A stretch of 54,169 nucleotides of DNA from a virus: IMG/VR virus record IMGVR_UViG_3300048839_000345, positions 1 through 54,169 of that record; one strand, given 5' to 3'. Each line of letters opens with the position of its first letter. The first letter of the stretch is position 1. Positions 1-54,169 of this stretch are shown one piece after another. The notes beneath the pieces are model-generated. The model saw only the letters and a program-made list of their open reading frames with translations, made no database searches and was not told the origin of the DNA. The translations under genes were made by a program, and so were the position numbers.

Positions 1-174
1 GAGCTTCTGACCGGCAGGCAATGGGCCGCTCTGGCGATGGGCGGTTTCGGAGCCACGCGGCTTATCCGGTAACGGACCCGCGCACTAAATCGAGGTGACT
101 GCCGGACCCCGAAAGGGCTTATCCGAAGGTCTGCCGGATCGCCGTGAGCCCTAATGTTCAACCTCATAAAGAGG
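1..174. repeat. Terminal overlap, left copy
   Basis: Bases 1-174 match 53996-54169 at 172 of 174 positions. The only differences I see are at 128 (g here, t at 54123) and 131 (c here, t at 54126). This is either the closing overlap of a circular assembly or a short terminal redundancy. Sequence alone cannot say which. The segment is non-coding and lies between the scaffold stop and the capsid start. Confidence 0.95.
114..152 (+). other. Nested stem-loop upstream of capsid gene
   Basis: An outer stem agggct (114-119) with agccct (147-152) encloses an inner stem atccg (121-125) with cggat (135-139), leaving loop 126-134. No T-tract follows, so it is not a standard terminator. It lies between scaffold and capsid genes and could be an mRNA processing or stability element. 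Both mismatches between the two terminal copies fall in the loop. Confidence 0.45.
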
Positions 175-185
175 ACTGATGACTC

Positions 186-1043
186 ATGTCGGTTAATCAG
201 ATCAGTGACATCGACCGCGTCCTATATAACGACGAGTTCAAGGTCGATTACGAGCGGGAGAAGTCCCAGCTTAAGAAGTGCGTGCGTACAGATGGTCTCC
301 AGAAGGCCGGTACGATTACTTGGGACGTGGTTGACCCGTCCGAAGAGGCGCAGAGCCGCACCCGTGATGGCGACATCCCGCTTGCCCAGCTCGGCCTTGG
401 CCAAGTGCAGGCGACGCCGCAGGAAGATTTCGGTGGTAAGTACACCATCGACAACTTCGATGCGTTCCGCACCAACCCGAACGTCCGCTCGATGCAGATG
501 CGCAAGGCCGCTGCGGCCTGCTTCCGCAAGGTGGACAAGATCATCGTCAACCAGCTGGACGCTGCTTCGCAGGTCATGAACAGCGGGTCGGCGATTGCCT
601 TCTCGACTTTCGGCAACATTCTTGAGTGGGTGTCCGAGCTTGAGGACAACGACATCCCCACGGATGACGGCAAGGTCTGGGGCGTCGTGACGCCGAAGGC
701 CCTGCGCCAGATGATGCGGATCAACGAGTTCAAGTCGGCTGACTTCATCGAGACCAAGAAGCTGGAGAATGGCCTGCCATCGCTCGGCTACTACCGCTGG
801 CTCGGCGTCAACTGGTTCTCCCACACCGGCCTGACCGGCAAAGGAACCGCAACGGCGACGTGCCATCTGTTCCACGAGTCGGCGATCGGTCACCAGGATT
901 CTGGCGATCCGGAATACCACGCCTACTACTTTGAGCCGCAACACCGCTGGGAAAACTACGCCGTGGTGATGCATGCCGCAAAACTCTGCCTGCCGCGTGG
1001 GGTCTACAAGGCCGTCCACGACGACACTGCAGCGTTCAGCTAA
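186..1043 (+). CDS. Major capsid protein
   Basis: 285-residue protein that I read as the major head subunit, forming the icosahedral shell. It is mixed alpha/beta with an N-terminal helical stretch rich in charge and a core rich in aromatic residues, as in the phage capsid family found next to T7-like portal and scaffold genes. No lone catalytic motif is present. The start has a GAGGA Shine-Dalgarno at 171-175. After circularisation the gene directly follows the scaffold gene and precedes the adaptor and nozzle genes, the standard head-to-tail order. Family assignment is by residue pattern and position, not by a search. Confidence 0.85.
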   Translation: MSVNQISDIDRVLYNDEFKVDYEREKSQLKKCVRTDGLQKAGTITWDVVDPSEEAQSRTRDGDIPLAQLGLGQVQATPQEDFGGKYTIDNFDAFRTNPNVRSMQMRKAAAACFRKVDKIIVNQLDAASQVMNSGSAIAFSTFGNILEWVSELEDNDIPTDDGKVWGVVTPKALRQMMRINEFKSADFIETKKLENGLPSLGYYRWLGVNWFSHTGLTGKGTATATCHLFHESAIGHQDSGDPEYHAYYFEPQHRWENYAVVMHAAKLCLPRGVYKAVHDDTAAFS

Positions 1044-1056
1044 GGAGGAATGAACC

Positions 1057-1389
1057 ATGGCCTTCACGCCCAATACCCTGCAGTGCATCCTGGCCAAGAC
1101 GGGTCCGGTTGGCGTCAGCCTCTGGGTCTATGACACCACAGATGCGACTGGCGTCGTAGATGGCGCCGCCTACTTCACCAACGTAGGGGCAGGCGCTGCC
1201 AACCCGAAGGGGATGGAAGTCGGCGACATGATCCTGGTCCGCATCTGGACCACGGCCATTCCCACGACCACGACCATCAAGAACTCTGCGCCTCCGGCTG
1301 ACGCTGCGTGGCACATTGTTATTGCGATGAGCGCGGCCGGCGCGGCCACTGTGGCAACCGAGACGGCAATCGTGGTGGCAGCGGGCTAG
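1057..1389 (+). CDS. Small virion protein, possible head decoration
   Basis: 110 residues, rich in Ala, Thr and Val with predicted beta strands and few charges. A strong AAGGAGG ribosome binding site overlaps the capsid stop, so it is probably co-translated at high level with the capsid. Position just after the capsid gene and composition suggest a head decoration or cement protein. I do not recognise a named family, so this role is inference. Confidence 0.6.
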   Translation: MAFTPNTLQCILAKTGPVGVSLWVYDTTDATGVVDGAAYFTNVGAGAANPKGMEVGDMILVRIWTTAIPTTTTIKNSAPPADAAWHIVIAMSAAGAATVATETAIVVAAG

Positions 1390-1416
1390 GCCCGTAATCC
1401 GCCCATCAACGCATGG

Positions 1417-1445
1417 AGGGCTAGGGTGCATGTCATCCTAGCCCT
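1417..1445 (+). terminator. Stem-loop after capsid operon, possible attenuator
   Basis: Perfect 9-bp inverted repeat agggctagg (1417-1425) / cctagccct (1437-1445) with an 11-nt loop in the gap after the capsid and decoration genes. There is no run of T after it, so it may stabilise the capsid mRNA or only partly terminate it. Confidence 0.5.
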
Positions 1446-1463
1446 TCTGCTGTTGGAGATCAT

Positions 1464-1991
1464 ATGACAGTCCGAATCCCGCCCAACAACTTTGCGCTCG
1501 ACGGCTCCGGCAAGATGCGCAACCGCTACCATGCCCGCATTCCCGTGACGCACACGCCTGAGCAGGTGATGAGCCCGGACTATTTCGGCGAGGTGATGCG
1601 CGTCAGCGCCAACTCCCGCCAGGCCCAGCTGACGCCGGGTGACCTGATCGAGGTCGAGGCAGAAGACTTCTCATGGGACTGCACCCTGCGCGTTCATGCC
1701 CAGGTTCCGAGCACCCAGCAGCTGATTACCCGCCTGCGCGGCGAGGTGAACTTCTACGAGACCAACGATTTCCCGAAGGGCTGGACCGCTGAATGGCTGG
1801 GGTCGGCTGAGCATTTCGGCATCTACCATGACGGCAAGGTGGTCGAGACCGGCTTCGCCACGAAGGATGCTGCCCTGAGCCGCGTCCATGCGCTGGTGCA
1901 GAAGGACATGTTGTCGGCCTCGACCCGGGCTGCGGTGAACAAGGCGGCCAACCGGTCGGCTGGCGCGAAGAAGTCTGAGGAGGCTGCGTAA
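1464..1991 (+). CDS. Hypothetical structural-module protein
   Basis: 175 residues, start preceded by GGAG. The N-terminal half is mixed beta and polar. The middle (about 110-145) has aromatic residues in a pattern like a small beta sheet (WTAEW, EHFGIYHDG). The C-terminus is Ala/Lys-rich and probably disordered. It lies between the capsid-decoration and adaptor genes, so a head-completion role is possible. I recognise no family. Confidence 0.7.
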   Translation: MTVRIPPNNFALDGSGKMRNRYHARIPVTHTPEQVMSPDYFGEVMRVSANSRQAQLTPGDLIEVEAEDFSWDCTLRVHAQVPSTQQLITRLRGEVNFYETNDFPKGWTAEWLGSAEHFGIYHDGKVVETGFATKDAALSRVHALVQKDMLSASTRAAVNKAANRSAGAKKSEEAA

Positions 1992-1996
1992 GCCTT

Positions 1997-2599
1997 ATGC
2001 CCACCCAAACCACCGTCCTGCGCAATGCCCTGCGCCTGCTTGGTGAGCCGGCCAATGTTGGTCCGGACTCGGACAAGAAGATCGTCCGCGAGATCATGGG
2101 CGCGTGGGACGATGTGGTTGACCGGCTGTTTGAGGTTCACCCCTGGAACAGCTTCAAGTCACTGGAGCAGCTGACGCAGGTGACGCCTGCGGTGCCGGGC
2201 TGGGACTATACGTTCAACGAGCCTGCCAGTTCCTGCCGTATCCTGAAGGTGTCGAACTATACCCGCGAGGACGGCGCCTCGGTGAACTACGGGTATCAGG
2301 CGGGCAAGATCCTGACCAACTACGAGACGACCTTCTGCTGGTTCGTGGATGCCACCTACAAGACCCAGGTTGGCGGCTGGCCCCAGACGTTCGCTGATCT
2401 GGTGGCAGCCCATCTCGCTGACGAGGTTTACCCCGTCAATGACGAGGGTGACGGCACGCGTAGCCGCATCAACGACGCTCTGAAGGACCGCACCAGCAAG
2501 GCCAAGGGCTTTGACGGGGCGACCGATCCGACGACGCCGCCTGCGCCGGGCGGCTATGTCGTGGCGCGCAGGTCACATATCTACAGCCGCAGAGGATGA
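1997..2599 (+). CDS. Head-to-tail adaptor, T7 gp11-like
   Basis: 200-residue protein resembling the T7 tail tubular protein A/adaptor family. It starts with a helical bundle (residues about 1-60, with NALRLLGEP and a WDDVVDRLFEVHPWN motif), followed by a beta region around the phrase PASSCRILKVSNY. These phrases are typical of adaptors that bind the portal ring from below. The gene immediately precedes the nozzle gene with a 1-nt gap, the canonical adaptor-nozzle pair. The C-terminal 25 residues are Pro/Gly-rich and probably flexible. Confidence 0.8.
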   Translation: MPTQTTVLRNALRLLGEPANVGPDSDKKIVREIMGAWDDVVDRLFEVHPWNSFKSLEQLTQVTPAVPGWDYTFNEPASSCRILKVSNYTREDGASVNYGYQAGKILTNYETTFCWFVDATYKTQVGGWPQTFADLVAAHLADEVYPVNDEGDGTRSRINDALKDRTSKAKGFDGATDPTTPPAPGGYVVARRSHIYSRRG

Positions 2600-2600
2600 C

Positions 2601-3047
2601 ATGGCCAAATCCAAGTCGCAGGTTGTTGCGTTCAATGCGGGTGAGCTTGGCAAGGAAGCCCTTGCCCGCGTCGATCTTGAGAACTATCCGCGCGGCGCCG
2701 AAATCATGGAGAACATTGTCCCGCTGAGGCAGGGCGGGATGACCAAGATGCCCGGCACGCAGTATGTCGGCGAGACGCCCTCCAGCGGTGTCGCCTATGT
2801 TCGGCCGTTCGTGTTTTCCGAAAGCCAGCGCTTCGCCATGGAGCTTAGCGAGAACAAGGTGCGCCTGATCTTCGAGGGCGAGTATGTTGCTGTCGCTGGT
2901 GCTGCCGCGACTGTGGGCAGCTGGACTGATGAAAGCGCGACGACTTCGGCGGGTGGCGGTGCGCCTCCGGATGGCGGCACGGGCGATATCGATTTTGTCT
3001 ACGACGACTGGTTTGTTGGCGGCGGCGGGGAGTGGGTCTTGCCATGA
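2601..3047 (+). CDS. Tail nozzle, N-terminal part (T7 gp12-like)
   Basis: 148 residues corresponding to the first part of the T7 gp12-type nozzle. FNAGELGKEALARVDLENY, the ENIVPLRQGG phrase and KMPGTQYV are hallmarks of the family N-terminus. The frame closes at TGA 3045-3047, after a Gly-rich run (VGGGGEW). The rest of the protein continues in the -1 frame from an ATG at 3044 that overlaps the stop as ATGA. Nozzle proteins are normally one chain, so this is a split gene, a frameshift (programmed or an assembly error at the G-rich stretch), or two coupled subunits. Confidence 0.8.
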   Translation: MAKSKSQVVAFNAGELGKEALARVDLENYPRGAEIMENIVPLRQGGMTKMPGTQYVGETPSSGVAYVRPFVFSESQRFAMELSENKVRLIFEGEYVAVAGAAATVGSWTDESATTSAGGGAPPDGGTGDIDFVYDDWFVGGGGEWVLP

Positions 3048-5326
3048 GCGCGTCGATCGGAGTTGTCGGGGCCGTCATTACGTTGACGGGAGACGTGGGC
3101 GAGACGGCAATTGCGCAGTCGGAGGTAACGACAGCGGCGCCGAACGACGCGGTCAGTTTTAAGTTCAACGTGTCACGCCGTGCTGTGACGTTCCGCGTCG
3201 GGACGACTGCGGGCGCGGAGGATATTGTTCAGGCGTCTGCTTTTGCGCCAGGGGACCATGTCGTCACGTTCACGCCGGGCGTCGGCACCTACTACGTTCG
3301 CTTCGAAGTGCGGGGCGTTGGCGTGTCTTATGTTACCGGCTTCGCGCGGATTGCCCCGGGGTTCTTGGAGTTGCCCACACCGTGGACAGCTTCGCAAGTT
3401 CCGCAGCTGCGTTTTACGCAAAGCCTCAACACGATGTGGATCGCGGGCGCGGGCAAGGAGATGCACGTCTTCGAGCGGCGCGGCACTAACAGTTGGTCGC
3501 TGCGCCCGTTCCTGCAGGTCGATGGGCCGTTCAATGCGCTCAACCTGTCTAATACTACATTGACGCCCTCGGCGCGCACGGGGGCGGTGACGATTACGGC
3601 GAGCGCGTCGCTGTTTGCAACTTATGATGTGGGCAGCCTTATCAAGCTGATCCACTCCGGGCAGTTCGTAACGGCAGACCTCGACGCAGTGGATGCCGTG
3701 ACCGATTCCATCCTGGTCACTGGGGTCGAGGCGACGCGCATCTTCCAACGCTCGATCACGGGCACGTTTAGCGGCACAATCGTGCTGGAGCGCTCGATCG
3801 GCAACGATGTTAACTGGCAGACGGTCTCGACTTTTTTCAGCGTGGCCTCGGGTTCGTTCGATGACGATCTTGACAATGTCGTGGCCTATTACCGGTTCCG
3901 CATGAGCGCCTACACATCCGGGTCGGCGACGGCCAGCCTGACCTATTCTGGCGGCCTGACGGAAGGCGTCGGGCGGATCGTGACGGTGACGGCGGACAAT
4001 GCGGTTACCGTCGATGTCATCACGCCGTTCGGCCAGACTATTGCCACAGCGCTCTGGCAGTTTGGGGCATGGTCGGGCCGGTTCGGTCACCCGACCGCAG
4101 TGGCACTGTTCGATGGCAGGCTGTGGGCTGGGCGCGGCAACCAGTACTGGGGCTCGCAGAGTGACGACTTCGGGAGCTTCGAGATCGGCCCGCTGGCGAA
4201 CCAGGCGATCGGGCGCAGCTTTGGCGGACGGATGTCGTCCATCCGGTGGCTGGGCGGTTCGACCCGTCTCCTCGCTGGCTTGTCTGGCTTTGAGGGCGAG
4301 ATCGGGTCGAACAGCTTCAACGAGGTGCTGAAGCCGGACAATGTGCGGGCCATCAACAAGACGACCAAAGGCTCGGCGGACGCCAGCCAGCTTATGATTG
4401 ATGACGCGGCCGTGTTTGTGAGCCGGTCGAAAAAGCGGCTTTACCGGTTCGGGTATTCAAACCAGATCGGCGACATGTCCACGGTGGACCTGACGCGCCT
4501 GAACAAGGAGATCGCGGGTGCCGGCGGATTCCGCGAACTGGACTGGCAGCAGGAACCTGAGCCGCGGATCTGGGCGGTGCGCGAGGACGGGCAGGTCGGA
4601 GCGCTGGTGTTCGATCTGGAAGAGGGCGTTGTGGCCTGGTGCCGCATGGTGGTCGATGGCTTTGTCGAGAGTGTGTGCTGCCTGCCGTCACCGGGCGAAG
4701 AGGACGAGGTGTATTTCGTCGTGCGCCGCACGGTCGATGGCGACACGGTGCGCTATGTGGAGAAGCTGGCGCCCGAGGCATGGGACACGATCGAAGACGC
4801 CTGGCGCCTGCATTGCGCGATTGCGTACAGCGGGGCAGCGACCGACACGGTCACGGGGCTCGACCATCTGGAGGGCCGCACGGACGTCTATGTCTGGGCC
4901 AATGGCCGCGAAGAAGGTCCGCTCACGGTCACGGGCGGTGAGGTGACGCTGAGCTTCGAGGCGACGTACGCCATTGCGGGGCTTAAGTATTCGGGCCGGT
5001 ACAAGTCAGGGCGCCTTGCATGGGGCGCGCAGATGGGGTCTGCGCTGACGACCAAGAAGCAGCTCGAAGAGATCGGGTTGGTGATCCACCGCACGGCGGG
5101 CGGCGCCCTGAAGTGGGGGCCGGACTTCGACGACATGGAGCAGCTGGACGACCGCATCGCGGACAACTCGCTGGTGTTCGACGCATCAGTCCAAGAATGG
5201 TCAGGAGATCACGACTTCAACGTCCACAGCTGGACCGAGCCGGATGTGCGGCTGCACATCACGATGGACACGGCAGGGCCGGCAACTGTGCTCGCGGTTG
5301 CCCATGTTCTGAAAGTGAACGGGTGA
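3044..5326 (+). CDS. Tail nozzle, main part (T7 gp12-like)
   Basis: 760 residues from ATG 3044 (an in-frame GTG exists at 3032). It opens with a beta-sandwich-like segment (residues about 1-100, with VTFRVGTTAG). It then continues with the conserved nozzle core: LELPTPWTASQVPQLRFTQS near 105-125, FDGRLWAGRGNQYWGSQSDD near 360 and a long beta-propeller-like region. The protein forms the lower tail tube through which DNA leaves. With the upstream fragment the total is about 910 residues, somewhat longer than T7 gp12. It is coupled to the upstream part by ATGA and to the next gene by GTGA. Confidence 0.85.
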   Translation: MSASIGVVGAVITLTGDVGETAIAQSEVTTAAPNDAVSFKFNVSRRAVTFRVGTTAGAEDIVQASAFAPGDHVVTFTPGVGTYYVRFEVRGVGVSYVTGFARIAPGFLELPTPWTASQVPQLRFTQSLNTMWIAGAGKEMHVFERRGTNSWSLRPFLQVDGPFNALNLSNTTLTPSARTGAVTITASASLFATYDVGSLIKLIHSGQFVTADLDAVDAVTDSILVTGVEATRIFQRSITGTFSGTIVLERSIGNDVNWQTVSTFFSVASGSFDDDLDNVVAYYRFRMSAYTSGSATASLTYSGGLTEGVGRIVTVTADNAVTVDVITPFGQTIATALWQFGAWSGRFGHPTAVALFDGRLWAGRGNQYWGSQSDDFGSFEIGPLANQAIGRSFGGRMSSIRWLGGSTRLLAGLSGFEGEIGSNSFNEVLKPDNVRAINKTTKGSADASQLMIDDAAVFVSRSKKRLYRFGYSNQIGDMSTVDLTRLNKEIAGAGGFRELDWQQEPEPRIWAVREDGQVGALVFDLEEGVVAWCRMVVDGFVESVCCLPSPGEEDEVYFVVRRTVDGDTVRYVEKLAPEAWDTIEDAWRLHCAIAYSGAATDTVTGLDHLEGRTDVYVWANGREEGPLTVTGGEVTLSFEATYAIAGLKYSGRYKSGRLAWGAQMGSALTTKKQLEEIGLVIHRTAGGALKWGPDFDDMEQLDDRIADNSLVFDASVQEWSGDHDFNVHSWTEPDVRLHITMDTAGPATVLAVAHVLKVNG

Positions 5327-5937
5327 GATTGGAGCTACTGACCGGCGCTCACTTCGCCGAGATGGGCCTCGGCTGGGAGCCGCGCGACGTGGCGGGGTAT
5401 GCGATCCGGAACGAGGACGAGACACTGGCCTGCGCCGGCGGGCTCTGGTTTGAAGAAGACATCACCTGGGCAACGTTCTGGTGCGATGGCCCACCTCCAC
5501 CACAGGTCCACAGGCTTGCGATAAAGATCATGCAAGCGGCAGTTCTGGCCGGGGTCGATGAAGTGTGGGCCAAGGAAGATGTGTCGGTCCCGAAGGCTGC
5601 CAAGTGGTTGGAAAGATTTGGATTTGAGCGTGCTGGCCATGACAACGGCGTGCCTCTCTGGAGGGTACAGATAGATGGCAGATCCGGTAACGATGACGGT
5701 GATGGCCGTGAGCGCAGCAACCAGCGCCTATGGCTCTATCCGTCAGGGTCAGTATGCCTCGCGTGTGGGCAAGTACAATCGGCAGGCGGCGTATGCCGAA
5801 GCTGCGCAGCAGGAGATCCAGGCTGGGCAGGAAATCGCCGCTGCGAGCCACAACCAGCAGCGTATTGCCGCGCGGACGCGGGAGCTGTTGGCGGAGCAGA
5901 CGGCGGCAGCGGCGGCTGGCGGGGGATCGACGGCTGA
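5323..5937 (+). CDS. GNAT-like protein (T7 gp13 position) with run-on tail
   Basis: GTG start at 5323 overlaps the nozzle stop (GTGA). Residues 1-116 look like a small GNAT N-acetyltransferase fold: N-terminal helix-strand, WATFWCDGPPPP, a helix RLAIKIMQAAV, and the C-terminal WLERFGFERAGHDNGVPLW typical of the family end. Such proteins occupy the gp13 slot beside internal virion proteins in many podophages. The frame does not stop there but runs 88 more codons of low-complexity Gly/Arg/Cys sequence across the next gene. A one-base shift would give TAG at 5672-5674, directly before the next ATG, so a frameshift or indel near 5660-5670 is likely. Confidence 0.6.
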   Translation: MRLELLTGAHFAEMGLGWEPRDVAGYAIRNEDETLACAGGLWFEEDITWATFWCDGPPPPQVHRLAIKIMQAAVLAGVDEVWAKEDVSVPKAAKWLERFGFERAGHDNGVPLWRVQIDGRSGNDDGDGRERSNQRLWLYPSGSVCLACGQVQSAGGVCRSCAAGDPGWAGNRRCEPQPAAYCRADAGAVGGADGGSGGWRGIDG

Positions 5938-6172
5938 CGCGACGGTCCAGGCCGTGCGGGCTGAGACGGTCAAGACATCGACATTGGATCAGCTTCTGGA
6001 AGGCGCGGCGGCCGAGGAGCGTGCGGCAGCGATGCGCCGCGGCGCGCGGGTGACGCGGACGCAGGGCGACATGGCGCGCGCTGAGGGGCAGATGAAGAAG
6101 CAGGCGGGGTATATCCAGGCTGCCACAACACTGCTGAATGCGGGCGCTTCGTGGAAAGATAAATTCGGATAA
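5675..6172 (+). CDS. Internal virion protein B, T7 gp14-like
   Basis: 165 residues, Ala/Gln-rich, almost entirely helical after a short hydrophobic N-terminus (TMTVMAVSAATSAYGSI) that resembles the membrane-inserting start of T7 gp14. Such proteins are ejected first and form an outer membrane pore for DNA entry. It lies in the gp14 position, directly upstream of the gp15-like gene with a 1-nt overlap. Family membership is inferred from order, length (T7 gp14 is 196 residues) and composition. Confidence 0.75.
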   Translation: MADPVTMTVMAVSAATSAYGSIRQGQYASRVGKYNRQAAYAEAAQQEIQAGQEIAAASHNQQRIAARTRELLAEQTAAAAAGGGSTADATVQAVRAETVKTSTLDQLLEGAAAEERAAAMRRGARVTRTQGDMARAEGQMKKQAGYIQAATTLLNAGASWKDKFG

Positions 6173-8055
6173 TGGCCAAGCTCCCCCGCTCCCCCATAGC
6201 TCAGGACGTCCGGAACAATTACCAGCCGGTGCGCGAAGCGCGCATGAGCGACGTCGATCCTGTCGGCCGTGCCATCGAGGGGGTCGGCGATACCGGGCTT
6301 GAAATTGCCAACCGTATGGCGGACGCGAAGATTGCGTCAGACGCTGCCAAAGCCGAGATCGAACTAACGAACCGGCTGGATCTAGAGCGCCGTGCGCTTG
6401 AGGACGATAACGAGATTGACCCGGCCAGCCTTGAGGCAATGTTTCAGGAGCGAGCCAACAAGGTCGTGTCCGAGATCAGCGGGAACATCACCAGTCCCGC
6501 ATTAAAGCGCGCGTTCGGCAACCAGTCTGCGGCTGTCCTGCAGCGCAACACTATTCAGGTTCGCGACCTGTCTCGCCGCAAGCAGGTAGACATCGCGCGC
6601 GGTGAGTTTGTCACGACTGTCGAAGCATATTCAAAGACCTATGACGAGCCGTCGAATTACCTGCAGGTCGATCCTACGCAGCCGTCGATGGCGCAGGAGC
6701 GCTTGGACAGCCAGAAGTCATTTATCCAGTCGCAGTTTAGGGCGGGCATCATCACGGCTGAGGCTGCGGCAGATCAGACGATCAAGGCGGAGGACGCCTT
6801 TGCAAAGGGTCTTGAACGCAAGCACTTGAATGCGATCGACGCCGCGCTGGACAATGGGGACTATTCCGGCGCTGACTCTTACTTCATGGCCAATTCCGGC
6901 GACTTCACGTCAGAGGAAATGCGGCAGAAGACCCGCGATGTCATCGAGGCCAAGCAGCGCGAAGGCGGGGCGATCACCATTGCCGACGAACTGTGGGACA
7001 AGTCTGGCCAGAATTATGGTGAGTTCCTGAACCTTGTGCGCGATGACCCGCGCATCAAGGATCCCGAAATGCTGCAACGCGTTGAGGGGCGTGGCGGTGT
7101 CCGGCTGAACCAGTACCAGGCAGCTGTCACCGCAAACGATACGGCGCAATGGAACGCCGGCATGGAATACATCACGACTGGCCAGCGCATTCCTGCAAGC
7201 CTGATGCGCGATGCTTCGCCTAAAGTGCGGGATATGTTGCAGGCCGAGCAGAGGCAGCGAGACCTTCATGCCCAGCAGATGGCCACCGCGTCGGCGCAGG
7301 AGAAGGCGGCGATGCGGGAGGTTTCCATGGGGAACTACCGTATCCTAAAGGCCCAGATGGTCAGCGATCCCGAACTCGCACTGCTCGGTGTTGAAGGCAT
7401 CCTGGCCGATCCGAACCTGAGCCGGCTGTGGGAGGGTATGAGCCCTGACGAGCGCGGCCAGTTTGTGCTGGATGCGGCTAATGCCAAAGGCAGCGGCGGC
7501 GCCCCGGCAGACGCTGTCAGCAAGGCCTACAAGTCGGTGGTCAATCTCGCCAGCGCCTACATGCCTGAGAACCTGTCGCCGAAGGATTACGGCAAATATT
7601 TTGACGGGGTTGGCGAGGGCGACGTGGGTGTCGCTTATCTGAGCTCGAACCGGAAAAAGCCAGATACGGCGCTGGTGTTCGAGGGTGAACTCATGCGTCT
7701 CGTGGATGAGGAGATGGCTCGTACCGGCGGGGCTGATATTCAGGCAGACCGTGCCAAGCAGCTGGTGGCGCTGGCCTACGCCAAGGCGGGCGCTGATCCC
7801 AAGACTGGCAAGACCAAGTACCCCATCTCGCAGGACATCGCGGCGGGCGCGGTTCAGACTGACATGCGCCGCATCGCACTGGACTATCGCCGGCAGAATC
7901 CGGCTATCTGGAGCGAGGCTGTTGCAATAGCACGCGGGCAATATCCGAATGCGTCTGAAGCGCTAATCCTTGAAGAAGCGCGCAAACTCGAGCAAAGAAA
8001 TAATTTCCGCCGGGCAACTCAGAACCCGGACCGCTTTGGCAGGGAGGTTGAGTGA
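6172..8055 (+). CDS. Internal virion protein C, T7 gp15-like
   Basis: 627 residues, strongly helical and rich in Ala, Glu, Gln and Lys. It begins KLPRSPIAQDVRNNYQPV and has long amphipathic stretches without strong membrane segments, as expected for the gp15-type tube component of the DNA ejectosome that spans the periplasm. Its start overlaps the upstream stop by one base (TAATG). Its stop overlaps the next small membrane gene (TGATG). Assignment rests on composition, length (T7 gp15 is 747 residues) and position. Confidence 0.75.
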   Translation: MAKLPRSPIAQDVRNNYQPVREARMSDVDPVGRAIEGVGDTGLEIANRMADAKIASDAAKAEIELTNRLDLERRALEDDNEIDPASLEAMFQERANKVVSEISGNITSPALKRAFGNQSAAVLQRNTIQVRDLSRRKQVDIARGEFVTTVEAYSKTYDEPSNYLQVDPTQPSMAQERLDSQKSFIQSQFRAGIITAEAAADQTIKAEDAFAKGLERKHLNAIDAALDNGDYSGADSYFMANSGDFTSEEMRQKTRDVIEAKQREGGAITIADELWDKSGQNYGEFLNLVRDDPRIKDPEMLQRVEGRGGVRLNQYQAAVTANDTAQWNAGMEYITTGQRIPASLMRDASPKVRDMLQAEQRQRDLHAQQMATASAQEKAAMREVSMGNYRILKAQMVSDPELALLGVEGILADPNLSRLWEGMSPDERGQFVLDAANAKGSGGAPADAVSKAYKSVVNLASAYMPENLSPKDYGKYFDGVGEGDVGVAYLSSNRKKPDTALVFEGELMRLVDEEMARTGGADIQADRAKQLVALAYAKAGADPKTGKTKYPISQDIAAGAVQTDMRRIALDYRRQNPAIWSEAVAIARGQYPNASEALILEEARKLEQRNNFRRATQNPDRFGREVE

Positions 8056-8186
8056 TGTTGGCAACGGCGCTGTCTGCCCTGGTAACCGGTCTCGGCCTGT
8101 TCCTGATTTACCTGATCGTTCAGGGCATCCGTCACGTCCTGAAGAAATGGGCAGCTGAGGAGCCCAAAGGCCCGGACGCCCCATAG
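8055..8186 (+). CDS. 43-residue single-span membrane protein
   Basis: Small gene starting in a TGATG overlap with the gp15-like gene. The protein has a short N-terminus, one strongly hydrophobic segment at about residues 6-24 (LVTGLGLFLIYLIVQGI) and a basic then acidic tail (RHVLKKWAAEEPK). No family is recognised. Placed between two ejection genes, it might assist the inner membrane channel, or it could be a small holin-like protein. Confidence 0.6.
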   Translation: MLATALSALVTGLGLFLIYLIVQGIRHVLKKWAAEEPKGPDAP

Positions 8187-8194
8187 ACCGCAGG

Positions 8195-8215
8195 CCAACG
8201 TAGTCTCGCTATGGT
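8195..8215 (+). promoter_or_regulatory. Candidate late promoter element, copy 1
   Basis: CCAAC (8195-8199), a 10-nt gap and TATGGT (8210-8215) upstream of the giant gene at 8239. Similar arrangements with 11-nt gaps occur at 20169-20190 and 25885-25906, each in the intergenic gap before a new gene block. TATGGT could serve as a -10 box, but no canonical -35 is present, so this is a suggestion only. Confidence 0.3.
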
Positions 8216-8238
8216 GTTCTCCTAATCAGGAGAATTGC

Positions 8239-11200
8239 ATGGCTGACGGTACCGATCCGGTCTCTCTGGAAGAACAGCGCAGGCAGGCGGCTGACCGTCT
8301 ATTCGCTCAGGAAATGGCCGACGAAGACCAGCGCAAGGCATTCCGTCAGCAGTCCTGGGACATGACGCAGCCGCCGCCGGATCAGGCGGGTGAGGCGTTG
8401 CAACTTGGAAACAAGTTCGGCGTGCCGCGCAAGGCGGTGGAAGCCGACCCCGATTATTGGAAGCGCCGCGATCAGGAGGCGCGCCGGAAGCTGCTCATGG
8501 AAGCCAGCCCGCGCACGATGGCGTGGCTCGATGACGAAGACAATTACGCTGTTGCCAAGGATGACGTGGACATCCTGAGCCAGATCGAATCGACGTTCTC
8601 GAAGATCGGCTATGCAGCGAAGGGCGGTTTCCAGCGGTTCGCGGCTGTTGGCGTTGCTGGTGAGCGCCAGGCGATGGGCGAGACGATGGAGTTCTATCGC
8701 CAGCGCGATGAATGGGAGGCCCGTCAGGAGCGCCGCAAGAAGCTGGGACAGGATGCTCCGCGTGGCTGGCGCACCGTTCGGGTGCCTGATGTTGGCACGA
8801 TCTCCGGGTTCGACGTTCCTATCTCCTACGGCAATCTCGACACCGCACCTGTTGCGTCCGGCATTGTCCGCGAGGAAGTGCGCAAGGCGCTGCCAGAGAG
8901 CATGCGGCCCATGTTCGCGTCACAGGTCGGGATTGATGACGCCAAGGCCGTGCGCGGCGTGCTGGAGCGCCGCATGGCCACAGTCGATGCGCGCGCCCGG
9001 GCGAAGGTTGAGGAGTTCACCGAGACGCTGGAGAAGGCGCAGACCGGCAATTATGTCGCTGATGGCCTGCTGTCGGGTGTCACGTCTCTGACCGAGATGG
9101 CACCGTCGATGGCGGCCTTCTTCGCTCTGCGCGGGCGGGGCGGGGCGACGGTCGCGTCTGGCGCGATGGGCGTACAGGTTGCTGGCGCCGAGTATCTTGA
9201 GGGCATCTACAACCTGAACCTGAGCGAGCGTGACGCCAGTGATCGGGCCTTGCTGCAGGCCGGCGTGGAGATCGTCACGGAGCGGATCAGCCTTGGTTAT
9301 CTCGATGAATTGCTGAAGTCTGATCGTGGCTTCGTCAGCAAGCTGGCCCTCAGCATGGGGCAGGAACAAATCCAGGAACAGTTTGCGACGCTGGGCAACC
9401 GCCTTGTCGATATTCCGTATGTCGATCAGGACATGACTATCGGGCGCTTCGTCGAGGAGACCCCTTATTACGCAGGCCAGACGGCGCTGGCCACGCTTGT
9501 CGCCTCTGGCATCACCAACACCACCCTCATCGGCCTCGACACCGCCGTGCGCGACATGGTCGAGCGCTCGCTCCTGTCCCAGCCCTCGGCAGGGGACGCT
9601 GCGATCGACGCTGTCCTGAAGAAGGCGAAGGAAAGCCGCCTCGGCAAGCGCAGCCCTGAGAAGCTGAAGGATGTGCTGGACCGCCAGGCTGCGGGCACGG
9701 GCGTCGAGACGGTCACTGTGGACCTGGACGAACTGGCTCAGACGCTGAAGGCAAAAGGCGTCGAGCTATCCGATGCGCTTGATGGTCTCGGTGTGCCGCG
9801 TGATGAGCTGCAGCAGAAATGGGAGAACTTCGGCGAGATCGAGGTCAAGTTGTCCGACCTTGCCACGAGCGACCTGATGCGTCTGCACGGCGCCGAGACG
9901 CAGGCCAATACGCGCCGCAATGACGATCCGTATACGCCAGCCCGCAAAGAGAAGATGCGGGCCGCTCTTGATCCGGAGATGCGCGAGACTGCAAAGCGTA
10001 TTTATGACGACCTGCAGAACGGCGCTGACATGGCCGAGAAGGAGCAGCAGGTTGCGGACCGTGTTCGCCAACGCATCCGCGGCGCAGGCATCCTCGCCGA
10101 GCGCGAGCAGGAGAATGCCAGCGTGGCGATCCAGACCGCGATGGTCACGACCCTGGCGCGCCGCGTTGGCGCCGATCCGCTGGAGTTCTTCGACCAGCAC
10201 TACCCGCGCATTCAGGGCAGCATTGACGGGATGGTGGCTGAGGAGGGGGCGCTGGAATCATCAGCCAGTCCGTCGAACAAAGAAGCCCGTCTCGCGTTTT
10301 TTGAGGCTATGCCGGAGGTTCTTGAAAGCGCGCGCAGGCATTCCGAGAAGATTCGTGGGAATGCCGATTCTGTAGACGCCGACCTATCCAATCCAGGGTT
10401 TCTTGAGCGTCAGTATCTGGAAGACCTGAACCGCAAAAAAAACGAGCTAAACGAAAAGGCTCAGGATGCCAATCAGGCTGGTGATGCGGTTGCCTATGAG
10501 GCGTTCGCGGATCAAGCTGATGAGGTCCGCCAGCAAATTAAGGCAGAGGAAGCGCGTCAGAAGCAGGCTGTTAAGCGTGCGATGGAGGAGGGGGCGCTGG
10601 AGTCCGGCGCTACATCAATCGTCGCAAGAGGTGAGTACAGCCGAGGACTTGGCGCGTTCTCGGTAGAGATCGTACCGGAACAACGGGCAGATGGCTCATA
10701 TGTTTTAACGCGCAAAATTACTGACGAAAGCGGAGAGAGGCAGGAATACTTTAGCAAAGACGGTTCGTGGCAAAGCGGCCGCCCATCAACTGTGGTGTTT
10801 GGTGCTAACATTGGGCAAATCACCGAAGGGCCTGAAGTTTTCCCTGATATCTCAAGCGCTCTGCAAATGGGCCGTGATGCTGGATTGCCAGAGGGCGCCT
10901 CTATTGTCTCGGGCAACGTGGCGGCAGGCGACCTGCTCGCTCAAGAAATCACCATGCCCGACCTTGACAACAAGGACGAGGTGGAGGCGGCGCTGAACGA
11001 TCCGGAGACGGATGTGCTGCCGCTGACCGAGGGTATGCAAATCCTGGAGCTTGACGAGTTCATTGCGTTCCACGGCACGACCGCGAAGTTCGACCAGTTC
11101 AAGAGCGACAAGATCGGCGCGGGCGAAGGGGCGCAGGCGTTCGGCCCGGGGCACTATTTCACTCAGAGCGCTGGCGTGGCGAACTGGTATCGCAAGCGGA

Positions 11201-14200
11201 TGAAGAAGCTGTCGCCCGGTATCAAGCTGGGCAAGGAGTCGTTCAACAAGGCGAACCCTGCGCACTTTGCGTTGGCTGAGTATTGGAAGTACCGGGACAA
11301 GTTTCTGCACCACGACTTGTTCGGCGGGTATAGGTCTCTGGCTTCAGACATGACGCACTCCGGCGCGCTGGAGCGGGCAATCTTTTCGCTTCAGTATGAG
11401 ATCGACCAGATTGAGTCACCCTTCTTGTATCCGGGCCGCGCTGCTTCCGAATATGCGGCTGCGGATCGTCCAGTCATCCGCGACAGAAAGGAGCTTGCTG
11501 CGTTCCTGAAGCAAGGGCTGTCCTACCTCAAGACACTGGACCCTAAATCTTCCAAAGGCATCCCAAAGCCGCGCAAGCCCACCATTCGCGGTGGCGGCAA
11601 CATTTACACCGTTGCGGTCAAGCTGCCCGCCGAGGCAACGATCCAATATGACAAACCGTTTGGCCAGCAGCCCGCCGCTGTGCAGAAGGCGTTCCGCGAG
11701 GCTGCAGAAGCCGGGACGCTCGGTGAGGTGGCCGACCTGATTGCGAAGTATGGCGCGGCGACCCGAATGGGGCCGCTGGTTGCTGCGCTCAAGAAAAGCG
11801 ACACGCCCGCCATGGAGATCATGCGCAGAAACGGCGTGCGCGGCGTGCGGTATCTCGACGGCATGTCGCGCGGCAAGCGGAACCCGGCGAACCAGACGTT
11901 CAACTATGTCGTGTTCAATGACGGCGACGTCAAGGTTCTCGATCGCAAGGGCCTGCTGTTCCAGGAGTTGGACCAACAGCGCCGAGGCCAGTTCTCACCG
12001 AGCCGCAATATCATCACCATGTTCGAGGCGGCCGATGTCACGACCCTGATGCACGAGGGCGCGCACTGGTATCTGGCTGAGATCGAGCGGATGGCAATGG
12101 CGGAGAACGCGCACCCGTTCGTGACCGAGCAGTGGGAGGCAGTGAAGAAGTGGGGCAAGGTCGGCCCTGACTTCCGGATGTACGACGATATGGGCCGCGT
12201 CACGCCAGAGGGCCGCGAGCTTCAGGAAGCCTTCGCCGAGACGTTCGAGGTCTACCTCCAGACCGGCAAGGCGCCGGTGCCGTCGCTGCGCGAGGCGTTC
12301 CGCGCGTTCAAGCAGTGGATCACGGCGCTGTGGCGCGACATCCGTACCGGGAAGATCAGGCTGCCGGAGCGGGCGAACCTGTCGCCCGAGATCACGCGCG
12401 TCATGGACCGCATGCTGGCCGTAGACGAAGAGATCGAGAGCCAGACCGCTGAGGTGGTCACCAAGGCCGAGGCAATGGCGAACGACCTCTATGACCGGGG
12501 CATCATCACCAAGCGCCAGCGCGATGCGGCGATCATGAACCTGGAGCAGGCCCGCGAGGCTGCCAAGGAAGATCTGATGGCGCAGATCATGCAGGCCGAG
12601 ATGCGCGTGCGTGAGGCCCAGCTGAGCGCCGAGCAGCGCCGCATCAAGGGCGACGTGACGCGGGAGTATGACCGCTCCGCTGTCGGCCGCGCGGTGTCGT
12701 GGCTGGGGTATGGTACGTGGAAGGGGGATGTGCCTGTTTCGGAGACGGAGGGGCTGGATAGCGAGGTGGAGTTTTATCAATCCATCCGCACCGCCACCCG
12801 CATGCCGATGGAAGACATCTACGCCTGGGTCGTCAATAACGTCGATAGCAAGATCCAACAGTTCTCCAGCGGCGACGAAGGCACGATGATGTCGTGGCGC
12901 CTGAGCGATGCGCCGGACGCGCCGCGCGTGCTGCTGTCCATTCGCCTGAGCCGCAAGGGCCGGGCCGATGTGAACCTGTTCCTCAACAACAAGATGGCCG
13001 ACGCGCTCGACGAGATTAGCGACCCGGTCGAGCGCTCCCGCATCGCGACTGAAATGTTCAGCCAGGCCATCATGGTGATGCGCCAGTATTCGGCCGAGAC
13101 GCCGGACCTGAAGGCGTTCAACTTCATTGCGGCCGAGAACGAGAAGGCGGGCCGCAAGGCCAAGAGCCGCGAGGAACTGTACCGGTTCATGCTTTCAACT
13201 ATGCGCATGGACGGGTATACTGCATATGAGATCGGCAGCCAGACCAGCGTGGTGCGGCAGGCTGACGGCGTGAAATCTGCAGACCCGCTATTTGACGGCG
13301 CCGGGTTTGTGATGATCCGGGATGGAGTGGATGTCGATGAGTTCGCCAGAAATGAGATACTTCGCGGCTCTCAGAGCGGGGGAGACGCCGGAGAAGTCGT
13401 CACGGCCCTCACCGCCGTCCGCCTCTCTCGTCCCGCCCGTGGAGGAATGGACCGAGGACGACTGGAAGCTGGCCGAGCTGATCCTGGCGGCGCTGTAGAC
13501 GATACGCTGGGGCAGTCGCCCTTAACGCCAGAGAATTACAAGCCAGTTGAAGAAATTGCGTCTGTAGACGACTCCTTCGCTTTTGCTCGCAGCCAGCCGT
13601 TTGCGACTAACAGAGAACTGAAGGTGGAGATGCAGCGCCGCGTCGAAAGTGCGGCTGAAGACAACAACGCCGATCTTTCCGACGAAGATTATCTTGTTCG
13701 CATGACAGAGCGCGACGCGCGTTCTGCGCTGATCGGCAATGCCAATGCCGTCGGCTGGTACGATGAGAAGGTGCGCAAGTCGATCACTGCACTAACCTTG
13801 CTCCACCCCGAACTCGAGACGGACGCCGAGGCGCGGTTCGCGTTTACGTGGGCGCTGGCTGTTACGTCAAACGGCTTGAAGGTCGATAAGAACTTCGAGC
13901 TGGCGGAGACGGTTTATTCAGCATGGAAAGCTTCCTCTGCTGATGGCGCCTCGCGCCGCATGCCGACCAATGTGGGGATTGGACAAGCTGCTGGCGCGAT
14001 CAACAAGTCGCTTGGCCTTTATAACACGCTTGTTGAAAAACACGGCGTGCAGGTCGTTCTTGAGTTTATGACAGCCCGTCAGACGGTGAAGCAGGTTCAG
14101 GATTTCACAGGCGAGAACGTCTCAGGCGAGAACCTGACGACAGAGGTCTTTGGCGCTGCGGCGCTTGGCCCCAAGATTGGCAACGGGTTCTTTATGAACC

Positions 14201-17200
14201 TCTATGGCGAGTTCGGGCAGCTGACCATGGACCGCTGGCTGATGAGAACCTGGGGCCGGTGGAACGCCACCCTGATCACGGACTATAGCAGGCAGGCGCG
14301 CGAAAGCCGGAAGAAGCTGGGAGCCCTCCTGAAGCTTCTCTCCAACGAAGACAAGCGTGCCCTCGAAAAGATCATCCGCCGACCGATCAAGCTGCGCGAA
14401 ATCGACGAGGTCGGTCTTGCCATTCAGAGGGCGAGCCAGAAGCCTGCTTTGCGCGAAAAGATGAACGAACTGGGCTGGTTTGGTAACGACGAACCATCAG
14501 AGATAACTGATATTCTTGGTCCTTTCCCCAAGGGCAAGCCCCGCAAATCAGTCGGCGCCGAGGTCCGCAAGCGCGGGAACGCGCTCGCCAAGTATCTCGA
14601 CGGCCAAAAAGAGCAGCCGTCTGGCCCACCCGAACGCGCCAAGATCCGCGCTGTTTTTGCGCGTGCGCTTGATAACCTGAAAAACGATTTCCCTACCCTG
14701 ACAATGGCTGACTTGCAGGCGCTGCTGTGGTATCCTGAGAAACGCCTCTATGACACAGCCAAGGCCAAAGAGGGCGAGGAGACCGAAGGTTATGAAGACG
14801 ACGAAGCCCCCGACTACGCCAACGCAGCGCGCAACCTCGTCGTCTCCAAAGGCGTCTCCGAAGCCAGCGTCCGAGACGCCTATGCCCGAATCGATGCCGA
14901 CGTACAGGCCGCTCGACGAGCAGGACGAGTGGAACGAGGAGGCCAGGGACGAAGCGGAGATGGCAGCCTTGGAACTCAAGATGGCGCGCTCCAAGACGAC
15001 ACCCTAGGCCAAGAAGCCGCCCCCACCTTTTACTCCGCCCTCGGGCGTTTCATCGCATCCTCCAACACCGCCCGCGCGCCTGCTGCGCAGTGGAAAGGCA
15101 TGATCTCCAACGCGCCCGGCGTGAAGGCCGAGGAGGTCGAGTGGACCGGCGTGATGGACTGGCTCGACGCGAGCGAGGGGCCGGTGACACGCGAGGCTTT
15201 GGCTGCGTTCGTTGAGGCGAATGGGGTGCGGGTGGAGGAGGTGAGCAAGGGCGGGGCTGGTGCCGCGCCGGCGTTCCAGATTGATGGCGAGTTTAACGTT
15301 CCTGCTATTCGTGACGCCATTGGTCGTGCGCTCCGCGATGGCGCAACGGATTACGGCGATCTTCAAATGAACCTTGAAAACGATGGCGACTTTTACCGCT
15401 ACATGGAGCGCTCTTATCCTGAGTATTTTGAGGAAGATGAAGCAGATTCCGGACGCCTTGCCGAGCGCGTGCTTGAGGACGCCGAAGTCAACTTTGGCGC
15501 GGCCACTAAATTTGAATCTTATGTTCTGCCTGGCGGGACAGGGTATACTGAACTGCTGCTGACAATACCAAAAGTGCGCGGTCCAGAGACGCACTGGGAT
15601 GAAGATAGCGTTGTTGCGCATACTCGCTTCAAGGAGCGCACTGGCCCGAACGGCGAGCGTGTTCTGGCGCTGGAGGAGATCCAATCGGATTGGCACCAAC
15701 AGGGGCGTGAGGATGGCTATGAGCAGACTGTTGATCCCCAAGTGGCGGAGGACGCAAGAGCGGCATTTGAAAAGGCGCGCATTGAACGCAATGCAGCTGA
15801 TAAAGCCATACTCGACTTCATTGCCGAAATGGAAAAGCCAGACTTGCGGACCCTCTTCGAGGCGATCTACTGGGGATCCAGCCGAGACAGCGCATTTTTC
15901 GATGATCTGGTTGAGTCCGTATACGCCACAGCAGATTTCAGAAACCTGACCGAACAGCAACAGCAATTGATTCGCCGACGCGGACTGCAAGAATTGCGCA
16001 TGAATTACACTGGCTTCTCGAAAGAAGCCCGCGCTCAGATTTCTGAGCTTGGCGCAAATTTTGATGCAGCGCAGTTGCGTTTCACGGAAGCCGACACTGC
16101 CTATATGAATGCGGCCTATCCGGGAGGCGTCCCCAACGCCCCCTTCAAAAACAACGCATGGGCCAACCTCGTCCTTAAGCGGATGATCCGGTACGCAGCG
16201 GAGAACGGCTTCGACGCGGTGGCGTGGATACCGGGCAATGTGCAGAATGGCCAGATCGTCGAGGACACAGGCGACAATCGCGGCGACTTCTACGACAAGA
16301 TCGTGCCGAACCTGGCGAGCAAGCTGGGGAAGAAGTATGGGGCAAAGGTGGGGCGGATGCCGCTCGACGCTGCCACACGGGACGAAGGCAATCGCCGCCT
16401 TGGCTATGAAGTCGTTGACGAAAACGGCGACCAGTACGATTCCTTCGATACCATTCAGGCTGCGCAGCAAGCCGCTGAGGATGCTGGCCCCGGCTATGCT
16501 GTGCGCGGTCTGGGCGCGCCGCCGGTCATGTTCCACTCCCTCCCCATCACCCCCGAACTCGCCGCCGCCGCGATGACCGAAGGCTTCCCATTGTTCCAGC
16601 GCGGCGACCCCAAAGGCTGGGGCGAAACAGCCCCGCCGCCAGACCTGCCGCCCATGCGCCTCGACCTTGAGGCAGTGCGCGAACTCTATGGTGAGGACGC
16701 TGTCCGCCGCCTGCCCAAGCCGATCCGCGACCGCTCCCGCGACAAGACCAGCATCGACGGCATGATGGACATCATCCGCGCGAACGTGAAGACGTTGAAG
16801 CGCAAGCCGCCCATGACGCTGTTCCAGTACATCCGGTCCCGCAAGGCGCGTACCGTGGCGGGCCAGACCGTGCCGATCAAGAAGTGGGGCATCAAGGGCG
16901 CGGCTGACGAACTAAAAGCCATGAACCGCGAAGACCTGATCAACGAAACGAACGGCATTCATATCGACTATGTCCGCGAGTCGGCGGCCGAGGCGGGCTA
17001 CCTGCCAGAGGACGCCACGCTCAACGACTTCCTGAACGCCATCGATCGTGAGGCGCGGGGCGAGCCGGTCTACAGCCGGTTTGACCAGAAGGAAGTCGAG
17101 GACCAGCGCTTCGCCAAGGAGTGGGCTGACTGGCTGGACAGTCAGGGCGTGGACATGTTCGAGGCGAACCAGAAGAAGCTGAAGGCTGAAATCGCCAAGA

Positions 17201-20154
17201 TCGTCACCTCGACGGCGGCCGACGCGCGCACGCCAGACGAAATTGCAGCCAAGCTGGGCTTCGCAGACGGGGAGACCATGCTCAACATGCTGGCGCTCAT
17301 GGGCAACCGCGACCAGTGGGTCAAAGAGGAAACCGACCGGCGCATGCGGGAGGAGTTCGGCGACCCGATGGCGGACGGCACGTTCGAGGAAGAGGCCCGC
17401 GTCATCGCCGAGGCTGAGGTGATGTCCCGCGCCGCCGAGATCGAGATGGAAGCACTGGCCCGCGCTGTGGGGGAGCCTGCCGCCTCGAAGCTCGCCAAAG
17501 AAATGGCGATGGACTCGCTGGGTCTGATGACGGTCAAGGAACTGGAGGGCTGGGAGCGGTTTCTGAACGCCGAGCGCCGCGAGATGAACAACACGCTGGA
17601 GGCCGTCAAGCGCGGCGACATGGTGCAGGCGTTCATTCACAAGCGGCGGCAGCTGGTGAACATGCACCTCGCCCGGGCCGCGCGCGAAAAGTCGATTGCG
17701 ATTGAGAAAACCCGCAAGGACCTGCTGACCTACTATTCGTCCAAGGGCCGCCGGGACAAGATCGCGCCGGACTATCTGGAAAAGATCGAGGCCCTTCTGG
17801 AGGGGTATGAGCTGCGCGCCTCGAAGCAGGGGCCGGGCGAGCAGAAGCGGCGGATGTCGGCGAAGGAGTATGTGGACCAGATGATCGCCGATGGCCGCGA
17901 GGCTGAAATTGCGCCGGAAGCGATGATGCTGGCGGAGATGGCAGGCAACAAAGTCTGGCGCGGCCTGACGGCGGATGAGGTCGATTACCTTGCCGGGACG
18001 GTGAAGAACCTGGCCCACCTTGGCCGCACCAAAGGGCGGCTGATGCGAGAGCAGGAGAAGCGCCGGTTTGACGCTGTGGTGGCGGAATTGGTGGATACGC
18101 TGATGGCGGCGCCAAGTTCGCGCCCGCGCGGCAAGTCGTTCTCTCCGGGCGCGGTGGAGGAAGTCACGACCCGCGCGAGCCAGTTTGATGCCAAGCTCAC
18201 AAAGATCCAGGACGAGCTTGAACTTCTGGACGGGCGCGAAGCAGGGCCGCTGCAAACTACGCTGCTGCTTCCCATGGAGCAGGCGGATGTCCGTAAGGGC
18301 ACAATGATGCGGGGCGCCATCAAGGAAATTCGCCGCCTCTGGAATGATGTGCCGGCCCAACTTCGTCGCCAGACCTTGAGCCGCCGGGTGGCAACGCCTG
18401 AGCTTAAACTTCCGACCAATGAGAACATGACCTTGATGGACGTGGTCATCATCGGTCTCAACTGGGGCAACGCTGGCAATCGCCAGGCCCTCATTGATGG
18501 ATACGGCTGGGACCCTGCCTCTGTTGAGGCCGTTCTGGATCGCTATCTGACAAACGAGCACTGGCAATTCATCGAGGGTGTCTGGAGCCTGATCGGCTCC
18601 TACAAGGCCGACGCTTTTGCTCTTGAAAAACGCATCACCGGTGTCGAACCAAAAGCCGTGGAAGGCATCACCTTCACGCTACCGTCTGGCCGCGTGGTGA
18701 AGGGGCAGTACTACCCGCTCAAGTACGATGCCGATCAGGAAAGCGCACTCTCGGTCAAACAGCAAAAGCTGGACGAGAAGCAGATGCTGTCCGAGATGGG
18801 GCTTTCGTTCTCGAAGCCCATGACAAAGACGGGTCACCTGATCTCGCGCGTCGGCTCCGGCGGCAAGCCGGTGAAGGTGTCGATTGATGTCTTCTATGAG
18901 CATGTCGAGAATGTCGTGCATGACATCGCGTTCCGCCCAGCGGTGATTGATGCGTTCAAGATTATCCGTGATCCGCGCTTTACTCAGGCGTACATCGACG
19001 CGGCCGGTAAGGCTCAGTATGACCGGCTGCTGCCATGGCTGCACTCCATTGCCACCAACAACCGGGCGCGGTTCTCCTCGACCTTCGCCAGGACGATGAC
19101 GTTCTTCCGGGGCAGCTGGTCCATCGCGATTATGGGCTACTCCTTCAGCACGGCGACCCAGCAGCTGACCGGCTATCTGGAGGCGGGGACCGAGATCGGG
19201 GGGCGGTGGGTTATGCAAGGCGCGCTCAAGTCCCTGTCGATGGGGCCTGCCTCGTTCTGGCGTGAATGGGCGTTCATCCGCGACCGAAGCGAGTACCTGT
19301 CCAACCGCGTGGCGTTCGGCAAGGAGCGTGACATTCGAGCCGTCCGCACCCGAGCAACGATTGGCGGGCCGCTGACACCCATCGGTGACAACGCGTTCGT
19401 GTTCCTCAGCGTGATGGATGCGATTGTCGGCACCGCTGTCTGGCGCGGCGCTTATGACAAAGCGATGGCTGGCAAGGTCAAGGGCATTACCAACGGCGAG
19501 GAAGACGCTGCGATTGCTTACGCTGACCGGGCGGTCCAGCGGTCCCTGTCGTCTGGCGAAACGTATGCCCTGCCTGAAATCATGCGTGAGGGCGAGATCA
19601 GCGCGTTGATGACCATGGTCTATTCCTATGGCTCGAAAACCTACAACCGCCAGCGTGTCCGCAACATGAAACTGCGGCAGGGCCGCATTGGTGTGGCAGA
19701 GTTCACGATCAACACGCTGATTGCTTTCACGGCTGTGCCGATCCTGGCCGCTCTGCTGGCTGGCAGGTTGTGGCCGGATGACGAGGAAGAATGGGAAGAG
19801 CGCGGCGATGATGTCGGCAACGAAATCCTGATGAACGCGGCCGGCACTACGCCTTTTGTGCGGGACATGATTACGCTGCTCGCCAAGCCTCAGTATGGCT
19901 ACCAGCTGTCCCCGGTCCAGAGCACGTTTGAGCAGATCGGCGTGGCGACCCGCTCGGCCGCCGAAGGCAAGACCTTCGACAACGAATACCAAGTCAAGCA
20001 GGCGGTCATGGCCATCAGCACGATATTCCGCCTGCCGGGCGGCCAGCTGTTTGAAACCGGTGACTACGTGTACGACCTTTACATGGGCGATGAGGACCCA
20101 TTGGAAGACCCCGCAGACGCGGCACGGGAGGCGTTCATTCGGAGCGAACGGTAG
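8239..20154 (+). CDS. Giant polyvalent ejection protein (T7 gp16 position)
   Basis: 3971 residues in one frame, with SD CAGGAG at 8228-8233. It occupies the place of T7 gp16 but is about three times longer. Visible parts: helical N-terminus with a Gly/Ala-rich hydrophobic zone (about 270-330); an ART-like domain from about 940 (FHGTTAKFDQF, GEGAQAFGPGHYF) to about 1240; a zincin-like peptidase with H1272-E1273-GA-H1276 and E1330/E1334; a helical domain about 1760-2090 with a KIGNGFFMNLYGEFGQLTMD phrase; polyvalent-protein modules about 2260-2790 (QWKGMI, LALEEIQSDWHQQGR, WIPGNVQ); and a long helical C-terminus with a membrane segment near 3825-3845. I infer co-ejection of toxin or defence-modifying domains into the host. 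The last 700 residues resemble the conserved end of phage polyvalent proteins. Confidence 0.85.
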   Translation: MADGTDPVSLEEQRRQAADRLFAQEMADEDQRKAFRQQSWDMTQPPPDQAGEALQLGNKFGVPRKAVEADPDYWKRRDQEARRKLLMEASPRTMAWLDDEDNYAVAKDDVDILSQIESTFSKIGYAAKGGFQRFAAVGVAGERQAMGETMEFYRQRDEWEARQERRKKLGQDAPRGWRTVRVPDVGTISGFDVPISYGNLDTAPVASGIVREEVRKALPESMRPMFASQVGIDDAKAVRGVLERRMATVDARARAKVEEFTETLEKAQTGNYVADGLLSGVTSLTEMAPSMAAFFALRGRGGATVASGAMGVQVAGAEYLEGIYNLNLSERDASDRALLQAGVEIVTERISLGYLDELLKSDRGFVSKLALSMGQEQIQEQFATLGNRLVDIPYVDQDMTIGRFVEETPYYAGQTALATLVASGITNTTLIGLDTAVRDMVERSLLSQPSAGDAAIDAVLKKAKESRLGKRSPEKLKDVLDRQAAGTGVETVTVDLDELAQTLKAKGVELSDALDGLGVPRDELQQKWENFGEIEVKLSDLATSDLMRLHGAETQANTRRNDDPYTPARKEKMRAALDPEMRETAKRIYDDLQNGADMAEKEQQVADRVRQRIRGAGILAEREQENASVAIQTAMVTTLARRVGADPLEFFDQHYPRIQGSIDGMVAEEGALESSASPSNKEARLAFFEAMPEVLESARRHSEKIRGNADSVDADLSNPGFLERQYLEDLNRKKNELNEKAQDANQAGDAVAYEAFADQADEVRQQIKAEEARQKQAVKRAMEEGALESGATSIVARGEYSRGLGAFSVEIVPEQRADGSYVLTRKITDESGERQEYFSKDGSWQSGRPSTVVFGANIGQITEGPEVFPDISSALQMGRDAGLPEGASIVSGNVAAGDLLAQEITMPDLDNKDEVEAALNDPETDVLPLTEGMQILELDEFIAFHGTTAKFDQFKSDKIGAGEGAQAFGPGHYFTQSAGVANWYRKRMKKLSPGIKLGKESFNKANPAHFALAEYWKYRDKFLHHDLFGGYRSLASDMTHSGALERAIFSLQYEIDQIESPFLYPGRAASEYAAADRPVIRDRKELAAFLKQGLSYLKTLDPKSSKGIPKPRKPTIRGGGNIYTVAVKLPAEATIQYDKPFGQQPAAVQKAFREAAEAGTLGEVADLIAKYGAATRMGPLVAALKKSDTPAMEIMRRNGVRGVRYLDGMSRGKRNPANQTFNYVVFNDGDVKVLDRKGLLFQELDQQRRGQFSPSRNIITMFEAADVTTLMHEGAHWYLAEIERMAMAENAHPFVTEQWEAVKKWGKVGPDFRMYDDMGRVTPEGRELQEAFAETFEVYLQTGKAPVPSLREAFRAFKQWITALWRDIRTGKIRLPERANLSPEITRVMDRMLAVDEEIESQTAEVVTKAEAMANDLYDRGIITKRQRDAAIMNLEQAREAAKEDLMAQIMQAEMRVREAQLSAEQRRIKGDVTREYDRSAVGRAVSWLGYGTWKGDVPVSETEGLDSEVEFYQSIRTATRMPMEDIYAWVVNNVDSKIQQFSSGDEGTMMSWRLSDAPDAPRVLLSIRLSRKGRADVNLFLNNKMADALDEISDPVERSRIATEMFSQAIMVMRQYSAETPDLKAFNFIAAENEKAGRKAKSREELYRFMLSTMRMDGYTAYEIGSQTSVVRQADGVKSADPLFDGAGFVMIRDGVDVDEFARNEILRGSQSGGDAGEVVTALTAVRLSRPARGGMDRGRLEAGRADPGGAVDDTLGQSPLTPENYKPVEEIASVDDSFAFARSQPFATNRELKVEMQRRVESAAEDNNADLSDEDYLVRMTERDARSALIGNANAVGWYDEKVRKSITALTLLHPELETDAEARFAFTWALAVTSNGLKVDKNFELAETVYSAWKASSADGASRRMPTNVGIGQAAGAINKSLGLYNTLVEKHGVQVVLEFMTARQTVKQVQDFTGENVSGENLTTEVFGAAALGPKIGNGFFMNLYGEFGQLTMDRWLMRTWGRWNATLITDYSRQARESRKKLGALLKLLSNEDKRALEKIIRRPIKLREIDEVGLAIQRASQKPALREKMNELGWFGNDEPSEITDILGPFPKGKPRKSVGAEVRKRGNALAKYLDGQKEQPSGPPERAKIRAVFARALDNLKNDFPTLTMADLQALLWYPEKRLYDTAKAKEGEETEGYEDDEAPDYANAARNLVVSKGVSEASVRDAYARIDADVQAARRAGRVERGGQGRSGDGSLGTQDGALQDDTLGQEAAPTFYSALGRFIASSNTARAPAAQWKGMISNAPGVKAEEVEWTGVMDWLDASEGPVTREALAAFVEANGVRVEEVSKGGAGAAPAFQIDGEFNVPAIRDAIGRALRDGATDYGDLQMNLENDGDFYRYMERSYPEYFEEDEADSGRLAERVLEDAEVNFGAATKFESYVLPGGTGYTELLLTIPKVRGPETHWDEDSVVAHTRFKERTGPNGERVLALEEIQSDWHQQGREDGYEQTVDPQVAEDARAAFEKARIERNAADKAILDFIAEMEKPDLRTLFEAIYWGSSRDSAFFDDLVESVYATADFRNLTEQQQQLIRRRGLQELRMNYTGFSKEARAQISELGANFDAAQLRFTEADTAYMNAAYPGGVPNAPFKNNAWANLVLKRMIRYAAENGFDAVAWIPGNVQNGQIVEDTGDNRGDFYDKIVPNLASKLGKKYGAKVGRMPLDAATRDEGNRRLGYEVVDENGDQYDSFDTIQAAQQAAEDAGPGYAVRGLGAPPVMFHSLPITPELAAAAMTEGFPLFQRGDPKGWGETAPPPDLPPMRLDLEAVRELYGEDAVRRLPKPIRDRSRDKTSIDGMMDIIRANVKTLKRKPPMTLFQYIRSRKARTVAGQTVPIKKWGIKGAADELKAMNREDLINETNGIHIDYVRESAAEAGYLPEDATLNDFLNAIDREARGEPVYSRFDQKEVEDQRFAKEWADWLDSQGVDMFEANQKKLKAEIAKIVTSTAADARTPDEIAAKLGFADGETMLNMLALMGNRDQWVKEETDRRMREEFGDPMADGTFEEEARVIAEAEVMSRAAEIEMEALARAVGEPAASKLAKEMAMDSLGLMTVKELEGWERFLNAERREMNNTLEAVKRGDMVQAFIHKRRQLVNMHLARAAREKSIAIEKTRKDLLTYYSSKGRRDKIAPDYLEKIEALLEGYELRASKQGPGEQKRRMSAKEYVDQMIADGREAEIAPEAMMLAEMAGNKVWRGLTADEVDYLAGTVKNLAHLGRTKGRLMREQEKRRFDAVVAELVDTLMAAPSSRPRGKSFSPGAVEEVTTRASQFDAKLTKIQDELELLDGREAGPLQTTLLLPMEQADVRKGTMMRGAIKEIRRLWNDVPAQLRRQTLSRRVATPELKLPTNENMTLMDVVIIGLNWGNAGNRQALIDGYGWDPASVEAVLDRYLTNEHWQFIEGVWSLIGSYKADAFALEKRITGVEPKAVEGITFTLPSGRVVKGQYYPLKYDADQESALSVKQQKLDEKQMLSEMGLSFSKPMTKTGHLISRVGSGGKPVKVSIDVFYEHVENVVHDIAFRPAVIDAFKIIRDPRFTQAYIDAAGKAQYDRLLPWLHSIATNNRARFSSTFARTMTFFRGSWSIAIMGYSFSTATQQLTGYLEAGTEIGGRWVMQGALKSLSMGPASFWREWAFIRDRSEYLSNRVAFGKERDIRAVRTRATIGGPLTPIGDNAFVFLSVMDAIVGTAVWRGAYDKAMAGKVKGITNGEEDAAIAYADRAVQRSLSSGETYALPEIMREGEISALMTMVYSYGSKTYNRQRVRNMKLRQGRIGVAEFTINTLIAFTAVPILAALLAGRLWPDDEEEWEERGDDVGNEILMNAAGTTPFVRDMITLLAKPQYGYQLSPVQSTFEQIGVATRSAAEGKTFDNEYQVKQAVMAISTIFRLPGGQLFETGDYVYDLYMGDEDPLEDPADAAREAFIRSER
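10240..10601 (+). repeat. 17-nt direct repeats bracketing an in-frame insert
   Basis: The same 17 bases (gaggagggggcgctgga) occur at 10240-10256 and 10585-10601, exactly 345 bp (115 codons) apart and in the same frame. Both encode EEGALE. The segment between is helical and richer in Lys/Asn than its surroundings. This looks like a domain inserted or duplicated by recombination inside the giant gene. Confidence 0.7.
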
Positions 20155-20168
20155 CCATCCACCGTCCA

Positions 20169-20190
20169 CCAACACCCGCCGGTTTATGGT
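20169..20190 (+). promoter_or_regulatory. Candidate late promoter element, copy 2
   Basis: CCAAC (20169-20173), 11 nt, TATGGT (20185-20190), only 6 nt before the ATG at 20197. The flanking tccaccgt and caacaccc are shared with the copy at 25885. If it is a promoter the transcript would be nearly leaderless, which is tolerated in alphaproteobacteria. Confidence 0.3.
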
Positions 20191-20196
20191 GGCACC

Positions 20197-20610
20197 ATGC
20201 TGGACAGACGACCGCCACCCCGCTCCGAGTTCGACAGCGACGCCGCGTGGGGTCGTGCCCGAGCCTTGTATTTCAAGAACCTTCCCCAACGGAAAGCGCC
20301 CGAACCGGTCGTGATTGAGCGGGAGGTGATCCGCGAGGTGCCTGTCGAGGTGATCCGCGAGGTCGAAGTGATCCGGGAGGTGCGCGTTGAAGCGTCCCCG
20401 GCTGAGATCGAAATACCGGCGTTTCTGCGCCCCATCCCGGGAGAGGACTTCATTGCCTCCGAACTGCAGCCCGGCGAGTCAATGGACGAGGCCGGCGAGC
20501 GCCTGCGCCTGGAACTGGAAATCCTGCTGAACCGGGAAAAGAATGGCCCCCTGAGCGAGAGTTCGGAGGCGCGCAAACGTGAACTGACGAGTGGACTTGG
20601 AAGGGGCTGA
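20197..20610 (+). CDS. Hypothetical protein with VIREV repeats
   Basis: 137 residues. The N-terminus is Arg/Pro-rich. Residues about 38-65 form a run of short repeats built on VIREV/VEVIREV, which alternates hydrophobic and charged residues and could be an extended beta strand or coiled-coil linker. The C-terminal third is acidic and helical (GERLRLELEILLNREK). No family is recognised. It starts the gene block that leads to the lysis cassette. Confidence 0.6.
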   Translation: MLDRRPPPRSEFDSDAAWGRARALYFKNLPQRKAPEPVVIEREVIREVPVEVIREVEVIREVRVEASPAEIEIPAFLRPIPGEDFIASELQPGESMDEAGERLRLELEILLNREKNGPLSESSEARKRELTSGLGRG

Positions 20611-20612
20611 GT

Positions 20613-21014
20613 TTGGCAGATGGGGAAGGCAAGGACGTTTACGATGTCCTGATGGGCATGAACGCGCAGCTAAGCCGAGTGGAGGCGAAGGTGGATGGGC
20701 TGGTCAGCCATGAACGCATGGCCGAGATTGTGAACGCCTCCCGCCGGGAATGGCGTGACGACATCCGCACGTCTCTGGCTGAAGCGCGCCATGAGCGGCA
20801 GAACGATATTCAGAAATCTGTCAGTGAGGCCGAAGCGCGACTGAGAGCAGAGATTCGCTCGTCTAATACTGAGCAGGATCGGCGCAATGAGGCGCGCGAG
20901 GAACTGATCGAAAAGACGGCTAAAAGCGTGCGTCTGCAGTTCATTGGTATCATGGGCATGGCCCTGACCGGACTTGCTTATGCACTTTATCAAATAGCAT
21001 TCAGGGGTGGGTGA
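20613..21014 (+). CDS. Coiled-coil protein with C-terminal membrane anchor
   Basis: 133 residues from a TTG start 2 nt after the previous stop (an internal ATG exists at codon 14). Residues about 15-100 are a charged coiled coil. Residues about 107-127 are a single hydrophobic segment (FIGIMGMALTGLAYALYQIA) followed by a short tail. This tail-anchored layout is seen in phage lysis-associated proteins of unknown function near endolysins. It is translationally coupled to the next gene by TGATG. Confidence 0.65.
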   Translation: MADGEGKDVYDVLMGMNAQLSRVEAKVDGLVSHERMAEIVNASRREWRDDIRTSLAEARHERQNDIQKSVSEAEARLRAEIRSSNTEQDRRNEAREELIEKTAKSVRLQFIGIMGMALTGLAYALYQIAFRGG

Positions 21015-22141
21015 TGGCACTGCCGCTGGGACTGAAATCGGTTCACGAAGAGCGCCGGCTGATGAAGCTGGGTTTGGCTATTGGCTTGGCCGTGATGACC
21101 ATTGCGCTGTCGTTTGTGAACGGTACGGGCGCATGGGTCAGCACCAAGTCTGTTGCTTTCACGGGGCTGGCCATCGGCGCTGAGGTGGCGCTGGTGTTTA
21201 TGTTTTCGCTGGTCGTGCTGTCGGAAACGCGCCTGCGGCAGGTCGTGGGCGGGCTGATCTTCTGCGGTCTCGCCTGGTTCTGTGTCGAGAACGGCAAGGC
21301 CGGTGTCCGACACTGGATGGATGACGTGTTCGTGGGCGATCCTGTTTCCCTGCGGGCGCAGGCTGACCTTTTGGATGCTGAGGCTGTAAAGCTGGATAGC
21401 CTGCCAGAAGATACCAAGACCGAGGCGACCGAGGATCGTCGGGCTGTGCGGGACGAACTAGCCGAACTGAAGGCCGAACTGGACCTGATGACCAGTGAAA
21501 CCCGGATCGAAGAAGCACAACGCAAGCTGACGGCGCTGGGGCTCTACACAGGCCGCATCGACGGTATCCGGGCTGAACTGACTGAGCAGGCCATGCGGCA
21601 GCGTGGTGAGGCCGTACGCAAGCGTATGGAGATATTGCAGAACCGGCTCGATCAGAACGCCGGGGTGAGTGTTGCCGAGACGGCGCTGGCGCCTGCCCAG
21701 ACGCGCCGCATCGAGGCGATCGAACTGCGCCGTCAGGCTGACGAGGTGGTCAAGCGTGAATGGTGGGCGCAGATCCTGCTGATCGTGGCTGAGGCTGCCC
21801 GCTCATTTGGCGTGTGGGCGTTCCTGATGGCGGGCACGCGCAAGACGGCGCGGGTCAATGTCGAGGCGCCTGGTCACGGGCAGATGAGCGAAGAAGACCG
21901 GGCGGCGCTCGACAAGGCGCTGGCCGATATGGCGCGCGAGAAGGAAGTGCGGGAGGCTGATCCTGTTGTCGCTGATCCTGTTGTGGTCGAGCCTGAGCCT
22001 GACGAACCTGAGGCAACTAACGAGAAGATGACGACTGCCGAAGCAGCGCGGCAGGGTGGGATTGCGTCCCAACTGGCCCGCAAAATCAGGAAGCAGGACA
22101 AGCGCGTGCCGGTTGGGCCGAACGAGTGGGGGCAGGCATGA
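21014..22141 (+). CDS. Multi-span membrane protein with coiled-coil insert
   Basis: 375 residues. Three hydrophobic segments lie near the N-terminus (about 20-38, 48-68 and 76-92), followed by a charged helical region (about 115-240), another hydrophobic segment (WWAQILLIVAEAARSFGVWA, about 248-270) and an acidic Pro/Val-rich tail. The overall plan matches the leftward protein at 28795-29532, suggesting a shared or paralogous type. No family is recognised. It overlaps the Hsp70-like gene by ATGA. Confidence 0.65.
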   Translation: MALPLGLKSVHEERRLMKLGLAIGLAVMTIALSFVNGTGAWVSTKSVAFTGLAIGAEVALVFMFSLVVLSETRLRQVVGGLIFCGLAWFCVENGKAGVRHWMDDVFVGDPVSLRAQADLLDAEAVKLDSLPEDTKTEATEDRRAVRDELAELKAELDLMTSETRIEEAQRKLTALGLYTGRIDGIRAELTEQAMRQRGEAVRKRMEILQNRLDQNAGVSVAETALAPAQTRRIEAIELRRQADEVVKREWWAQILLIVAEAARSFGVWAFLMAGTRKTARVNVEAPGHGQMSEEDRAALDKALADMAREKEVREADPVVADPVVVEPEPDEPEATNEKMTTAEAARQGGIASQLARKIRKQDKRVPVGPNEWGQA

Positions 22142-23592
22142 TGATTGGCATCGACTTCGGCACCACGAACTCTGGCGCCGCGATCTACACACCGCAGGGC
22201 GCCCAGATGATCGAGACGGTGGAGGGCAATGACACTATGCCGTCTGCCGTGGCGCAGACCGAGACCGGCTTTGTCACCGGGCAGACGGCGCTGCGACAGT
22301 TGAGCGAGAACCCGGACTTCACGTTCAAGGCGGTTAAGCGCTTCCTTGGCGTTGACTATCACGCTGATGAGCATGGCGACTTCCAGCTGGCCGAAGGGCC
22401 GGACGGCAAGGTCTGGTGGAAGGGCCGGGACGGCCTCGTGCCGGGGACTGTGCTGGTGGCTGAGGTGCTGAAATCCATCCTGCGGGCGGCCGAGTTCCGG
22501 CTGGGCAAGCGGCCCACAGGGGCGGTTATTGCCGTGCCGGTGGACTACCGCGACCCGCAGCGCAAGGCGATTGAGGAGGCGGCGCGGCTGGCCGGGCTGG
22601 AGCAGGTCAGGCTGTTTGAGGAGCCGTTCTGCGCTGCCCTCTCCTATGGCTACGGGCACGAAGGGTTTGCCAATATTGCGGTCTATGACCTTGGCGGCGG
22701 GACGTTCGACATCACGATCCTGTCGATGAAGGACGGCGCGATGAACGTGCGGGGCATGAACGGCATCGGCTTCCTGGGCGGCACGGACTTTGACAGGCGA
22801 CTGACGGACTATTGTGTTGACCGGTTTTTCCAGGATGAGGGTGAAGACCTGAAAGCCAAGCCGCATTGCATGGTTCACCTGACAAAAAAGGCCGAGGACA
22901 CGAAGATCGCCCTGTCGGGTCACGAGAAGGCGCGGGTCTATCTGGAAAATTTCGTGGTTGCGGGCGATGGCATCAAGTCGATGAACTACCCCGTCTCGCG
23001 CGAAGACTTCGAGCAGATGACCAAAGACCTCATCAAGCGGACGATTTCTGCCGTCGATGATGCCTTGAAGCAAGCTGACATGACCGAGCGCGACATTCAC
23101 CATATCGTGCTGGTCGGCGGCCAGTCGCGCATGCCGCTGATCCATAAGGTGCTGGCCAAGAAGTTCGGGGCGCACAAGCTGGCGATCGGGCAGAAGCCTG
23201 AGTTTGCGGTTGCGCTGGGCGCCGCGCTGCATGCGGCCGAGATCGAGGGCCGCATCAAGCCGAGCGTCCTGCAGCGCATCGCGCCGTCCACGATCAGTGT
23301 TTGCCGTTTTGGTGGCGCGGCTTATGCGGTGCTGCCGAAGGGCTCGGCCTATCCGTTCAGCAAGAGCGTCGAGCTGCGCCCCGCCGGCGAAGACCAGACA
23401 ACCATGTGCGTTGAGATTGTGCAGGGGGAGGCGCTGGCGGCTGAGGAAAATACGCTCCTCACGCGGCACGTCCTGAGCATCGAGGCGGGCAGTGATGCAA
23501 CGGTCTCCCTGCGGATTGAGGCAGACCAAAACGGGCAGCTGACGATCCTGGTGGACGATCAGGTCGTATACGGCATGAGGGAAGCGGCATGA
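22138..23592 (+). CDS. Hsp70/DnaK-like chaperone, lidless
   Basis: 484 residues with the actin-like ATPase signature complete. Phosphate-1 is IDFGTTNSG (about 4-12), phosphate-2 YDLGGGTFDIT (about 183-193), and the adenosine motif IVLVGGQSRMPLI (about 322-334). A beta-sandwich-like substrate domain follows (about 388-480), and the chain ends without the helical lid that makes bacterial DnaK about 640 residues. It probably binds and hydrolyses ATP and holds peptides, perhaps folding the giant or tail proteins or acting on host targets. It is tightly coupled by 4-nt overlaps upstream and downstream. Phage genomes rarely encode Hsp70. Confidence 0.9.
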   Translation: MMIGIDFGTTNSGAAIYTPQGAQMIETVEGNDTMPSAVAQTETGFVTGQTALRQLSENPDFTFKAVKRFLGVDYHADEHGDFQLAEGPDGKVWWKGRDGLVPGTVLVAEVLKSILRAAEFRLGKRPTGAVIAVPVDYRDPQRKAIEEAARLAGLEQVRLFEEPFCAALSYGYGHEGFANIAVYDLGGGTFDITILSMKDGAMNVRGMNGIGFLGGTDFDRRLTDYCVDRFFQDEGEDLKAKPHCMVHLTKKAEDTKIALSGHEKARVYLENFVVAGDGIKSMNYPVSREDFEQMTKDLIKRTISAVDDALKQADMTERDIHHIVLVGGQSRMPLIHKVLAKKFGAHKLAIGQKPEFAVALGAALHAAEIEGRIKPSVLQRIAPSTISVCRFGGAAYAVLPKGSAYPFSKSVELRPAGEDQTTMCVEIVQGEALAAEENTLLTRHVLSIEAGSDATVSLRIEADQNGQLTILVDDQVVYGMREAA

Positions 23593-24755
23593 GCTACCAG
23601 GTCGGTCCGCGCGGGGTAAACCTGCTCACCCGGTTTGAGGGGGCCAAGCCACGCCTTGTCGCCGAGATGTGCGAGGGCGGAGCATACGAGCTTGGCTGGG
23701 GATCTACCTATCATCTCGATGGGCGCCCCGTGCAGCCCGGCGAGACGGCCACGCTGGAATATGCCATCGCCCTGCGGGCGCACGCCTTGTCGAAAGAGGC
23801 CGAGCCAGTCTGGCGTGCGCTGACGTTTGTGCCGAACCAGAACCAGATCGACGCCCTGGCCTGCCTTGCCTACAATATCGGCGGGTCGGCTGCGGCAGGC
23901 AGTTCGGTTGTCAGGCGCATGAACGAGGGCCGGTGGGAAGATGCGGCCGCCGCGTTCGGCCTGTGGACAGGATCGACCAGCGACGGCCCGGCGGCGCGCG
24001 AGGTGCTGAACGGCACGGTTCCCAAGGCGCCGAAGTGGGACGAGGTCGGCGGCAGGCTGCGCTGGATCAACCCGGACGGGAAGCCCTGCCGCTATTTTCG
24101 CCGGCTGCGCGGGCTGCTGCGGCGCCACTATGCGGAAGGCTGCCTGTCGCTCGGGCTGGACGATGAGGAAGCCTGCAAGAACGACGCCATCGCCCTGCGC
24201 ACCAAGCTGGAATGGAACGCGGCGAAGGGCTGGTGGGAAGACCAGATCATCTACCAGACGCCGTTCAGCGAAGTGCTGGATGTCGCCCGCCGCTACCCCC
24301 TCGACCTTCCCAAACCCATCCCCTCCGAACCCGACCCGCCCAAGCCCGCGCCCGTGATCGAGGTCAAGGCCGAGCCGCTGCCGGAGGCCAAACCCGATCC
24401 GAAACCCGTGGAGCCGAAAGTGACCGCGCCATCTCCGCCCCCGCCGCCGAAGCCTGCCCCGTTGCCGGCGCCGGGCTCGCTGCCCAACGATTTCGACCCA
24501 AATGCCGGTGCCAAGGCGATGGTCTACTCGCGGCGGTTCTGGGGCTGGGTGCTGATTATCATCGGCCGGTTCAGCCTGTTCTCGGACGCCAGCGCGCAAG
24601 GGCTGGCCGGGGCGTCCGGCGCTGTGGGCGAAGTGGCCAACCATATGGCCCGCGATCCGGTGCTGCTGGATATGTGGACCGGCATGTGCGTGATGCTGGT
24701 GGGCGAGGGCGTCCGCTGGTGGGGCGAGAAGCAGGCGAAGAAGGTGCTGAAATGA
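23589..24755 (+). CDS. Endolysin: GH24-like lysozyme with Pro linker and membrane tail
   Basis: 388 residues. The N-terminal domain (about 1-160) fits the T4/P22-type lysozyme family. E17 in TRFEG is the likely catalytic acid, and ELGWGSTYHLDGRPVQPG (34-51) matches the conserved loop after it. The position usually held by the catalytic Thr reads as E34. A Pro-rich linker (about 250-300) leads to a C-terminal region with two hydrophobic segments (RFWGWVLIIIGRFSLF; WTGMCVMLVGEG), so the enzyme may be membrane-tethered or pinhole-regulated. It overlaps the spanin gene by ATGA. Confidence 0.8.
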   Translation: MSYQVGPRGVNLLTRFEGAKPRLVAEMCEGGAYELGWGSTYHLDGRPVQPGETATLEYAIALRAHALSKEAEPVWRALTFVPNQNQIDALACLAYNIGGSAAAGSSVVRRMNEGRWEDAAAAFGLWTGSTSDGPAAREVLNGTVPKAPKWDEVGGRLRWINPDGKPCRYFRRLRGLLRRHYAEGCLSLGLDDEEACKNDAIALRTKLEWNAAKGWWEDQIIYQTPFSEVLDVARRYPLDLPKPIPSEPDPPKPAPVIEVKAEPLPEAKPDPKPVEPKVTAPSPPPPPKPAPLPAPGSLPNDFDPNAGAKAMVYSRRFWGWVLIIIGRFSLFSDASAQGLAGASGAVGEVANHMARDPVLLDMWTGMCVMLVGEGVRWWGEKQAKKVLK

Positions 24756-25123
24756 TCGCGGCGGTCGGCATATGGCTGTCGAAGTTTGGCAGCTGGGTCG
24801 CCAACAACCGCGCGGTCCAGTGGGTGCTGGGCGCGCTCGGTGTGATTGTCATGCTGCTCCTCTGGGGTGAGCGGCGCGAGAAGCAGGGGCGCACTCAGGA
24901 GAAGCTGAAGCAGAAAGAGCGCGACCTCGACCTGCGCGAGGAAGCGACCGAGACCGCCAACCAGATCATTGAACAGGAGAAGACCGATGCTGATGCTGCA
25001 CAAGAGGCTGGCGCTCTCGCTGGCAGCGCTGAGCCTAACGAGCTTGAGCGCATGTCAGACGCCGAGTGGGAACTTACCTTCGGACGCGAGCGCGCGGCTG
25101 GAGACCCTGGCTTCCGATCTTGA
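24752..25123 (+). CDS. i-spanin (Rz-like)
   Basis: 123 residues: a short N-terminus, one transmembrane segment (about 21-39, VQWVLGALGVIVMLLLWG), then a charged periplasmic coiled coil (about 42-90). This is the standard inner-membrane spanin layout. Its 3' half contains the out-of-frame lipoprotein gene starting at 24987, the embedded Rz/Rz1 arrangement. The pair would fuse inner and outer membranes in the last lysis step. Confidence 0.85.
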   Translation: MIAAVGIWLSKFGSWVANNRAVQWVLGALGVIVMLLLWGERREKQGRTQEKLKQKERDLDLREEATETANQIIEQEKTDADAAQEAGALAGSAEPNELERMSDAEWELTFGRERAAGDPGFRS

Positions 25124-25289
25124 GGAGCAGTATTGCCGGGGACAGAAGCCCCTGCCGGTGAGCGTGCCGCCGGTCGAGTTCAGCCAGTGGCCGGAAGGGG
25201 CGAAGCAATACCGGTTCGCCAATATCTGCCAGTGGGCCAGCCAGTGCGATGCTGACAAGTTTCGGGAGATGAGGTGCCCTGTGCCATGA
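24987..25289 (+). CDS. o-spanin (Rz1-like lipoprotein)
   Basis: 100 residues starting at ATG 24987, chosen because AGGAGA lies at 24975-24980, while the upstream TTG at 24969 has none. A signal peptide (HKRLALSLAALSLTSLSAC) ends in a lipobox with C23 as the lipidated cysteine. The mature part is short, Pro-containing and has several Cys. The gene begins inside the i-spanin gene in another frame and extends past its stop. Confidence 0.85.
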   Translation: MLMLHKRLALSLAALSLTSLSACQTPSGNLPSDASARLETLASDLEEQYCRGQKPLPVSVPPVEFSQWPEGAKQYRFANICQWASQCDADKFREMRCPVP

Positions 25290-25702
25290 GCCGAGACCTG
25301 ATCGACGAAATCCTTGGCGACGCAGGGAATGAAGTAGCCCGGCGGCGCGGGGAGGTCGTCGAGTTCCCGCTGGTCTCGGGGCACCTGAAGAAGGCAGACT
25401 ACACCGAGCCGCCGGCGCCGGAAGTGGCTGAGCCGGAAGTGCCGGAAGGTGTCACGGTCTGGCCGGAATGGGTCGAATGGCCGGTGCGGCTGGGAAAGTA
25501 TCTCGGGTTCCTGACCGTGGCGGCTGTGCTGTTCTGGGCGTTCGTAAATGTGCGCCGGGAATTGATCTACGCCAGCGCAGGCCGGATGGCCTGCTCGGCG
25601 GACAATGCCGCGCTGTGGGTCGAGGAAGACCCCGGCAGCGACGTGCCGCGGCTGAAGGATGCCCTGATCGAGCGGTGCGCGAAGGCGTATGTGTTGTTCT
25701 GA
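25286..25702 (+). CDS. Single-span membrane protein, unknown
   Basis: 138 residues, ATGA-coupled to the o-spanin gene. The N-terminal half is polar and acidic/Pro-rich (PPAPEVAEPEVPEG). One hydrophobic segment follows (YLGFLTVAAVLFWAFVNV, about 72-90) and then a small domain with two Cys (ACSADN, ERCAKAY). It could be a lysis accessory or superinfection protein. No family is recognised. Confidence 0.65.
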   Translation: MSRDLIDEILGDAGNEVARRRGEVVEFPLVSGHLKKADYTEPPAPEVAEPEVPEGVTVWPEWVEWPVRLGKYLGFLTVAAVLFWAFVNVRRELIYASAGRMACSADNAALWVEEDPGSDVPRLKDALIERCAKAYVLF

Positions 25703-25707
25703 GGGGG

Positions 25708-25783
25708 TGGAGCCAGCGACAGGACTTGAACCTGCAACCTTCGACTTACAAGGACGCTGCTCTACCAATTGAGCTACGCCGGC
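25708..25783 (-). tRNA. tRNA-Thr (anticodon TGT)
   Basis: Read on the minus strand it folds as a 76-nt tRNA with encoded CCA (25708-25710 on the plus strand). There is a 7-bp acceptor stem GCCGGCG/CGCTGGC with one G-U, a D arm GCTC/GAGC, and a T arm GCAGG/CCTGT with TTCAAGT loop. The anticodon loop is CTTGTAA (plus 25746-25752). The anticodon stem GCGTC/GTCGA has mismatches at pairs 27-43 and 30-40, which is weak. It lies antisense to the neighbouring genes. No integrase is present, so I see no sign that it is an attachment site. Confidence 0.8.
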
Positions 25784-25884
25784 CCATTTCAGGCGGCGAT
25801 TGTCGTTCGGGCAAAGGCGATCTGGATAACCATGTGCGGTATATATCTTAGCCTTAATCAGACCGCAAGCCTCTCCACCGTGCG

Positions 25885-25906
25885 CCAACACCCCCCGTTC
25901 TAATCT
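25885..25906 (+). promoter_or_regulatory. Candidate late promoter element, copy 3
   Basis: CCAAC (25885-25889), 11 nt, TAATCT (25901-25906), with SD CCGGAGG at 25919-25925 and the fibre ATG at 25931. It shares tccaccgt and caacaccc with the copy at 20169. The rest of the gap 25784-25884 shows no gene; it has a TATATAT run near 25842. Confidence 0.3.
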
Positions 25907-25930
25907 GTCGCCAGCTAACCGGAGGCTGGC

Positions 25931-28459
25931 ATGACGATTTCTGCTGTTGTTCCTGATATTGCGTTTGCGGGCTCGTCCGGGTCCGGGACGATGGGGCCGT
26001 TCAGCCTGGTGAAGTCAGGCACCCCTATTGTCTTCTACAGCAACAGCGACCTGCTCGTTTATCGCTACGACACCACGTCAGACACCGCGCCGGTGCTGCT
26101 GGTGGAGGGCACGGATTACACGCTGACCGGAGGGCCGACTGCCGGCTCGATCACGCTGACCTCGCCGCAGACGGGGCTCCTGACGGATGAGCGGCTGTAT
26201 GTGAAGCGGCGCTCGACGTTTGCCCAGGCGCTGGATCTTGTGAACGGCGGGAACTTCTCGGCGGCCAACCTGGAGCGGCGTCTCGACGTGTTCGAGACGA
26301 AGCTGCAAGAGCTGGATATGGCGGCAAAATCCACCATCCGCTTCTCCATGTTCGACACGGACGAAATTCCGGCCACGGTGCCGCTGGCAGCGGTGATCGG
26401 GAAGGTGGCTTATCCTACGGGCAGCGCGTCGGCACCGACCGTTGGGTTGCTGGATGCGGCGGCGCTGGCCGATGTGACGGCGCTGTCGGATGCGGACAAG
26501 GCGAACCTGTCTGTGGTGGCGGCCGACCTGAACGGCGCGGACACGATCGGGATCGTGGCTGGTGCGATTGGTGATGTGGAGGATGTAGCGGACAATATTG
26601 CGGATGTGAGCGCTGTCGCCGATTGGCTTGATGGTGGCGATGCGGGGGATATTGAAGTCACGGCGACGGGCGGCAGCAACGCTCGTTCATTGGCAGATCA
26701 CTTTGCTTCCCCCCGGCAAGTGGCTGACTTTACCGGCACGGGCTCAACCCCGTTCACATCTGCGGCTGCGGCTGGCCCTGCCGAGATCGCGCCGGGCAGC
26801 TACTCTCTCTCGGAAAAGGTGACGGGCGATTTCTACCCCTCTCCATTTGCGACGTTCACGACCCCGGCCAACTTTGCCGCATCTGCGGTGCGTGGGTTCC
26901 TGACCGATAAAGATGCCGACGCATCAATCTACCGAGTGCCACAGCGACTTCTGATTTCCAAGGCAGCGCAGGACTTCGCCGGGAGTAGCCAATTCACGCA
27001 CGGTGACACTTGGCTTAAAGATGAGGGTGCGGGATTTTACCACGAGCGCGCAGCGCATATTGGGGCAGTTTCTGATCGCGGCGGCATTGGCGTGCTGGGC
27101 GCTTCGCGGGCGTCAGATCGCTACACAATCAACGGCGCTGTGGTTTGGGAGGCGTCTACTGCCTATGACCTGAACGATATTGTTGGCTATGCGGGACGGC
27201 TCTACACGGTCACGGTCGCGGGCACGACCAGCACTAGCCCGCCGACGCATACCAGCGGCAGCGTTGTGGATGGAACAGCAACGCTGACATGGCTTGACTA
27301 TACTTACCTTGTTTCGATTGGCGGCGATTTTGTTGGCATCTCGGATGTGGTGGACGGGACTGCCGCGTGGGCCGCGTACTTTGAAGGGATTCGCGGCGCA
27401 GATGGTGGCACGGTCTACGCTGCCGAGATCGCAGTCAAAAACATGGGCAGTTCGGACGTAACGAACAATCCATATAGTGTGTTTCCAGCGGGATCGACTA
27501 TCGGTTGGTATTTTGCTGCCGGTGGAGACGCTTCACTTGGGGCACCGACATATCCAAGCACATGCGCGATCCTGATCGCAAGCAATGCCTCAACATTCAA
27601 TTCCGGCATTGTGTTCAGCGCAACCGGGATCTCGTCAGGTGGCTATGCCATGAAGATGGCAGCTATCTCGGACCATGCATTCGGCTGGTTCAACTCCTCC
27701 GGCCAGCTTGTTGCTGCGATGCGTGCAGATGCGACCGCAAACAATGAGCGCACGCAACTTGTTTTTGGGAACAGCAAGATAGAGCTGTTTTCGGTTGGCG
27801 GCTTGATGGGCCAAATCGAAAGCGCAGCGACGGCTGGAACCGCAGCAGACGAACACGTTCGGCTGATTGGCTATGCTGCCGGAAACGGCTTTGCAGAAGT
27901 GCGCGCGGGGGGAACGGCTACAGATATTAACCTTCGTCTGTCCGGCAAGGGGGCAGGCGGTGTTGAGGCAGTTGGAAACCTTTTTGCGCAGACCAACAAG
28001 TCTGTTGCTTATGTGCTGGCCGCGTCTGCGGTTGCGATCCCGCACACCGGAACAACAAGTGAAACCACGCTTGCCACAGTGACCATTCCAGCAGGCGCGA
28101 TTGGTGCAAATGGATTTGTCCGCGTAACGACGACGTGGTCTCATACGTCCAGCGGCAATGCAAAAAACCTACTTGTACGATTTGGCGGCACGGGCGGCAC
28201 AGCGTACCAGAACAGTTCTGTCACCGCTACGGCATCGACCCGGCATCAGATCCTTATTGGCAACCGCAACTCTGCGTCCAGCCAGGTTGGTATGAACTCT
28301 ACGACTGCGGGAGGATTTGGATCAACGAATGCCGCAGTCGCAACGTCATCTGTTAACACAGGCAACGCCGTTGATCTGGTATTCCGCGCATTGCTGGCAA
28401 ACTCAGGTGAGACAATCACTCTGGAAAGCTATCTTGTTGAAGTGTTTTATCAGGAGTGA
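25931..28459 (+). CDS. Tail fibre, T7 gp17-type N-terminus
   Basis: 842 residues. The first about 140 match the T7-like fibre attachment domain: VYRYDTT near 38, EGTDYTLTG near 60, ERLYVKRRSTFAQALDL near 85 and LERRLDVFETKLQEL near 105. The long middle and C-terminal part is beta-rich with Gly/Ser/Thr and is probably a trimeric shaft and receptor-binding head. It ends in a compact beta domain (about 690-842). Lower-GC patches in the C-terminal half (27.4-28.4 kb) suggest exchange of the host-range part. Confidence 0.85.
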   Translation: MTISAVVPDIAFAGSSGSGTMGPFSLVKSGTPIVFYSNSDLLVYRYDTTSDTAPVLLVEGTDYTLTGGPTAGSITLTSPQTGLLTDERLYVKRRSTFAQALDLVNGGNFSAANLERRLDVFETKLQELDMAAKSTIRFSMFDTDEIPATVPLAAVIGKVAYPTGSASAPTVGLLDAAALADVTALSDADKANLSVVAADLNGADTIGIVAGAIGDVEDVADNIADVSAVADWLDGGDAGDIEVTATGGSNARSLADHFASPRQVADFTGTGSTPFTSAAAAGPAEIAPGSYSLSEKVTGDFYPSPFATFTTPANFAASAVRGFLTDKDADASIYRVPQRLLISKAAQDFAGSSQFTHGDTWLKDEGAGFYHERAAHIGAVSDRGGIGVLGASRASDRYTINGAVVWEASTAYDLNDIVGYAGRLYTVTVAGTTSTSPPTHTSGSVVDGTATLTWLDYTYLVSIGGDFVGISDVVDGTAAWAAYFEGIRGADGGTVYAAEIAVKNMGSSDVTNNPYSVFPAGSTIGWYFAAGGDASLGAPTYPSTCAILIASNASTFNSGIVFSATGISSGGYAMKMAAISDHAFGWFNSSGQLVAAMRADATANNERTQLVFGNSKIELFSVGGLMGQIESAATAGTAADEHVRLIGYAAGNGFAEVRAGGTATDINLRLSGKGAGGVEAVGNLFAQTNKSVAYVLAASAVAIPHTGTTSETTLATVTIPAGAIGANGFVRVTTTWSHTSSGNAKNLLVRFGGTGGTAYQNSSVTATASTRHQILIGNRNSASSQVGMNSTTAGGFGSTNAAVATSSVNTGNAVDLVFRALLANSGETITLESYLVEVFYQE

Positions 28460-28667
28460 GACTATATTAACTAAGCGCAACAAAGAGTTTGAAGTCAGGT
28501 GCGACGTGTGCGGAACGTCCGAGACGTTCGAGGCGCATAGCCATGCGGAGGCATGGGAAGTCATCAAGCGCTTGGCGTGGGCGGTTCGCAAAGGCGGATT
28601 CCCGGTTGTGCATGTCTGCCCAAGATGTCCGGTAGATGTGACAGGCGGAACTCCTTGTGCTGACTGA
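28437..28667 (+). CDS. Small zinc-ribbon protein
   Basis: A reading frame downstream of the fibre encodes two Cys pairs (CDVCG and CPRCP) separated by a helix, a typical zinc ribbon of about 60 residues. No ATG or GTG lies in frame near the ribbon. I chose TTG 28437, which has GGAAAG just upstream and overlaps the fibre end; the true start is uncertain. The function is unknown; such ribbons often bind nucleic acid. Confidence 0.5.
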   Translation: MKCFIRSETILTKRNKEFEVRCDVCGTSETFEAHSHAEAWEVIKRLAWAVRKGGFPVVHVCPRCPVDVTGGTPCAD

Positions 28668-28709
28668 AGAAGCCGCGGCCTAACTGTGCTGTCCTGGCCG
28701 GTGGCTCCT

Positions 28710-28737
28710 GCCCGCTCCTTCGGGGGCGGGCTTTTTT
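28710..28737 (+). terminator. Rho-independent terminator after the fibre block
   Basis: A 9-bp GC stem gcccgctcc (28710-28718) / ggggcgggc (28723-28731) with a TTCG loop is followed by seven T. It ends the rightward transcription of the structural and lysis genes. Confidence 0.9.
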
Positions 28738-28751
28738 TGTGGGTGGGGCAT

Positions 28752-28785
28752 AAAAAAAGCCCCGCTGGGCGAACCCAAGCGGGGC
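28752..28785 (-). terminator. Rho-independent terminator of the leftward block
   Basis: On the minus strand the stem gccccgct/agcggggc (28759-28766, 28778-28785), with an inner ggg/ccc extension, is followed by seven T (plus-strand A run 28752-28758). It is placed back to back with the rightward terminator and ends transcription of the gene at 28795. Confidence 0.9.
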
Positions 28786-28794
28786 GAGTTCACG

Positions 28795-29532
28795 CTAATT
28801 CTTGGCGCGGAGCGGGACGACATTGGCGTCGTCCTCAGCTTCGAGGGCGGCGGCGAGTTTCTTCTCGAACTCGGCCTGGGCCTTCGCGTCCTTGATCTTC
28901 TCAAGGCGGCGCTTGGCCTCCTTCTGCCGCTTCGTCATGCCCAGTGTGGAGGGCGTGGCGATGGCATAGAGGCCGCCGATCTTCACCAGCTCGAACAGGG
29001 CGAGCAGGACGTAGATGATGGCCTCGGGCGGAGGGGCTGATTTCATTTCGGCAAGCCGGGCGGCGTCGGCAGAATCCTGCCTTGCGTTCCAGCGCGCGCG
29101 GTTCATATCGGTATCGTCCTGAAGGAAGATCGCCTGATATTTGTCCGCCTCTTTCTGGGCCGCGTCTGCCCGAATGCTTAGGGCGGCGTGCTTGGCGTCA
29201 GCTTCGAGGAACAGGGTCGAAAAGGCCTTGTGCCCGGAGATGACGCACCCGGTGATTGCGAGGGTCAGCATGATGCTGGCCAGCGCTGCCTTGCCGGGGC
29301 GGCGGTTTTCCATATCGCGCACGATGTGCCGAAGGGTCAGCGCCGCGATCACCTCATTGGCGCCGATTACGATCGCGAAGATCGCAGCGGTTTGCCAGGC
29401 GGGAAATATCATAGCGGCCCCGTAAATGTTCAGGCAGGCTGAACCGAGGATCGCAACGATGATGGCCGCTGCTGTAATGCGGCGGCCAATGAAATCTTGC
29501 AGTAGCGTGGGGGAGTTTGTAGAGTGTGGCAT
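28795..29532 (-). CDS. Multi-span membrane protein, accessory block
   Basis: 245 residues from ATG 29532, preferred over ATG 29550 because GGAGAG precedes it. Three or four hydrophobic segments lie near the N-terminus (ITAAAIIVAILGSACLNIYG; WQTAAIFAIVIGANEVIAAL; LASIMLTLAITGCVI), followed by a charged helix, another membrane span (AIIYVLLALFELVKIGGLYA) and a Lys/Glu-rich coil. The plan resembles the protein at 21014-22141. It has its own sigma-70-like promoter at 29706-29733 and a terminator, so it can be expressed alone. This suggests a moron-type or superinfection-exclusion gene, by inference. Confidence 0.65.
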   Translation of the reverse strand: MPHSTNSPTLLQDFIGRRITAAAIIVAILGSACLNIYGAAMIFPAWQTAAIFAIVIGANEVIAALTLRHIVRDMENRRPGKAALASIMLTLAITGCVISGHKAFSTLFLEADAKHAALSIRADAAQKEADKYQAIFLQDDTDMNRARWNARQDSADAARLAEMKSAPPPEAIIYVLLALFELVKIGGLYAIATPSTLGMTKRQKEAKRRLEKIKDAKAQAEFEKKLAAALEAEDDANVVPLRAKN

Positions 29533-29563
29533 TGATGCTCTCCATAGCATTGGTTTCCGGGGT

Positions 29564-29610
29564 GGTGCCCGGCGCCCTAGTCAGGGCGGGAGGGTTGCCC
29601 AGTGGCACCC
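29564..29610 (-). promoter_or_regulatory. Structured leader with alternative hairpins
   Basis: In the 173-nt leader between the promoter and the membrane-protein gene, two foldings compete. One has ggtgcc (29564-29569) with ggcacc (29604-29609) around the hairpin gccct/agggc (29574-29587). The other pairs gggttgcc (29593-29600) with ggcaccc (29604-29610). Exclusive structures in a leader are typical of attenuators or riboswitches. No known class is recognised. Confidence 0.35.
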
Positions 29611-29705
29611 TTCCGGCTCTGACAATCACACTCAGTTTTCAAACATCGAAATTCGGGGCTTTCGCTCAGGCCCTGCCGGGACCCCAAATACCTGACATAA
29701 TCTCC

Positions 29706-29740
29706 ATTATATCATATATAGCGCTATAGTCAAGCGCTTG
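29706..29740 (-). promoter_or_regulatory. Sigma-70-like promoter with two palindromes
   Basis: On the minus strand, TTGACT (plus 29728-29733) and a perfect TATAAT (plus 29706-29711) are separated by 16 nt and point at the membrane-protein gene. Two perfect palindromes overlap it: tatagcgctata (29717-29728) in the spacer and caagcgcttg (29731-29740) across the -35. These are good operator candidates, possibly for the adjacent small protein at 29773. Confidence 0.75.
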
Positions 29741-29772
29741 ATGTTACCGGCGCAAGGTGTTAACAATTACGA

Positions 29773-29958
29773 ATGAAAAGCAAACTGACACCGCAACAGA
29801 AGTGGCAACAGGAACGGCAGAAAAAGGGCTGGAAGCGCGTCAGCGTGTTCCTGCCGCCGGAATACGTGGCCAAAGCAAAAGCCGCCGCAGATGCCCACGG
29901 CGGCCTGGCTGAAGCCGTTCGGCATTGGCTGGACAATGATCCTAAATCGAAGCCTTAA
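29773..29958 (+). CDS. Small basic protein, possible ribbon-helix-helix regulator
   Basis: 61 residues. The Lys/Arg/Gln-rich N-terminus is followed by RVSVFLPPEYVAKAKAAADA and an EAVRHWL helix, which fits the strand-helix-helix of Arc/CopG-type DNA-binding proteins. It is transcribed divergently from the membrane-protein promoter 33 bp away, whose palindromes could be its operator. No clear Shine-Dalgarno is visible. The 3' end overlaps the convergent gene at 29942 by 17 bp. Confidence 0.5.
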   Translation: MKSKLTPQQKWQQERQKKGWKRVSVFLPPEYVAKAKAAADAHGGLAEAVRHWLDNDPKSKP

Positions 29959-30127
29959 GCATTGCCTGCAGCTTGCGCAATTCGGCCATGGCGCGCCATT
30001 GCTTCTGCGCGTCCGGGCAATCCTGGATAAGGCGGGCGCCTTCCTTAATTGCGGCGACAAGCTTTGCCCGGCGCTGGGCTTCGACATTGGCGGCTTGGGC
30101 TTCGAGATTGGCGATAAGGTCAAACAT
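29942..30127 (-). CDS. 61-residue helical protein, unknown
   Basis: Ala/Glu/Arg-rich, predicted as two helices (NLEAQAANVEAQRRAKLVAA; QKQWRAMAELRKLQAML). The start has AAAGGA about 8 nt upstream, which supports it as a real gene. It is the last gene of the long leftward accessory operon and is preceded by an inverted repeat at 30145-30163. Confidence 0.55.
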   Translation of the reverse strand: MFDLIANLEAQAANVEAQRRAKLVAAIKEGARLIQDCPDAQKQWRAMAELRKLQAMLKASI

Positions 30128-30144
30128 GCGTGGCGTCCTTTGTT

Positions 30145-30163
30145 GCTATGGGATGACCATAGC
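30145..30163 (-). promoter_or_regulatory. Inverted repeat upstream of small gene
   Basis: gctatgg (30145-30151) / ccatagc (30157-30163) with a 5-nt centre, just upstream of the start of the gene at 29942-30127. It may be an operator or mRNA hairpin. The surrounding gap 30164-30253 shows nothing else I can support. Confidence 0.35.
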
Positions 30164-30253
30164 GGGGCAGGGTTAAAAGAATCTTACCCCCGCCGCATTT
30201 TTCTGGCATATTGCTCCCGCACCGGACCCCAGCCCCCAAGCCCCCGGTGTCTG

Positions 30254-30293
30254 CCCCGCGCGCTTGTCTGATCTCCAGAATGGGCGCGCGGGG
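30254..30293 (-). terminator. Strong GC hairpin at end of small gene
   Basis: 10-bp inverted repeat ccccgcgcgc (30254-30263) / gcgcgcgggg (30284-30293) starting right after the stop of the 23-residue gene on the minus strand. There is no T-run, so it may be a partial terminator or RNase barrier between it and the last gene of the block. Confidence 0.45.
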
Positions 30294-30365
30294 TTAGGGC
30301 TGGCTACTCTTTCCTTCGCGGAAGTTGGCCAGAAGCCTTCGACCTTCCTCATAATCAACGCTCAT
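30294..30365 (-). CDS. 23-residue peptide gene
   Basis: Tiny frame encoding a charged helix (SVDYEEGRRLLANFREG). Its ATG is preceded by a strong AAAGGAG about 6 nt away and overlaps the end of the upstream gene (stop at 30355-30357). A hairpin follows its stop directly. The good ribosome site argues it is translated; the function is unknown. Confidence 0.4.
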   Translation of the reverse strand: MSVDYEEGRRLLANFREGKSSQP

Positions 30366-30660
30366 CGGGGGCTCCTTTCAGGGTGCGGGCGGCGTCCTTC
30401 CGCCAAACGTCTAAGACTGTAATGCCGCCATCAGCAGCAAGCTCGTTGGGGTCATTGTCCAGTAGCACGCGGACCAACGTCTCAGCCGCCTTTGCCCGCG
30501 CCTCTGCTGCGGTGAGGGCGGAGTTAAAGGCAGGAGCCTCCCAAGCACGGTTGATGATGGCTCGCAGGTCTTCGCACGGTATTTGCACCAGCGCGTAATC
30601 TTCTGCTTGCTGGTTCCAGTATTCGAGTTCGCAATCCTGCGCTTTCAGTTCATCAGACAT
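30355..30660 (-). CDS. Hypothetical protein of leftward operon
   Basis: 101 residues from ATG 30660, which has GAGGAAA upstream and overlaps the previous stop by 8 bp. It has helices with an acidic N-terminus, a single CEDLRAIINRAW motif and an Ala-rich middle. The end VWRKDAARTLKGAPDER suggests a short helical domain. No family is recognised; its place in the accessory operon suggests an early gene. Confidence 0.6.
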   Translation of the reverse strand: MSDELKAQDCELEYWNQQAEDYALVQIPCEDLRAIINRAWEAPAFNSALTAAEARAKAAETLVRVLLDNDPNELAADGGITVLDVWRKDAARTLKGAPDER

Positions 30661-31351
30661 CAGTCGTTTCCTCAAAAAAATCAGGCTGCGGAACACGCGG
30701 GCTCCAGCGCGGTGGGCACTGCATGGCGTCCCAGCGGTCGGCCATGCCCCGTGCGGTGTTCTGCGGGCGGTTATGGTTCTGCGCTATGTCGGTGCTATCG
30801 ACCGAAGCGAACGGCCACTCTCTGCCACTGAGCTGCATCCCGCGCAGCATATGCACCCACGGCGTCCGGCTGTGCGCCTGAGCGATGGCGTTCCATGCGC
30901 GATCCATCTGGCGGCGCCACGGGTCGGAGAGGATTTGCCAATATTCGCCGGTCGATCCAATGCAGACGCGCGGCCACTCCTCTGTCAGCCTCACAAGCCG
31001 GTGGACGGGTTCGTCCATATGCCAGACAGGTGCGCCCCGCTCGCCATGCGGCCACTCCCTCAGAAGCGCATCCTGTTCCTGTGAGCCCGCGTCAATTACG
31101 TCCGGGATCACTGCCCAGGTAGTCGGGTAGTCCAGCCAGCGGTCGCACCAATCATAATAGCCGGTCCAGTCGCTGACGGGCTGGCCCTGCGTAAACGCCG
31201 AGAAAGCCCCATTGTCCAGCATGACGGACTGCGCCTGCTCATGTACGCGGGCGACCTGCTCCGGTCTCCAGAACGACACACAGAAGTGCCGCCCTGCGAG
31301 GCTGTAAAGCACGTCCAGAGGCGTGATCGGGGTGCCGTGGTAGTGGATCAC
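30653..31351 (-). CDS. Possible TGT/DpdA-like transglycosylase fold protein
   Basis: 232 residues from GTG 31351, which overlaps the previous stop as GTGA. It contains the ordered motifs SVMLDNGAFSAFTQGQ, AVIPDVIDAGSQ, APVWHMDEP, RVCIGSTGEYW, HMLRGMQL and FASVDSTDIAQNHN. The pattern of strands ending in Asp/Glu and a late Gly-rich loop suggests a TIM barrel like tRNA-guanine transglycosylase or the DNA-modifying DpdA group, with candidate catalytic Asp in LDNGAF and SVDST. No preQ0 synthesis genes are present, so any base would come from the host. The motif set is distinctive but the family call is tentative. Confidence 0.4.
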   Translation of the reverse strand: MIHYHGTPITPLDVLYSLAGRHFCVSFWRPEQVARVHEQAQSVMLDNGAFSAFTQGQPVSDWTGYYDWCDRWLDYPTTWAVIPDVIDAGSQEQDALLREWPHGERGAPVWHMDEPVHRLVRLTEEWPRVCIGSTGEYWQILSDPWRRQMDRAWNAIAQAHSRTPWVHMLRGMQLSGREWPFASVDSTDIAQNHNRPQNTARGMADRWDAMQCPPRWSPRVPQPDFFEETTDV

Positions 31352-31626
31352 TGGTGATAGCCCTCGACGGTCTGGAGGAATATCTCGACGGCGCTGCCAT
31401 AGCCCTGCTGGCGCATCAGATCGCACATCAGCGCATCCACGGCCCGGTGCAACTCCTGGCCGCTCAGCGTACGGCAGAGTTCGGCCATCTGCCATGCGGC
31501 GTCAGCCGGTGACATCAGGGGGCTTCTTGACAGCAAAGCCCGCACAGTCTCAGCATACACCGCCACCATCTCACCACCGGGAACGGCAGCGACGCGGGCT
31601 TTCAGCTCCTGGATGTCCGGGGTCAT
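31348..31626 (-). CDS. Hypothetical helical protein
   Basis: 92 residues, all-helical, with a central SPADAAWQMAELCRTL segment and a Cys-containing helix ALMCDLMRQQGYG. The ATG overlaps the upstream stop as ATGA, so it is co-translated within the leftward operon. No family is recognised. Confidence 0.6.
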   Translation of the reverse strand: MTPDIQELKARVAAVPGGEMVAVYAETVRALLSRSPLMSPADAAWQMAELCRTLSGQELHRAVDALMCDLMRQQGYGSAVEIFLQTVEGYHQ

Positions 31627-31844
31627 TGTGCGTCCCTCGCGGTGAGGAGGGCCTTAGCGTGCATGACGTGTTCATACAGACCAGAATGGCTCCATCCGTG
31701 TTCGGAAAACTTCGCCCATAAAGAGCCCGGCCCAGTGTATGGTATTTCTCCGCGTGCACACTGCGCTACAAGCTCAGCCGCATCTGGTGACTTTGCCATC
31801 ATTACGATCTGCGGAAACGCCGCCCCGCCTGTCTTATCTGTCAT
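31623..31844 (-). CDS. Hypothetical protein of leftward operon
   Basis: 73 residues with Gly/Ala-rich N-terminus (TGGAAFPQ), a Cys (VAQCARGEI) and an aromatic middle (LWAKFSEHGWSHSGLYEH). The start has AAAGGAAAGAG upstream. No family is recognised; the compact, His-rich centre could bind a metal but no complete site is seen. Confidence 0.6.
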   Translation of the reverse strand: MTDKTGGAAFPQIVMMAKSPDAAELVAQCARGEIPYTGPGSLWAKFSEHGWSHSGLYEHVMHAKALLTARDAQ

Positions 31845-31875
31845 CTCTCTTTCCTTTCGCTCTCGCGCTGTGAGG

Positions 31876-32181
31876 TTAATGCTTCGTCCGGTCGTAAATC
31901 TTCAGCGGCGGGTTTTGCTTTTCCCAGCGCTTCTTTCCGCCCAAGTATTTCCAGCGAAAGTTTGACCACGAGACGTTCCAGCGCGCATTCTTATTCATAA
32001 TAATCAGGTGGCGGACGGACGGCGTGCCTTTGACAGGCAGGCGCGGCCCCAAGCGCACCTCATAGCGCAAAGGATTTAGCCGTTCCGCCCATGTGACATA
32101 CTCCCATGCGACATCCCCGCGCAGGTGCAGCGTCACTGAAAGCCACGGCATGCGGATCATGTTTTTCTCTGGACAGTCCAT
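31876..32181 (-). CDS. Basic hypothetical protein
   Basis: 101 residues, basic and rich in Trp, Arg and Asn, with beta-like segments (LSVTLHLRGDVAWEYVTW; RYEVRLGPRLPV) and an Arg/Lys/Trp-rich C-terminus (NFRWKYLGGKKRWEKQN). The start has AAGGAG about 9 nt upstream. The charge suggests nucleic-acid binding, but no family is recognised. Confidence 0.6.
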   Translation of the reverse strand: MDCPEKNMIRMPWLSVTLHLRGDVAWEYVTWAERLNPLRYEVRLGPRLPVKGTPSVRHLIIMNKNARWNVSWSNFRWKYLGGKKRWEKQNPPLKIYDRTKH

Positions 32182-32236
32182 CCTACTTCTCCTTCAGCGC
32201 TCTCGCGCGTTGATAGTGTTCAGTCTTGGGGTGGGG

Positions 32237-32590
32237 TTAAGCGTCTTCCGAAATCCACTTGCGGACGGTGACCATCAGTCGCTCAACGGCAACGGGGTGA
32301 TCCTTGGCGTACTCCGTCAGCACGGGAACAATCTCATCACTGCCGAGCCCAAGCGCCTCCAACGTGTCAATGTCCATGCCTTCATATTGGCGCACGTCAA
32401 CGTCGCTGTAGACGGCAAGCCATAGTTCGTCACACTCAGGGTGAACGCGCCAGCTGTAAAAGTCGCCATCGTGAATGCCGGAGGATAAGACGCTTGGCTG
32501 ACCCGCATCGATAGGCTGGCGGCAGTTGTCGCATTGGTGGGCTTTGCGCCCGGCCCTTACGTTCCGTCTTGAGTGAAAGCTCATCTCCAT
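32237..32590 (-). CDS. Small protein with zinc-binding N-terminus
   Basis: 117 residues. QCDNCRQPIDAGQ with a later HPECDELW gives a C-x2-C ... H-x2-C type site, a treble-clef or zinc-ribbon-like module (about 20-55). The remainder is acidic and helical. ATG 32584 is an alternative start with GGGAATG in front. Part of the leftward accessory operon; role unknown. Confidence 0.6.
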   Translation of the reverse strand: MEMSFHSRRNVRAGRKAHQCDNCRQPIDAGQPSVLSSGIHDGDFYSWRVHPECDELWLAVYSDVDVRQYEGMDIDTLEALGLGSDEIVPVLTEYAKDHPVAVERLMVTVRKWISEDA

Positions 32591-32621
32591 TCCCTCTTCC
32601 GATAGTGTTCACTGTCCCGGC

Positions 32622-33272
32622 TCAAAGCGCCTTCGCCCCAGCCTCGATAAAATCCACAATCCGCAACGCCTCGGCCCGATACGTAGGCGAAGTCTCGGTC
32701 TGACAATGCGTGCGAGCCTGGCTGATTGCATCCTCTCCTATCCACGTCCGGCACCCGGCCTTGATGGCCATCCCTCCGAGCACGGATGTCCATGCGAAGT
32801 ATTCATATCCATCAGCACGTGTAGCGCGGGCGATGAGGATGAGCCCTCCGAGGTTCGCGCCTCCGAGGTCCGCGCCTTCGAGGACCGCGCCTCCGAGGTT
32901 CGCGCCTCCGAGGTCCGCGCCTTCGAGGACCGCGCCTCCGAGGTTCGCGCCTCCGAGGTCCGCGCCTTCGAGGTTCGCGCCTTCGAGGTCCGCGCCTCCG
33001 AGGTTCGCGCCTCCGAGGTTCGCGCCTTCGAGGTACGCGCCTTCGAGGTACGCGCCTCCGAGGTTCGCGCCTCCGAGGTTCGCGCCTCCGAGGTCCGCGC
33101 CTCCGAGGTCCGCGCCTCCGAGGTTCGCGCCTTCGAGGTTCGCGCCTGTCTTGAAGGCCCACTTAACTGCCAGCCCAAGCTTAAGGTAATAGCTGGCGTA
33201 TTCATCGCACTCGATTTCGGCAGTGATCTGCACGGCGCCGGTGAAGCGGTTTTTGATCTTAAAGAGTTCCAT
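32622..33272 (-). CDS. Pentapeptide-repeat protein
   Basis: 216 residues. Residues about 43-142 are about 20 pentapeptides of the form A(N/D/Y/V)L(G/E)G, predicting a right-handed quadrilateral beta helix of roughly five coils. A short N-terminal cap includes [13 protein letters not shown]. The C-terminal domain (about 143-216) holds two Cys and a helix. Members such as MfpA and Qnr mimic DNA and bind gyrase, but many others have unrelated or unknown roles. The middle position is unusually often Gly or Glu. It lies in the early accessory operon. Confidence 0.85.
32847..33146. repeat. 15-bp tandem repeats coding pentapeptides
   Basis: About 20 near-identical 15-bp units with the core ctccgaggttcgcgc, coding the pentapeptides on the minus strand. 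Because each unit is short and biased, several other frames on both strands stay open across the array; those are not separate genes. The near identity of the units suggests recent slippage or recombination. Confidence 0.9.
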
Positions 33273-33281
33273 GGCTGTTTC

Positions 33282-33479
33282 CTAACTGTTGTGCCGTCCA
33301 TCCGGCGTCTGTATTTGCTGTTGCTCAGCGGGCTGGGGACGGTGGCTTTGGGCCATGGCAAGCAAACCCTCGCACACGCACGCCATCGCATCGCTCAGTG
33401 CCCGGACGGTTTGCGTTTCTGCCTCTAGCGCGGCGCCGTAGGTATTGGCGCGCTGGGTGGTGATAGGGTGCTCGATCAT
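33282..33479 (-). CDS. 65-residue hypothetical protein
   Basis: A helical protein with an Ala-rich centre containing two Cys spaced by a Val (ACVCEGLLAM) and a Gln/Pro-rich tail. Its ATG overlaps the upstream stop (ATGA), consistent with the coupled leftward operon. No family is recognised. Confidence 0.5.
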   Translation of the reverse strand: MIEHPITTQRANTYGAALEAETQTVRALSDAMACVCEGLLAMAQSHRPQPAEQQQIQTPDGRHNS

Positions 33480-33640
33480 GCGATGTCCGCCACATCAAAA
33501 AGGTCGTCCACCGCCTCGCCCGGCGAATTGCCATGCCCGATAGGCGAGCCGGGGCCGTCATAGCTCTCGAAGGTGGCATACCAATGGTAACGCGGGTCGC
33601 GGGACGGGTTGCGCTGGATGATTACGGGTTCGATTTTCAT
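33476..33640 (-). CDS. 54-residue hypothetical protein
   Basis: Start ATG 33640 overlaps the upstream stop as ATGA. The sequence IEPVIIQRNPSRDPRYHWYA then FESYDGPGSPIG reads as a small beta hairpin domain ending in an acidic helix (EAVDDLFDVADIA), reminiscent of HicB-type or DUF1902-like beta folds, but too short to call. No toxin partner is seen. Confidence 0.5.
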   Translation of the reverse strand: MKIEPVIIQRNPSRDPRYHWYATFESYDGPGSPIGHGNSPGEAVDDLFDVADIA

Positions 33641-33924
33641 GCTGCGGCCCTCGTGTTCAGCGCGCAATAAGCGCGATACACCGCCCAGACAGTCTGCCCT
33701 GTCATGTCCAGCCACAGCTCGGAAGCATCGTCATCAGGCCAGCCGCGTTCGTCGAAGATGCTTTCAACAAGGCCAGCGCTTTCGTTCGGGAAAGCCTTGC
33801 AAGCAATCTCCAGCGCCATCGCTTCGGCAGGCGTCAGCAGATCGTTGACAGCCTCGGCTGCCATGCGGCCAGCGCGCTCTTCAGAGGCGTGGGCGTTCCA
33901 GTATTCTGTCTCGGTAAGGCGCAT
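33637..33924 (-). CDS. First gene of leftward operon, hypothetical
   Basis: 95 residues from ATG 33924, chosen for GAGGAG about 10 nt upstream; ATG 33951 is possible but lies inside the operator-like site. Acidic helical protein with a Trp-containing C-terminal half (DDDASELWLDMTGQTVWAVY). It is the first gene after the operator at 33949-33968 and so probably responds to the phage repressor. Confidence 0.6.
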   Translation of the reverse strand: MRLTETEYWNAHASEERAGRMAAEAVNDLLTPAEAMALEIACKAFPNESAGLVESIFDERGWPDDDASELWLDMTGQTVWAVYRAYCALNTRAAA

Positions 33925-33948
33925 ATGCGTGTTCTCCTCGTGTGAGAA

Positions 33949-33968
33949 CACTGTGCGTCAGAAGCACA
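33949..33968 (-). promoter_or_regulatory. Operator-like site, copy 1
   Basis: cactgtgcg (33949-33957), 5 nt, agcaca (33963-33968). The identical arrangement with a different 5-nt centre occurs at 34399-34418 between the two HTH genes. A TTGACT -35-like box on the minus strand (plus 33974-33979) sits just upstream, but no good -10 is visible. This suggests the repressor also controls the leftward operon. Confidence 0.55.
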
Positions 33969-34009
33969 TTGCTAGTCAAGCACGGATTGTGATGACACAG
34001 CACATTTTT

Positions 34010-34333
34010 TTAGGAGGCGCGTTTCGACAGGTCCGCAAGCGTGGAAAGAATAGCGATTGCTTTAGGCTTGTCAGCGTCCGGAATGGCGTCCCAGATTGAC
34101 CAGATAGCAGACGGCTGGGACGGGTCGCGCATGATAAGGTCTGCCGGTTCGCAACGCAGGGCATAGGCTGCGGCCTCAAGAAAGCCCTGCGAATACTCCT
34201 GCTTTCCACTCTCTATCTTTGATATGGCCGTTCGGTCCACATCCAGCCGGGATGCTAATTGTTCTTGGGTCAGGCCCCGATAACGACGCCACTCTTTGAT
34301 AAAGTGCCTGCGCGGCTGAGATGTCTTGCTCAT
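34010..34333 (-). CDS. XRE-family repressor (CI-like)
   Basis: 107 residues with a classical HTH at about 12-66: LTQEQLASRLDVDRTAISKIESGKQ. The C-terminal part is short with no peptidase (LexA/CI) domain, so induction by RecA cleavage is unlikely. It is divergent from the Cro-like gene at 34429. Its own TATAAT (plus 34373-34378) has a palindrome gcacaatgtgc between -10 and -35, which points to autoregulation. Good evidence for a switch, although no integrase is found. Confidence 0.8.
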   Translation of the reverse strand: MSKTSQPRRHFIKEWRRYRGLTQEQLASRLDVDRTAISKIESGKQEYSQGFLEAAAYALRCEPADLIMRDPSQPSAIWSIWDAIPDADKPKAIAILSTLADLSKRAS

Positions 34334-34372
34334 ACCGCCATTGTCCGCCTGTGGCCGCTGATGCTCTATAGC

Positions 34373-34418
34373 ATTATACGCACAATGTGCTTGACAGTCA
34401 CTGTGCGCTTATAGCACA
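34373..34418. promoter_or_regulatory. Divergent switch promoters with operators
   Basis: Minus strand: TATAAT (plus 34373-34378) with a weak GTGACT -35, driving the repressor. Plus strand: TTGACA at 34391-34396 toward the Cro-like gene, with only a weak -10 near 34410. Operators: the perfect palindrome gcacaatgtgc (34380-34390) and cactgtgcg-N5-agcaca (34399-34418), the latter shared with 33949-33968. A further actgtgc half site lies at 34420-34426. Confidence 0.65.
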
Positions 34419-34428
34419 AACTGTGCCT

Positions 34429-34647
34429 ATGACGCTCCCTGATTACATGACCCAGTTCGGCATGACCGACGACCGCGCCGCCGAAATCTTCGGCTACGAC
34501 CGCACAACCATCTCTCGTCTACGCAGGGGCATCCTAACCCCGTCATACGAAAAGATGATGGCAATTCAGGACATCACCCACGGGGCGGTGACCGTTGAAA
34601 GCTGGTCTGCACTGAAAGCGGCTCGCGCCAAGGCAGGTGCGGTATGA
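34429..34647 (+). CDS. Cro-like HTH protein
   Basis: 72 residues with MTDDRAAEIFGYDRTTISRL forming the helix-turn-helix (about 12-32), and a short helical tail. It starts at ATG 34429 directly after an operator half site with no Shine-Dalgarno, so the message may be leaderless. Divergent from the repressor and first in the replication operon, it probably antagonises the repressor to favour lytic growth. Confidence 0.7.
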   Translation: MTLPDYMTQFGMTDDRAAEIFGYDRTTISRLRRGILTPSYEKMMAIQDITHGAVTVESWSALKAARAKAGAV

Positions 34648-34733
34648 CCCGCCGTGCCCCCGCCGCCATCCTTCCACTAGCCATTGCCGCCTGGGCGGCC
34701 GTCCTGATCATCGTGGGAGCGATGCATGTCTGA
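34644..34733 (+). CDS. 29-residue membrane peptide
   Basis: ATGA-coupled to the Cro-like gene, and its stop overlaps the rusA start. It encodes a basic start (TRRAPA) and one hydrophobic helix (ILPLAIAAWAAVLIIVGAM). It may be a tiny membrane protein or only a coupling frame; the composition and the overlaps favour a real peptide. Confidence 0.45.
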   Translation: MTRRAPAAILPLAIAAWAAVLIIVGAMHV

Positions 34734-35238
34734 CCGGATCACTGCCCGTGCTGGGGGTGCACTGAAGGGGGCCGCGGTTGCGGCTGCGGTCCCCGTTTTT
34801 CTCAGCTTGCCCGCCCCGCCGTCAGTGAATGCGGCTTTCCGTAACACCTCGCGCGGCCGCGCGCTGACGCAGAAGGCTGTGGACTGGAAGGGTCACGCGG
34901 GCTGGGTACTTCGCCAGCAGCGTCCCCGCCACATCGCGGGCGAAGTGGCAGTGATCGTAAACGTCGAGCGCAATTCTATGAGCGCCGACATCGACAACAA
35001 GGTGAAGCTGTTGCTCGACCTGATCGTGTCGCATGGCGTGATTGAAGACGACCGCAACGTAGTCGCTGTCGCTGCCTCCTGGATCCCCAAACATTCGGCA
35101 ATGGCGCACCTCGCCATCCTGCCAGCCGGCCAGCTTGGCCTTCTACAATTCCACCCTGCTGCCTCAAACGGCGCCTGCAGCGGGTGGATTATCCCGGCGC
35201 CGTCAACTGAAGAAGAGGAGGCCCACTATGGGCTATGA
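34726..35238 (+). CDS. rusA: RusA-family Holliday junction resolvase
   Basis: 170 residues. PPSVNAAFRNTSRGR (about 31-45) and SADIDNKVKLLLDLI (about 86-100) are family hallmarks. Active-site residues align by spacing with E. coli RusA D70, D72, K76 and D91 as D88, D90, K94 and D109. It would cut four-way junctions formed by recombination or replication so that the DNA can be packaged. The C-terminal extension after about 135 overlaps the next gene by 11 bp. Confidence 0.9.
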   Translation: MSDRITARAGGALKGAAVAAAVPVFLSLPAPPSVNAAFRNTSRGRALTQKAVDWKGHAGWVLRQQRPRHIAGEVAVIVNVERNSMSADIDNKVKLLLDLIVSHGVIEDDRNVVAVAASWIPKHSAMAHLAILPAGQLGLLQFHPAASNGACSGWIIPAPSTEEEEAHYGL

Positions 35239-36013
35239 CCTTGCAACACTGAAAACGACGAAAGCGCAGCACCCGCCGCGCATTCTGATCTACGGGCCAC
35301 CCGGCCTCGGCAAGACATCGCTTGCCACCGAGTTCCCGGACCCGATCATTCTGGACATCGAGCAAGGTGTGCCGATGGGCGTGGAAATCCCCACGTTCGG
35401 GGCGGTGGAATCGTTCGACCAAGTGATGGACGCCATGAAGGCACTCTACACTGGAGATCACCAGTTCCGCACGCTCATCATCGACACGCTCGACCGTCTC
35501 GAACCGCTGGTCTGGGAAGCTGTCTGCGCCAAGAATGGCTGGAAGTCGATTGAAGATCCTGGCTATGGCAAGGGCTATGTCGCGGCGGACGAGATGTGGC
35601 GCAAGCTGTTCTCGGCTGCCAATATGCTCCGCACGCAGCGTGGCATGACGATCATCTACATCGCTCACTCTTCCATTGAGCGCTTCGATGATCCCACCTC
35701 GGCCCCCTACAGCCGCTTCGACATCCGCCTGCACAAGCGGGCAAATGCCACCGTGCAGGATGAAGTCGATGCCATCCTGTTCATCAACCAGGACATCGCT
35801 GTGAAGTCTGAAGACGTGGGCTTCAACAAGAAGGTACGTCACGCTGAAGGCGGCGGCCTGCGGTGGATCTACACCGAGGGGCGCCCCGCCTTCACCGCCA
35901 AGAACCGTTTCGGCCTGCCGGAGCGTATCAAGTACGACGCCGGGCAGGGCTACGCCCAGCTTTCCCCCTACCTGCCGCTTGTCGGCGCAGCAACCACGAA
36001 AGAAGCAGCATAA
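35228..36013 (+). CDS. Sak4-like RecA-fold ATPase
   Basis: 261 residues from ATG 35228 with AGGAGG in front. Walker A GPPGLGKTS (23-31) and Walker B LIIDTLD (83-89) mark a RecA-type core. The protein is of the short phage AAA/Sak4 class that promotes single-strand annealing together with a phage SSB. The neighbouring DUF669 SSB-like gene, overlapping by one base, fits this pairing. It probably acts in recombination-dependent replication. Substrate preference is inferred from the family. Confidence 0.8.
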   Translation: MGYDLATLKTTKAQHPPRILIYGPPGLGKTSLATEFPDPIILDIEQGVPMGVEIPTFGAVESFDQVMDAMKALYTGDHQFRTLIIDTLDRLEPLVWEAVCAKNGWKSIEDPGYGKGYVAADEMWRKLFSAANMLRTQRGMTIIYIAHSSIERFDDPTSAPYSRFDIRLHKRANATVQDEVDAILFINQDIAVKSEDVGFNKKVRHAEGGGLRWIYTEGRPAFTAKNRFGLPERIKYDAGQGYAQLSPYLPLVGAATTKEAA

Positions 36014-36492
36014 TGGCCAGTCTCGGAAAAACAGGTTTTGATTATACCAAGATCGAAGACAGCGATGTAATTGCTGCGGGTGAATACGCCATGAAGATCG
36101 TGGAGTCCGCCATCGTGCCAACGAAGGCCGGCACGGGAAAAATCCTTGTGCTGACAATGGAAGTCATGGAAGGGCCGATGAAGGGTCGGCGCCACTGGGA
36201 ACGCCTTAACATCGTCAACCCAAACGACGTCGCACAATCGATCGCGCACAAGCAGCTGAAGCGCATCTGCGAGGCTGCCGGCGTGCCGTCACCCCTGCTC
36301 GACAGTGAGGACCTGCACCACAAGCCGTTCATGGCCACACTGGCGATCCGCGAGGACGACTATGGCAAGAAGAACGACCTGAAGAAGGCGGCTCCGTATC
36401 GGACAACTGGTGGGCGCCCTGTTGCGCAGCAAGATGCAGGTGGCGCGGTGACGCAATCGGCGCAGGCCGGCGGCGGTATGCCCTGGGACTGA
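36013..36492 (+). CDS. DUF669-type single-strand binding protein
   Basis: 159 residues. Core beta domain with ILVLTMEVMEGPMKGRRHWERL and a helical AHKQLKRICEAAGV segment typical of DUF669. A disordered Gln/Gly-rich region ends in GGGMPWD, a short acidic-aromatic tip like that of SSB proteins that recruits partners. It likely coats single-stranded DNA for the Sak4-like ATPase and the nuclease. Confidence 0.8.
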   Translation: MASLGKTGFDYTKIEDSDVIAAGEYAMKIVESAIVPTKAGTGKILVLTMEVMEGPMKGRRHWERLNIVNPNDVAQSIAHKQLKRICEAAGVPSPLLDSEDLHHKPFMATLAIREDDYGKKNDLKKAAPYRTTGGRPVAQQDAGGAVTQSAQAGGGMPWD

Positions 36493-36588
36493 CCTGACCG
36501 GACGGGGCGGCAGCTTTGATACCACTCTGACTGCCGCCTCGCCCTTCTTCCTCCCGACAACCTTTCAGCATCGAGCGGAGTGCTTTCG

Positions 36589-36642
36589 ATGAACCCCTTT
36601 GCAATGCTTTTCAAGGGAGGCGCCAATGGTTGCGCTTCCTGA
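36589..36642 (+). CDS. Possible 17-residue leader peptide
   Basis: The otherwise empty gap 36493-36625 contains an ATG at 36589 with GGAGTG upstream and a frame ending inside the next gene at 36642. It could couple translation into the nuclease gene. Evidence is weak. Confidence 0.2.
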   Translation: MNPFAMLFKGGANGCAS

Positions 36643-37579
36643 AATCAAATCTCCCACTGCTCTCGCCATGGATGCGGCACGCGAGGCAGCCCAGATGTCG
36701 CGTGATGGTTACAGGATACCTGCCTCGGGCATGGGTCTCGAATGCGACCGGGCCCTTTGGTATGGCTTCCGGTGGGTGACCCCACCCAAGAAGTTCGAGG
36801 GACAGATGCTGCGCCTCTTCGAGGACGGCAATCTTGGCGAAGACCAGATGGTGCGTGACCTACGCGCCGCCGGGTATGCCGTGGTGGATCGCGACGACAA
36901 CGGCAAGCAGTTGGGTGTCAGTTTTGCGGATGGGCATGGGTTCGGTTATCTCGACGGCGAGATTGCGGGCATCCCAGAAGCGCCGTCCACGGTACATGTG
37001 CTTGAAATCAAGACGCACAAGGCTGAGAGCTGGAGGGCAGTGAAGAAGCGCGGGGTGGCGGCGAAGAAGCCCGATCACGTTACCCAGATGACGCTCTACA
37101 TGCACAAGCGGGGGCGGACACGGGCACTCTACGTCTACAAGAACAAGGACAATTCCGAAGTCGAGACGCAGCGCATAGAGTACGACGCGGCTGAGGGCGC
37201 CCGCATCGAAGCCCGCGCCGAACGCATTGCATTTGCCGACCGACCACCGGGCAAGTTGCACGAGGATCCGGAAACCAAAGCGGCATTTACCTGCAGGTTT
37301 TGTGATCACCTGGCCGTCTGCCATCAGGGGCAGGCATCGCGTCGCAATTGCCGAACCTGTATCTACGTGACGCCGGTGCGCGGCGGCAAGTGGGTTTGCG
37401 ACCGAGCCAATCATGAACTTGATCGCGAGGCGCAGGGCAGGGCGTGCGAGCATCACCTTCTGATTCCTGACCTCGTGAACGGGCAGCAGGTCGATGCCGA
37501 CATCGAGGCGGGCTGGATCGACTACGCCATGCCAGACGGCACGACCTGGCGCGATGTGGCGGGAGGCGGGCATGGTTGA
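36626..37579 (+). CDS. PD-(D/E)XK exonuclease, Cas4/RecB-like
   Basis: 317 residues from ATG 36626 with GGGAGG upstream. GYLDGEI (D110) and LEIKTHK (E127, K129) give the D-ExK core. The Gln/Tyr-rich helix HVTQMTLYMHKRG matches the QxxxY motif. A Cys cluster follows (TCRFC at 222-226, AVC at 233, then NCRTC and WVCDR), probably a 4Fe-4S site. In phages this class makes 3' single strands for annealing. It overlaps the helicase gene by 8 bp. Confidence 0.85.
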   Translation: MVALPEIKSPTALAMDAAREAAQMSRDGYRIPASGMGLECDRALWYGFRWVTPPKKFEGQMLRLFEDGNLGEDQMVRDLRAAGYAVVDRDDNGKQLGVSFADGHGFGYLDGEIAGIPEAPSTVHVLEIKTHKAESWRAVKKRGVAAKKPDHVTQMTLYMHKRGRTRALYVYKNKDNSEVETQRIEYDAAEGARIEARAERIAFADRPPGKLHEDPETKAAFTCRFCDHLAVCHQGQASRRNCRTCIYVTPVRGGKWVCDRANHELDREAQGRACEHHLLIPDLVNGQQVDADIEAGWIDYAMPDGTTWRDVAGGGHG

Positions 37580-39188
37580 GCTTCGCCCCTACCAGGAAGA
37601 GGCCATTGAGGCGGTGTTCAAATACTGGCGTGAAGAGGGGGGAAACCCCCTCATCGAACTGGCCACCGGCCTCGGCAAGTCACTCGTGGTGGCGGAAGTG
37701 GCGCGGCGCCTACTGCGCGACTTCCCGGCCATGCGGATCATTATGGTTGTGCACGTGCGCGAGCTGGTACAGCAGAACTTTCAGGAACTGCTCCGGCTTT
37801 GGCCGGACGCGCCGGTCGGCATCTACTCTGCCGGCCTCGGCCAGCGCGACACCCATCACCGGATCATCTACGCCTCGATCCAGTCAGTGTTTAAGAAGGC
37901 GGAGATGTTCTCGCCCCGCCACTTGATTCTGATCGATGAGGCGCATCTCGTGCCGCAAGAAGGCGAGGGGATGTACCGCACCTTCATCGACGGGCTGCGC
38001 GTCCACTATCCCGGCCTTCGAATCCTCGGCCTGACCGCCACGCCCTACCGTCTCGATAGTGGGCGTCTGGACCAGGGCGAGGGGCGCCTTTTTGACCGGA
38101 TCGTGCACTCATATGGCATCGGTCCGGGCACGGAAGCGGGGTTTCTGTCACCGCTGACAGCCCGGAATGGCGCCGTCGAGATCGACGTGGCCGGGGTGGA
38201 GAAGCGGGGCGGAGAGTTTGTGCCGTCTGCTCTCAACCATGCCGCCAACCAGGCGGACATCGTGGCAGCTGCGTGCGATGACATCATCGAACGAGGGCAG
38301 GACCGCAAGTCATGGCTGGCGTTTTGTTCCGGCATCGATCACGCTCATGCTGTCGCTGACGCTCTGCGGGAGCGGGGTATCAGTGCGGCGACCGTCACCG
38401 GCAACACACCGAAGGATGAGCGCGATCGGATCATTGCCGACTTTAAGGCAGGGAAGATCAGGGCTCTGACCAATGCGCAGGTGCTGACCACCGGATTCAA
38501 TGCACCGGGCGTGGACTTGATCGCCCTGATGCGCCCGACGCTCTCCACTGGCCTCTACGTCCAGATGATGGGCCGGGGCACGCGCCTGTCGCAAGGCAAG
38601 GAGAACTGCCTTGTGCTGGACTACGCCGGCAACGTCCGGCGCCACGGCCCCGTCGATGCGATCCACATCAAGGACTCGAAGAAGCGGGGCGAAGCGCAGG
38701 AAGGCAAGGTAGATGTAGGCGAGGTTCGGGCGAAGGAGTGCCCGGACTGCAATGCCATCGTCTATATCAGCGTGCGGACTTGTCCCGATTGCGGGCATGA
38801 GTTTGGCGAGCCGAAGCACTCCACCCGCGCCGAAGACGTGGCCGTCATGACGCGGGAACTGCGCGACCTATGGATCCCCGTCACCAGCTGGCGGGCGCGC
38901 GCCTGGCACAAGATGAATGATCCGGACGCCCCGCCTACCATGCGGGTCGATACCTTTGCCGGTGTCACAGAGATCTCTGAGTGGGTCGCCTTTGAGCATG
39001 TTGGGTTTGCCAGATCGAAGGCGGCGAGGTGGTGGATAGACCACGGCGGCGACCTTCCGGTTCCCATCAGCGTCGAGGAAGCGTTGGCGAGGTTTCCGAC
39101 ACTTCGCACCCCGGCATCCATCACGTTGGCGAGGGACGGCAAATACACGCGCATCGACAAGCGCCGGTTCGAGGGAGCAGCCGCATGA
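37572..39188 (+). CDS. SF2 DEAD/DEAH-type helicase
   Basis: 538 residues from ATG 37572. Motif I ATGLGKS (31-37), motif II DEAH (122-125), motif III TATP, and motif VI QMMGRGTR are all readable. A four-Cys zinc ribbon (CPDC near 390 and CPDC near 404) follows the helicase core, and the C-terminal about 120 residues are a separate Trp-rich domain. Likely an ATP-dependent translocase acting in replication or branch processing, working with the adjacent nuclease and primase. Confidence 0.9.
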   Translation: MVELRPYQEEAIEAVFKYWREEGGNPLIELATGLGKSLVVAEVARRLLRDFPAMRIIMVVHVRELVQQNFQELLRLWPDAPVGIYSAGLGQRDTHHRIIYASIQSVFKKAEMFSPRHLILIDEAHLVPQEGEGMYRTFIDGLRVHYPGLRILGLTATPYRLDSGRLDQGEGRLFDRIVHSYGIGPGTEAGFLSPLTARNGAVEIDVAGVEKRGGEFVPSALNHAANQADIVAAACDDIIERGQDRKSWLAFCSGIDHAHAVADALRERGISAATVTGNTPKDERDRIIADFKAGKIRALTNAQVLTTGFNAPGVDLIALMRPTLSTGLYVQMMGRGTRLSQGKENCLVLDYAGNVRRHGPVDAIHIKDSKKRGEAQEGKVDVGEVRAKECPDCNAIVYISVRTCPDCGHEFGEPKHSTRAEDVAVMTRELRDLWIPVTSWRARAWHKMNDPDAPPTMRVDTFAGVTEISEWVAFEHVGFARSKAARWWIDHGGDLPVPISVEEALARFPTLRTPASITLARDGKYTRIDKRRFEGAAA

Positions 39189-39535
39189 TCCACGATCTTG
39201 AAAAGCCAAAGGCGGCAACCGGGCCGGGTCTGTGCGCTGTCTGCGGAGCAGAGGGCGGGCCGGTGAGCGTCGGCGGGCATATCTGCTGCGGCGATCCACG
39301 CTGCATCTCCGTCGCCCTGCACTGGGTCACTGTCGGCTATCCGAGCGGCACCTTCTACGAGCGTGAAGCTATCAGGCTGGGCGGCAAGGCGGGGGGCAAG
39401 TTCCTGACCGAAGCCGGCCAGACCGATATGGCGCGCCTCTCCCGTGAGCAGTGGGAAGAGTTCCTTGTCCGCATCCTGACCACGTATCGCACCGAGCTTC
39501 GCCGCCTTGGCGAAGAGAACGCGCCGCCATTCTGA
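39185..39535 (+). CDS. DUF6511-type zinc protein
   Basis: 116 residues, ATGA-coupled to the helicase. CAVCG near 18-22 and ICCGDPRC near 37-44 form a likely zinc site. The C-terminal FLTEAGQTDMARLSREQWEE motif and following helix match the family usually named DUF6511, common between helicase and primase genes in such phages. The function is not established. Confidence 0.65.
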   Translation: MIHDLEKPKAATGPGLCAVCGAEGGPVSVGGHICCGDPRCISVALHWVTVGYPSGTFYEREAIRLGGKAGGKFLTEAGQTDMARLSREQWEEFLVRILTTYRTELRRLGEENAPPF

Positions 39536-39551
39536 AGGGGGCCTGGGGCTC

Positions 39552-41882
39552 ATGACAACGAAAACAATGTCCGCCTATGCCGCTTCGGCGAGCAAACTGA
39601 TCGACCTTGGCTACCATGTCGTGCCGATTGAGGCGCGCAATAAGCGCCCCGCCCAAAAGGTGGGGAGCAGCTGGGAGATGATGACCGAGTGGCAAAGGTT
39701 CCGCGACCTGATGCCAACTGAAATCCAGCACGAAATCTGGTCGTCCTATTCCGAGTGCAATATCGGCATCGTGCTGGGCTCGAAGGTGGGCGAGCATGAG
39801 CAGGTGATCGCCATCGACATCGACCTGACCGATCATGATGAGGTCGAGGAAGTCCGCGGCGCGCTTCCCTTCACTCCCATGGCCAAGAAGGGGGCGAAGG
39901 GGGTGACGCTGTTCTACCGGGCAGATGAGGAGATAACCACTCGGGTCTACCGGCGCGACGACAAGAACATCCTCGAAGTGCTGACCGGCCGCGACACCCG
40001 CCAGACGGTTGTGCCGCCATCGGTGCATCCAGACGGCCCTGTCTATCAGTGGATCGGACCAGGGCCGGTGCCCCCGCATAATCTGCCTTTCATCGAAGCC
40101 GACCAGCTCGCCGCGATGGAAGAGACGCTGCAGTCGATCGGCTGGGACCGTGACGGGCATGAGCGCGCCAAACGCCGCGAGCGTCTTGGCATTCGCGCTG
40201 TTGAGCCGGGGGAGTGGGATATTTCCTCGCCCTTCATGGACCTCAACCAAACCGCCCTGACCCGTCTCAGCGACTGGGTGCCTGATCTTGATTCCATCGG
40301 GCGTCTCAGACCTGCGCGACTGGGCTATGAGGGGGTGCCGCTCTGGCGGGCTGGCGGGTCCGGCAATCCGCCCGAAAAGCGGAAGCGGAACCTCTCCATC
40401 CAGCCAGTCGGGATCAAGGACTGGGGGACGGACGAGACGTTCTCCGCCCTCGACCTCATCATGCGGGCGTTCGGAATCAATCTCGACGCTGCCTATAAAT
40501 GGCTCGCCGGGCGCCTCGGCCTTGATGATGGCCCCGCCATCATCCTGCGGGAAAAACCAGAGGAAGGAAATCACCCCGATCCTGCGGCAGATGATGAGTA
40601 TCTGGAGGAAGAAGAGGGGGAAAGCGACTCGGTGGAATTTGCCGGGCTGACGCCGGACCTGTGTTTTCCGCCCGGCCTCGTCGGCACCATCGCCCGATGG
40701 ATTAATGACAGCGCGATCAAGCCTCAGCCCGCCCTTGCCCTCGCCGCTTCGCTCTGCGTGGTGGGGACGGCCATGGGGCGGCAATATGCCGGACCAACCC
40801 GAACGGGCTCGCACATCTACGCCCTCGGGATAGCCCCGACAGGCGCGGGCAAGGATCACGCCCTGCAGGCGACCAAACGGATCCTGACAGCTTCCGGCAT
40901 GGGGCAGCACCTCGGGCCGGGCGAGTTCATATCCTCGACCGCTGTGATCAATTTTATGACCCGTTCGCCGCTTGGCTTTTGCGCGATGGATGAGTTCGGT
41001 GCCTTCATGGCCCGCATTAATTCTCGCAAGGCAGGGGGGTTTGAGAAAGCGGTTGGGGCAATCCTGCGTACAGCATGGGGATCTAGCTTTTCGCCCATGC
41101 CAACACCGGAGTGGGCACAGAAGCGCTCGACCCTCATTCATGCGCCGGCGCTGAGCCTTTATGGCACCTCTACGCCGGAGGAGTTCTTCGGGGCGCTCAG
41201 CGGGCTGGACACGTCCAACGGCATCCTGAACCGCTTCCTGATCTTCCCCAGCCTTGTTCGCCCGAACGCTGTGGAGCCGACTGCCAGCCTCGATCATGTG
41301 CCGCACGCGATCATTGAGGGGCTGAAGCTCATCATGCACGGGCAGGGTGGGCTGGTGGCGACAAACCTCAACCAGGCCGACGCCGATCCTGCCGCTTTCA
41401 TGCTGAAGTGTGAGTGGGGTGCCGGCGCGCGGGCGATGTACCAGGCATACTTGTCGGAAGTGGAGGGTAAGTCGGACGGCGATCCCGAGTTCGCCGCCTT
41501 CCATTCCAGGGCCGCAGAGTATGCCCAGCGCCTTGCCTTCATTCGCGCTGTCGGGCGCAAGGGCGGGCTGGCAGAGGTCGAGCAGGGGGATATGGCGTGG
41601 GGCATCGAGATTGCCCGCCACTGCTTCTCCTACGCGCTTGAGGCAGGCCGGGACTATATCGCCGACACGGAAGCCCAGGCACGAGCCCAAGAGATCCTGC
41701 GGGCCATCAAGGGCCGGCGGGGGAAGGTTTCTCACCGGCAGCTTATGGAAGCGCTCAAGCACCGCTACTCAACGCGGGACGCAAAGGACGCGCTTGACGC
41801 CCTGCACCAGTCAGGGGCAATCGAGGTGCACGAGAAGCCCAACATCAGGGGCAGGCCAACCTACTTTTACAGCCTTCCATGA
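39552..41882 (+). CDS. Primase-polymerase / helicase fusion
   Basis: 776 residues. The N-terminus (about 1-200) is an archaeo-eukaryotic prim-pol domain: VVPIEARNKRP, NIGIVLGS, D-x-D at D89/D91, and a GRDTRQTVVPPSVHPDG phrase. A middle acidic linker precedes a DUF3987-like AAA helicase domain with Walker A IAPTGAGK (427-434) and CAMDEFGAF as Walker B. The C-terminus has a winged-helix-like end. It probably unwinds and primes the phage origin. No phage replicative polymerase is present, so host polymerase would extend. Confidence 0.85.
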   Translation: MTTKTMSAYAASASKLIDLGYHVVPIEARNKRPAQKVGSSWEMMTEWQRFRDLMPTEIQHEIWSSYSECNIGIVLGSKVGEHEQVIAIDIDLTDHDEVEEVRGALPFTPMAKKGAKGVTLFYRADEEITTRVYRRDDKNILEVLTGRDTRQTVVPPSVHPDGPVYQWIGPGPVPPHNLPFIEADQLAAMEETLQSIGWDRDGHERAKRRERLGIRAVEPGEWDISSPFMDLNQTALTRLSDWVPDLDSIGRLRPARLGYEGVPLWRAGGSGNPPEKRKRNLSIQPVGIKDWGTDETFSALDLIMRAFGINLDAAYKWLAGRLGLDDGPAIILREKPEEGNHPDPAADDEYLEEEEGESDSVEFAGLTPDLCFPPGLVGTIARWINDSAIKPQPALALAASLCVVGTAMGRQYAGPTRTGSHIYALGIAPTGAGKDHALQATKRILTASGMGQHLGPGEFISSTAVINFMTRSPLGFCAMDEFGAFMARINSRKAGGFEKAVGAILRTAWGSSFSPMPTPEWAQKRSTLIHAPALSLYGTSTPEEFFGALSGLDTSNGILNRFLIFPSLVRPNAVEPTASLDHVPHAIIEGLKLIMHGQGGLVATNLNQADADPAAFMLKCEWGAGARAMYQAYLSEVEGKSDGDPEFAAFHSRAAEYAQRLAFIRAVGRKGGLAEVEQGDMAWGIEIARHCFSYALEAGRDYIADTEAQARAQEILRAIKGRRGKVSHRQLMEALKHRYSTRDAKDALDALHQSGAIEVHEKPNIRGRPTYFYSLP

Positions 41883-41890
41883 AGCTCAAA

Positions 41891-41917
41891 CCCCGGCCCG
41901 AAAAGCCGGGGTTTTTT
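41891..41917 (+). terminator. Rho-independent terminator of replication operon
   Basis: ccccggc (41891-41897) / gccgggg (41905-41911) with a 7-nt loop is followed by six T. It lies 8 nt after the primase stop and ends the replication operon just before the origin-like region. Confidence 0.9.
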
Positions 41918-41930
41918 CTTGTCTATAAGT

Positions 41931-42177
41931 GCGACGATAACCGCGATTTGGGACATCGCAGTTATCGCACTTATGGCTCCATAACTGCGATATTTGATCG
42001 CGGTTATCGTCGCGGTTTATTCCCCAGTAAACACTACAGGATAGGGCATAAATAATAATTGCGATGTGTTGTTTTGAGTATGACTGATTAAGGCGAGATT
42101 GTGGCAAGATTTATTGCTATTCGATGCGAATTTTCTCTAGGGGGGCTAACACGTATCGCAATTATCGCAGTTATCGA
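41931..42177. other. Candidate replication origin with TTATCG iterons
   Basis: The gap 41918-42286 has no gene. It holds a perfect 17-bp inverted repeat, gcgacgataaccgcgat (41931-41947) with its complement at 41997-42013. Inside it is a perfect 11-bp inverted repeat, atcgcagttat (41955-41965) with ataactgcgat (41981-41991). A third cluster at 42155-42177 carries atcgcaattatcgcagttat. All share ATCGC(A/G)(A/G)TTATCG, which contains a DnaA-box-like TTATC. The part between (about 42020-42140) is AT-rich. A DnaA-IV-like protein is encoded 1.6 kb downstream. Confidence 0.65.
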
Positions 42178-42262
42178 TTTTGCCTTGCCCGCCAGCCCCC
42201 TCTGTGGCACTTTTCCTGCTGTGATGACTGACGCCGATTAGAGCGAACGCATCTCCCCAGCA

Positions 42263-42284
42263 CGGGCTCCAACCAGGGAGCCCG
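42263..42284 (+). promoter_or_regulatory. Hairpin that buries the ribosome site of the GcrA-like gene
   Basis: cgggctcc (42263-42270) pairs perfectly with ggagcccg (42277-42284), and the Shine-Dalgarno AGGGAG lies within its right arm, 3-7 nt before ATG 42287. Translation may depend on opening of this stem. It also resembles a terminator stem but has no T-run. Confidence 0.5.
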
Positions 42285-42286
42285 AA

Positions 42287-42685
42287 ATGAATACGACCCA
42301 AGACCTGCCTCACTTCCGTAACTGGTCGCCAGAGCAGGTGCGCCTCGTCCGCGATATGTGGGCAGACGGCGAGACCTCATCCGACATCGCCCAACACCTG
42401 CGCGGCAAGTCCCGCTCGGCCGTGATCGGCATCATCAACCGCGCCGGGTTCAAGCGCCGGGCTGGGGTTCCAAACCGGACCCAGCCTCGCGGACCTAAGC
42501 TGCATGTGGTCAGCCGGGGGCCGGGTTCGCGGGGTGGACCCAAGCCGAGCCGGAAGCCCGAGTCCGTCCGCAAGATGATTGCCACGAAGTGGGCGCTCAG
42601 TGGTGACTCCGCGCCCATCACGCTGGCCGGCCCGGTGTGGAGCCTGCCGGCGAATGCGCGGCCTGCCGAGCGGAGGGCTGCCTGA
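42287..42685 (+). CDS. gcrA: GcrA-family cell-cycle regulator homologue
   Basis: 132 residues. Residues about 13-57, WSPEQVRLVRDMWADGETSS then DIAQHLRG and SRSAVIGIINRAGFKRR, match the N-terminal DNA-binding domain of GcrA (W-x-x-E-V, SxxIA, SRNAVIGKxHR). The rest is a basic Pro/Gly-rich linker and a short C-terminus. In Caulobacter, GcrA binds sigma-70 RNA polymerase and activates promoters with GANTC sites methylated by CcrM. A phage copy could redirect host RNA polymerase or S-phase genes. Confidence 0.8.
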   Translation: MNTTQDLPHFRNWSPEQVRLVRDMWADGETSSDIAQHLRGKSRSAVIGIINRAGFKRRAGVPNRTQPRGPKLHVVSRGPGSRGGPKPSRKPESVRKMIATKWALSGDSAPITLAGPVWSLPANARPAERRAA

Positions 42686-43062
42686 TGCCCGCCCCCCACC
42701 GCAACTACCTCGCCGACGCCGCGCGCCTTGCCCGGCTCAAGGCGCACCTGCAGGTCGGCGGCTCGCGGTACAGCTTCGCCAAGGCCGAGGGCATCTCGCG
42801 CCAGGCCCTGCAGGACTGGCTCGCTCGTCGCCCGGACTATGAGCGCCAGCTGGCAGGGTATGACCGGGGGCACAAGTCGGCGCCTGTTGTGGGCGCCCGG
42901 TTCTGGGCAAGGGTGGAGGCCGTCCGGCGCCGCAAGGACGAGGGCCTGCAATGGGACCGCGCCGCCTACCCCCTCGGAATTACCGAGAAGGCGCTGAAGC
43001 AGTGGTACTACCTGCACCGGGAGACGGTGGACGGGCTGATCGCTGAGCGGAGGGCGGCGTGA
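42685..43062 (+). CDS. Small HTH-containing protein
   Basis: 125 residues, TGATG-coupled to the GcrA-like gene. Two helix-turn-helix-like segments are visible: KAEGISRQALQDWLARRPDY (about 49-68) and YPLGITEKALKQWYYL (about 96-111). The start is basic. It could be a DNA-binding regulator or packaging-related protein. No family is recognised. Confidence 0.6.
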   Translation: MPAPHRNYLADAARLARLKAHLQVGGSRYSFAKAEGISRQALQDWLARRPDYERQLAGYDRGHKSAPVVGARFWARVEAVRRRKDEGLQWDRAAYPLGITEKALKQWYYLHRETVDGLIAERRAA

Positions 43063-43241
43063 TGCTGGAGACCTGCCGGCGGGGCAAACACGTCAACCGG
43101 ATGGTGATGCGGGTCAATCGCGACACGACCGGGCACAAGCATCACGAAGAGTGGCACATCTGCCGCTTCTGCAAGCACGAGCGGCGACATCGCGTCGTGC
43201 GGATCGTCTCCGAGGCGGATGCGATCAGGGGGAGGCGGTGA
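43062..43241 (+). CDS. 59-residue zinc-finger-like protein
   Basis: It starts at ATG 43062 in a TGATG overlap with the preceding stop. Contains one Cys near the start (LETCRRGKH), a His-rich stretch and CRFCKHERRHR, enough for one Cys/His zinc site. Strongly basic. Probably nucleic-acid binding; no family is recognised. Confidence 0.55.
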   Translation: MLETCRRGKHVNRMVMRVNRDTTGHKHHEEWHICRFCKHERRHRVVRIVSEADAIRGRR

Positions 43242-43242
43242 G

Positions 43243-43431
43243 ATGAACCGCGGCGAACCCCTGACCTGGGGCATCACGATCGAGACGACCGGCGCCCAGT
43301 GGACCGTGCAGCTTGCCGGATCGCAGGCCCCCGACTGGTTCTTCGACACATGGGACGAGCTGACCGAGTGGCTGGAGGACCAGCACGAGGGGTGGATGAT
43401 TTCACGGATGGGAGGGCAGTCCAATGGCTGA
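43243..43431 (+). CDS. 62-residue hypothetical protein
   Basis: Start ATG 43243 with GGGGGAGG in front. Acidic and Trp-rich (PDWFFDTWDELTEWLEDQHE); the first half is beta-like. No family is recognised. It overlaps the next gene by 8 bp within the same small-gene operon. Confidence 0.55.
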   Translation: MNRGEPLTWGITIETTGAQWTVQLAGSQAPDWFFDTWDELTEWLEDQHEGWMISRMGGQSNG

Positions 43432-43828
43432 CACCGACACAGACGACCAGACGCACGCCGACACCACTCAGGCCCTCATCGACGCGCAGCAGGAAGCACG
43501 CGCCGCGCTCAAGGCTGAGGATCACCGCGCCGACCTGCGCAAGCTGGCTGATCTGACCAATGAGATGCTGGCGATGAAGGCCACCTATGACGAGGTCCAG
43601 GCCCGCATTGACGCCCGGGAGAAGGTCTACTCCGACCGCGAGGAGGCGCTCAGCGCGCACCTTGCCTCAAAACGGGGCCAGAATGGCGGCCTGAGGCCCA
43701 TCGGCGAGGTGGCCGCTGGGGTGGTAGCGGAAGCGCAAGAAGCCGCTCCACGGCGCTCTGAGCGCGTTTTTGAGGGGCATGCCGCGAATTGTGCGGTTGG
43801 ATTTGGGGAGGCGTGTGATTGCCAATGA
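43424..43828 (+). CDS. Coiled-coil hypothetical protein
   Basis: 134 residues. Acidic start, a long amphipathic coil (about 15-80, with heptads of Ala/Leu), then an Ala/Val stretch and a C-terminus with Cys/His (HAANCAVGFGEACDC). The late Cys cluster could bind metal. ATGA-coupled to the DnaA-IV-like gene. No family is recognised. Confidence 0.55.
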   Translation: MADTDTDDQTHADTTQALIDAQQEARAALKAEDHRADLRKLADLTNEMLAMKATYDEVQARIDAREKVYSDREEALSAHLASKRGQNGGLRPIGEVAAGVVAEAQEAAPRRSERVFEGHAANCAVGFGEACDCQ

Positions 43829-44505
43829 GGCCAGCAAGCTACTCCCGCCCCATCAAAGCCGCCCCCGCCGGCCTCGCCACGGTCATCGAGATCGCCATCC
43901 AGTATGGCCTGTCTGCCGAAGCGCTACGCGGGCGGTCACGCGACCGCCGCGTCTGCAAGGCGCGTGTTGAGGCGATGATTGTCCTGCAGGAACAAGGCAA
44001 AAGCCTGGAATGGATTGGGGCATTTTTCGGAGGCCGCGACCGATCGACTGTGCAACGCCTTATTTCTTATGAGAAAAATAAGCAAAAAAATGTTGCATTA
44101 TATATACAACATCCCGAACTGGTCCACGAAGTCGAGGCCCAGATGCGCCGCATCACGGGCATGAACCTTGCCCACCAGGTCGCGCATAAACTCTCCATCC
44201 CCACATGGCAGGCTATATTCCTCGGTATCTTGATGGAGGCTTATCCGCTCGTGAAGACGTCCGAACAACTGCTTGAAGCCTATGAAGCAGCGCGCGAGCG
44301 TCTGTACCAGGACGACCCCGGACAGGTGCAGGACACGCAGATCCGTTCTTTCAGCCACCACATCCGCAAGGCGTTCGGCGCGATGGGCCTGCCTGATCCC
44401 GTCGCCGCTGTCCGGCCGCGCGGCATGGTGCTGACCTATGAGGCGGCTCTATGGCTGCACAATCAATTCGGCAAGCCGCTGATTTTGACGCAGGTGGCGT
44501 CATGA
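43825..44505 (+). CDS. DnaA domain IV-like DNA-binding protein
   Basis: 226 residues. Residues about 20-80 match the DnaA C-terminal DNA-binding domain. The helix before IGAFFGGRDRSTVQRLI (64-80) aligns with the DnaA signature IGxxFGGRDHSTV, with R73 in place of His. The rest (about 85-226) is helical, lacks an AAA ATPase core and is unrelated to DnaA as far as I can see. It probably binds DnaA-box-like sites such as the TTATCG repeats near 42 kb, either to initiate phage replication or to compete with host DnaA. Confidence 0.7.
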   Translation: MRPASYSRPIKAAPAGLATVIEIAIQYGLSAEALRGRSRDRRVCKARVEAMIVLQEQGKSLEWIGAFFGGRDRSTVQRLISYEKNKQKNVALYIQHPELVHEVEAQMRRITGMNLAHQVAHKLSIPTWQAIFLGILMEAYPLVKTSEQLLEAYEAARERLYQDDPGQVQDTQIRSFSHHIRKAFGAMGLPDPVAAVRPRGMVLTYEAALWLHNQFGKPLILTQVAS

Positions 44506-44894
44506 CCCCCCGCATCATCCCTGTATCGCCAAAGACCAAGCGCGAACTGCCGCTGATCATTCAGCGCCACGTTCATCGCGCCGGCCCGCCTCATGGCTAT
44601 GCGGGCAAGACCGCGAACGCTTACGACGCTTTTGTCACCGGCTTTGCGCGAGACATGGCGTCTGCCTCCGTGCTGCCCGTCACTGAGGTCCGCATGGAGG
44701 AGATGGAATACCAGCACTCCATCATGGATGCCGGCACGCCCATATTTCCGAACGGCTATCCCGTGATTGGCATTTACCTCAACGGCCTTCTGGCCGGCAT
44801 TACCGGCATTTCGTTTGAGGGCTCGCGCTGCACGTTCCGTCAGGCTGAGACCAGGACGGCGATGTTTATATTGGATCGGGGAGGCAAAACGTGA
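44502..44894 (+). CDS. Hypothetical protein before terminase
   Basis: 130 residues, ATGA-coupled. The middle has a two-Met-Glu motif RMEEMEYQHSIMDAGTP, and the C-terminal beta part reads GYPVIGIYLNGLLAGITGIS. No family is recognised. Position between the DnaA-IV-like and terminase genes does not reveal its role. Confidence 0.55.
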   Translation: MTPRIIPVSPKTKRELPLIIQRHVHRAGPPHGYAGKTANAYDAFVTGFARDMASASVLPVTEVRMEEMEYQHSIMDAGTPIFPNGYPVIGIYLNGLLAGITGISFEGSRCTFRQAETRTAMFILDRGGKT

Positions 44895-45295
44895 CCGATC
44901 TGACCGACAAGCAGTTAAGGTTTGTTCTGGAGTACATGATCGATAACAACGGGACGCAGGCGGCGATCCGGGCTGGCTACAGCCCCAACACCGCTGAAAG
45001 TCAGGCATGCCGCTTGTTAAGAAATGCAAAGGTTCGTGCCGAAGTCGAAAAACGCAAGCAACGCGTGGCTGAGAGCTTGGAGATTGACCTGAAATGGCTG
45101 ATCCGGGAAGCAGCAGAAGTTTATAAGGCAGCCAAGGATGACGCCGCCTACGGTCCCGCGTTTGTTGGCATCAAAGAGCTTAGCATCCTGACCGGCAATC
45201 GTATCGAGAAGCAGGAAACGACTGTCATATCGCACGAGGACCGTCTGGCCAGCGTCAGGGAGCGTGTGAATGAGCGCCGCCCAACAACTCACTGA
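44891..45295 (+). CDS. terS: Terminase small subunit
   Basis: 134 residues from a GTG start overlapping the previous stop (GTGA). LTDKQLRFVLEYMIDNNGTQ then AAIRAGYSPNTAESQACRLL (together about 4-43) is the classic N-terminal HTH of the Terminase_2 family. The C-terminal helices serve oligomerisation. It recognises the packaging site and hands DNA to the large subunit, whose gene overlaps by 26 bp. Confidence 0.9.
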   Translation: MTDLTDKQLRFVLEYMIDNNGTQAAIRAGYSPNTAESQACRLLRNAKVRAEVEKRKQRVAESLEIDLKWLIREAAEVYKAAKDDAAYGPAFVGIKELSILTGNRIEKQETTVISHEDRLASVRERVNERRPTTH

Positions 45296-46892
45296 CGAGG
45301 AATACGAGCGCATCCTCATGGATGACGAATTGTATTTTGAGTGCTGCCTGCAGATCCGTACCAAGAGCGATGGCTTGCAGGCTCTCTTGCTGAACTCGTC
45401 GCAGCGCTATGCACATGAGCGCATCAACGACCAGCTGCGCGAGACAGGCAAGGTGCGCGTGCTGATCCTCAAGGGGCGCCAGCAAGGCATATCCACTTAT
45501 GTCGGCGGCCGGTTTTACAAGAAGGTCTCGACGTCTACCGGCGTCCTGGCCTTTATCGTGACGCACGAGGACGCGGCGACGCAGAACCTTTTCGGCATGA
45601 CGAAGCGGTATCACGACAACAACTTGCCCGACTTCAAGCCCGAGACCGGCGTGGCCAATGCCAACGAACTCAAGTTCTCCAGGCTCGATAGCGGTTATAA
45701 GATTGCCACCGCCGGCGCGCGATCGGCTGGCCGCTCCAATACGATCCAGTTCCTGCATGCGTCGGAGTTCGACTTTTGGCCCGACGCCAGCGCCTCCGAA
45801 GTATGGAAGGGCCTGGCCGAAGCTGTGCCTGACGAGGATGGCACTGAGATCATCATCGAAAGCACGGCGGACAAGCCGGGCGGCCGGTTTCACCGCGCCT
45901 GGATGGCTGCAAAGAAGGGCGAGTCGGGCTACATGGCCCTGTTCATCCCGTGGTTCCTGCACGAGGAATACTGCAAGGAACCCCCTGATGGCTGGCATCC
46001 TCCGCAGGCGTTTGGGGAATACATGGTCCTGCACGGCTTGCGCATCGACCAGCTTTATTGGGCGTGGGACAAAAACCGGGCGATGGCGATGCTTGACGGC
46101 CTCGGCTCTGACGAGTTCTGCGTAGGGTTCAAGCGCGAGTATCCCGCAACGGACGAGGAAGCCTTCGAGGAGGCCGGTGACGAACTGAGCCGCGCCATCC
46201 CGATGGCCTGGATCAAGGCAGCGCAGGCCAGATGGATCGCCAACCGCAATCGACCCAAAGGCCCTATGACCGGGTTGGGCGTAGACGTGGCGCAAGGCGG
46301 GCCAGACAACACGGTCGTGACGCCCGTTTATGGGGTGCGGGTCGAGGAGCAGACCAAGCTGCCAGGCCACGCTACGACTGATGGTCCGGCAGTAGCTGGC
46401 ATGGTGGTTGCTCTGGTCCGTGACGGCGCGACAATCGGCATCGACATGGGCGGCGGCTGGGGCGGTGATGCGCACACGCACCTGAAGAAGCATCTCGACA
46501 TGCCGGTGATCGGCGTGAACCCATCGTCAGCTGCAACAGCCCGCGCCAAGCATGGCAATTACCAGTTTATCAACATGCGCGCCTACATGCATTGGATGTT
46601 GCGCGAGAGCCTGAACCCGATCACGGGCGACAATGTCGAATTGCCGCCCGATGAGGAGCTGGCGCAAGACCTAGCCGCGCCGACCTATGAGATCACGCGC
46701 ACTGGCATCAAGATCGAGAGCAAGGACGAGATCAAGAAGCGACTGGGGCGCTCGCCTGACAAGGGTGATAGCTGCCTCTTGGGATGGTACGCGTCTCTGC
46801 CCGGCAACCGCTCACTGGCTAAGGCGGCGCAGATACGGGGCAATCAACCGTCAGTCATCCCCCACCGCAGTAGGATCATCGGCAGAAAGTAA
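45270..46892 (+). CDS. terL: Terminase large subunit
   Basis: 540 residues. Walker A LKGRQQGIST (67-76), Walker B FLHASEFDFW with E166 as likely catalytic Glu, and nuclease Asp in LGVDVAQGG (D339) and IGIDMGGGW (D392) are visible in the expected order. It drives ATP-dependent packaging and cuts concatemers. SD AGGGAGCG precedes the start inside the small-subunit gene. Confidence 0.9.
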   Translation: MSAAQQLTDEEYERILMDDELYFECCLQIRTKSDGLQALLLNSSQRYAHERINDQLRETGKVRVLILKGRQQGISTYVGGRFYKKVSTSTGVLAFIVTHEDAATQNLFGMTKRYHDNNLPDFKPETGVANANELKFSRLDSGYKIATAGARSAGRSNTIQFLHASEFDFWPDASASEVWKGLAEAVPDEDGTEIIIESTADKPGGRFHRAWMAAKKGESGYMALFIPWFLHEEYCKEPPDGWHPPQAFGEYMVLHGLRIDQLYWAWDKNRAMAMLDGLGSDEFCVGFKREYPATDEEAFEEAGDELSRAIPMAWIKAAQARWIANRNRPKGPMTGLGVDVAQGGPDNTVVTPVYGVRVEEQTKLPGHATTDGPAVAGMVVALVRDGATIGIDMGGGWGGDAHTHLKKHLDMPVIGVNPSSAATARAKHGNYQFINMRAYMHWMLRESLNPITGDNVELPPDEELAQDLAAPTYEITRTGIKIESKDEIKKRLGRSPDKGDSCLLGWYASLPGNRSLAKAAQIRGNQPSVIPHRSRIIGRK

Positions 46893-46902
46893 GGGGTGAC
46901 CC

Positions 46903-47118
46903 ATGCGTATGCCGAAAATGCCACCGCCTCCACCGCCGCCTGCGGCGCCAAAGGCGATTCCCACTGCCCAGGATCCCAACGTCCAGCAGGCCGCGATCGA
47001 GGACGCGCGCAAGTCGCGGTCCAAGGCCGGGCGCATGTCAACACTCTTGTCTGGCCCGCTCGGTGACAACATGTATACCGCGCCACCGACCAAGAGCGGC
47101 GGGACGCTGCTCGGCTGA
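46903..47118 (+). CDS. Small Pro-rich protein before portal
   Basis: 71 residues, with a polyproline start (MPPPPPPPAAPKA), a basic helical middle (DARKSRSKAGRMSTLLSG) and an end in GGTLLG. Proteins of this pattern commonly lie between terminase and portal in podophages. Role unknown; co-translated with the portal gene by a 1-bp overlap. Confidence 0.65.
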   Translation: MRMPKMPPPPPPPAAPKAIPTAQDPNVQQAAIEDARKSRSKAGRMSTLLSGPLGDNMYTAPPTKSGGTLLG

Positions 47119-48860
47119 TGGCTTACGAGGGCATCGACACACCGCCGAAGACCGACGCCCTGCATTCGCGTGCGGAGAAGGCGCTCAAGCTGGCGCAGGC
47201 CGCGTTCAAGAACAAGGCGCTCTACGACCTGCTCTGGCAGAAGCAGGCCGAGATCTTCTATCCCGAGCGAGCTGACTTCACGCGCACCTATTCGGCGGGC
47301 GATGAGCGGTATGACGGGATCATCTCGACCGAGCCGATGCTGATGCGGCGCGACCTGGCGCAGAATCTCGGCGCCATGCTGCGCCCGCGCGGCCGCGACT
47401 GGTTCCGCGCCGCGGCCCGGCCCGAGCCTGATGATGACGAGGCCAAGCGCTGGCTGGAGCAGGCGAGCAAGACCCAGCGCAATATCGTCTACGCGCCCAA
47501 GGCCAATTTCACCAAGGCGATGGCCGAGTCCGATCATGACTATGTGACTTTCGGCAATGCCGTGATCGCGCACCCCTACAACATCGACCAGTCCGGCATC
47601 CTGTTCTCGTGCCTGCACCTGAAGGACGTGGCGTGGACCAAGAACGCGGAAGGCGTGGTCGATCACCTGTACCAGAAGATGCACCTCACGCTGCGCCAAA
47701 TCGTGCAGCTGTTCGGCAAGTCACGCATGCCGCTGGAGTGGCAGCGCGAGTATGACCAGGGGCACATCGAGCAGCGCAAGTGTGTGTATCGCTGCGTCAC
47801 GCCGATCGACAAGGAAGGCTATGACAAGACCGAGTCCCGGCTGAAGGGCGCCCGGTTCCAAGCGGTCTATTGCGCTGAGGGCGTCAAGGAATGCGGGCTG
47901 GCATCAGGTGAGTTTCTGACCTTCCCATTCACCGTGCGCGTCTGGATGGATGTGTCGGGCGAGGACTATGGCCGCTCGCCTTGCACTAGTGTTGCGCTGG
48001 CTGATGGCCGCATGCTGAACGTCGCCGAAGAGGCGCTGCTCACCGGCATCGAGACCAAGGTGCGTCCGCCACGCATCGTGCAGAAGGGGCTGATCTCTGG
48101 CCCGCTGTCGCTGGGCGCCGACACGATCACCTATGTCGATGGCGACTATGACAAGCGCATGCACGGCGACCCGGTCATCCCGATCGAGAGCGGTGATCCG
48201 CGTTATGGCATGGAGTTCATCCAGCGCCAGACTGAGCGCCTAGGCCGAGAGTTCTTCGTCAACCTGCTGCGCCGCTTGCCTGAAAAGCAGATGACAGCAT
48301 ATGAAGCGGCTGAGTGGGTCGAGCAGTATGTGATCCAGGCTGCGCCCATCTTCGAGCCGATGGAAGCCGAGAACGCACTCCTCATGGACAGCGTGTTCCA
48401 GCGCGCCATGGCGAAAGGCGCGTTTGGCCGCGTGCTTGAGGACGGATCGATCGAGGGCCTGCCTGAGGCGCTGAGTGAGGCCGACATTGAGTTTGAGTTC
48501 GAGACGCCGCTGAGCGACGCGCTCCGCAAGCTGAAGGTCGCGCAGTTCCGGCAGCTGCTTGAGGGCGCAAGCGGCTTGCTCGCCACGCAGCACCCGTCAG
48601 CGATTGCAGCGGTGGACAATATCGACTTTGACACTGCGTTCCGTGACGCGATGGAGGGCATTGCGCCGGCCAAGTGGCAGAAGAAGCGCGAGGATGTGCA
48701 GGCGTCGCGGGAGCAGCAGGCTGAGGAAGCCAACGCTGCGAAGATGGAAACGATGGCAATGGAGGCTGGCCAAGCTGCGCTCAAGGCCCGGCCTGAGAAC
48801 CTGCGGGCTGTGGGTGATGCGCTCGGCGGCATGATGGATCCGGCGATGGGGCCTGTTTGA
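47118..48860 (+). CDS. Portal (head-tail connector) protein
   Basis: 580 residues, T7 gp8-like. The early region LLWQKQAEIFYPERADF (about 35-51) and RDLAQNLGAMLRPRGRDWF (about 76-94), the central QRQTERLGREFFVNLLRRLP, and the acidic helical C-terminus follow the connector family plan. It forms the dodecameric ring through which DNA is packaged and to which the adaptor binds. Confidence 0.85.
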   Translation: MAYEGIDTPPKTDALHSRAEKALKLAQAAFKNKALYDLLWQKQAEIFYPERADFTRTYSAGDERYDGIISTEPMLMRRDLAQNLGAMLRPRGRDWFRAAARPEPDDDEAKRWLEQASKTQRNIVYAPKANFTKAMAESDHDYVTFGNAVIAHPYNIDQSGILFSCLHLKDVAWTKNAEGVVDHLYQKMHLTLRQIVQLFGKSRMPLEWQREYDQGHIEQRKCVYRCVTPIDKEGYDKTESRLKGARFQAVYCAEGVKECGLASGEFLTFPFTVRVWMDVSGEDYGRSPCTSVALADGRMLNVAEEALLTGIETKVRPPRIVQKGLISGPLSLGADTITYVDGDYDKRMHGDPVIPIESGDPRYGMEFIQRQTERLGREFFVNLLRRLPEKQMTAYEAAEWVEQYVIQAAPIFEPMEAENALLMDSVFQRAMAKGAFGRVLEDGSIEGLPEALSEADIEFEFETPLSDALRKLKVAQFRQLLEGASGLLATQHPSAIAAVDNIDFDTAFRDAMEGIAPAKWQKKREDVQASREQQAEEANAAKMETMAMEAGQAALKARPENLRAVGDALGGMMDPAMGPV

Positions 48861-49165
48861 TGATGCAGGCTGTCCGCATAGACGAGATGCCGAAGCTGGA
48901 GCCGGACCACGTCCTGGCGATGCGGGCTGTTGTGCGCGGCCACGCCACGGCGGCCCAGCAGAAGACGGCCGTGTGGATCATCCTCAACCACCTGTGCGGC
49001 ATGACGGCGTTTCCGACAGCGGGCTGGTCCGAGCGCGAGGGCGGCTTCCGGGATGGCAAGCAATGGGTGGCGCTGGCGATCAGCTATCTGGCGGGCATCA
49101 GCATCTATGAGGTGAACGAGGGGTCCACTGAGGCCGGTGTATCAGGGGATAAGCCAGAGGGCTGA
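48860..49165 (+). CDS. Small protein, Bbp19-like
   Basis: 101 residues from ATG 48860 (TGATG overlap). A helix-rich protein with TAAQQKTAVWIILNHLCGM then FRDGKQWVALAISYLAGI, a pattern similar to Bbp19-type proteins found next to portal genes in podophages. Function unknown. Confidence 0.5.
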   Translation: MMQAVRIDEMPKLEPDHVLAMRAVVRGHATAAQQKTAVWIILNHLCGMTAFPTAGWSEREGGFRDGKQWVALAISYLAGISIYEVNEGSTEAGVSGDKPEG

Positions 49166-49186
49166 CAGTCTTAGGAGGGCTGAACC

Positions 49187-49381
49187 GTGAAAGACAAGAT
49201 CGACCTGACCACCATCGGCAACGTGCTCGCTGGCCTCGCGCTGGCATTTCTTATCGACAACATCGCTCTCGACGGCGCTGTGACCAAAACGCTCCCAGAG
49301 GGCCTGGTTGCATTTGTTGGCTTTGTGATTTTCACAGGCGCGGCTGTCTACGGCTACAAGCAAGCCAAGAAGGCAAACTGA
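49187..49381 (+). CDS. Two-span membrane protein, holin-like
   Basis: 64 residues from GTG 49187 with AGGAGG upstream. Two hydrophobic segments (about 9-26 and 38-56, LVAFVGFVIFTGAAVYGY) and a Lys-rich tail fit a class II holin topology. It is not next to the endolysin, so the holin role is tentative. Confidence 0.5.
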   Translation: MKDKIDLTTIGNVLAGLALAFLIDNIALDGAVTKTLPEGLVAFVGFVIFTGAAVYGYKQAKKAN

Positions 49382-49384
49382 GCT

Positions 49385-49645
49385 ATGGCGGACACATCTC
49401 TCAGCCAGCCCTACGGTGTGTCCGCACGTTATGCTGCGGTCATCACGCCAGCCAATGACACCGACCTCGCCAACGTGACCCGTGCGGTTTATGTCGGCAC
49501 GGGTGGCGACCTTGAAGTCGTGATGGCCGGCGGCGGCAATACAGTCGTCATTCCCGGCGTGCCGTCCGGCGCGCTCCTGCCGATCAGCGTGTCCCGCATC
49601 AGGGCAGCGAGCACCACGGCGGAAGGGATCGTGGCGTTCTGGTGA
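49385..49645 (+). CDS. Spike base protein, RCAP_Rcc01079-like
   Basis: 86 residues. YAAVITPANDTDLANVTRAV, YVGTGGDLEVVMAGGGNTV and GALLPISVSRIRA fit the spike base family first named from the Rhodobacter gene transfer agent. It is a small beta protein that anchors a receptor-binding spike. Its stop overlaps the next gene by GTGA, which encodes such a receptor-binding candidate. Confidence 0.75.
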   Translation: MADTSLSQPYGVSARYAAVITPANDTDLANVTRAVYVGTGGDLEVVMAGGGNTVVIPGVPSGALLPISVSRIRAASTTAEGIVAFW

Positions 49646-51258
49646 TTGGGATCGGCATCAATTTCTGGAACGCGGCAGTCACCGGCTCCGGTGGCGGCTT
49701 GCCTCCTATCCCGACCGAAACTTTTGATTCGCTAATCGCCTCCCTGCTCAGCGCAGGCGAGACGGTGGCGTTCTATGATCCTAACGACCTGACGTCGATC
49801 TACGCAGCCCGGACGGGCGGGGCGAATGCGGTGGCCGATGGGCCTGTCGGCCTGATGCTCGACAAGGCGCAGATGGGCGGGCTGACGGCGGCGGAGTATC
49901 TGGCCGCGCTGGATACGCCGGAGCTTGTGACGAATGGCACGTTTGATACGGATAGTGATTGGACGCTTGGTACAGGCTGGTCTATTGCGGACGGAGTTTT
50001 GTCTTATGACGGAACCGATGCGCCAAATATAGCTTATCAATCCTCAGCACAGCTAATCAGCCCAAAATTTTATAGAGTTGATTTTGTGTTGACGTTATCT
50101 CAAGGCGCATTGCTTGCTCGACCGCAATTTAATACAACCGCAGGACAACTCCAAATTACCGCAAGCGGGTCGTACTCTATTATTTTGCAGGGGGCGACCG
50201 CTGCTGGGTTCGGATTTGTGGCGGCTCTTTTTGGCGGCGGTCGGTTTATCGGCACCATCGACAACCTCTCCATCCAAGAAATCCCCGGCTATCACGCCAC
50301 CGCCCCATCTGACGCGGCCCGTCCGATCCTGCGGGATGTCAGCAGCACCTACGCGCTCGATTTCGACAACGTGGATGACGCGTTCGCATGGACCGCACCG
50401 GCCATCACAGACGGCACATGGGTAGCGCTGACGAGGAACGGCTCCTACGCAGCGTCAGCGGCCTATTCCGCTGGCACGTACACGATGCCGATCTATCAGC
50501 CTTTCGACCTGTGCGCGATCCTCTGGACATCAGCCGACCTGACTACGGTGCAAGAGGCGATTGTGCTGGCCGAGGGATCGGCACGCGGCGCTGCGGCTGA
50601 CTTTGGGGGGGTGACTGATTTTGCGCGCGGGTGGCGTGCGCGGACGGATTTGCGCGACTTTCCGGTAATTGATGCGAGTAGCGGGACAAATTTCCGCGAC
50701 GCATGGTTTGGGTGCACAGGTCTGACTAGCTTTCCTTTGCTTGACGTCAGTAGTGGGACAAATTTCTTTGCTGCATGGCAAATCTGCGCAGGTCTGACTA
50801 GCTTTCCTTTGCTTGACGTCAGTAGTGGGACAAGTTTCAACGGCGCTTGGCGAAGTTGCTCCAGCCTGACTAGCTTCCCTGCGCTAGACATCAGCAGCGG
50901 AACAGATTTTCGTTTCGCGTGGTTTGCTTGTACTAGTCTAACCACATTTCCCGCAAACATGTTCGACACGTGCTCGGCGACACTTTTCGCCAACGCCTTT
51001 GCCTCCACCAACCTCTCGCAAACCAGCATCGACAACATCCTCGTGTCCATCAACACCGCTGGCACAAGCGGCGGCACGTTCAACCAGTCCGGCGGCTCTG
51101 CGCCATCTGCTACGGGCGAGGCGGCGATTGATGACCTTGTGTCGCGTGGGTGGACCGTGACGGTAACCGGCGGCTATGTGGCGCGTACGATCCTTACACG
51201 TAGCGGTCAGGCAGTGTTCGACCGCTCCGGCAGCTATATCAAAGAAAGGGCCGTCTGA
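49642..51258 (+). CDS. Receptor-binding protein with leucine-rich-type repeats
   Basis: 538 residues from GTG 49642. A beta-sandwich-like region (about 90-220) is rich in Gly/Thr. A repeat region (about 325-455) has units of about 24 residues of the form F..AW..C.GLTSFPLLDVSSGT, resembling BspA/DUF285-type leucine-rich repeats. These could form a variable binding surface. It follows the spike base gene, which fits a tail spike or tip role. Confidence 0.65.
   Translation: MIGIGINFWNAAVTGSGGGLPPIPTETFDSLIASLLSAGETVAFYDPNDLTSIYAARTGGANAVADGPVGLMLDKAQMGGLTAAEYLAALDTPELVTNGTFDTDSDWTLGTGWSIADGVLSYDGTDAPNIAYQSSAQLISPKFYRVDFVLTLSQGALLARPQFNTTAGQLQITASGSYSIILQGATAAGFGFVAALFGGGRFIGTIDNLSIQEIPGYHATAPSDAARPILRDVSSTYALDFDNVDDAFAWTAPAITDGTWVALTRNGSYAASAAYSAGTYTMPIYQPFDLCAILWTSADLTTVQEAIVLAEGSARGAAADFGGVTDFARGWRARTDLRDFPVIDASSGTNFRDAWFGCTGLTSFPLLDVSSGTNFFAAWQICAGLTSFPLLDVSSGTSFNGAWRSCSSLTSFPALDISSGTDFRFAWFACTSLTTFPANMFDTCSATLFANAFASTNLSQTSIDNILVSINTAGTSGGTFNQSGGSAPSATGEAAIDDLVSRGWTVTVTGGYVARTILTRSGQAVFDRSGSYIKERAV
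50717..50833 (+). repeat. 72-bp repeat unit within the spike gene
   Basis: The same 45 bases (caggtctgac ... gggacaa) occur exactly at 50717-50761 and 50789-50833, with weaker copies on each side. The identical nucleotide sequence between copies suggests recent duplication within the leucine-rich-type repeats. Confidence 0.85.
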
Positions 51259-52199
51259 TGGCTGATATTTTTAACCTCTCCGACACCTGGAACGACGGCG
51301 CGACAACCTTCTCCGCCATCAAGATGGACGTCACCGACACCGCCTCGGCATCCGGCTCGCTGCTGATGGATTTGCAGGTGGGGGGGGGTAGTCGGTTTAG
51401 CGTAAAGAAAAACGGCGATATAAATATTATTAGCGGCGCCACCGTTACAAGCTCCAACTTGATTTATTTTGGTGGCGGGGGTCAGACCGGAATTAACTCT
51501 GCATTTTCTGTCAATAGTCAGGCCCTAACAGTAAACGGAGCGAAATATTTAGGGTGGGGATCAAATCCTGCTGCTACCGCCGACGTACAACTCTACCGAG
51601 ACGCCGCCGACACCCTAGCGCAGAGACGCAGCACGAACCCGCAGGCGTTTCGCGCCTATAATACGTACACGGACGCTTCGAATTATGAACGCGGCAAGAT
51701 CGCTTGGGAAAGCAACGTCCTCCGCATCGGCACCGAGAAGGCTGGCACAGGCTCCGCACGGGCGCTGGAGTTGCAGACGGATGGGGTGACGCGGGTTACG
51801 ATTGCGACGACAGGCGCGGCGACGTTCGCGCAACAAATATTGACTCAAACAACGGGAAATTCGGCTAATCCTGTGATAGCTTTTACTGGCGACACAGATA
51901 CGGGAATTTTTCGGCGTGTAGCAAATGCGATAAGTTTTTCTGCGGGCGGTGTTGAAAGGGTTGCTTTGGGAGATAAATTTTATCTGCCCTCAGCGGGTGA
52001 ATTTGTTTGGTATGATAATGTTTTAGGCGCTGGCGGATCAACAATAGATGTTGGTGTAAAGAGATCAGCCGCCGGACAACTTCAAATTACTGACGGCTCT
52101 ACTGGCACCGGACAGCTTATCTTTATTGTGCCAACATCCGACCCCGGCATTACCGGCGCGCTTTGGAATAACGGCGGCGCACTCGCAATTAGCGCATAA
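51258..52199 (+). CDS. Tail fibre-like protein
   Basis: 313 residues starting one base before the previous stop ends (TGATG). Phrases such as LYRDAADTLAQRRSTNPQAF, KIAWESNVLRIGTEKAGTG and GVTRVTIATTGAATF are common in phage tail fibre shafts. The lower-GC patches (51.4-51.6 and 51.9-52.1 kb) suggest recent acquisition or mosaic exchange. Probably a second adhesin beside the spike. Confidence 0.7.
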   Translation: MADIFNLSDTWNDGATTFSAIKMDVTDTASASGSLLMDLQVGGGSRFSVKKNGDINIISGATVTSSNLIYFGGGGQTGINSAFSVNSQALTVNGAKYLGWGSNPAATADVQLYRDAADTLAQRRSTNPQAFRAYNTYTDASNYERGKIAWESNVLRIGTEKAGTGSARALELQTDGVTRVTIATTGAATFAQQILTQTTGNSANPVIAFTGDTDTGIFRRVANAISFSAGGVERVALGDKFYLPSAGEFVWYDNVLGAGGSTIDVGVKRSAAGQLQITDGSTGTGQLIFIVPTSDPGITGALWNNGGALAISA

Positions 52200-52209
52200 G
52201 GAACCCTCG

Positions 52210-52362
52210 ATGACCATCACCCTAACCGAAGCCGAAGCCCAAACCCTCGTTAACCTGCTCGACAGCGCCGTCAAAGCGATTGGCCTGTCAGCAGCCCCCG
52301 CCGCCCTTGGCATCTTTAACAAGCTTAAGGAAGCCGCAGAACCACAGGAGCCAGCAGAATGA
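52210..52362 (+). CDS. 50-residue hypothetical protein
   Basis: Starts at ATG 52210. Helical (TEAEAQTLVNLLDSAVKAI) with an acidic Pro/Glu-rich end (EAAEPQEPAE). The next gene also ends in an EEPAE-type tail, suggesting related small proteins. No family is recognised. Confidence 0.55.
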   Translation: MTITLTEAEAQTLVNLLDSAVKAIGLSAAPAALGIFNKLKEAAEPQEPAE

Positions 52363-52568
52363 GCTACACCATCACCATCGTTGACGGATACGTCCAGACG
52401 ACCGACCCGATTGAGACCAACGCCGCTTACATGGATATGGTCTGCAACATGGCCGCTCTCAGCTACGCCACCCAATACGGCACCGCGACGTCTGAGGAAG
52501 GCATCACTGCCGCTCGGCTTGCGTTCAATGCGGCGCTGCCACAACCGGCTGAAGAGCCTGCGGAATAA
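52359..52568 (+). CDS. 69-residue hypothetical protein
   Basis: ATGA-coupled. It begins with a beta-like SYTITIVDGYVQTTDP, then a helical part with one Cys, and ends in PAEEPAE. Small proteins of this type often accompany tail fibre genes; a chaperone role is possible but unproven. Confidence 0.55.
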   Translation: MSYTITIVDGYVQTTDPIETNAAYMDMVCNMAALSYATQYGTATSEEGITAARLAFNAALPQPAEEPAE

Positions 52569-52570
52569 CC

Positions 52571-52909
52571 ATGTACACCGAAAGCCTCGTCGCCATCACG
52601 CCCGCTGACTTCCGCGACACTGCCGAGCAGCTTGGCATGGCGATGGGGCATTCTGGCCATGAGTTCAGCGTGCCGCTGTACACGGGCGCGGATCTTACCC
52701 ACTACGGACTTCACGCATGGGTGACGCCCGAAGCGGCTGCGGTCTGGCTGGGTGAGGCTTACCCACCGGACACGGGCTACACAGACGAGCAGATCGACGC
52801 TGTGCGCTCGCAACTGATTATCTCATGCCTCGAAGGCGTTGTGCCTCGGGAGCATTTTGATGGGGTGCTGGCGGAGAATGGGCTCGCTGCGGAAACGGTG
52901 CCGGTGTGA
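52571..52909 (+). CDS. 112-residue hypothetical protein
   Basis: A mixed protein with His-rich segment (MGHSGHEFSVPLYTGADLTHYG) and a helical C-terminal half. Located between the fibre block and scaffold. No family is recognised; in similar podophages this slot often holds small virion or tail accessory proteins. Confidence 0.55.
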   Translation: MYTESLVAITPADFRDTAEQLGMAMGHSGHEFSVPLYTGADLTHYGLHAWVTPEAAAVWLGEAYPPDTGYTDEQIDAVRSQLIISCLEGVVPREHFDGVLAENGLAAETVPV

Positions 52910-53013
52910 TCACTTTCATTATCGGCCTCATCCTCGGCGGTATGATCGGCACTTTGGTCATGGCGGTGATTTGCGCAGGCACGCTCAACAGCGCGTCCAC
53001 GGATGGCGAGTAG
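52906..53013 (+). CDS. 35-residue membrane peptide
   Basis: GTG start overlaps the previous stop (GTGA). Encodes a single Gly-rich hydrophobic helix (ITFIIGLILGGMIGTLVMAV) and a short polar tail. No family is recognised; it could be an accessory membrane or phage-assembly peptide. Confidence 0.5.
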   Translation: MITFIIGLILGGMIGTLVMAVICAGTLNSASTDGE

Positions 53014-53037
53014 AGTGGGCAAATACAAGGAGTTCCC

Positions 53038-53997
53038 ATGTCCGAAGCTGATACTCTCGTAACCCCCTCTGCCGCGCCGGCGGCGCCTGCTGCTGTTGTC
53101 GCTCCTTCTCCAGCGCCAGCGCCCGGTGCGGCAGATCCTGCTCAGCCTGCGGTGTCCCTATCCGCTGCAGAAGCTGAGCCTGCGGGCGCCGGCGACAATT
53201 CGGACTGGCGCCTGGTGCTCGCAGGTGAAGACGCGAAGATGCGTGAGAACCTTGAGCGCTTTGCGACGCCGCAGGACTTCTACAAGTCGTTCACCGACAC
53301 GCAGACCGCGCTGCGCAACAAGACTGAAGGCATGATCAAGCTGCCGGGCGAGAACGCCACGGACGAGGATCGCGCTGCCTTTGCCAAGGCGCTGGGTATT
53401 CCCGAGGCGCCGGACAAGTATGAGCGCGCTGCGCCGCCTGAGGGGCTGGAACTGTCGGACGCCGACAAGCAATTTCTCGACGGCGCGCTGGCTGACCTGC
53501 ACAAGCAGGGTGGCTTTGCGGCGCATCCGGAGGTCGTGAAGACGCTGGAGACGTTTTATCACAAAGCCATGCAGGAGCAGGCCGCCCAGATGGCGGCGGC
53601 TGCCGTGACGAAGGCGACTGAAGCCCGGCAGATGCTGCAGAAGATCTACGGAAACAATCTTGACCTTGAAATGAAGCATGCCAATGCGGCGCTAACCGCG
53701 TTTGGTCCGCGTGATCCGGAGAAGGCGAAAGAGTTCCTCAATCGTCAGATGGCGGATGGCACCAGGGTCGGTGACGATCCTGAGATGATCCAGCTGCTGA
53801 TCCGCGCGAGCCGCGCGACGCAGGAAGACCCGAATTTCCTGGCGACCCTGAGCGATGGCATGCCGGCCAACGCTTCGGACGTCCAGTCCAAGATCAACGA
53901 CATCATGAAAACCCGGGGTACCCCGGAGTATGCGCAGCGCGAAGGCGAACTGAAACAGCTGATCGCGCAGCGTGAACGACTTTCCGGGCGGGGCTGA
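53038..53997 (+). CDS. Head scaffolding protein
   Basis: 319 residues with AAGGAG in front. The N-terminus (about 1-50) is Ala/Pro-rich and disordered, followed by a conserved region (FATPQDFYKSFTDTQTALRN; EAPDKYE) and a helical C-terminus (EGELKQLIAQRERLSGRG) that would bind the capsid subunit. Order and composition match T7-type scaffold proteins; after circularisation the capsid gene follows within about 190 bp. Confidence 0.85.
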   Translation: MSEADTLVTPSAAPAAPAAVVAPSPAPAPGAADPAQPAVSLSAAEAEPAGAGDNSDWRLVLAGEDAKMRENLERFATPQDFYKSFTDTQTALRNKTEGMIKLPGENATDEDRAAFAKALGIPEAPDKYERAAPPEGLELSDADKQFLDGALADLHKQGGFAAHPEVVKTLETFYHKAMQEQAAQMAAAAVTKATEARQMLQKIYGNNLDLEMKHANAALTAFGPRDPEKAKEFLNRQMADGTRVGDDPEMIQLLIRASRATQEDPNFLATLSDGMPANASDVQSKINDIMKTRGTPEYAQREGELKQLIAQRERLSGRG

Positions 53998-54169
53998 GCT
54001 TCTGACCGGCAGGCAATGGGCCGCTCTGGCGATGGGCGGTTTCGGAGCCACGCGGCTTATCCGGTAACGGACCCGCGCACTAAATCGAGGTGACTGCCGG
54101 ACCCCGAAAGGGCTTATCCGAATGTTTGCCGGATCGCCGTGAGCCCTAATGTTCAACCTCATAAAGAGG
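53996..54169. repeat. Terminal overlap, right copy
   Basis: Second copy of the first 174 bases, beginning inside the scaffold stop codon. It differs at 54123 and 54126, both t here (g and c in the left copy). Supports a circular or terminally redundant unit. Confidence 0.95.

Follow-up and report, generated by a model that had tools for sequence, protein, structure and literature searches.

The window, a stretch of viral DNA 54,169 nucleotides long, carries inverted repeats beside genes that resemble gcrA and the part of dnaA encoding domain IV, and it raises the question of whether these elements form one phage system that mimics the host cell cycle, as an earlier note proposed. The host of the virus is probably alphaproteobacterial. 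We lean toward a different arrangement, in which the locus consists of two adjacent, separable modules: a phage replicon that would occupy 37494-42177 and an operon of small DNA-binding proteins that would run from 42287 into the terminase genes. The observation made in the earlier note holds and its interpretation only in part; the GcrA and DnaA domain pieces more likely time the virus's late genes than mimic the cell cycle of the host.

The repeats described upstream of the operon are real and clustered at 41925-42177 (Table 1). All five exact copies of ATCGC(A/G)(A/G)TTATCG lie within 41935-42176. With up to two mismatches the motif matched 15 times versus 4.3 expected, a count reached in none of 100 shuffles, and 8 of the 15 matches fall in the 250-bp stretch at 41925-42177. 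The inverted arms are perfect over 17 bp (41931-41947 and 41997-42013), and the stem-loop is the strongest self-folding 110 nt in the whole record (rank 1 of 2163 window segments). The repeats stand just behind a terminator, 3′ of the primase-polymerase/helicase gene. The GC skew of the window showed no turn at 42 kb and was uninformative. We tried and rejected the repeats as DnaA boxes: the window contains 15 matches to TTATNCACA at one mismatch versus 14.8 expected, which is no enrichment, and no repeat copy is among these matches. The description of TTATC as DnaA-box-like is wrong.

Table 1. Features of the replicon and of the adjoining operon in the window
Feature	Position	Strand	Evidence or remark
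Superfamily 2 helicase (ResIII/DEAD), replication operon	37494..39188	+	Pfam ResIII E 4e-22; PHROG 16 DNA helicase E 4e-101
Primase-polymerase/helicase, 776 aa, proposed origin initiator	39552..41882	+	PF09250 Prim-Pol E 6.4e-18
C-terminal winged-helix domain of primase, ~residues 709-776, candidate repeat-binding domain	41676..41879	+	AlphaFold model
Intrinsic terminator, closes replication operon	41888..41914	+	10-bp stem, T tract; kept in L005 and L006
Nested inverted repeats/stem-loop, proposed replication origin core	41925..42015	.	DNA fold -31.2 kcal/mol, z -7.7
Repeat unit TCGC(A/G)GTTAT	41937..41946	-	Exact copy
Repeat unit TCGC(A/G)GTTAT	41956..41965	+	Exact copy; further unit 9 bp on, at 41965
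Repeat unit TCGC(A/G)GTTAT	41981..41990	-	Exact copy
Repeat unit TCGC(A/G)GTTAT	41998..42007	+	Exact copy
Repeat unit with one mismatch, TCGCAATTAT	42055..42064	-	
Two distal repeat units in tandem, period 9 bp	42156..42174	+	TCGCAATTAT at 42156, TCGCAGTTAT at 42165
Hairpin CGGGCTCC-AACCAG-GGAGCCCG, encloses Shine-Dalgarno GGAG of first operon gene	42263..42284	+	
GcrA-type DNA-binding protein, sigma-binding half undetected	42287..42685	+	PF07750
Helix-turn-helix protein	42685..43062	+	YdaS_toxin matched weakly (E 6e-4), under the cut-off
Small operon protein	43062..43241	+	Homologous small ORF in L028 operon
Small operon protein	43243..43431	+	Homologous small ORF in L028 operon
Small operon protein	43424..43828	+	ORF; weak Snf7-like match, below cut-off
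Two-domain DnaA-IV-like protein, 226 aa	43825..44505	+	PF08299; structure model; Foldseek
Terminase small subunit, same operon as 42287 run	44891..45295	+	PF03592 E 3e-25
Terminase large subunit (presumed from its place behind TerS and from general knowledge), same operon	45270..46892	+	84% identical in L015 and L028, adjoining their DnaA-like genes

The locus had been described as being without a phage polymerase, but the Prim-Pol gene lies directly upstream of the repeats. The C-terminal half of its product matched PHROG 3022 DNA primase (E 1e-68), and the matches of the second half were to PHROG DNA primase/helicase families only, with no Pfam helicase match. The C-terminal region was modeled with moderate confidence (AlphaFold pLDDT 77-88), and the Foldseek matches of the C-terminal domain are winged helices, including Orc1 and Rpa2-WH. 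The primases of L005 and L006 are 91% and 86% identical to that of the window, and scans of bacterial genomes found no relatives of the primase.

Both L005 and L006 keep the site, the terminator, and the flanks, but TGACGGTTAT replaces the TCGC(A/G)GTTAT of the window. L028 has the operon type of the window (a GcrA-like gene, small genes, a DnaA-like protein 58% identical, and TerL 84% identical) but a different replication gene and repeats of GGGTTGCCC, and L030, with a replication gene of L028's type, has repeats of GGGTTGCAC. Arrays of TTTGGAATTGC occupy the same place in Rhizobium phage RHph_TM3_3_14B and Sinorhizobium phage AP-16-3, whose primases are 26-27% identical and which have no GcrA gene annotated beside their arrays; in RHph_TM3_3_14B the region 3′ of the primase is at about 40.27-40.5 kb of its record. 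Repeat arrays 3′ of the primase were also present in Ssp-JY40, Loktanella pCB2051-A, and Sphingomonas Lucius. Among foldable segments, the stem-loop holds rank 1 in the window, L005, L006, L016, L018, L028, and L030; among the 20 replication genes inspected, a 3′ stem-loop ranked first in only these 7 (three lineages). Several Prim-Pol phages, for example NV1.1.1 and CRP-901, lack a 3′ array, and in Pseudoalteromonas C7 the array stands 5′, not 3′. A DNA-pattern search of viral contigs with the window repeat returned chance or other-context matches, none of them adjoining a primase. Since the repeats also occur in phages with neither gene adjoining and their motif differs between the window and L028, which have the GcrA operon in common, these mosaic boundaries indicate that the repeats belong with the upstream replication gene and not with the GcrA-like and DnaA-like genes. 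The swapping of the site sequence between related phages suggests that each replicon has its own specificity.

We think it likely that the element is the replication origin of the phage. This origin would comprise some nine 10-bp sites, pointing in both directions, and a stem-loop of ~100 nt that could extrude, and the C-terminal winged helix of the primase, or a partner, would bind the sites, open the DNA, and prime. That part of the earlier note which saw an apparent origin is supported as an origin-like element, and the tie of the repeats to the GcrA and DnaA genes is not: the repeats occur without these genes, change independently of them, and are not DnaA boxes. It is unlikely, though worth weighing, that the repeats instead serve the operon promoter as operators for the GcrA-like protein or another phage regulator. 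They lie directly upstream of a regulator operon, with the distal tandem pair ~110 bp ahead of its first gene, and phage operators too change specificity between relatives. However, the same post-primase placement is seen where the next gene encodes a nuclease or a hypothetical protein, and the CI-Cro gaps of the window and L005 contain no copies of the motif. We also rejected further candidates as repeat binders, CI/Cro because of these motif-free gaps and because their genes differ between L005 and L006 though the motif is common to both, and the GcrA-like protein because its recognition region in L006 is nearer to that of the window, yet the L006 repeats match those of L005. In the primase, which we prefer as the binder, the recognition helix is nearly invariant across the window, L005, and L006 despite their differing sites, and the changes specific to the window (Q730, E733, and K736) fall on the preceding helix or immediately behind it. 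This covariation of the winged helix with the site is suggestive only; the clustering is weak (hypergeometric 0.046, from three sequences and a region picked after looking).

The closest known case is the origin of the crenarchaeal plasmid pRN1, which was experimentally defined 3′ of the Prim-Pol gene (ORF904) as a terminator followed by a stem-loop of ~100 bp and was likewise proposed for phage BIP-1 (PMC4234260). As in pRN1, the window has a Prim-Pol protein with a predicted C-terminal winged helix and a terminator followed, about 45-55 nt 3′ of the gene, by a stem-loop of ~100 nt, and structure is conserved while sequence is not. Unlike in pRN1, which was reported to be without iterons (PMC4234260), the arms in the window are formed by a recurring 10-bp site that is also found outside the stem-loop and is swapped between close relatives, and an SF3 helicase match was not obtained for the window primase. 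The alpha protein of phage P4 is also a primase/helicase, and its C-terminal winged helix binds origin repeats (ori/crr) (PMC4234260, in part general knowledge). The window protein shares this layout, with putative binding, but is an archaeo-eukaryotic Prim-Pol, whereas alpha is a Toprim-type primase.

In the adjoining operon, overlapping or abutting ORFs extend from 42287 to TerS/TerL, which bears out the placement of the GcrA-like and DnaA-IV-like genes in one unit. The profile search confirmed the GcrA family (PF07750, E 6.9e-10, 40 bits, cut-off 26.9), with a match that spans only profile positions 2-65 of 155; nothing in the window protein past position 65 matched the sigma-70-interacting half. 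A 3-sequence profile matched PDB 7ye1 (E 1.6e-11) and 5yiu (E 2.8e-9), in the DNA-binding half only, and a 10-sequence alignment showed the C-terminal motif I(T/S)LAGP(A/V)WS. Like phiCbK-like phages, which encode GcrA (PMC3556154), Caulobacter phage DMCA, and Ssp-JY42, the window phage carries the DNA-binding domain of this family, but the DMCA and Ssp-JY42 controls match the model near full length (3-152 and 3-153 of 155).

The DnaA domain IV assignment was also borne out by profile search (PF08299, E 1.5e-11, 44.6 bits, cut-off 31.5), and the first nine PDB matches of the N-terminal domain of the AlphaFold model are DnaA domain IV structures (1j1v and 3pvp at probability 1.00). The C-terminal domain is winged-helix-like, with low model confidence. 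Only domain IV matched above cut-off in the 226-aa protein, with no match to DnaA domains I-III, including the AAA+ ATPase. Homologues in L028, L003, and L015 are 56-57% identical (58% for L028 in the operon comparison). The contact motif RDHTT of DnaA (residue positions after PMC9638019 and general knowledge) reads RDRST, RSRKT, or RTPGA in the two-domain family, and the GGRDRSTV signature region varies among close relatives as GGRDRSTV, GGRSRKTV, and GNRTPGAV. The protein keeps the fold while the residues that would contact a DnaA box vary between close relatives.

The GcrA and DnaA-IV genes recur together in L024/L025, L028, L031-L033, and the isolated phage Ssp-JY42 (four metagenomic lineages and one isolated phage), so we regard the pairing as real. 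A search of an isolated-phage collection with the two window proteins gave no matches at 1e-5. This recurrence, the reality of both domains, and the position of the DnaA-IV gene closely behind replication genes in L024 and L031-L033 would suit a single system in which the origin, the GcrA-like protein, and a DnaA-like protein bound to the repeats redirect the timing of host replication and transcription. We consider such coupling very improbable, given the independence of the repeats described above, and host cell-cycle mimicry finds no support in a GcrA without a detectable sigma-binding half and a DnaA-like family with unconserved contact positions.

We propose that the second module, which combines a GcrA-type DNA-binding domain with a DnaA domain IV and further helix-turn-helix folds, most likely turns on or times packaging and late genes, because it forms one unit with the terminase. 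By analogy with the gene transfer agent activators GafA and GafY, the operon may control the phage's own late transcription, a reading to which we give somewhat less than an even chance. GafA has a DnaA-IV-like DNA-binding domain at its N terminus (PMC6363796) and binds upstream of TerS (PMC9638019), and GafY contacts RpoD (PMC11150451). The window protein likewise joins a DnaA-IV-like N terminus to another domain. GafA and GafYZ act on the promoter ahead of the terminase (PMC6363796, PMC9638019, PMC11150451); the window gene lies just upstream of the terminase. DUF6456 (PF20057), the sigma-like C-terminal half of GafA/GafZ, had no match in the window; RDJL Phi 1 gp38 does match PF20057. We rejected the DnaA-like protein as a GafA homologue because a profile comparison with the GafA of phage RDJL Phi 1 gave no match.

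Each of the four phages with a two-domain DnaA-like gene carries it just ahead of its terminase genes, and with two DNA-binding-type domains the protein might instead serve packaging by binding a pac/cos site with TerS. This is improbable, since DnaA-IV proteins elsewhere do not adjoin the terminase (L024, L031, and RHph_N28_2) and we found no known terminase accessory of this fold in this analysis. The domain IV fold of DnaA binds origins, and in Rhizobium phage RHph_N28_2 the DnaA-IV gene follows a DUF1376 gene, so the protein could be a second initiator or helicase loader acting at the origin with the primase. We give this little credence: RHph_TM3_3_14B and AP-16-3 have repeats and no DnaA-IV gene in the annotated neighborhood, as do L005 and L006, although both of these contigs end early.

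If the late-gene reading is followed further, sigma-less GcrA-type and DnaA-IV-type proteins may form a recurrent cassette on post-origin phage promoters, where replicon passage or activity, and possibly the replicon's GANTC methylation state, would switch on late genes. We regard this as doubtful; if true, the cassette would be a replication-to-packaging timer assembled from host cell-cycle domains. GcrA acts at methylated GANTC promoters. The window is poor in GANTC (50 versus 191-231 expected), with none in its operon promoter region, and one site is present in the promoter-like spacer of each of L005, L024, L026, and L030 (GAATC in L005 and L024).

The locus offers a precise candidate origin for Prim-Pol phages of alphaproteobacteria, and its natural specificity-swapped pairs (the window versus L005/L006 and L028 versus L030) suit work on the initiator-site code by domain swaps. 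The shuffling together of GcrA- and DnaA-type DNA-binding domains in pre-terminase operons bears on the source of DnaA-like gene transfer agent activators, and a phage's possession of a GcrA or DnaA domain does not in itself show host cell-cycle control. In L026, a 43% identical homologue of the 42685..43062 gene sits just before GcrA. The hairpin at 42263..42284 was present in 7 of 7 phages compared, with one-sided changes only.

An early operon runs rightward from 34.7 kb in this 54,169-base virus record and encodes a RusA-like resolvase, a Cas4-like exonuclease, a helicase, and a 776-aa Prim-Pol-domain protein (the primase). This primase-polymerase gene had been overlooked in the earlier note, which stated that there was no phage polymerase. 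Beyond the intrinsic terminator lie ~370 bp without a plausible gene, which contain the repeats, and small overlapping genes then form an operon that continues gapless into TerS and TerL. We found no isolated phage closely related to the window.

Coordinates of the features discussed (L handles denote other viral contigs or phage records)
Feature	Record	Position	Remark
3971-aa ORF	window	8239-20154	single ORF; final ~970 residues match PHROG 9880 (unknown function)
Pentapeptide-repeat protein	window	32622-33272 (minus)	near CI/Cro genes
CI/Cro-like immunity pair	window	34010-34647	
CI/Cro-like immunity pair	L005	1077-1702	
CI/Cro-like immunity pair	L006	2416-3036	
Primase gene	window	39552-41882 (+)	
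Intrinsic terminator	window	41888-41914	closes early operon
Scored single-stranded fold	window	41919-42018	
Repeat region	window	41925-42177	
Exact repeat copies	window	41935-42176	
Shine-Dalgarno hairpin	window	42263-42284	
GcrA-like gene	window	42287-42685	first operon gene
DnaA-IV-like gene	window	43825-44505	two-domain
TerS	window	44891	
TerL	window	45270	
Gene 3' of GcrA-like gene	L005	10291-10683	DNA-binding type
Gene 3' of GcrA-like gene	L024	5309-5701	DNA-binding type
Gene 3' of GcrA-like gene	L026	5309-5704	DNA-binding type
Gene 3' of GcrA-like gene	L028	5324-5737	DNA-binding type
TTGACG box	L005	about 9878	before operon
TTGACG box	L024	about 4643	before operon
Long inverted repeat	L175	about 6350-6490	3' of primase gene

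The clustered origin-like repeats described earlier were confirmed: ATCGC(A/G)(A/G)TTATCG occurs in five exact copies, all in this region and none elsewhere in the window. The core unit, TCGC(A/G)GTTAT, is present in both orientations, in part as 9-bp tandems, and two 17-bp arms pair perfectly. Compared with shuffled sequence, the single-stranded fold (-31.2 kcal/mol) is more stable by 7.7 standard deviations, and none of the window's 2163 segments is as extreme as the 110-nt one at 41926. The stem-loop ranks first among foldable segments in seven records from three lineages, with the terminator hairpin included in the scored segment for some of them. An extruded stem-loop and plain inverted binding sites are indistinguishable by covariation, which would look alike whether it arose from pairing within a stem or from protein sites that occur in pairs.

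Two viral contigs, L005 and L006, carry the same primase (91% and 86% identity) and keep the terminator, flanks, and site positions, with TGACGGTTAT as the repeat unit versus TCGC(A/G)GTTAT in the window. The window's operon recurs in L028 (DnaA-like gene 58%, TerL 84%), which has a replication gene unlike the window's and GGGTTGCCC repeats; L030, with a replication gene of the L028 type (78% over the part compared), has GGGTTGCAC. These comparisons show that the repeats travel with the replication gene. Arrays of TTTGGAATTGC lie directly 3' of the primase gene in Rhizobium phage RHph_TM3_3_14B and Sinorhizobium phage AP-16-3 (primases 26-27% identical), and no GcrA gene is annotated near them. 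Synechococcus phage Ssp-JY40, Loktanella phage pCB2051-A (L175), and Sphingomonas phage Lucius also have arrays behind the primase, that of Pseudoalteromonas phage C7 is 5' of the gene, not 3', and several Prim-Pol phages lack the stem-loop. The L175 inverted repeat (TTGTTGACCAATCCTTAGCCGTCGAAC...GTTCGACGGCTAAGGATTGGTCAACAA) is very long and perfect.

This anatomy is that of the crenarchaeal plasmid pRN1, in which the gene for a Prim-Pol protein ending in a winged helix is followed by a terminator and a ~100-nt stem-loop needed for replication (PMC4234260); a C-terminal winged helix is also predicted in the window primase. The window departs from pRN1 in that a repeated site makes up the arms and that this site's sequence is swapped from one close relative to another. 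Given both features, we read the repeat region as the putative phage origin, with the primase as likeliest initiator and a candidate binder of the repeats. The primase recognition helix hardly differs among L005, L006, and the window; changes specific to the window (Q730, E733, and K736) cluster weakly on or just after the preceding helix.

Both regulator identities proposed earlier held. The GcrA-like protein matches GcrA (E 6.9e-10) over profile positions 2-65 of 155, and ten aligned proteins of this type share the GcrA DNA-binding half and, toward the C-terminus, the short motif I(T/S)LAGP(A/V)WS; the GcrA model search found no sigma-binding half in the window's protein. The GcrAs of Caulobacter phage DMCA and Ssp-JY42, in contrast, match almost fully, so the model itself does not account for this absence. 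The protein encoded next in several relatives is possibly an OmpR-like winged helix; Trans_reg_C is matched very weakly, and solely in L026. The DnaA-IV-like protein matches Bac_DnaA_C (E 1.5e-11), and the first nine PDB matches of its predicted N-terminal domain are DnaA domain IV structures.

DnaA-IV genes accompany window-type GcrA-like genes in the window, L024/L025, L028, and L031-L033, a count that leaves out L005, L006, L026, and L027, whose contigs end too early; none was recognised in L030 as far as the terminase. The isolated phage Ssp-JY42 also has the pair. From the earlier reading of host cell cycle mimicry, the proposed origin and the recurrent pairing stand; the connection it drew among the origin, the DnaA-like protein, and the host cell cycle does not hold.

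In the window, L028, L015, and L003, the two-domain DnaA-like gene sits just before the terminase genes; among these proteins, the DnaA-box-contacting residues are not conserved. The closest functional parallels are activators of gene transfer agents: GafA, which contains a DnaA-like domain, binds ahead of TerS (PMC6363796, PMC9638019), and GafY contacts RpoD (PMC11150451). By sequence, the window's protein is not a GafA. Operon position and this analogy suggest that the regulators may control the phage's own late genes. In 7/7 phages (window, L005, L006, L024, L026, L028, and L030), the Shine-Dalgarno site of the first operon gene lies within a conserved hairpin, though the next gene varies (GcrA, DnaA-IV, or another HTH gene); changes in the hairpin are one-sided only.

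The window has about four times fewer GANTC sites, the target of CcrM methylation, than expected (50 versus 191-231), which fits, without proving, a CcrM-bearing alphaproteobacterial host. Roseobacter phage RDJL Phi 1 (L023, 50 kb) has one site versus 186 expected, L031 none, and L033 one. In L005, L024, L026, and L030, genomes otherwise avoiding GANTC, the operon is preceded by a promoter-like TTGACG box with a GANTC site between -35 and -10; this arrangement is absent from the window. The pentapeptide-repeat gene is the window's strongest DNA repeat cluster, and L006 has a similarly placed repeat-rich ORF. The CI/Cro-like pair differs among the window, L005, and L006, whose replication genes are 86-91% identical; this is a typical immunity swap.
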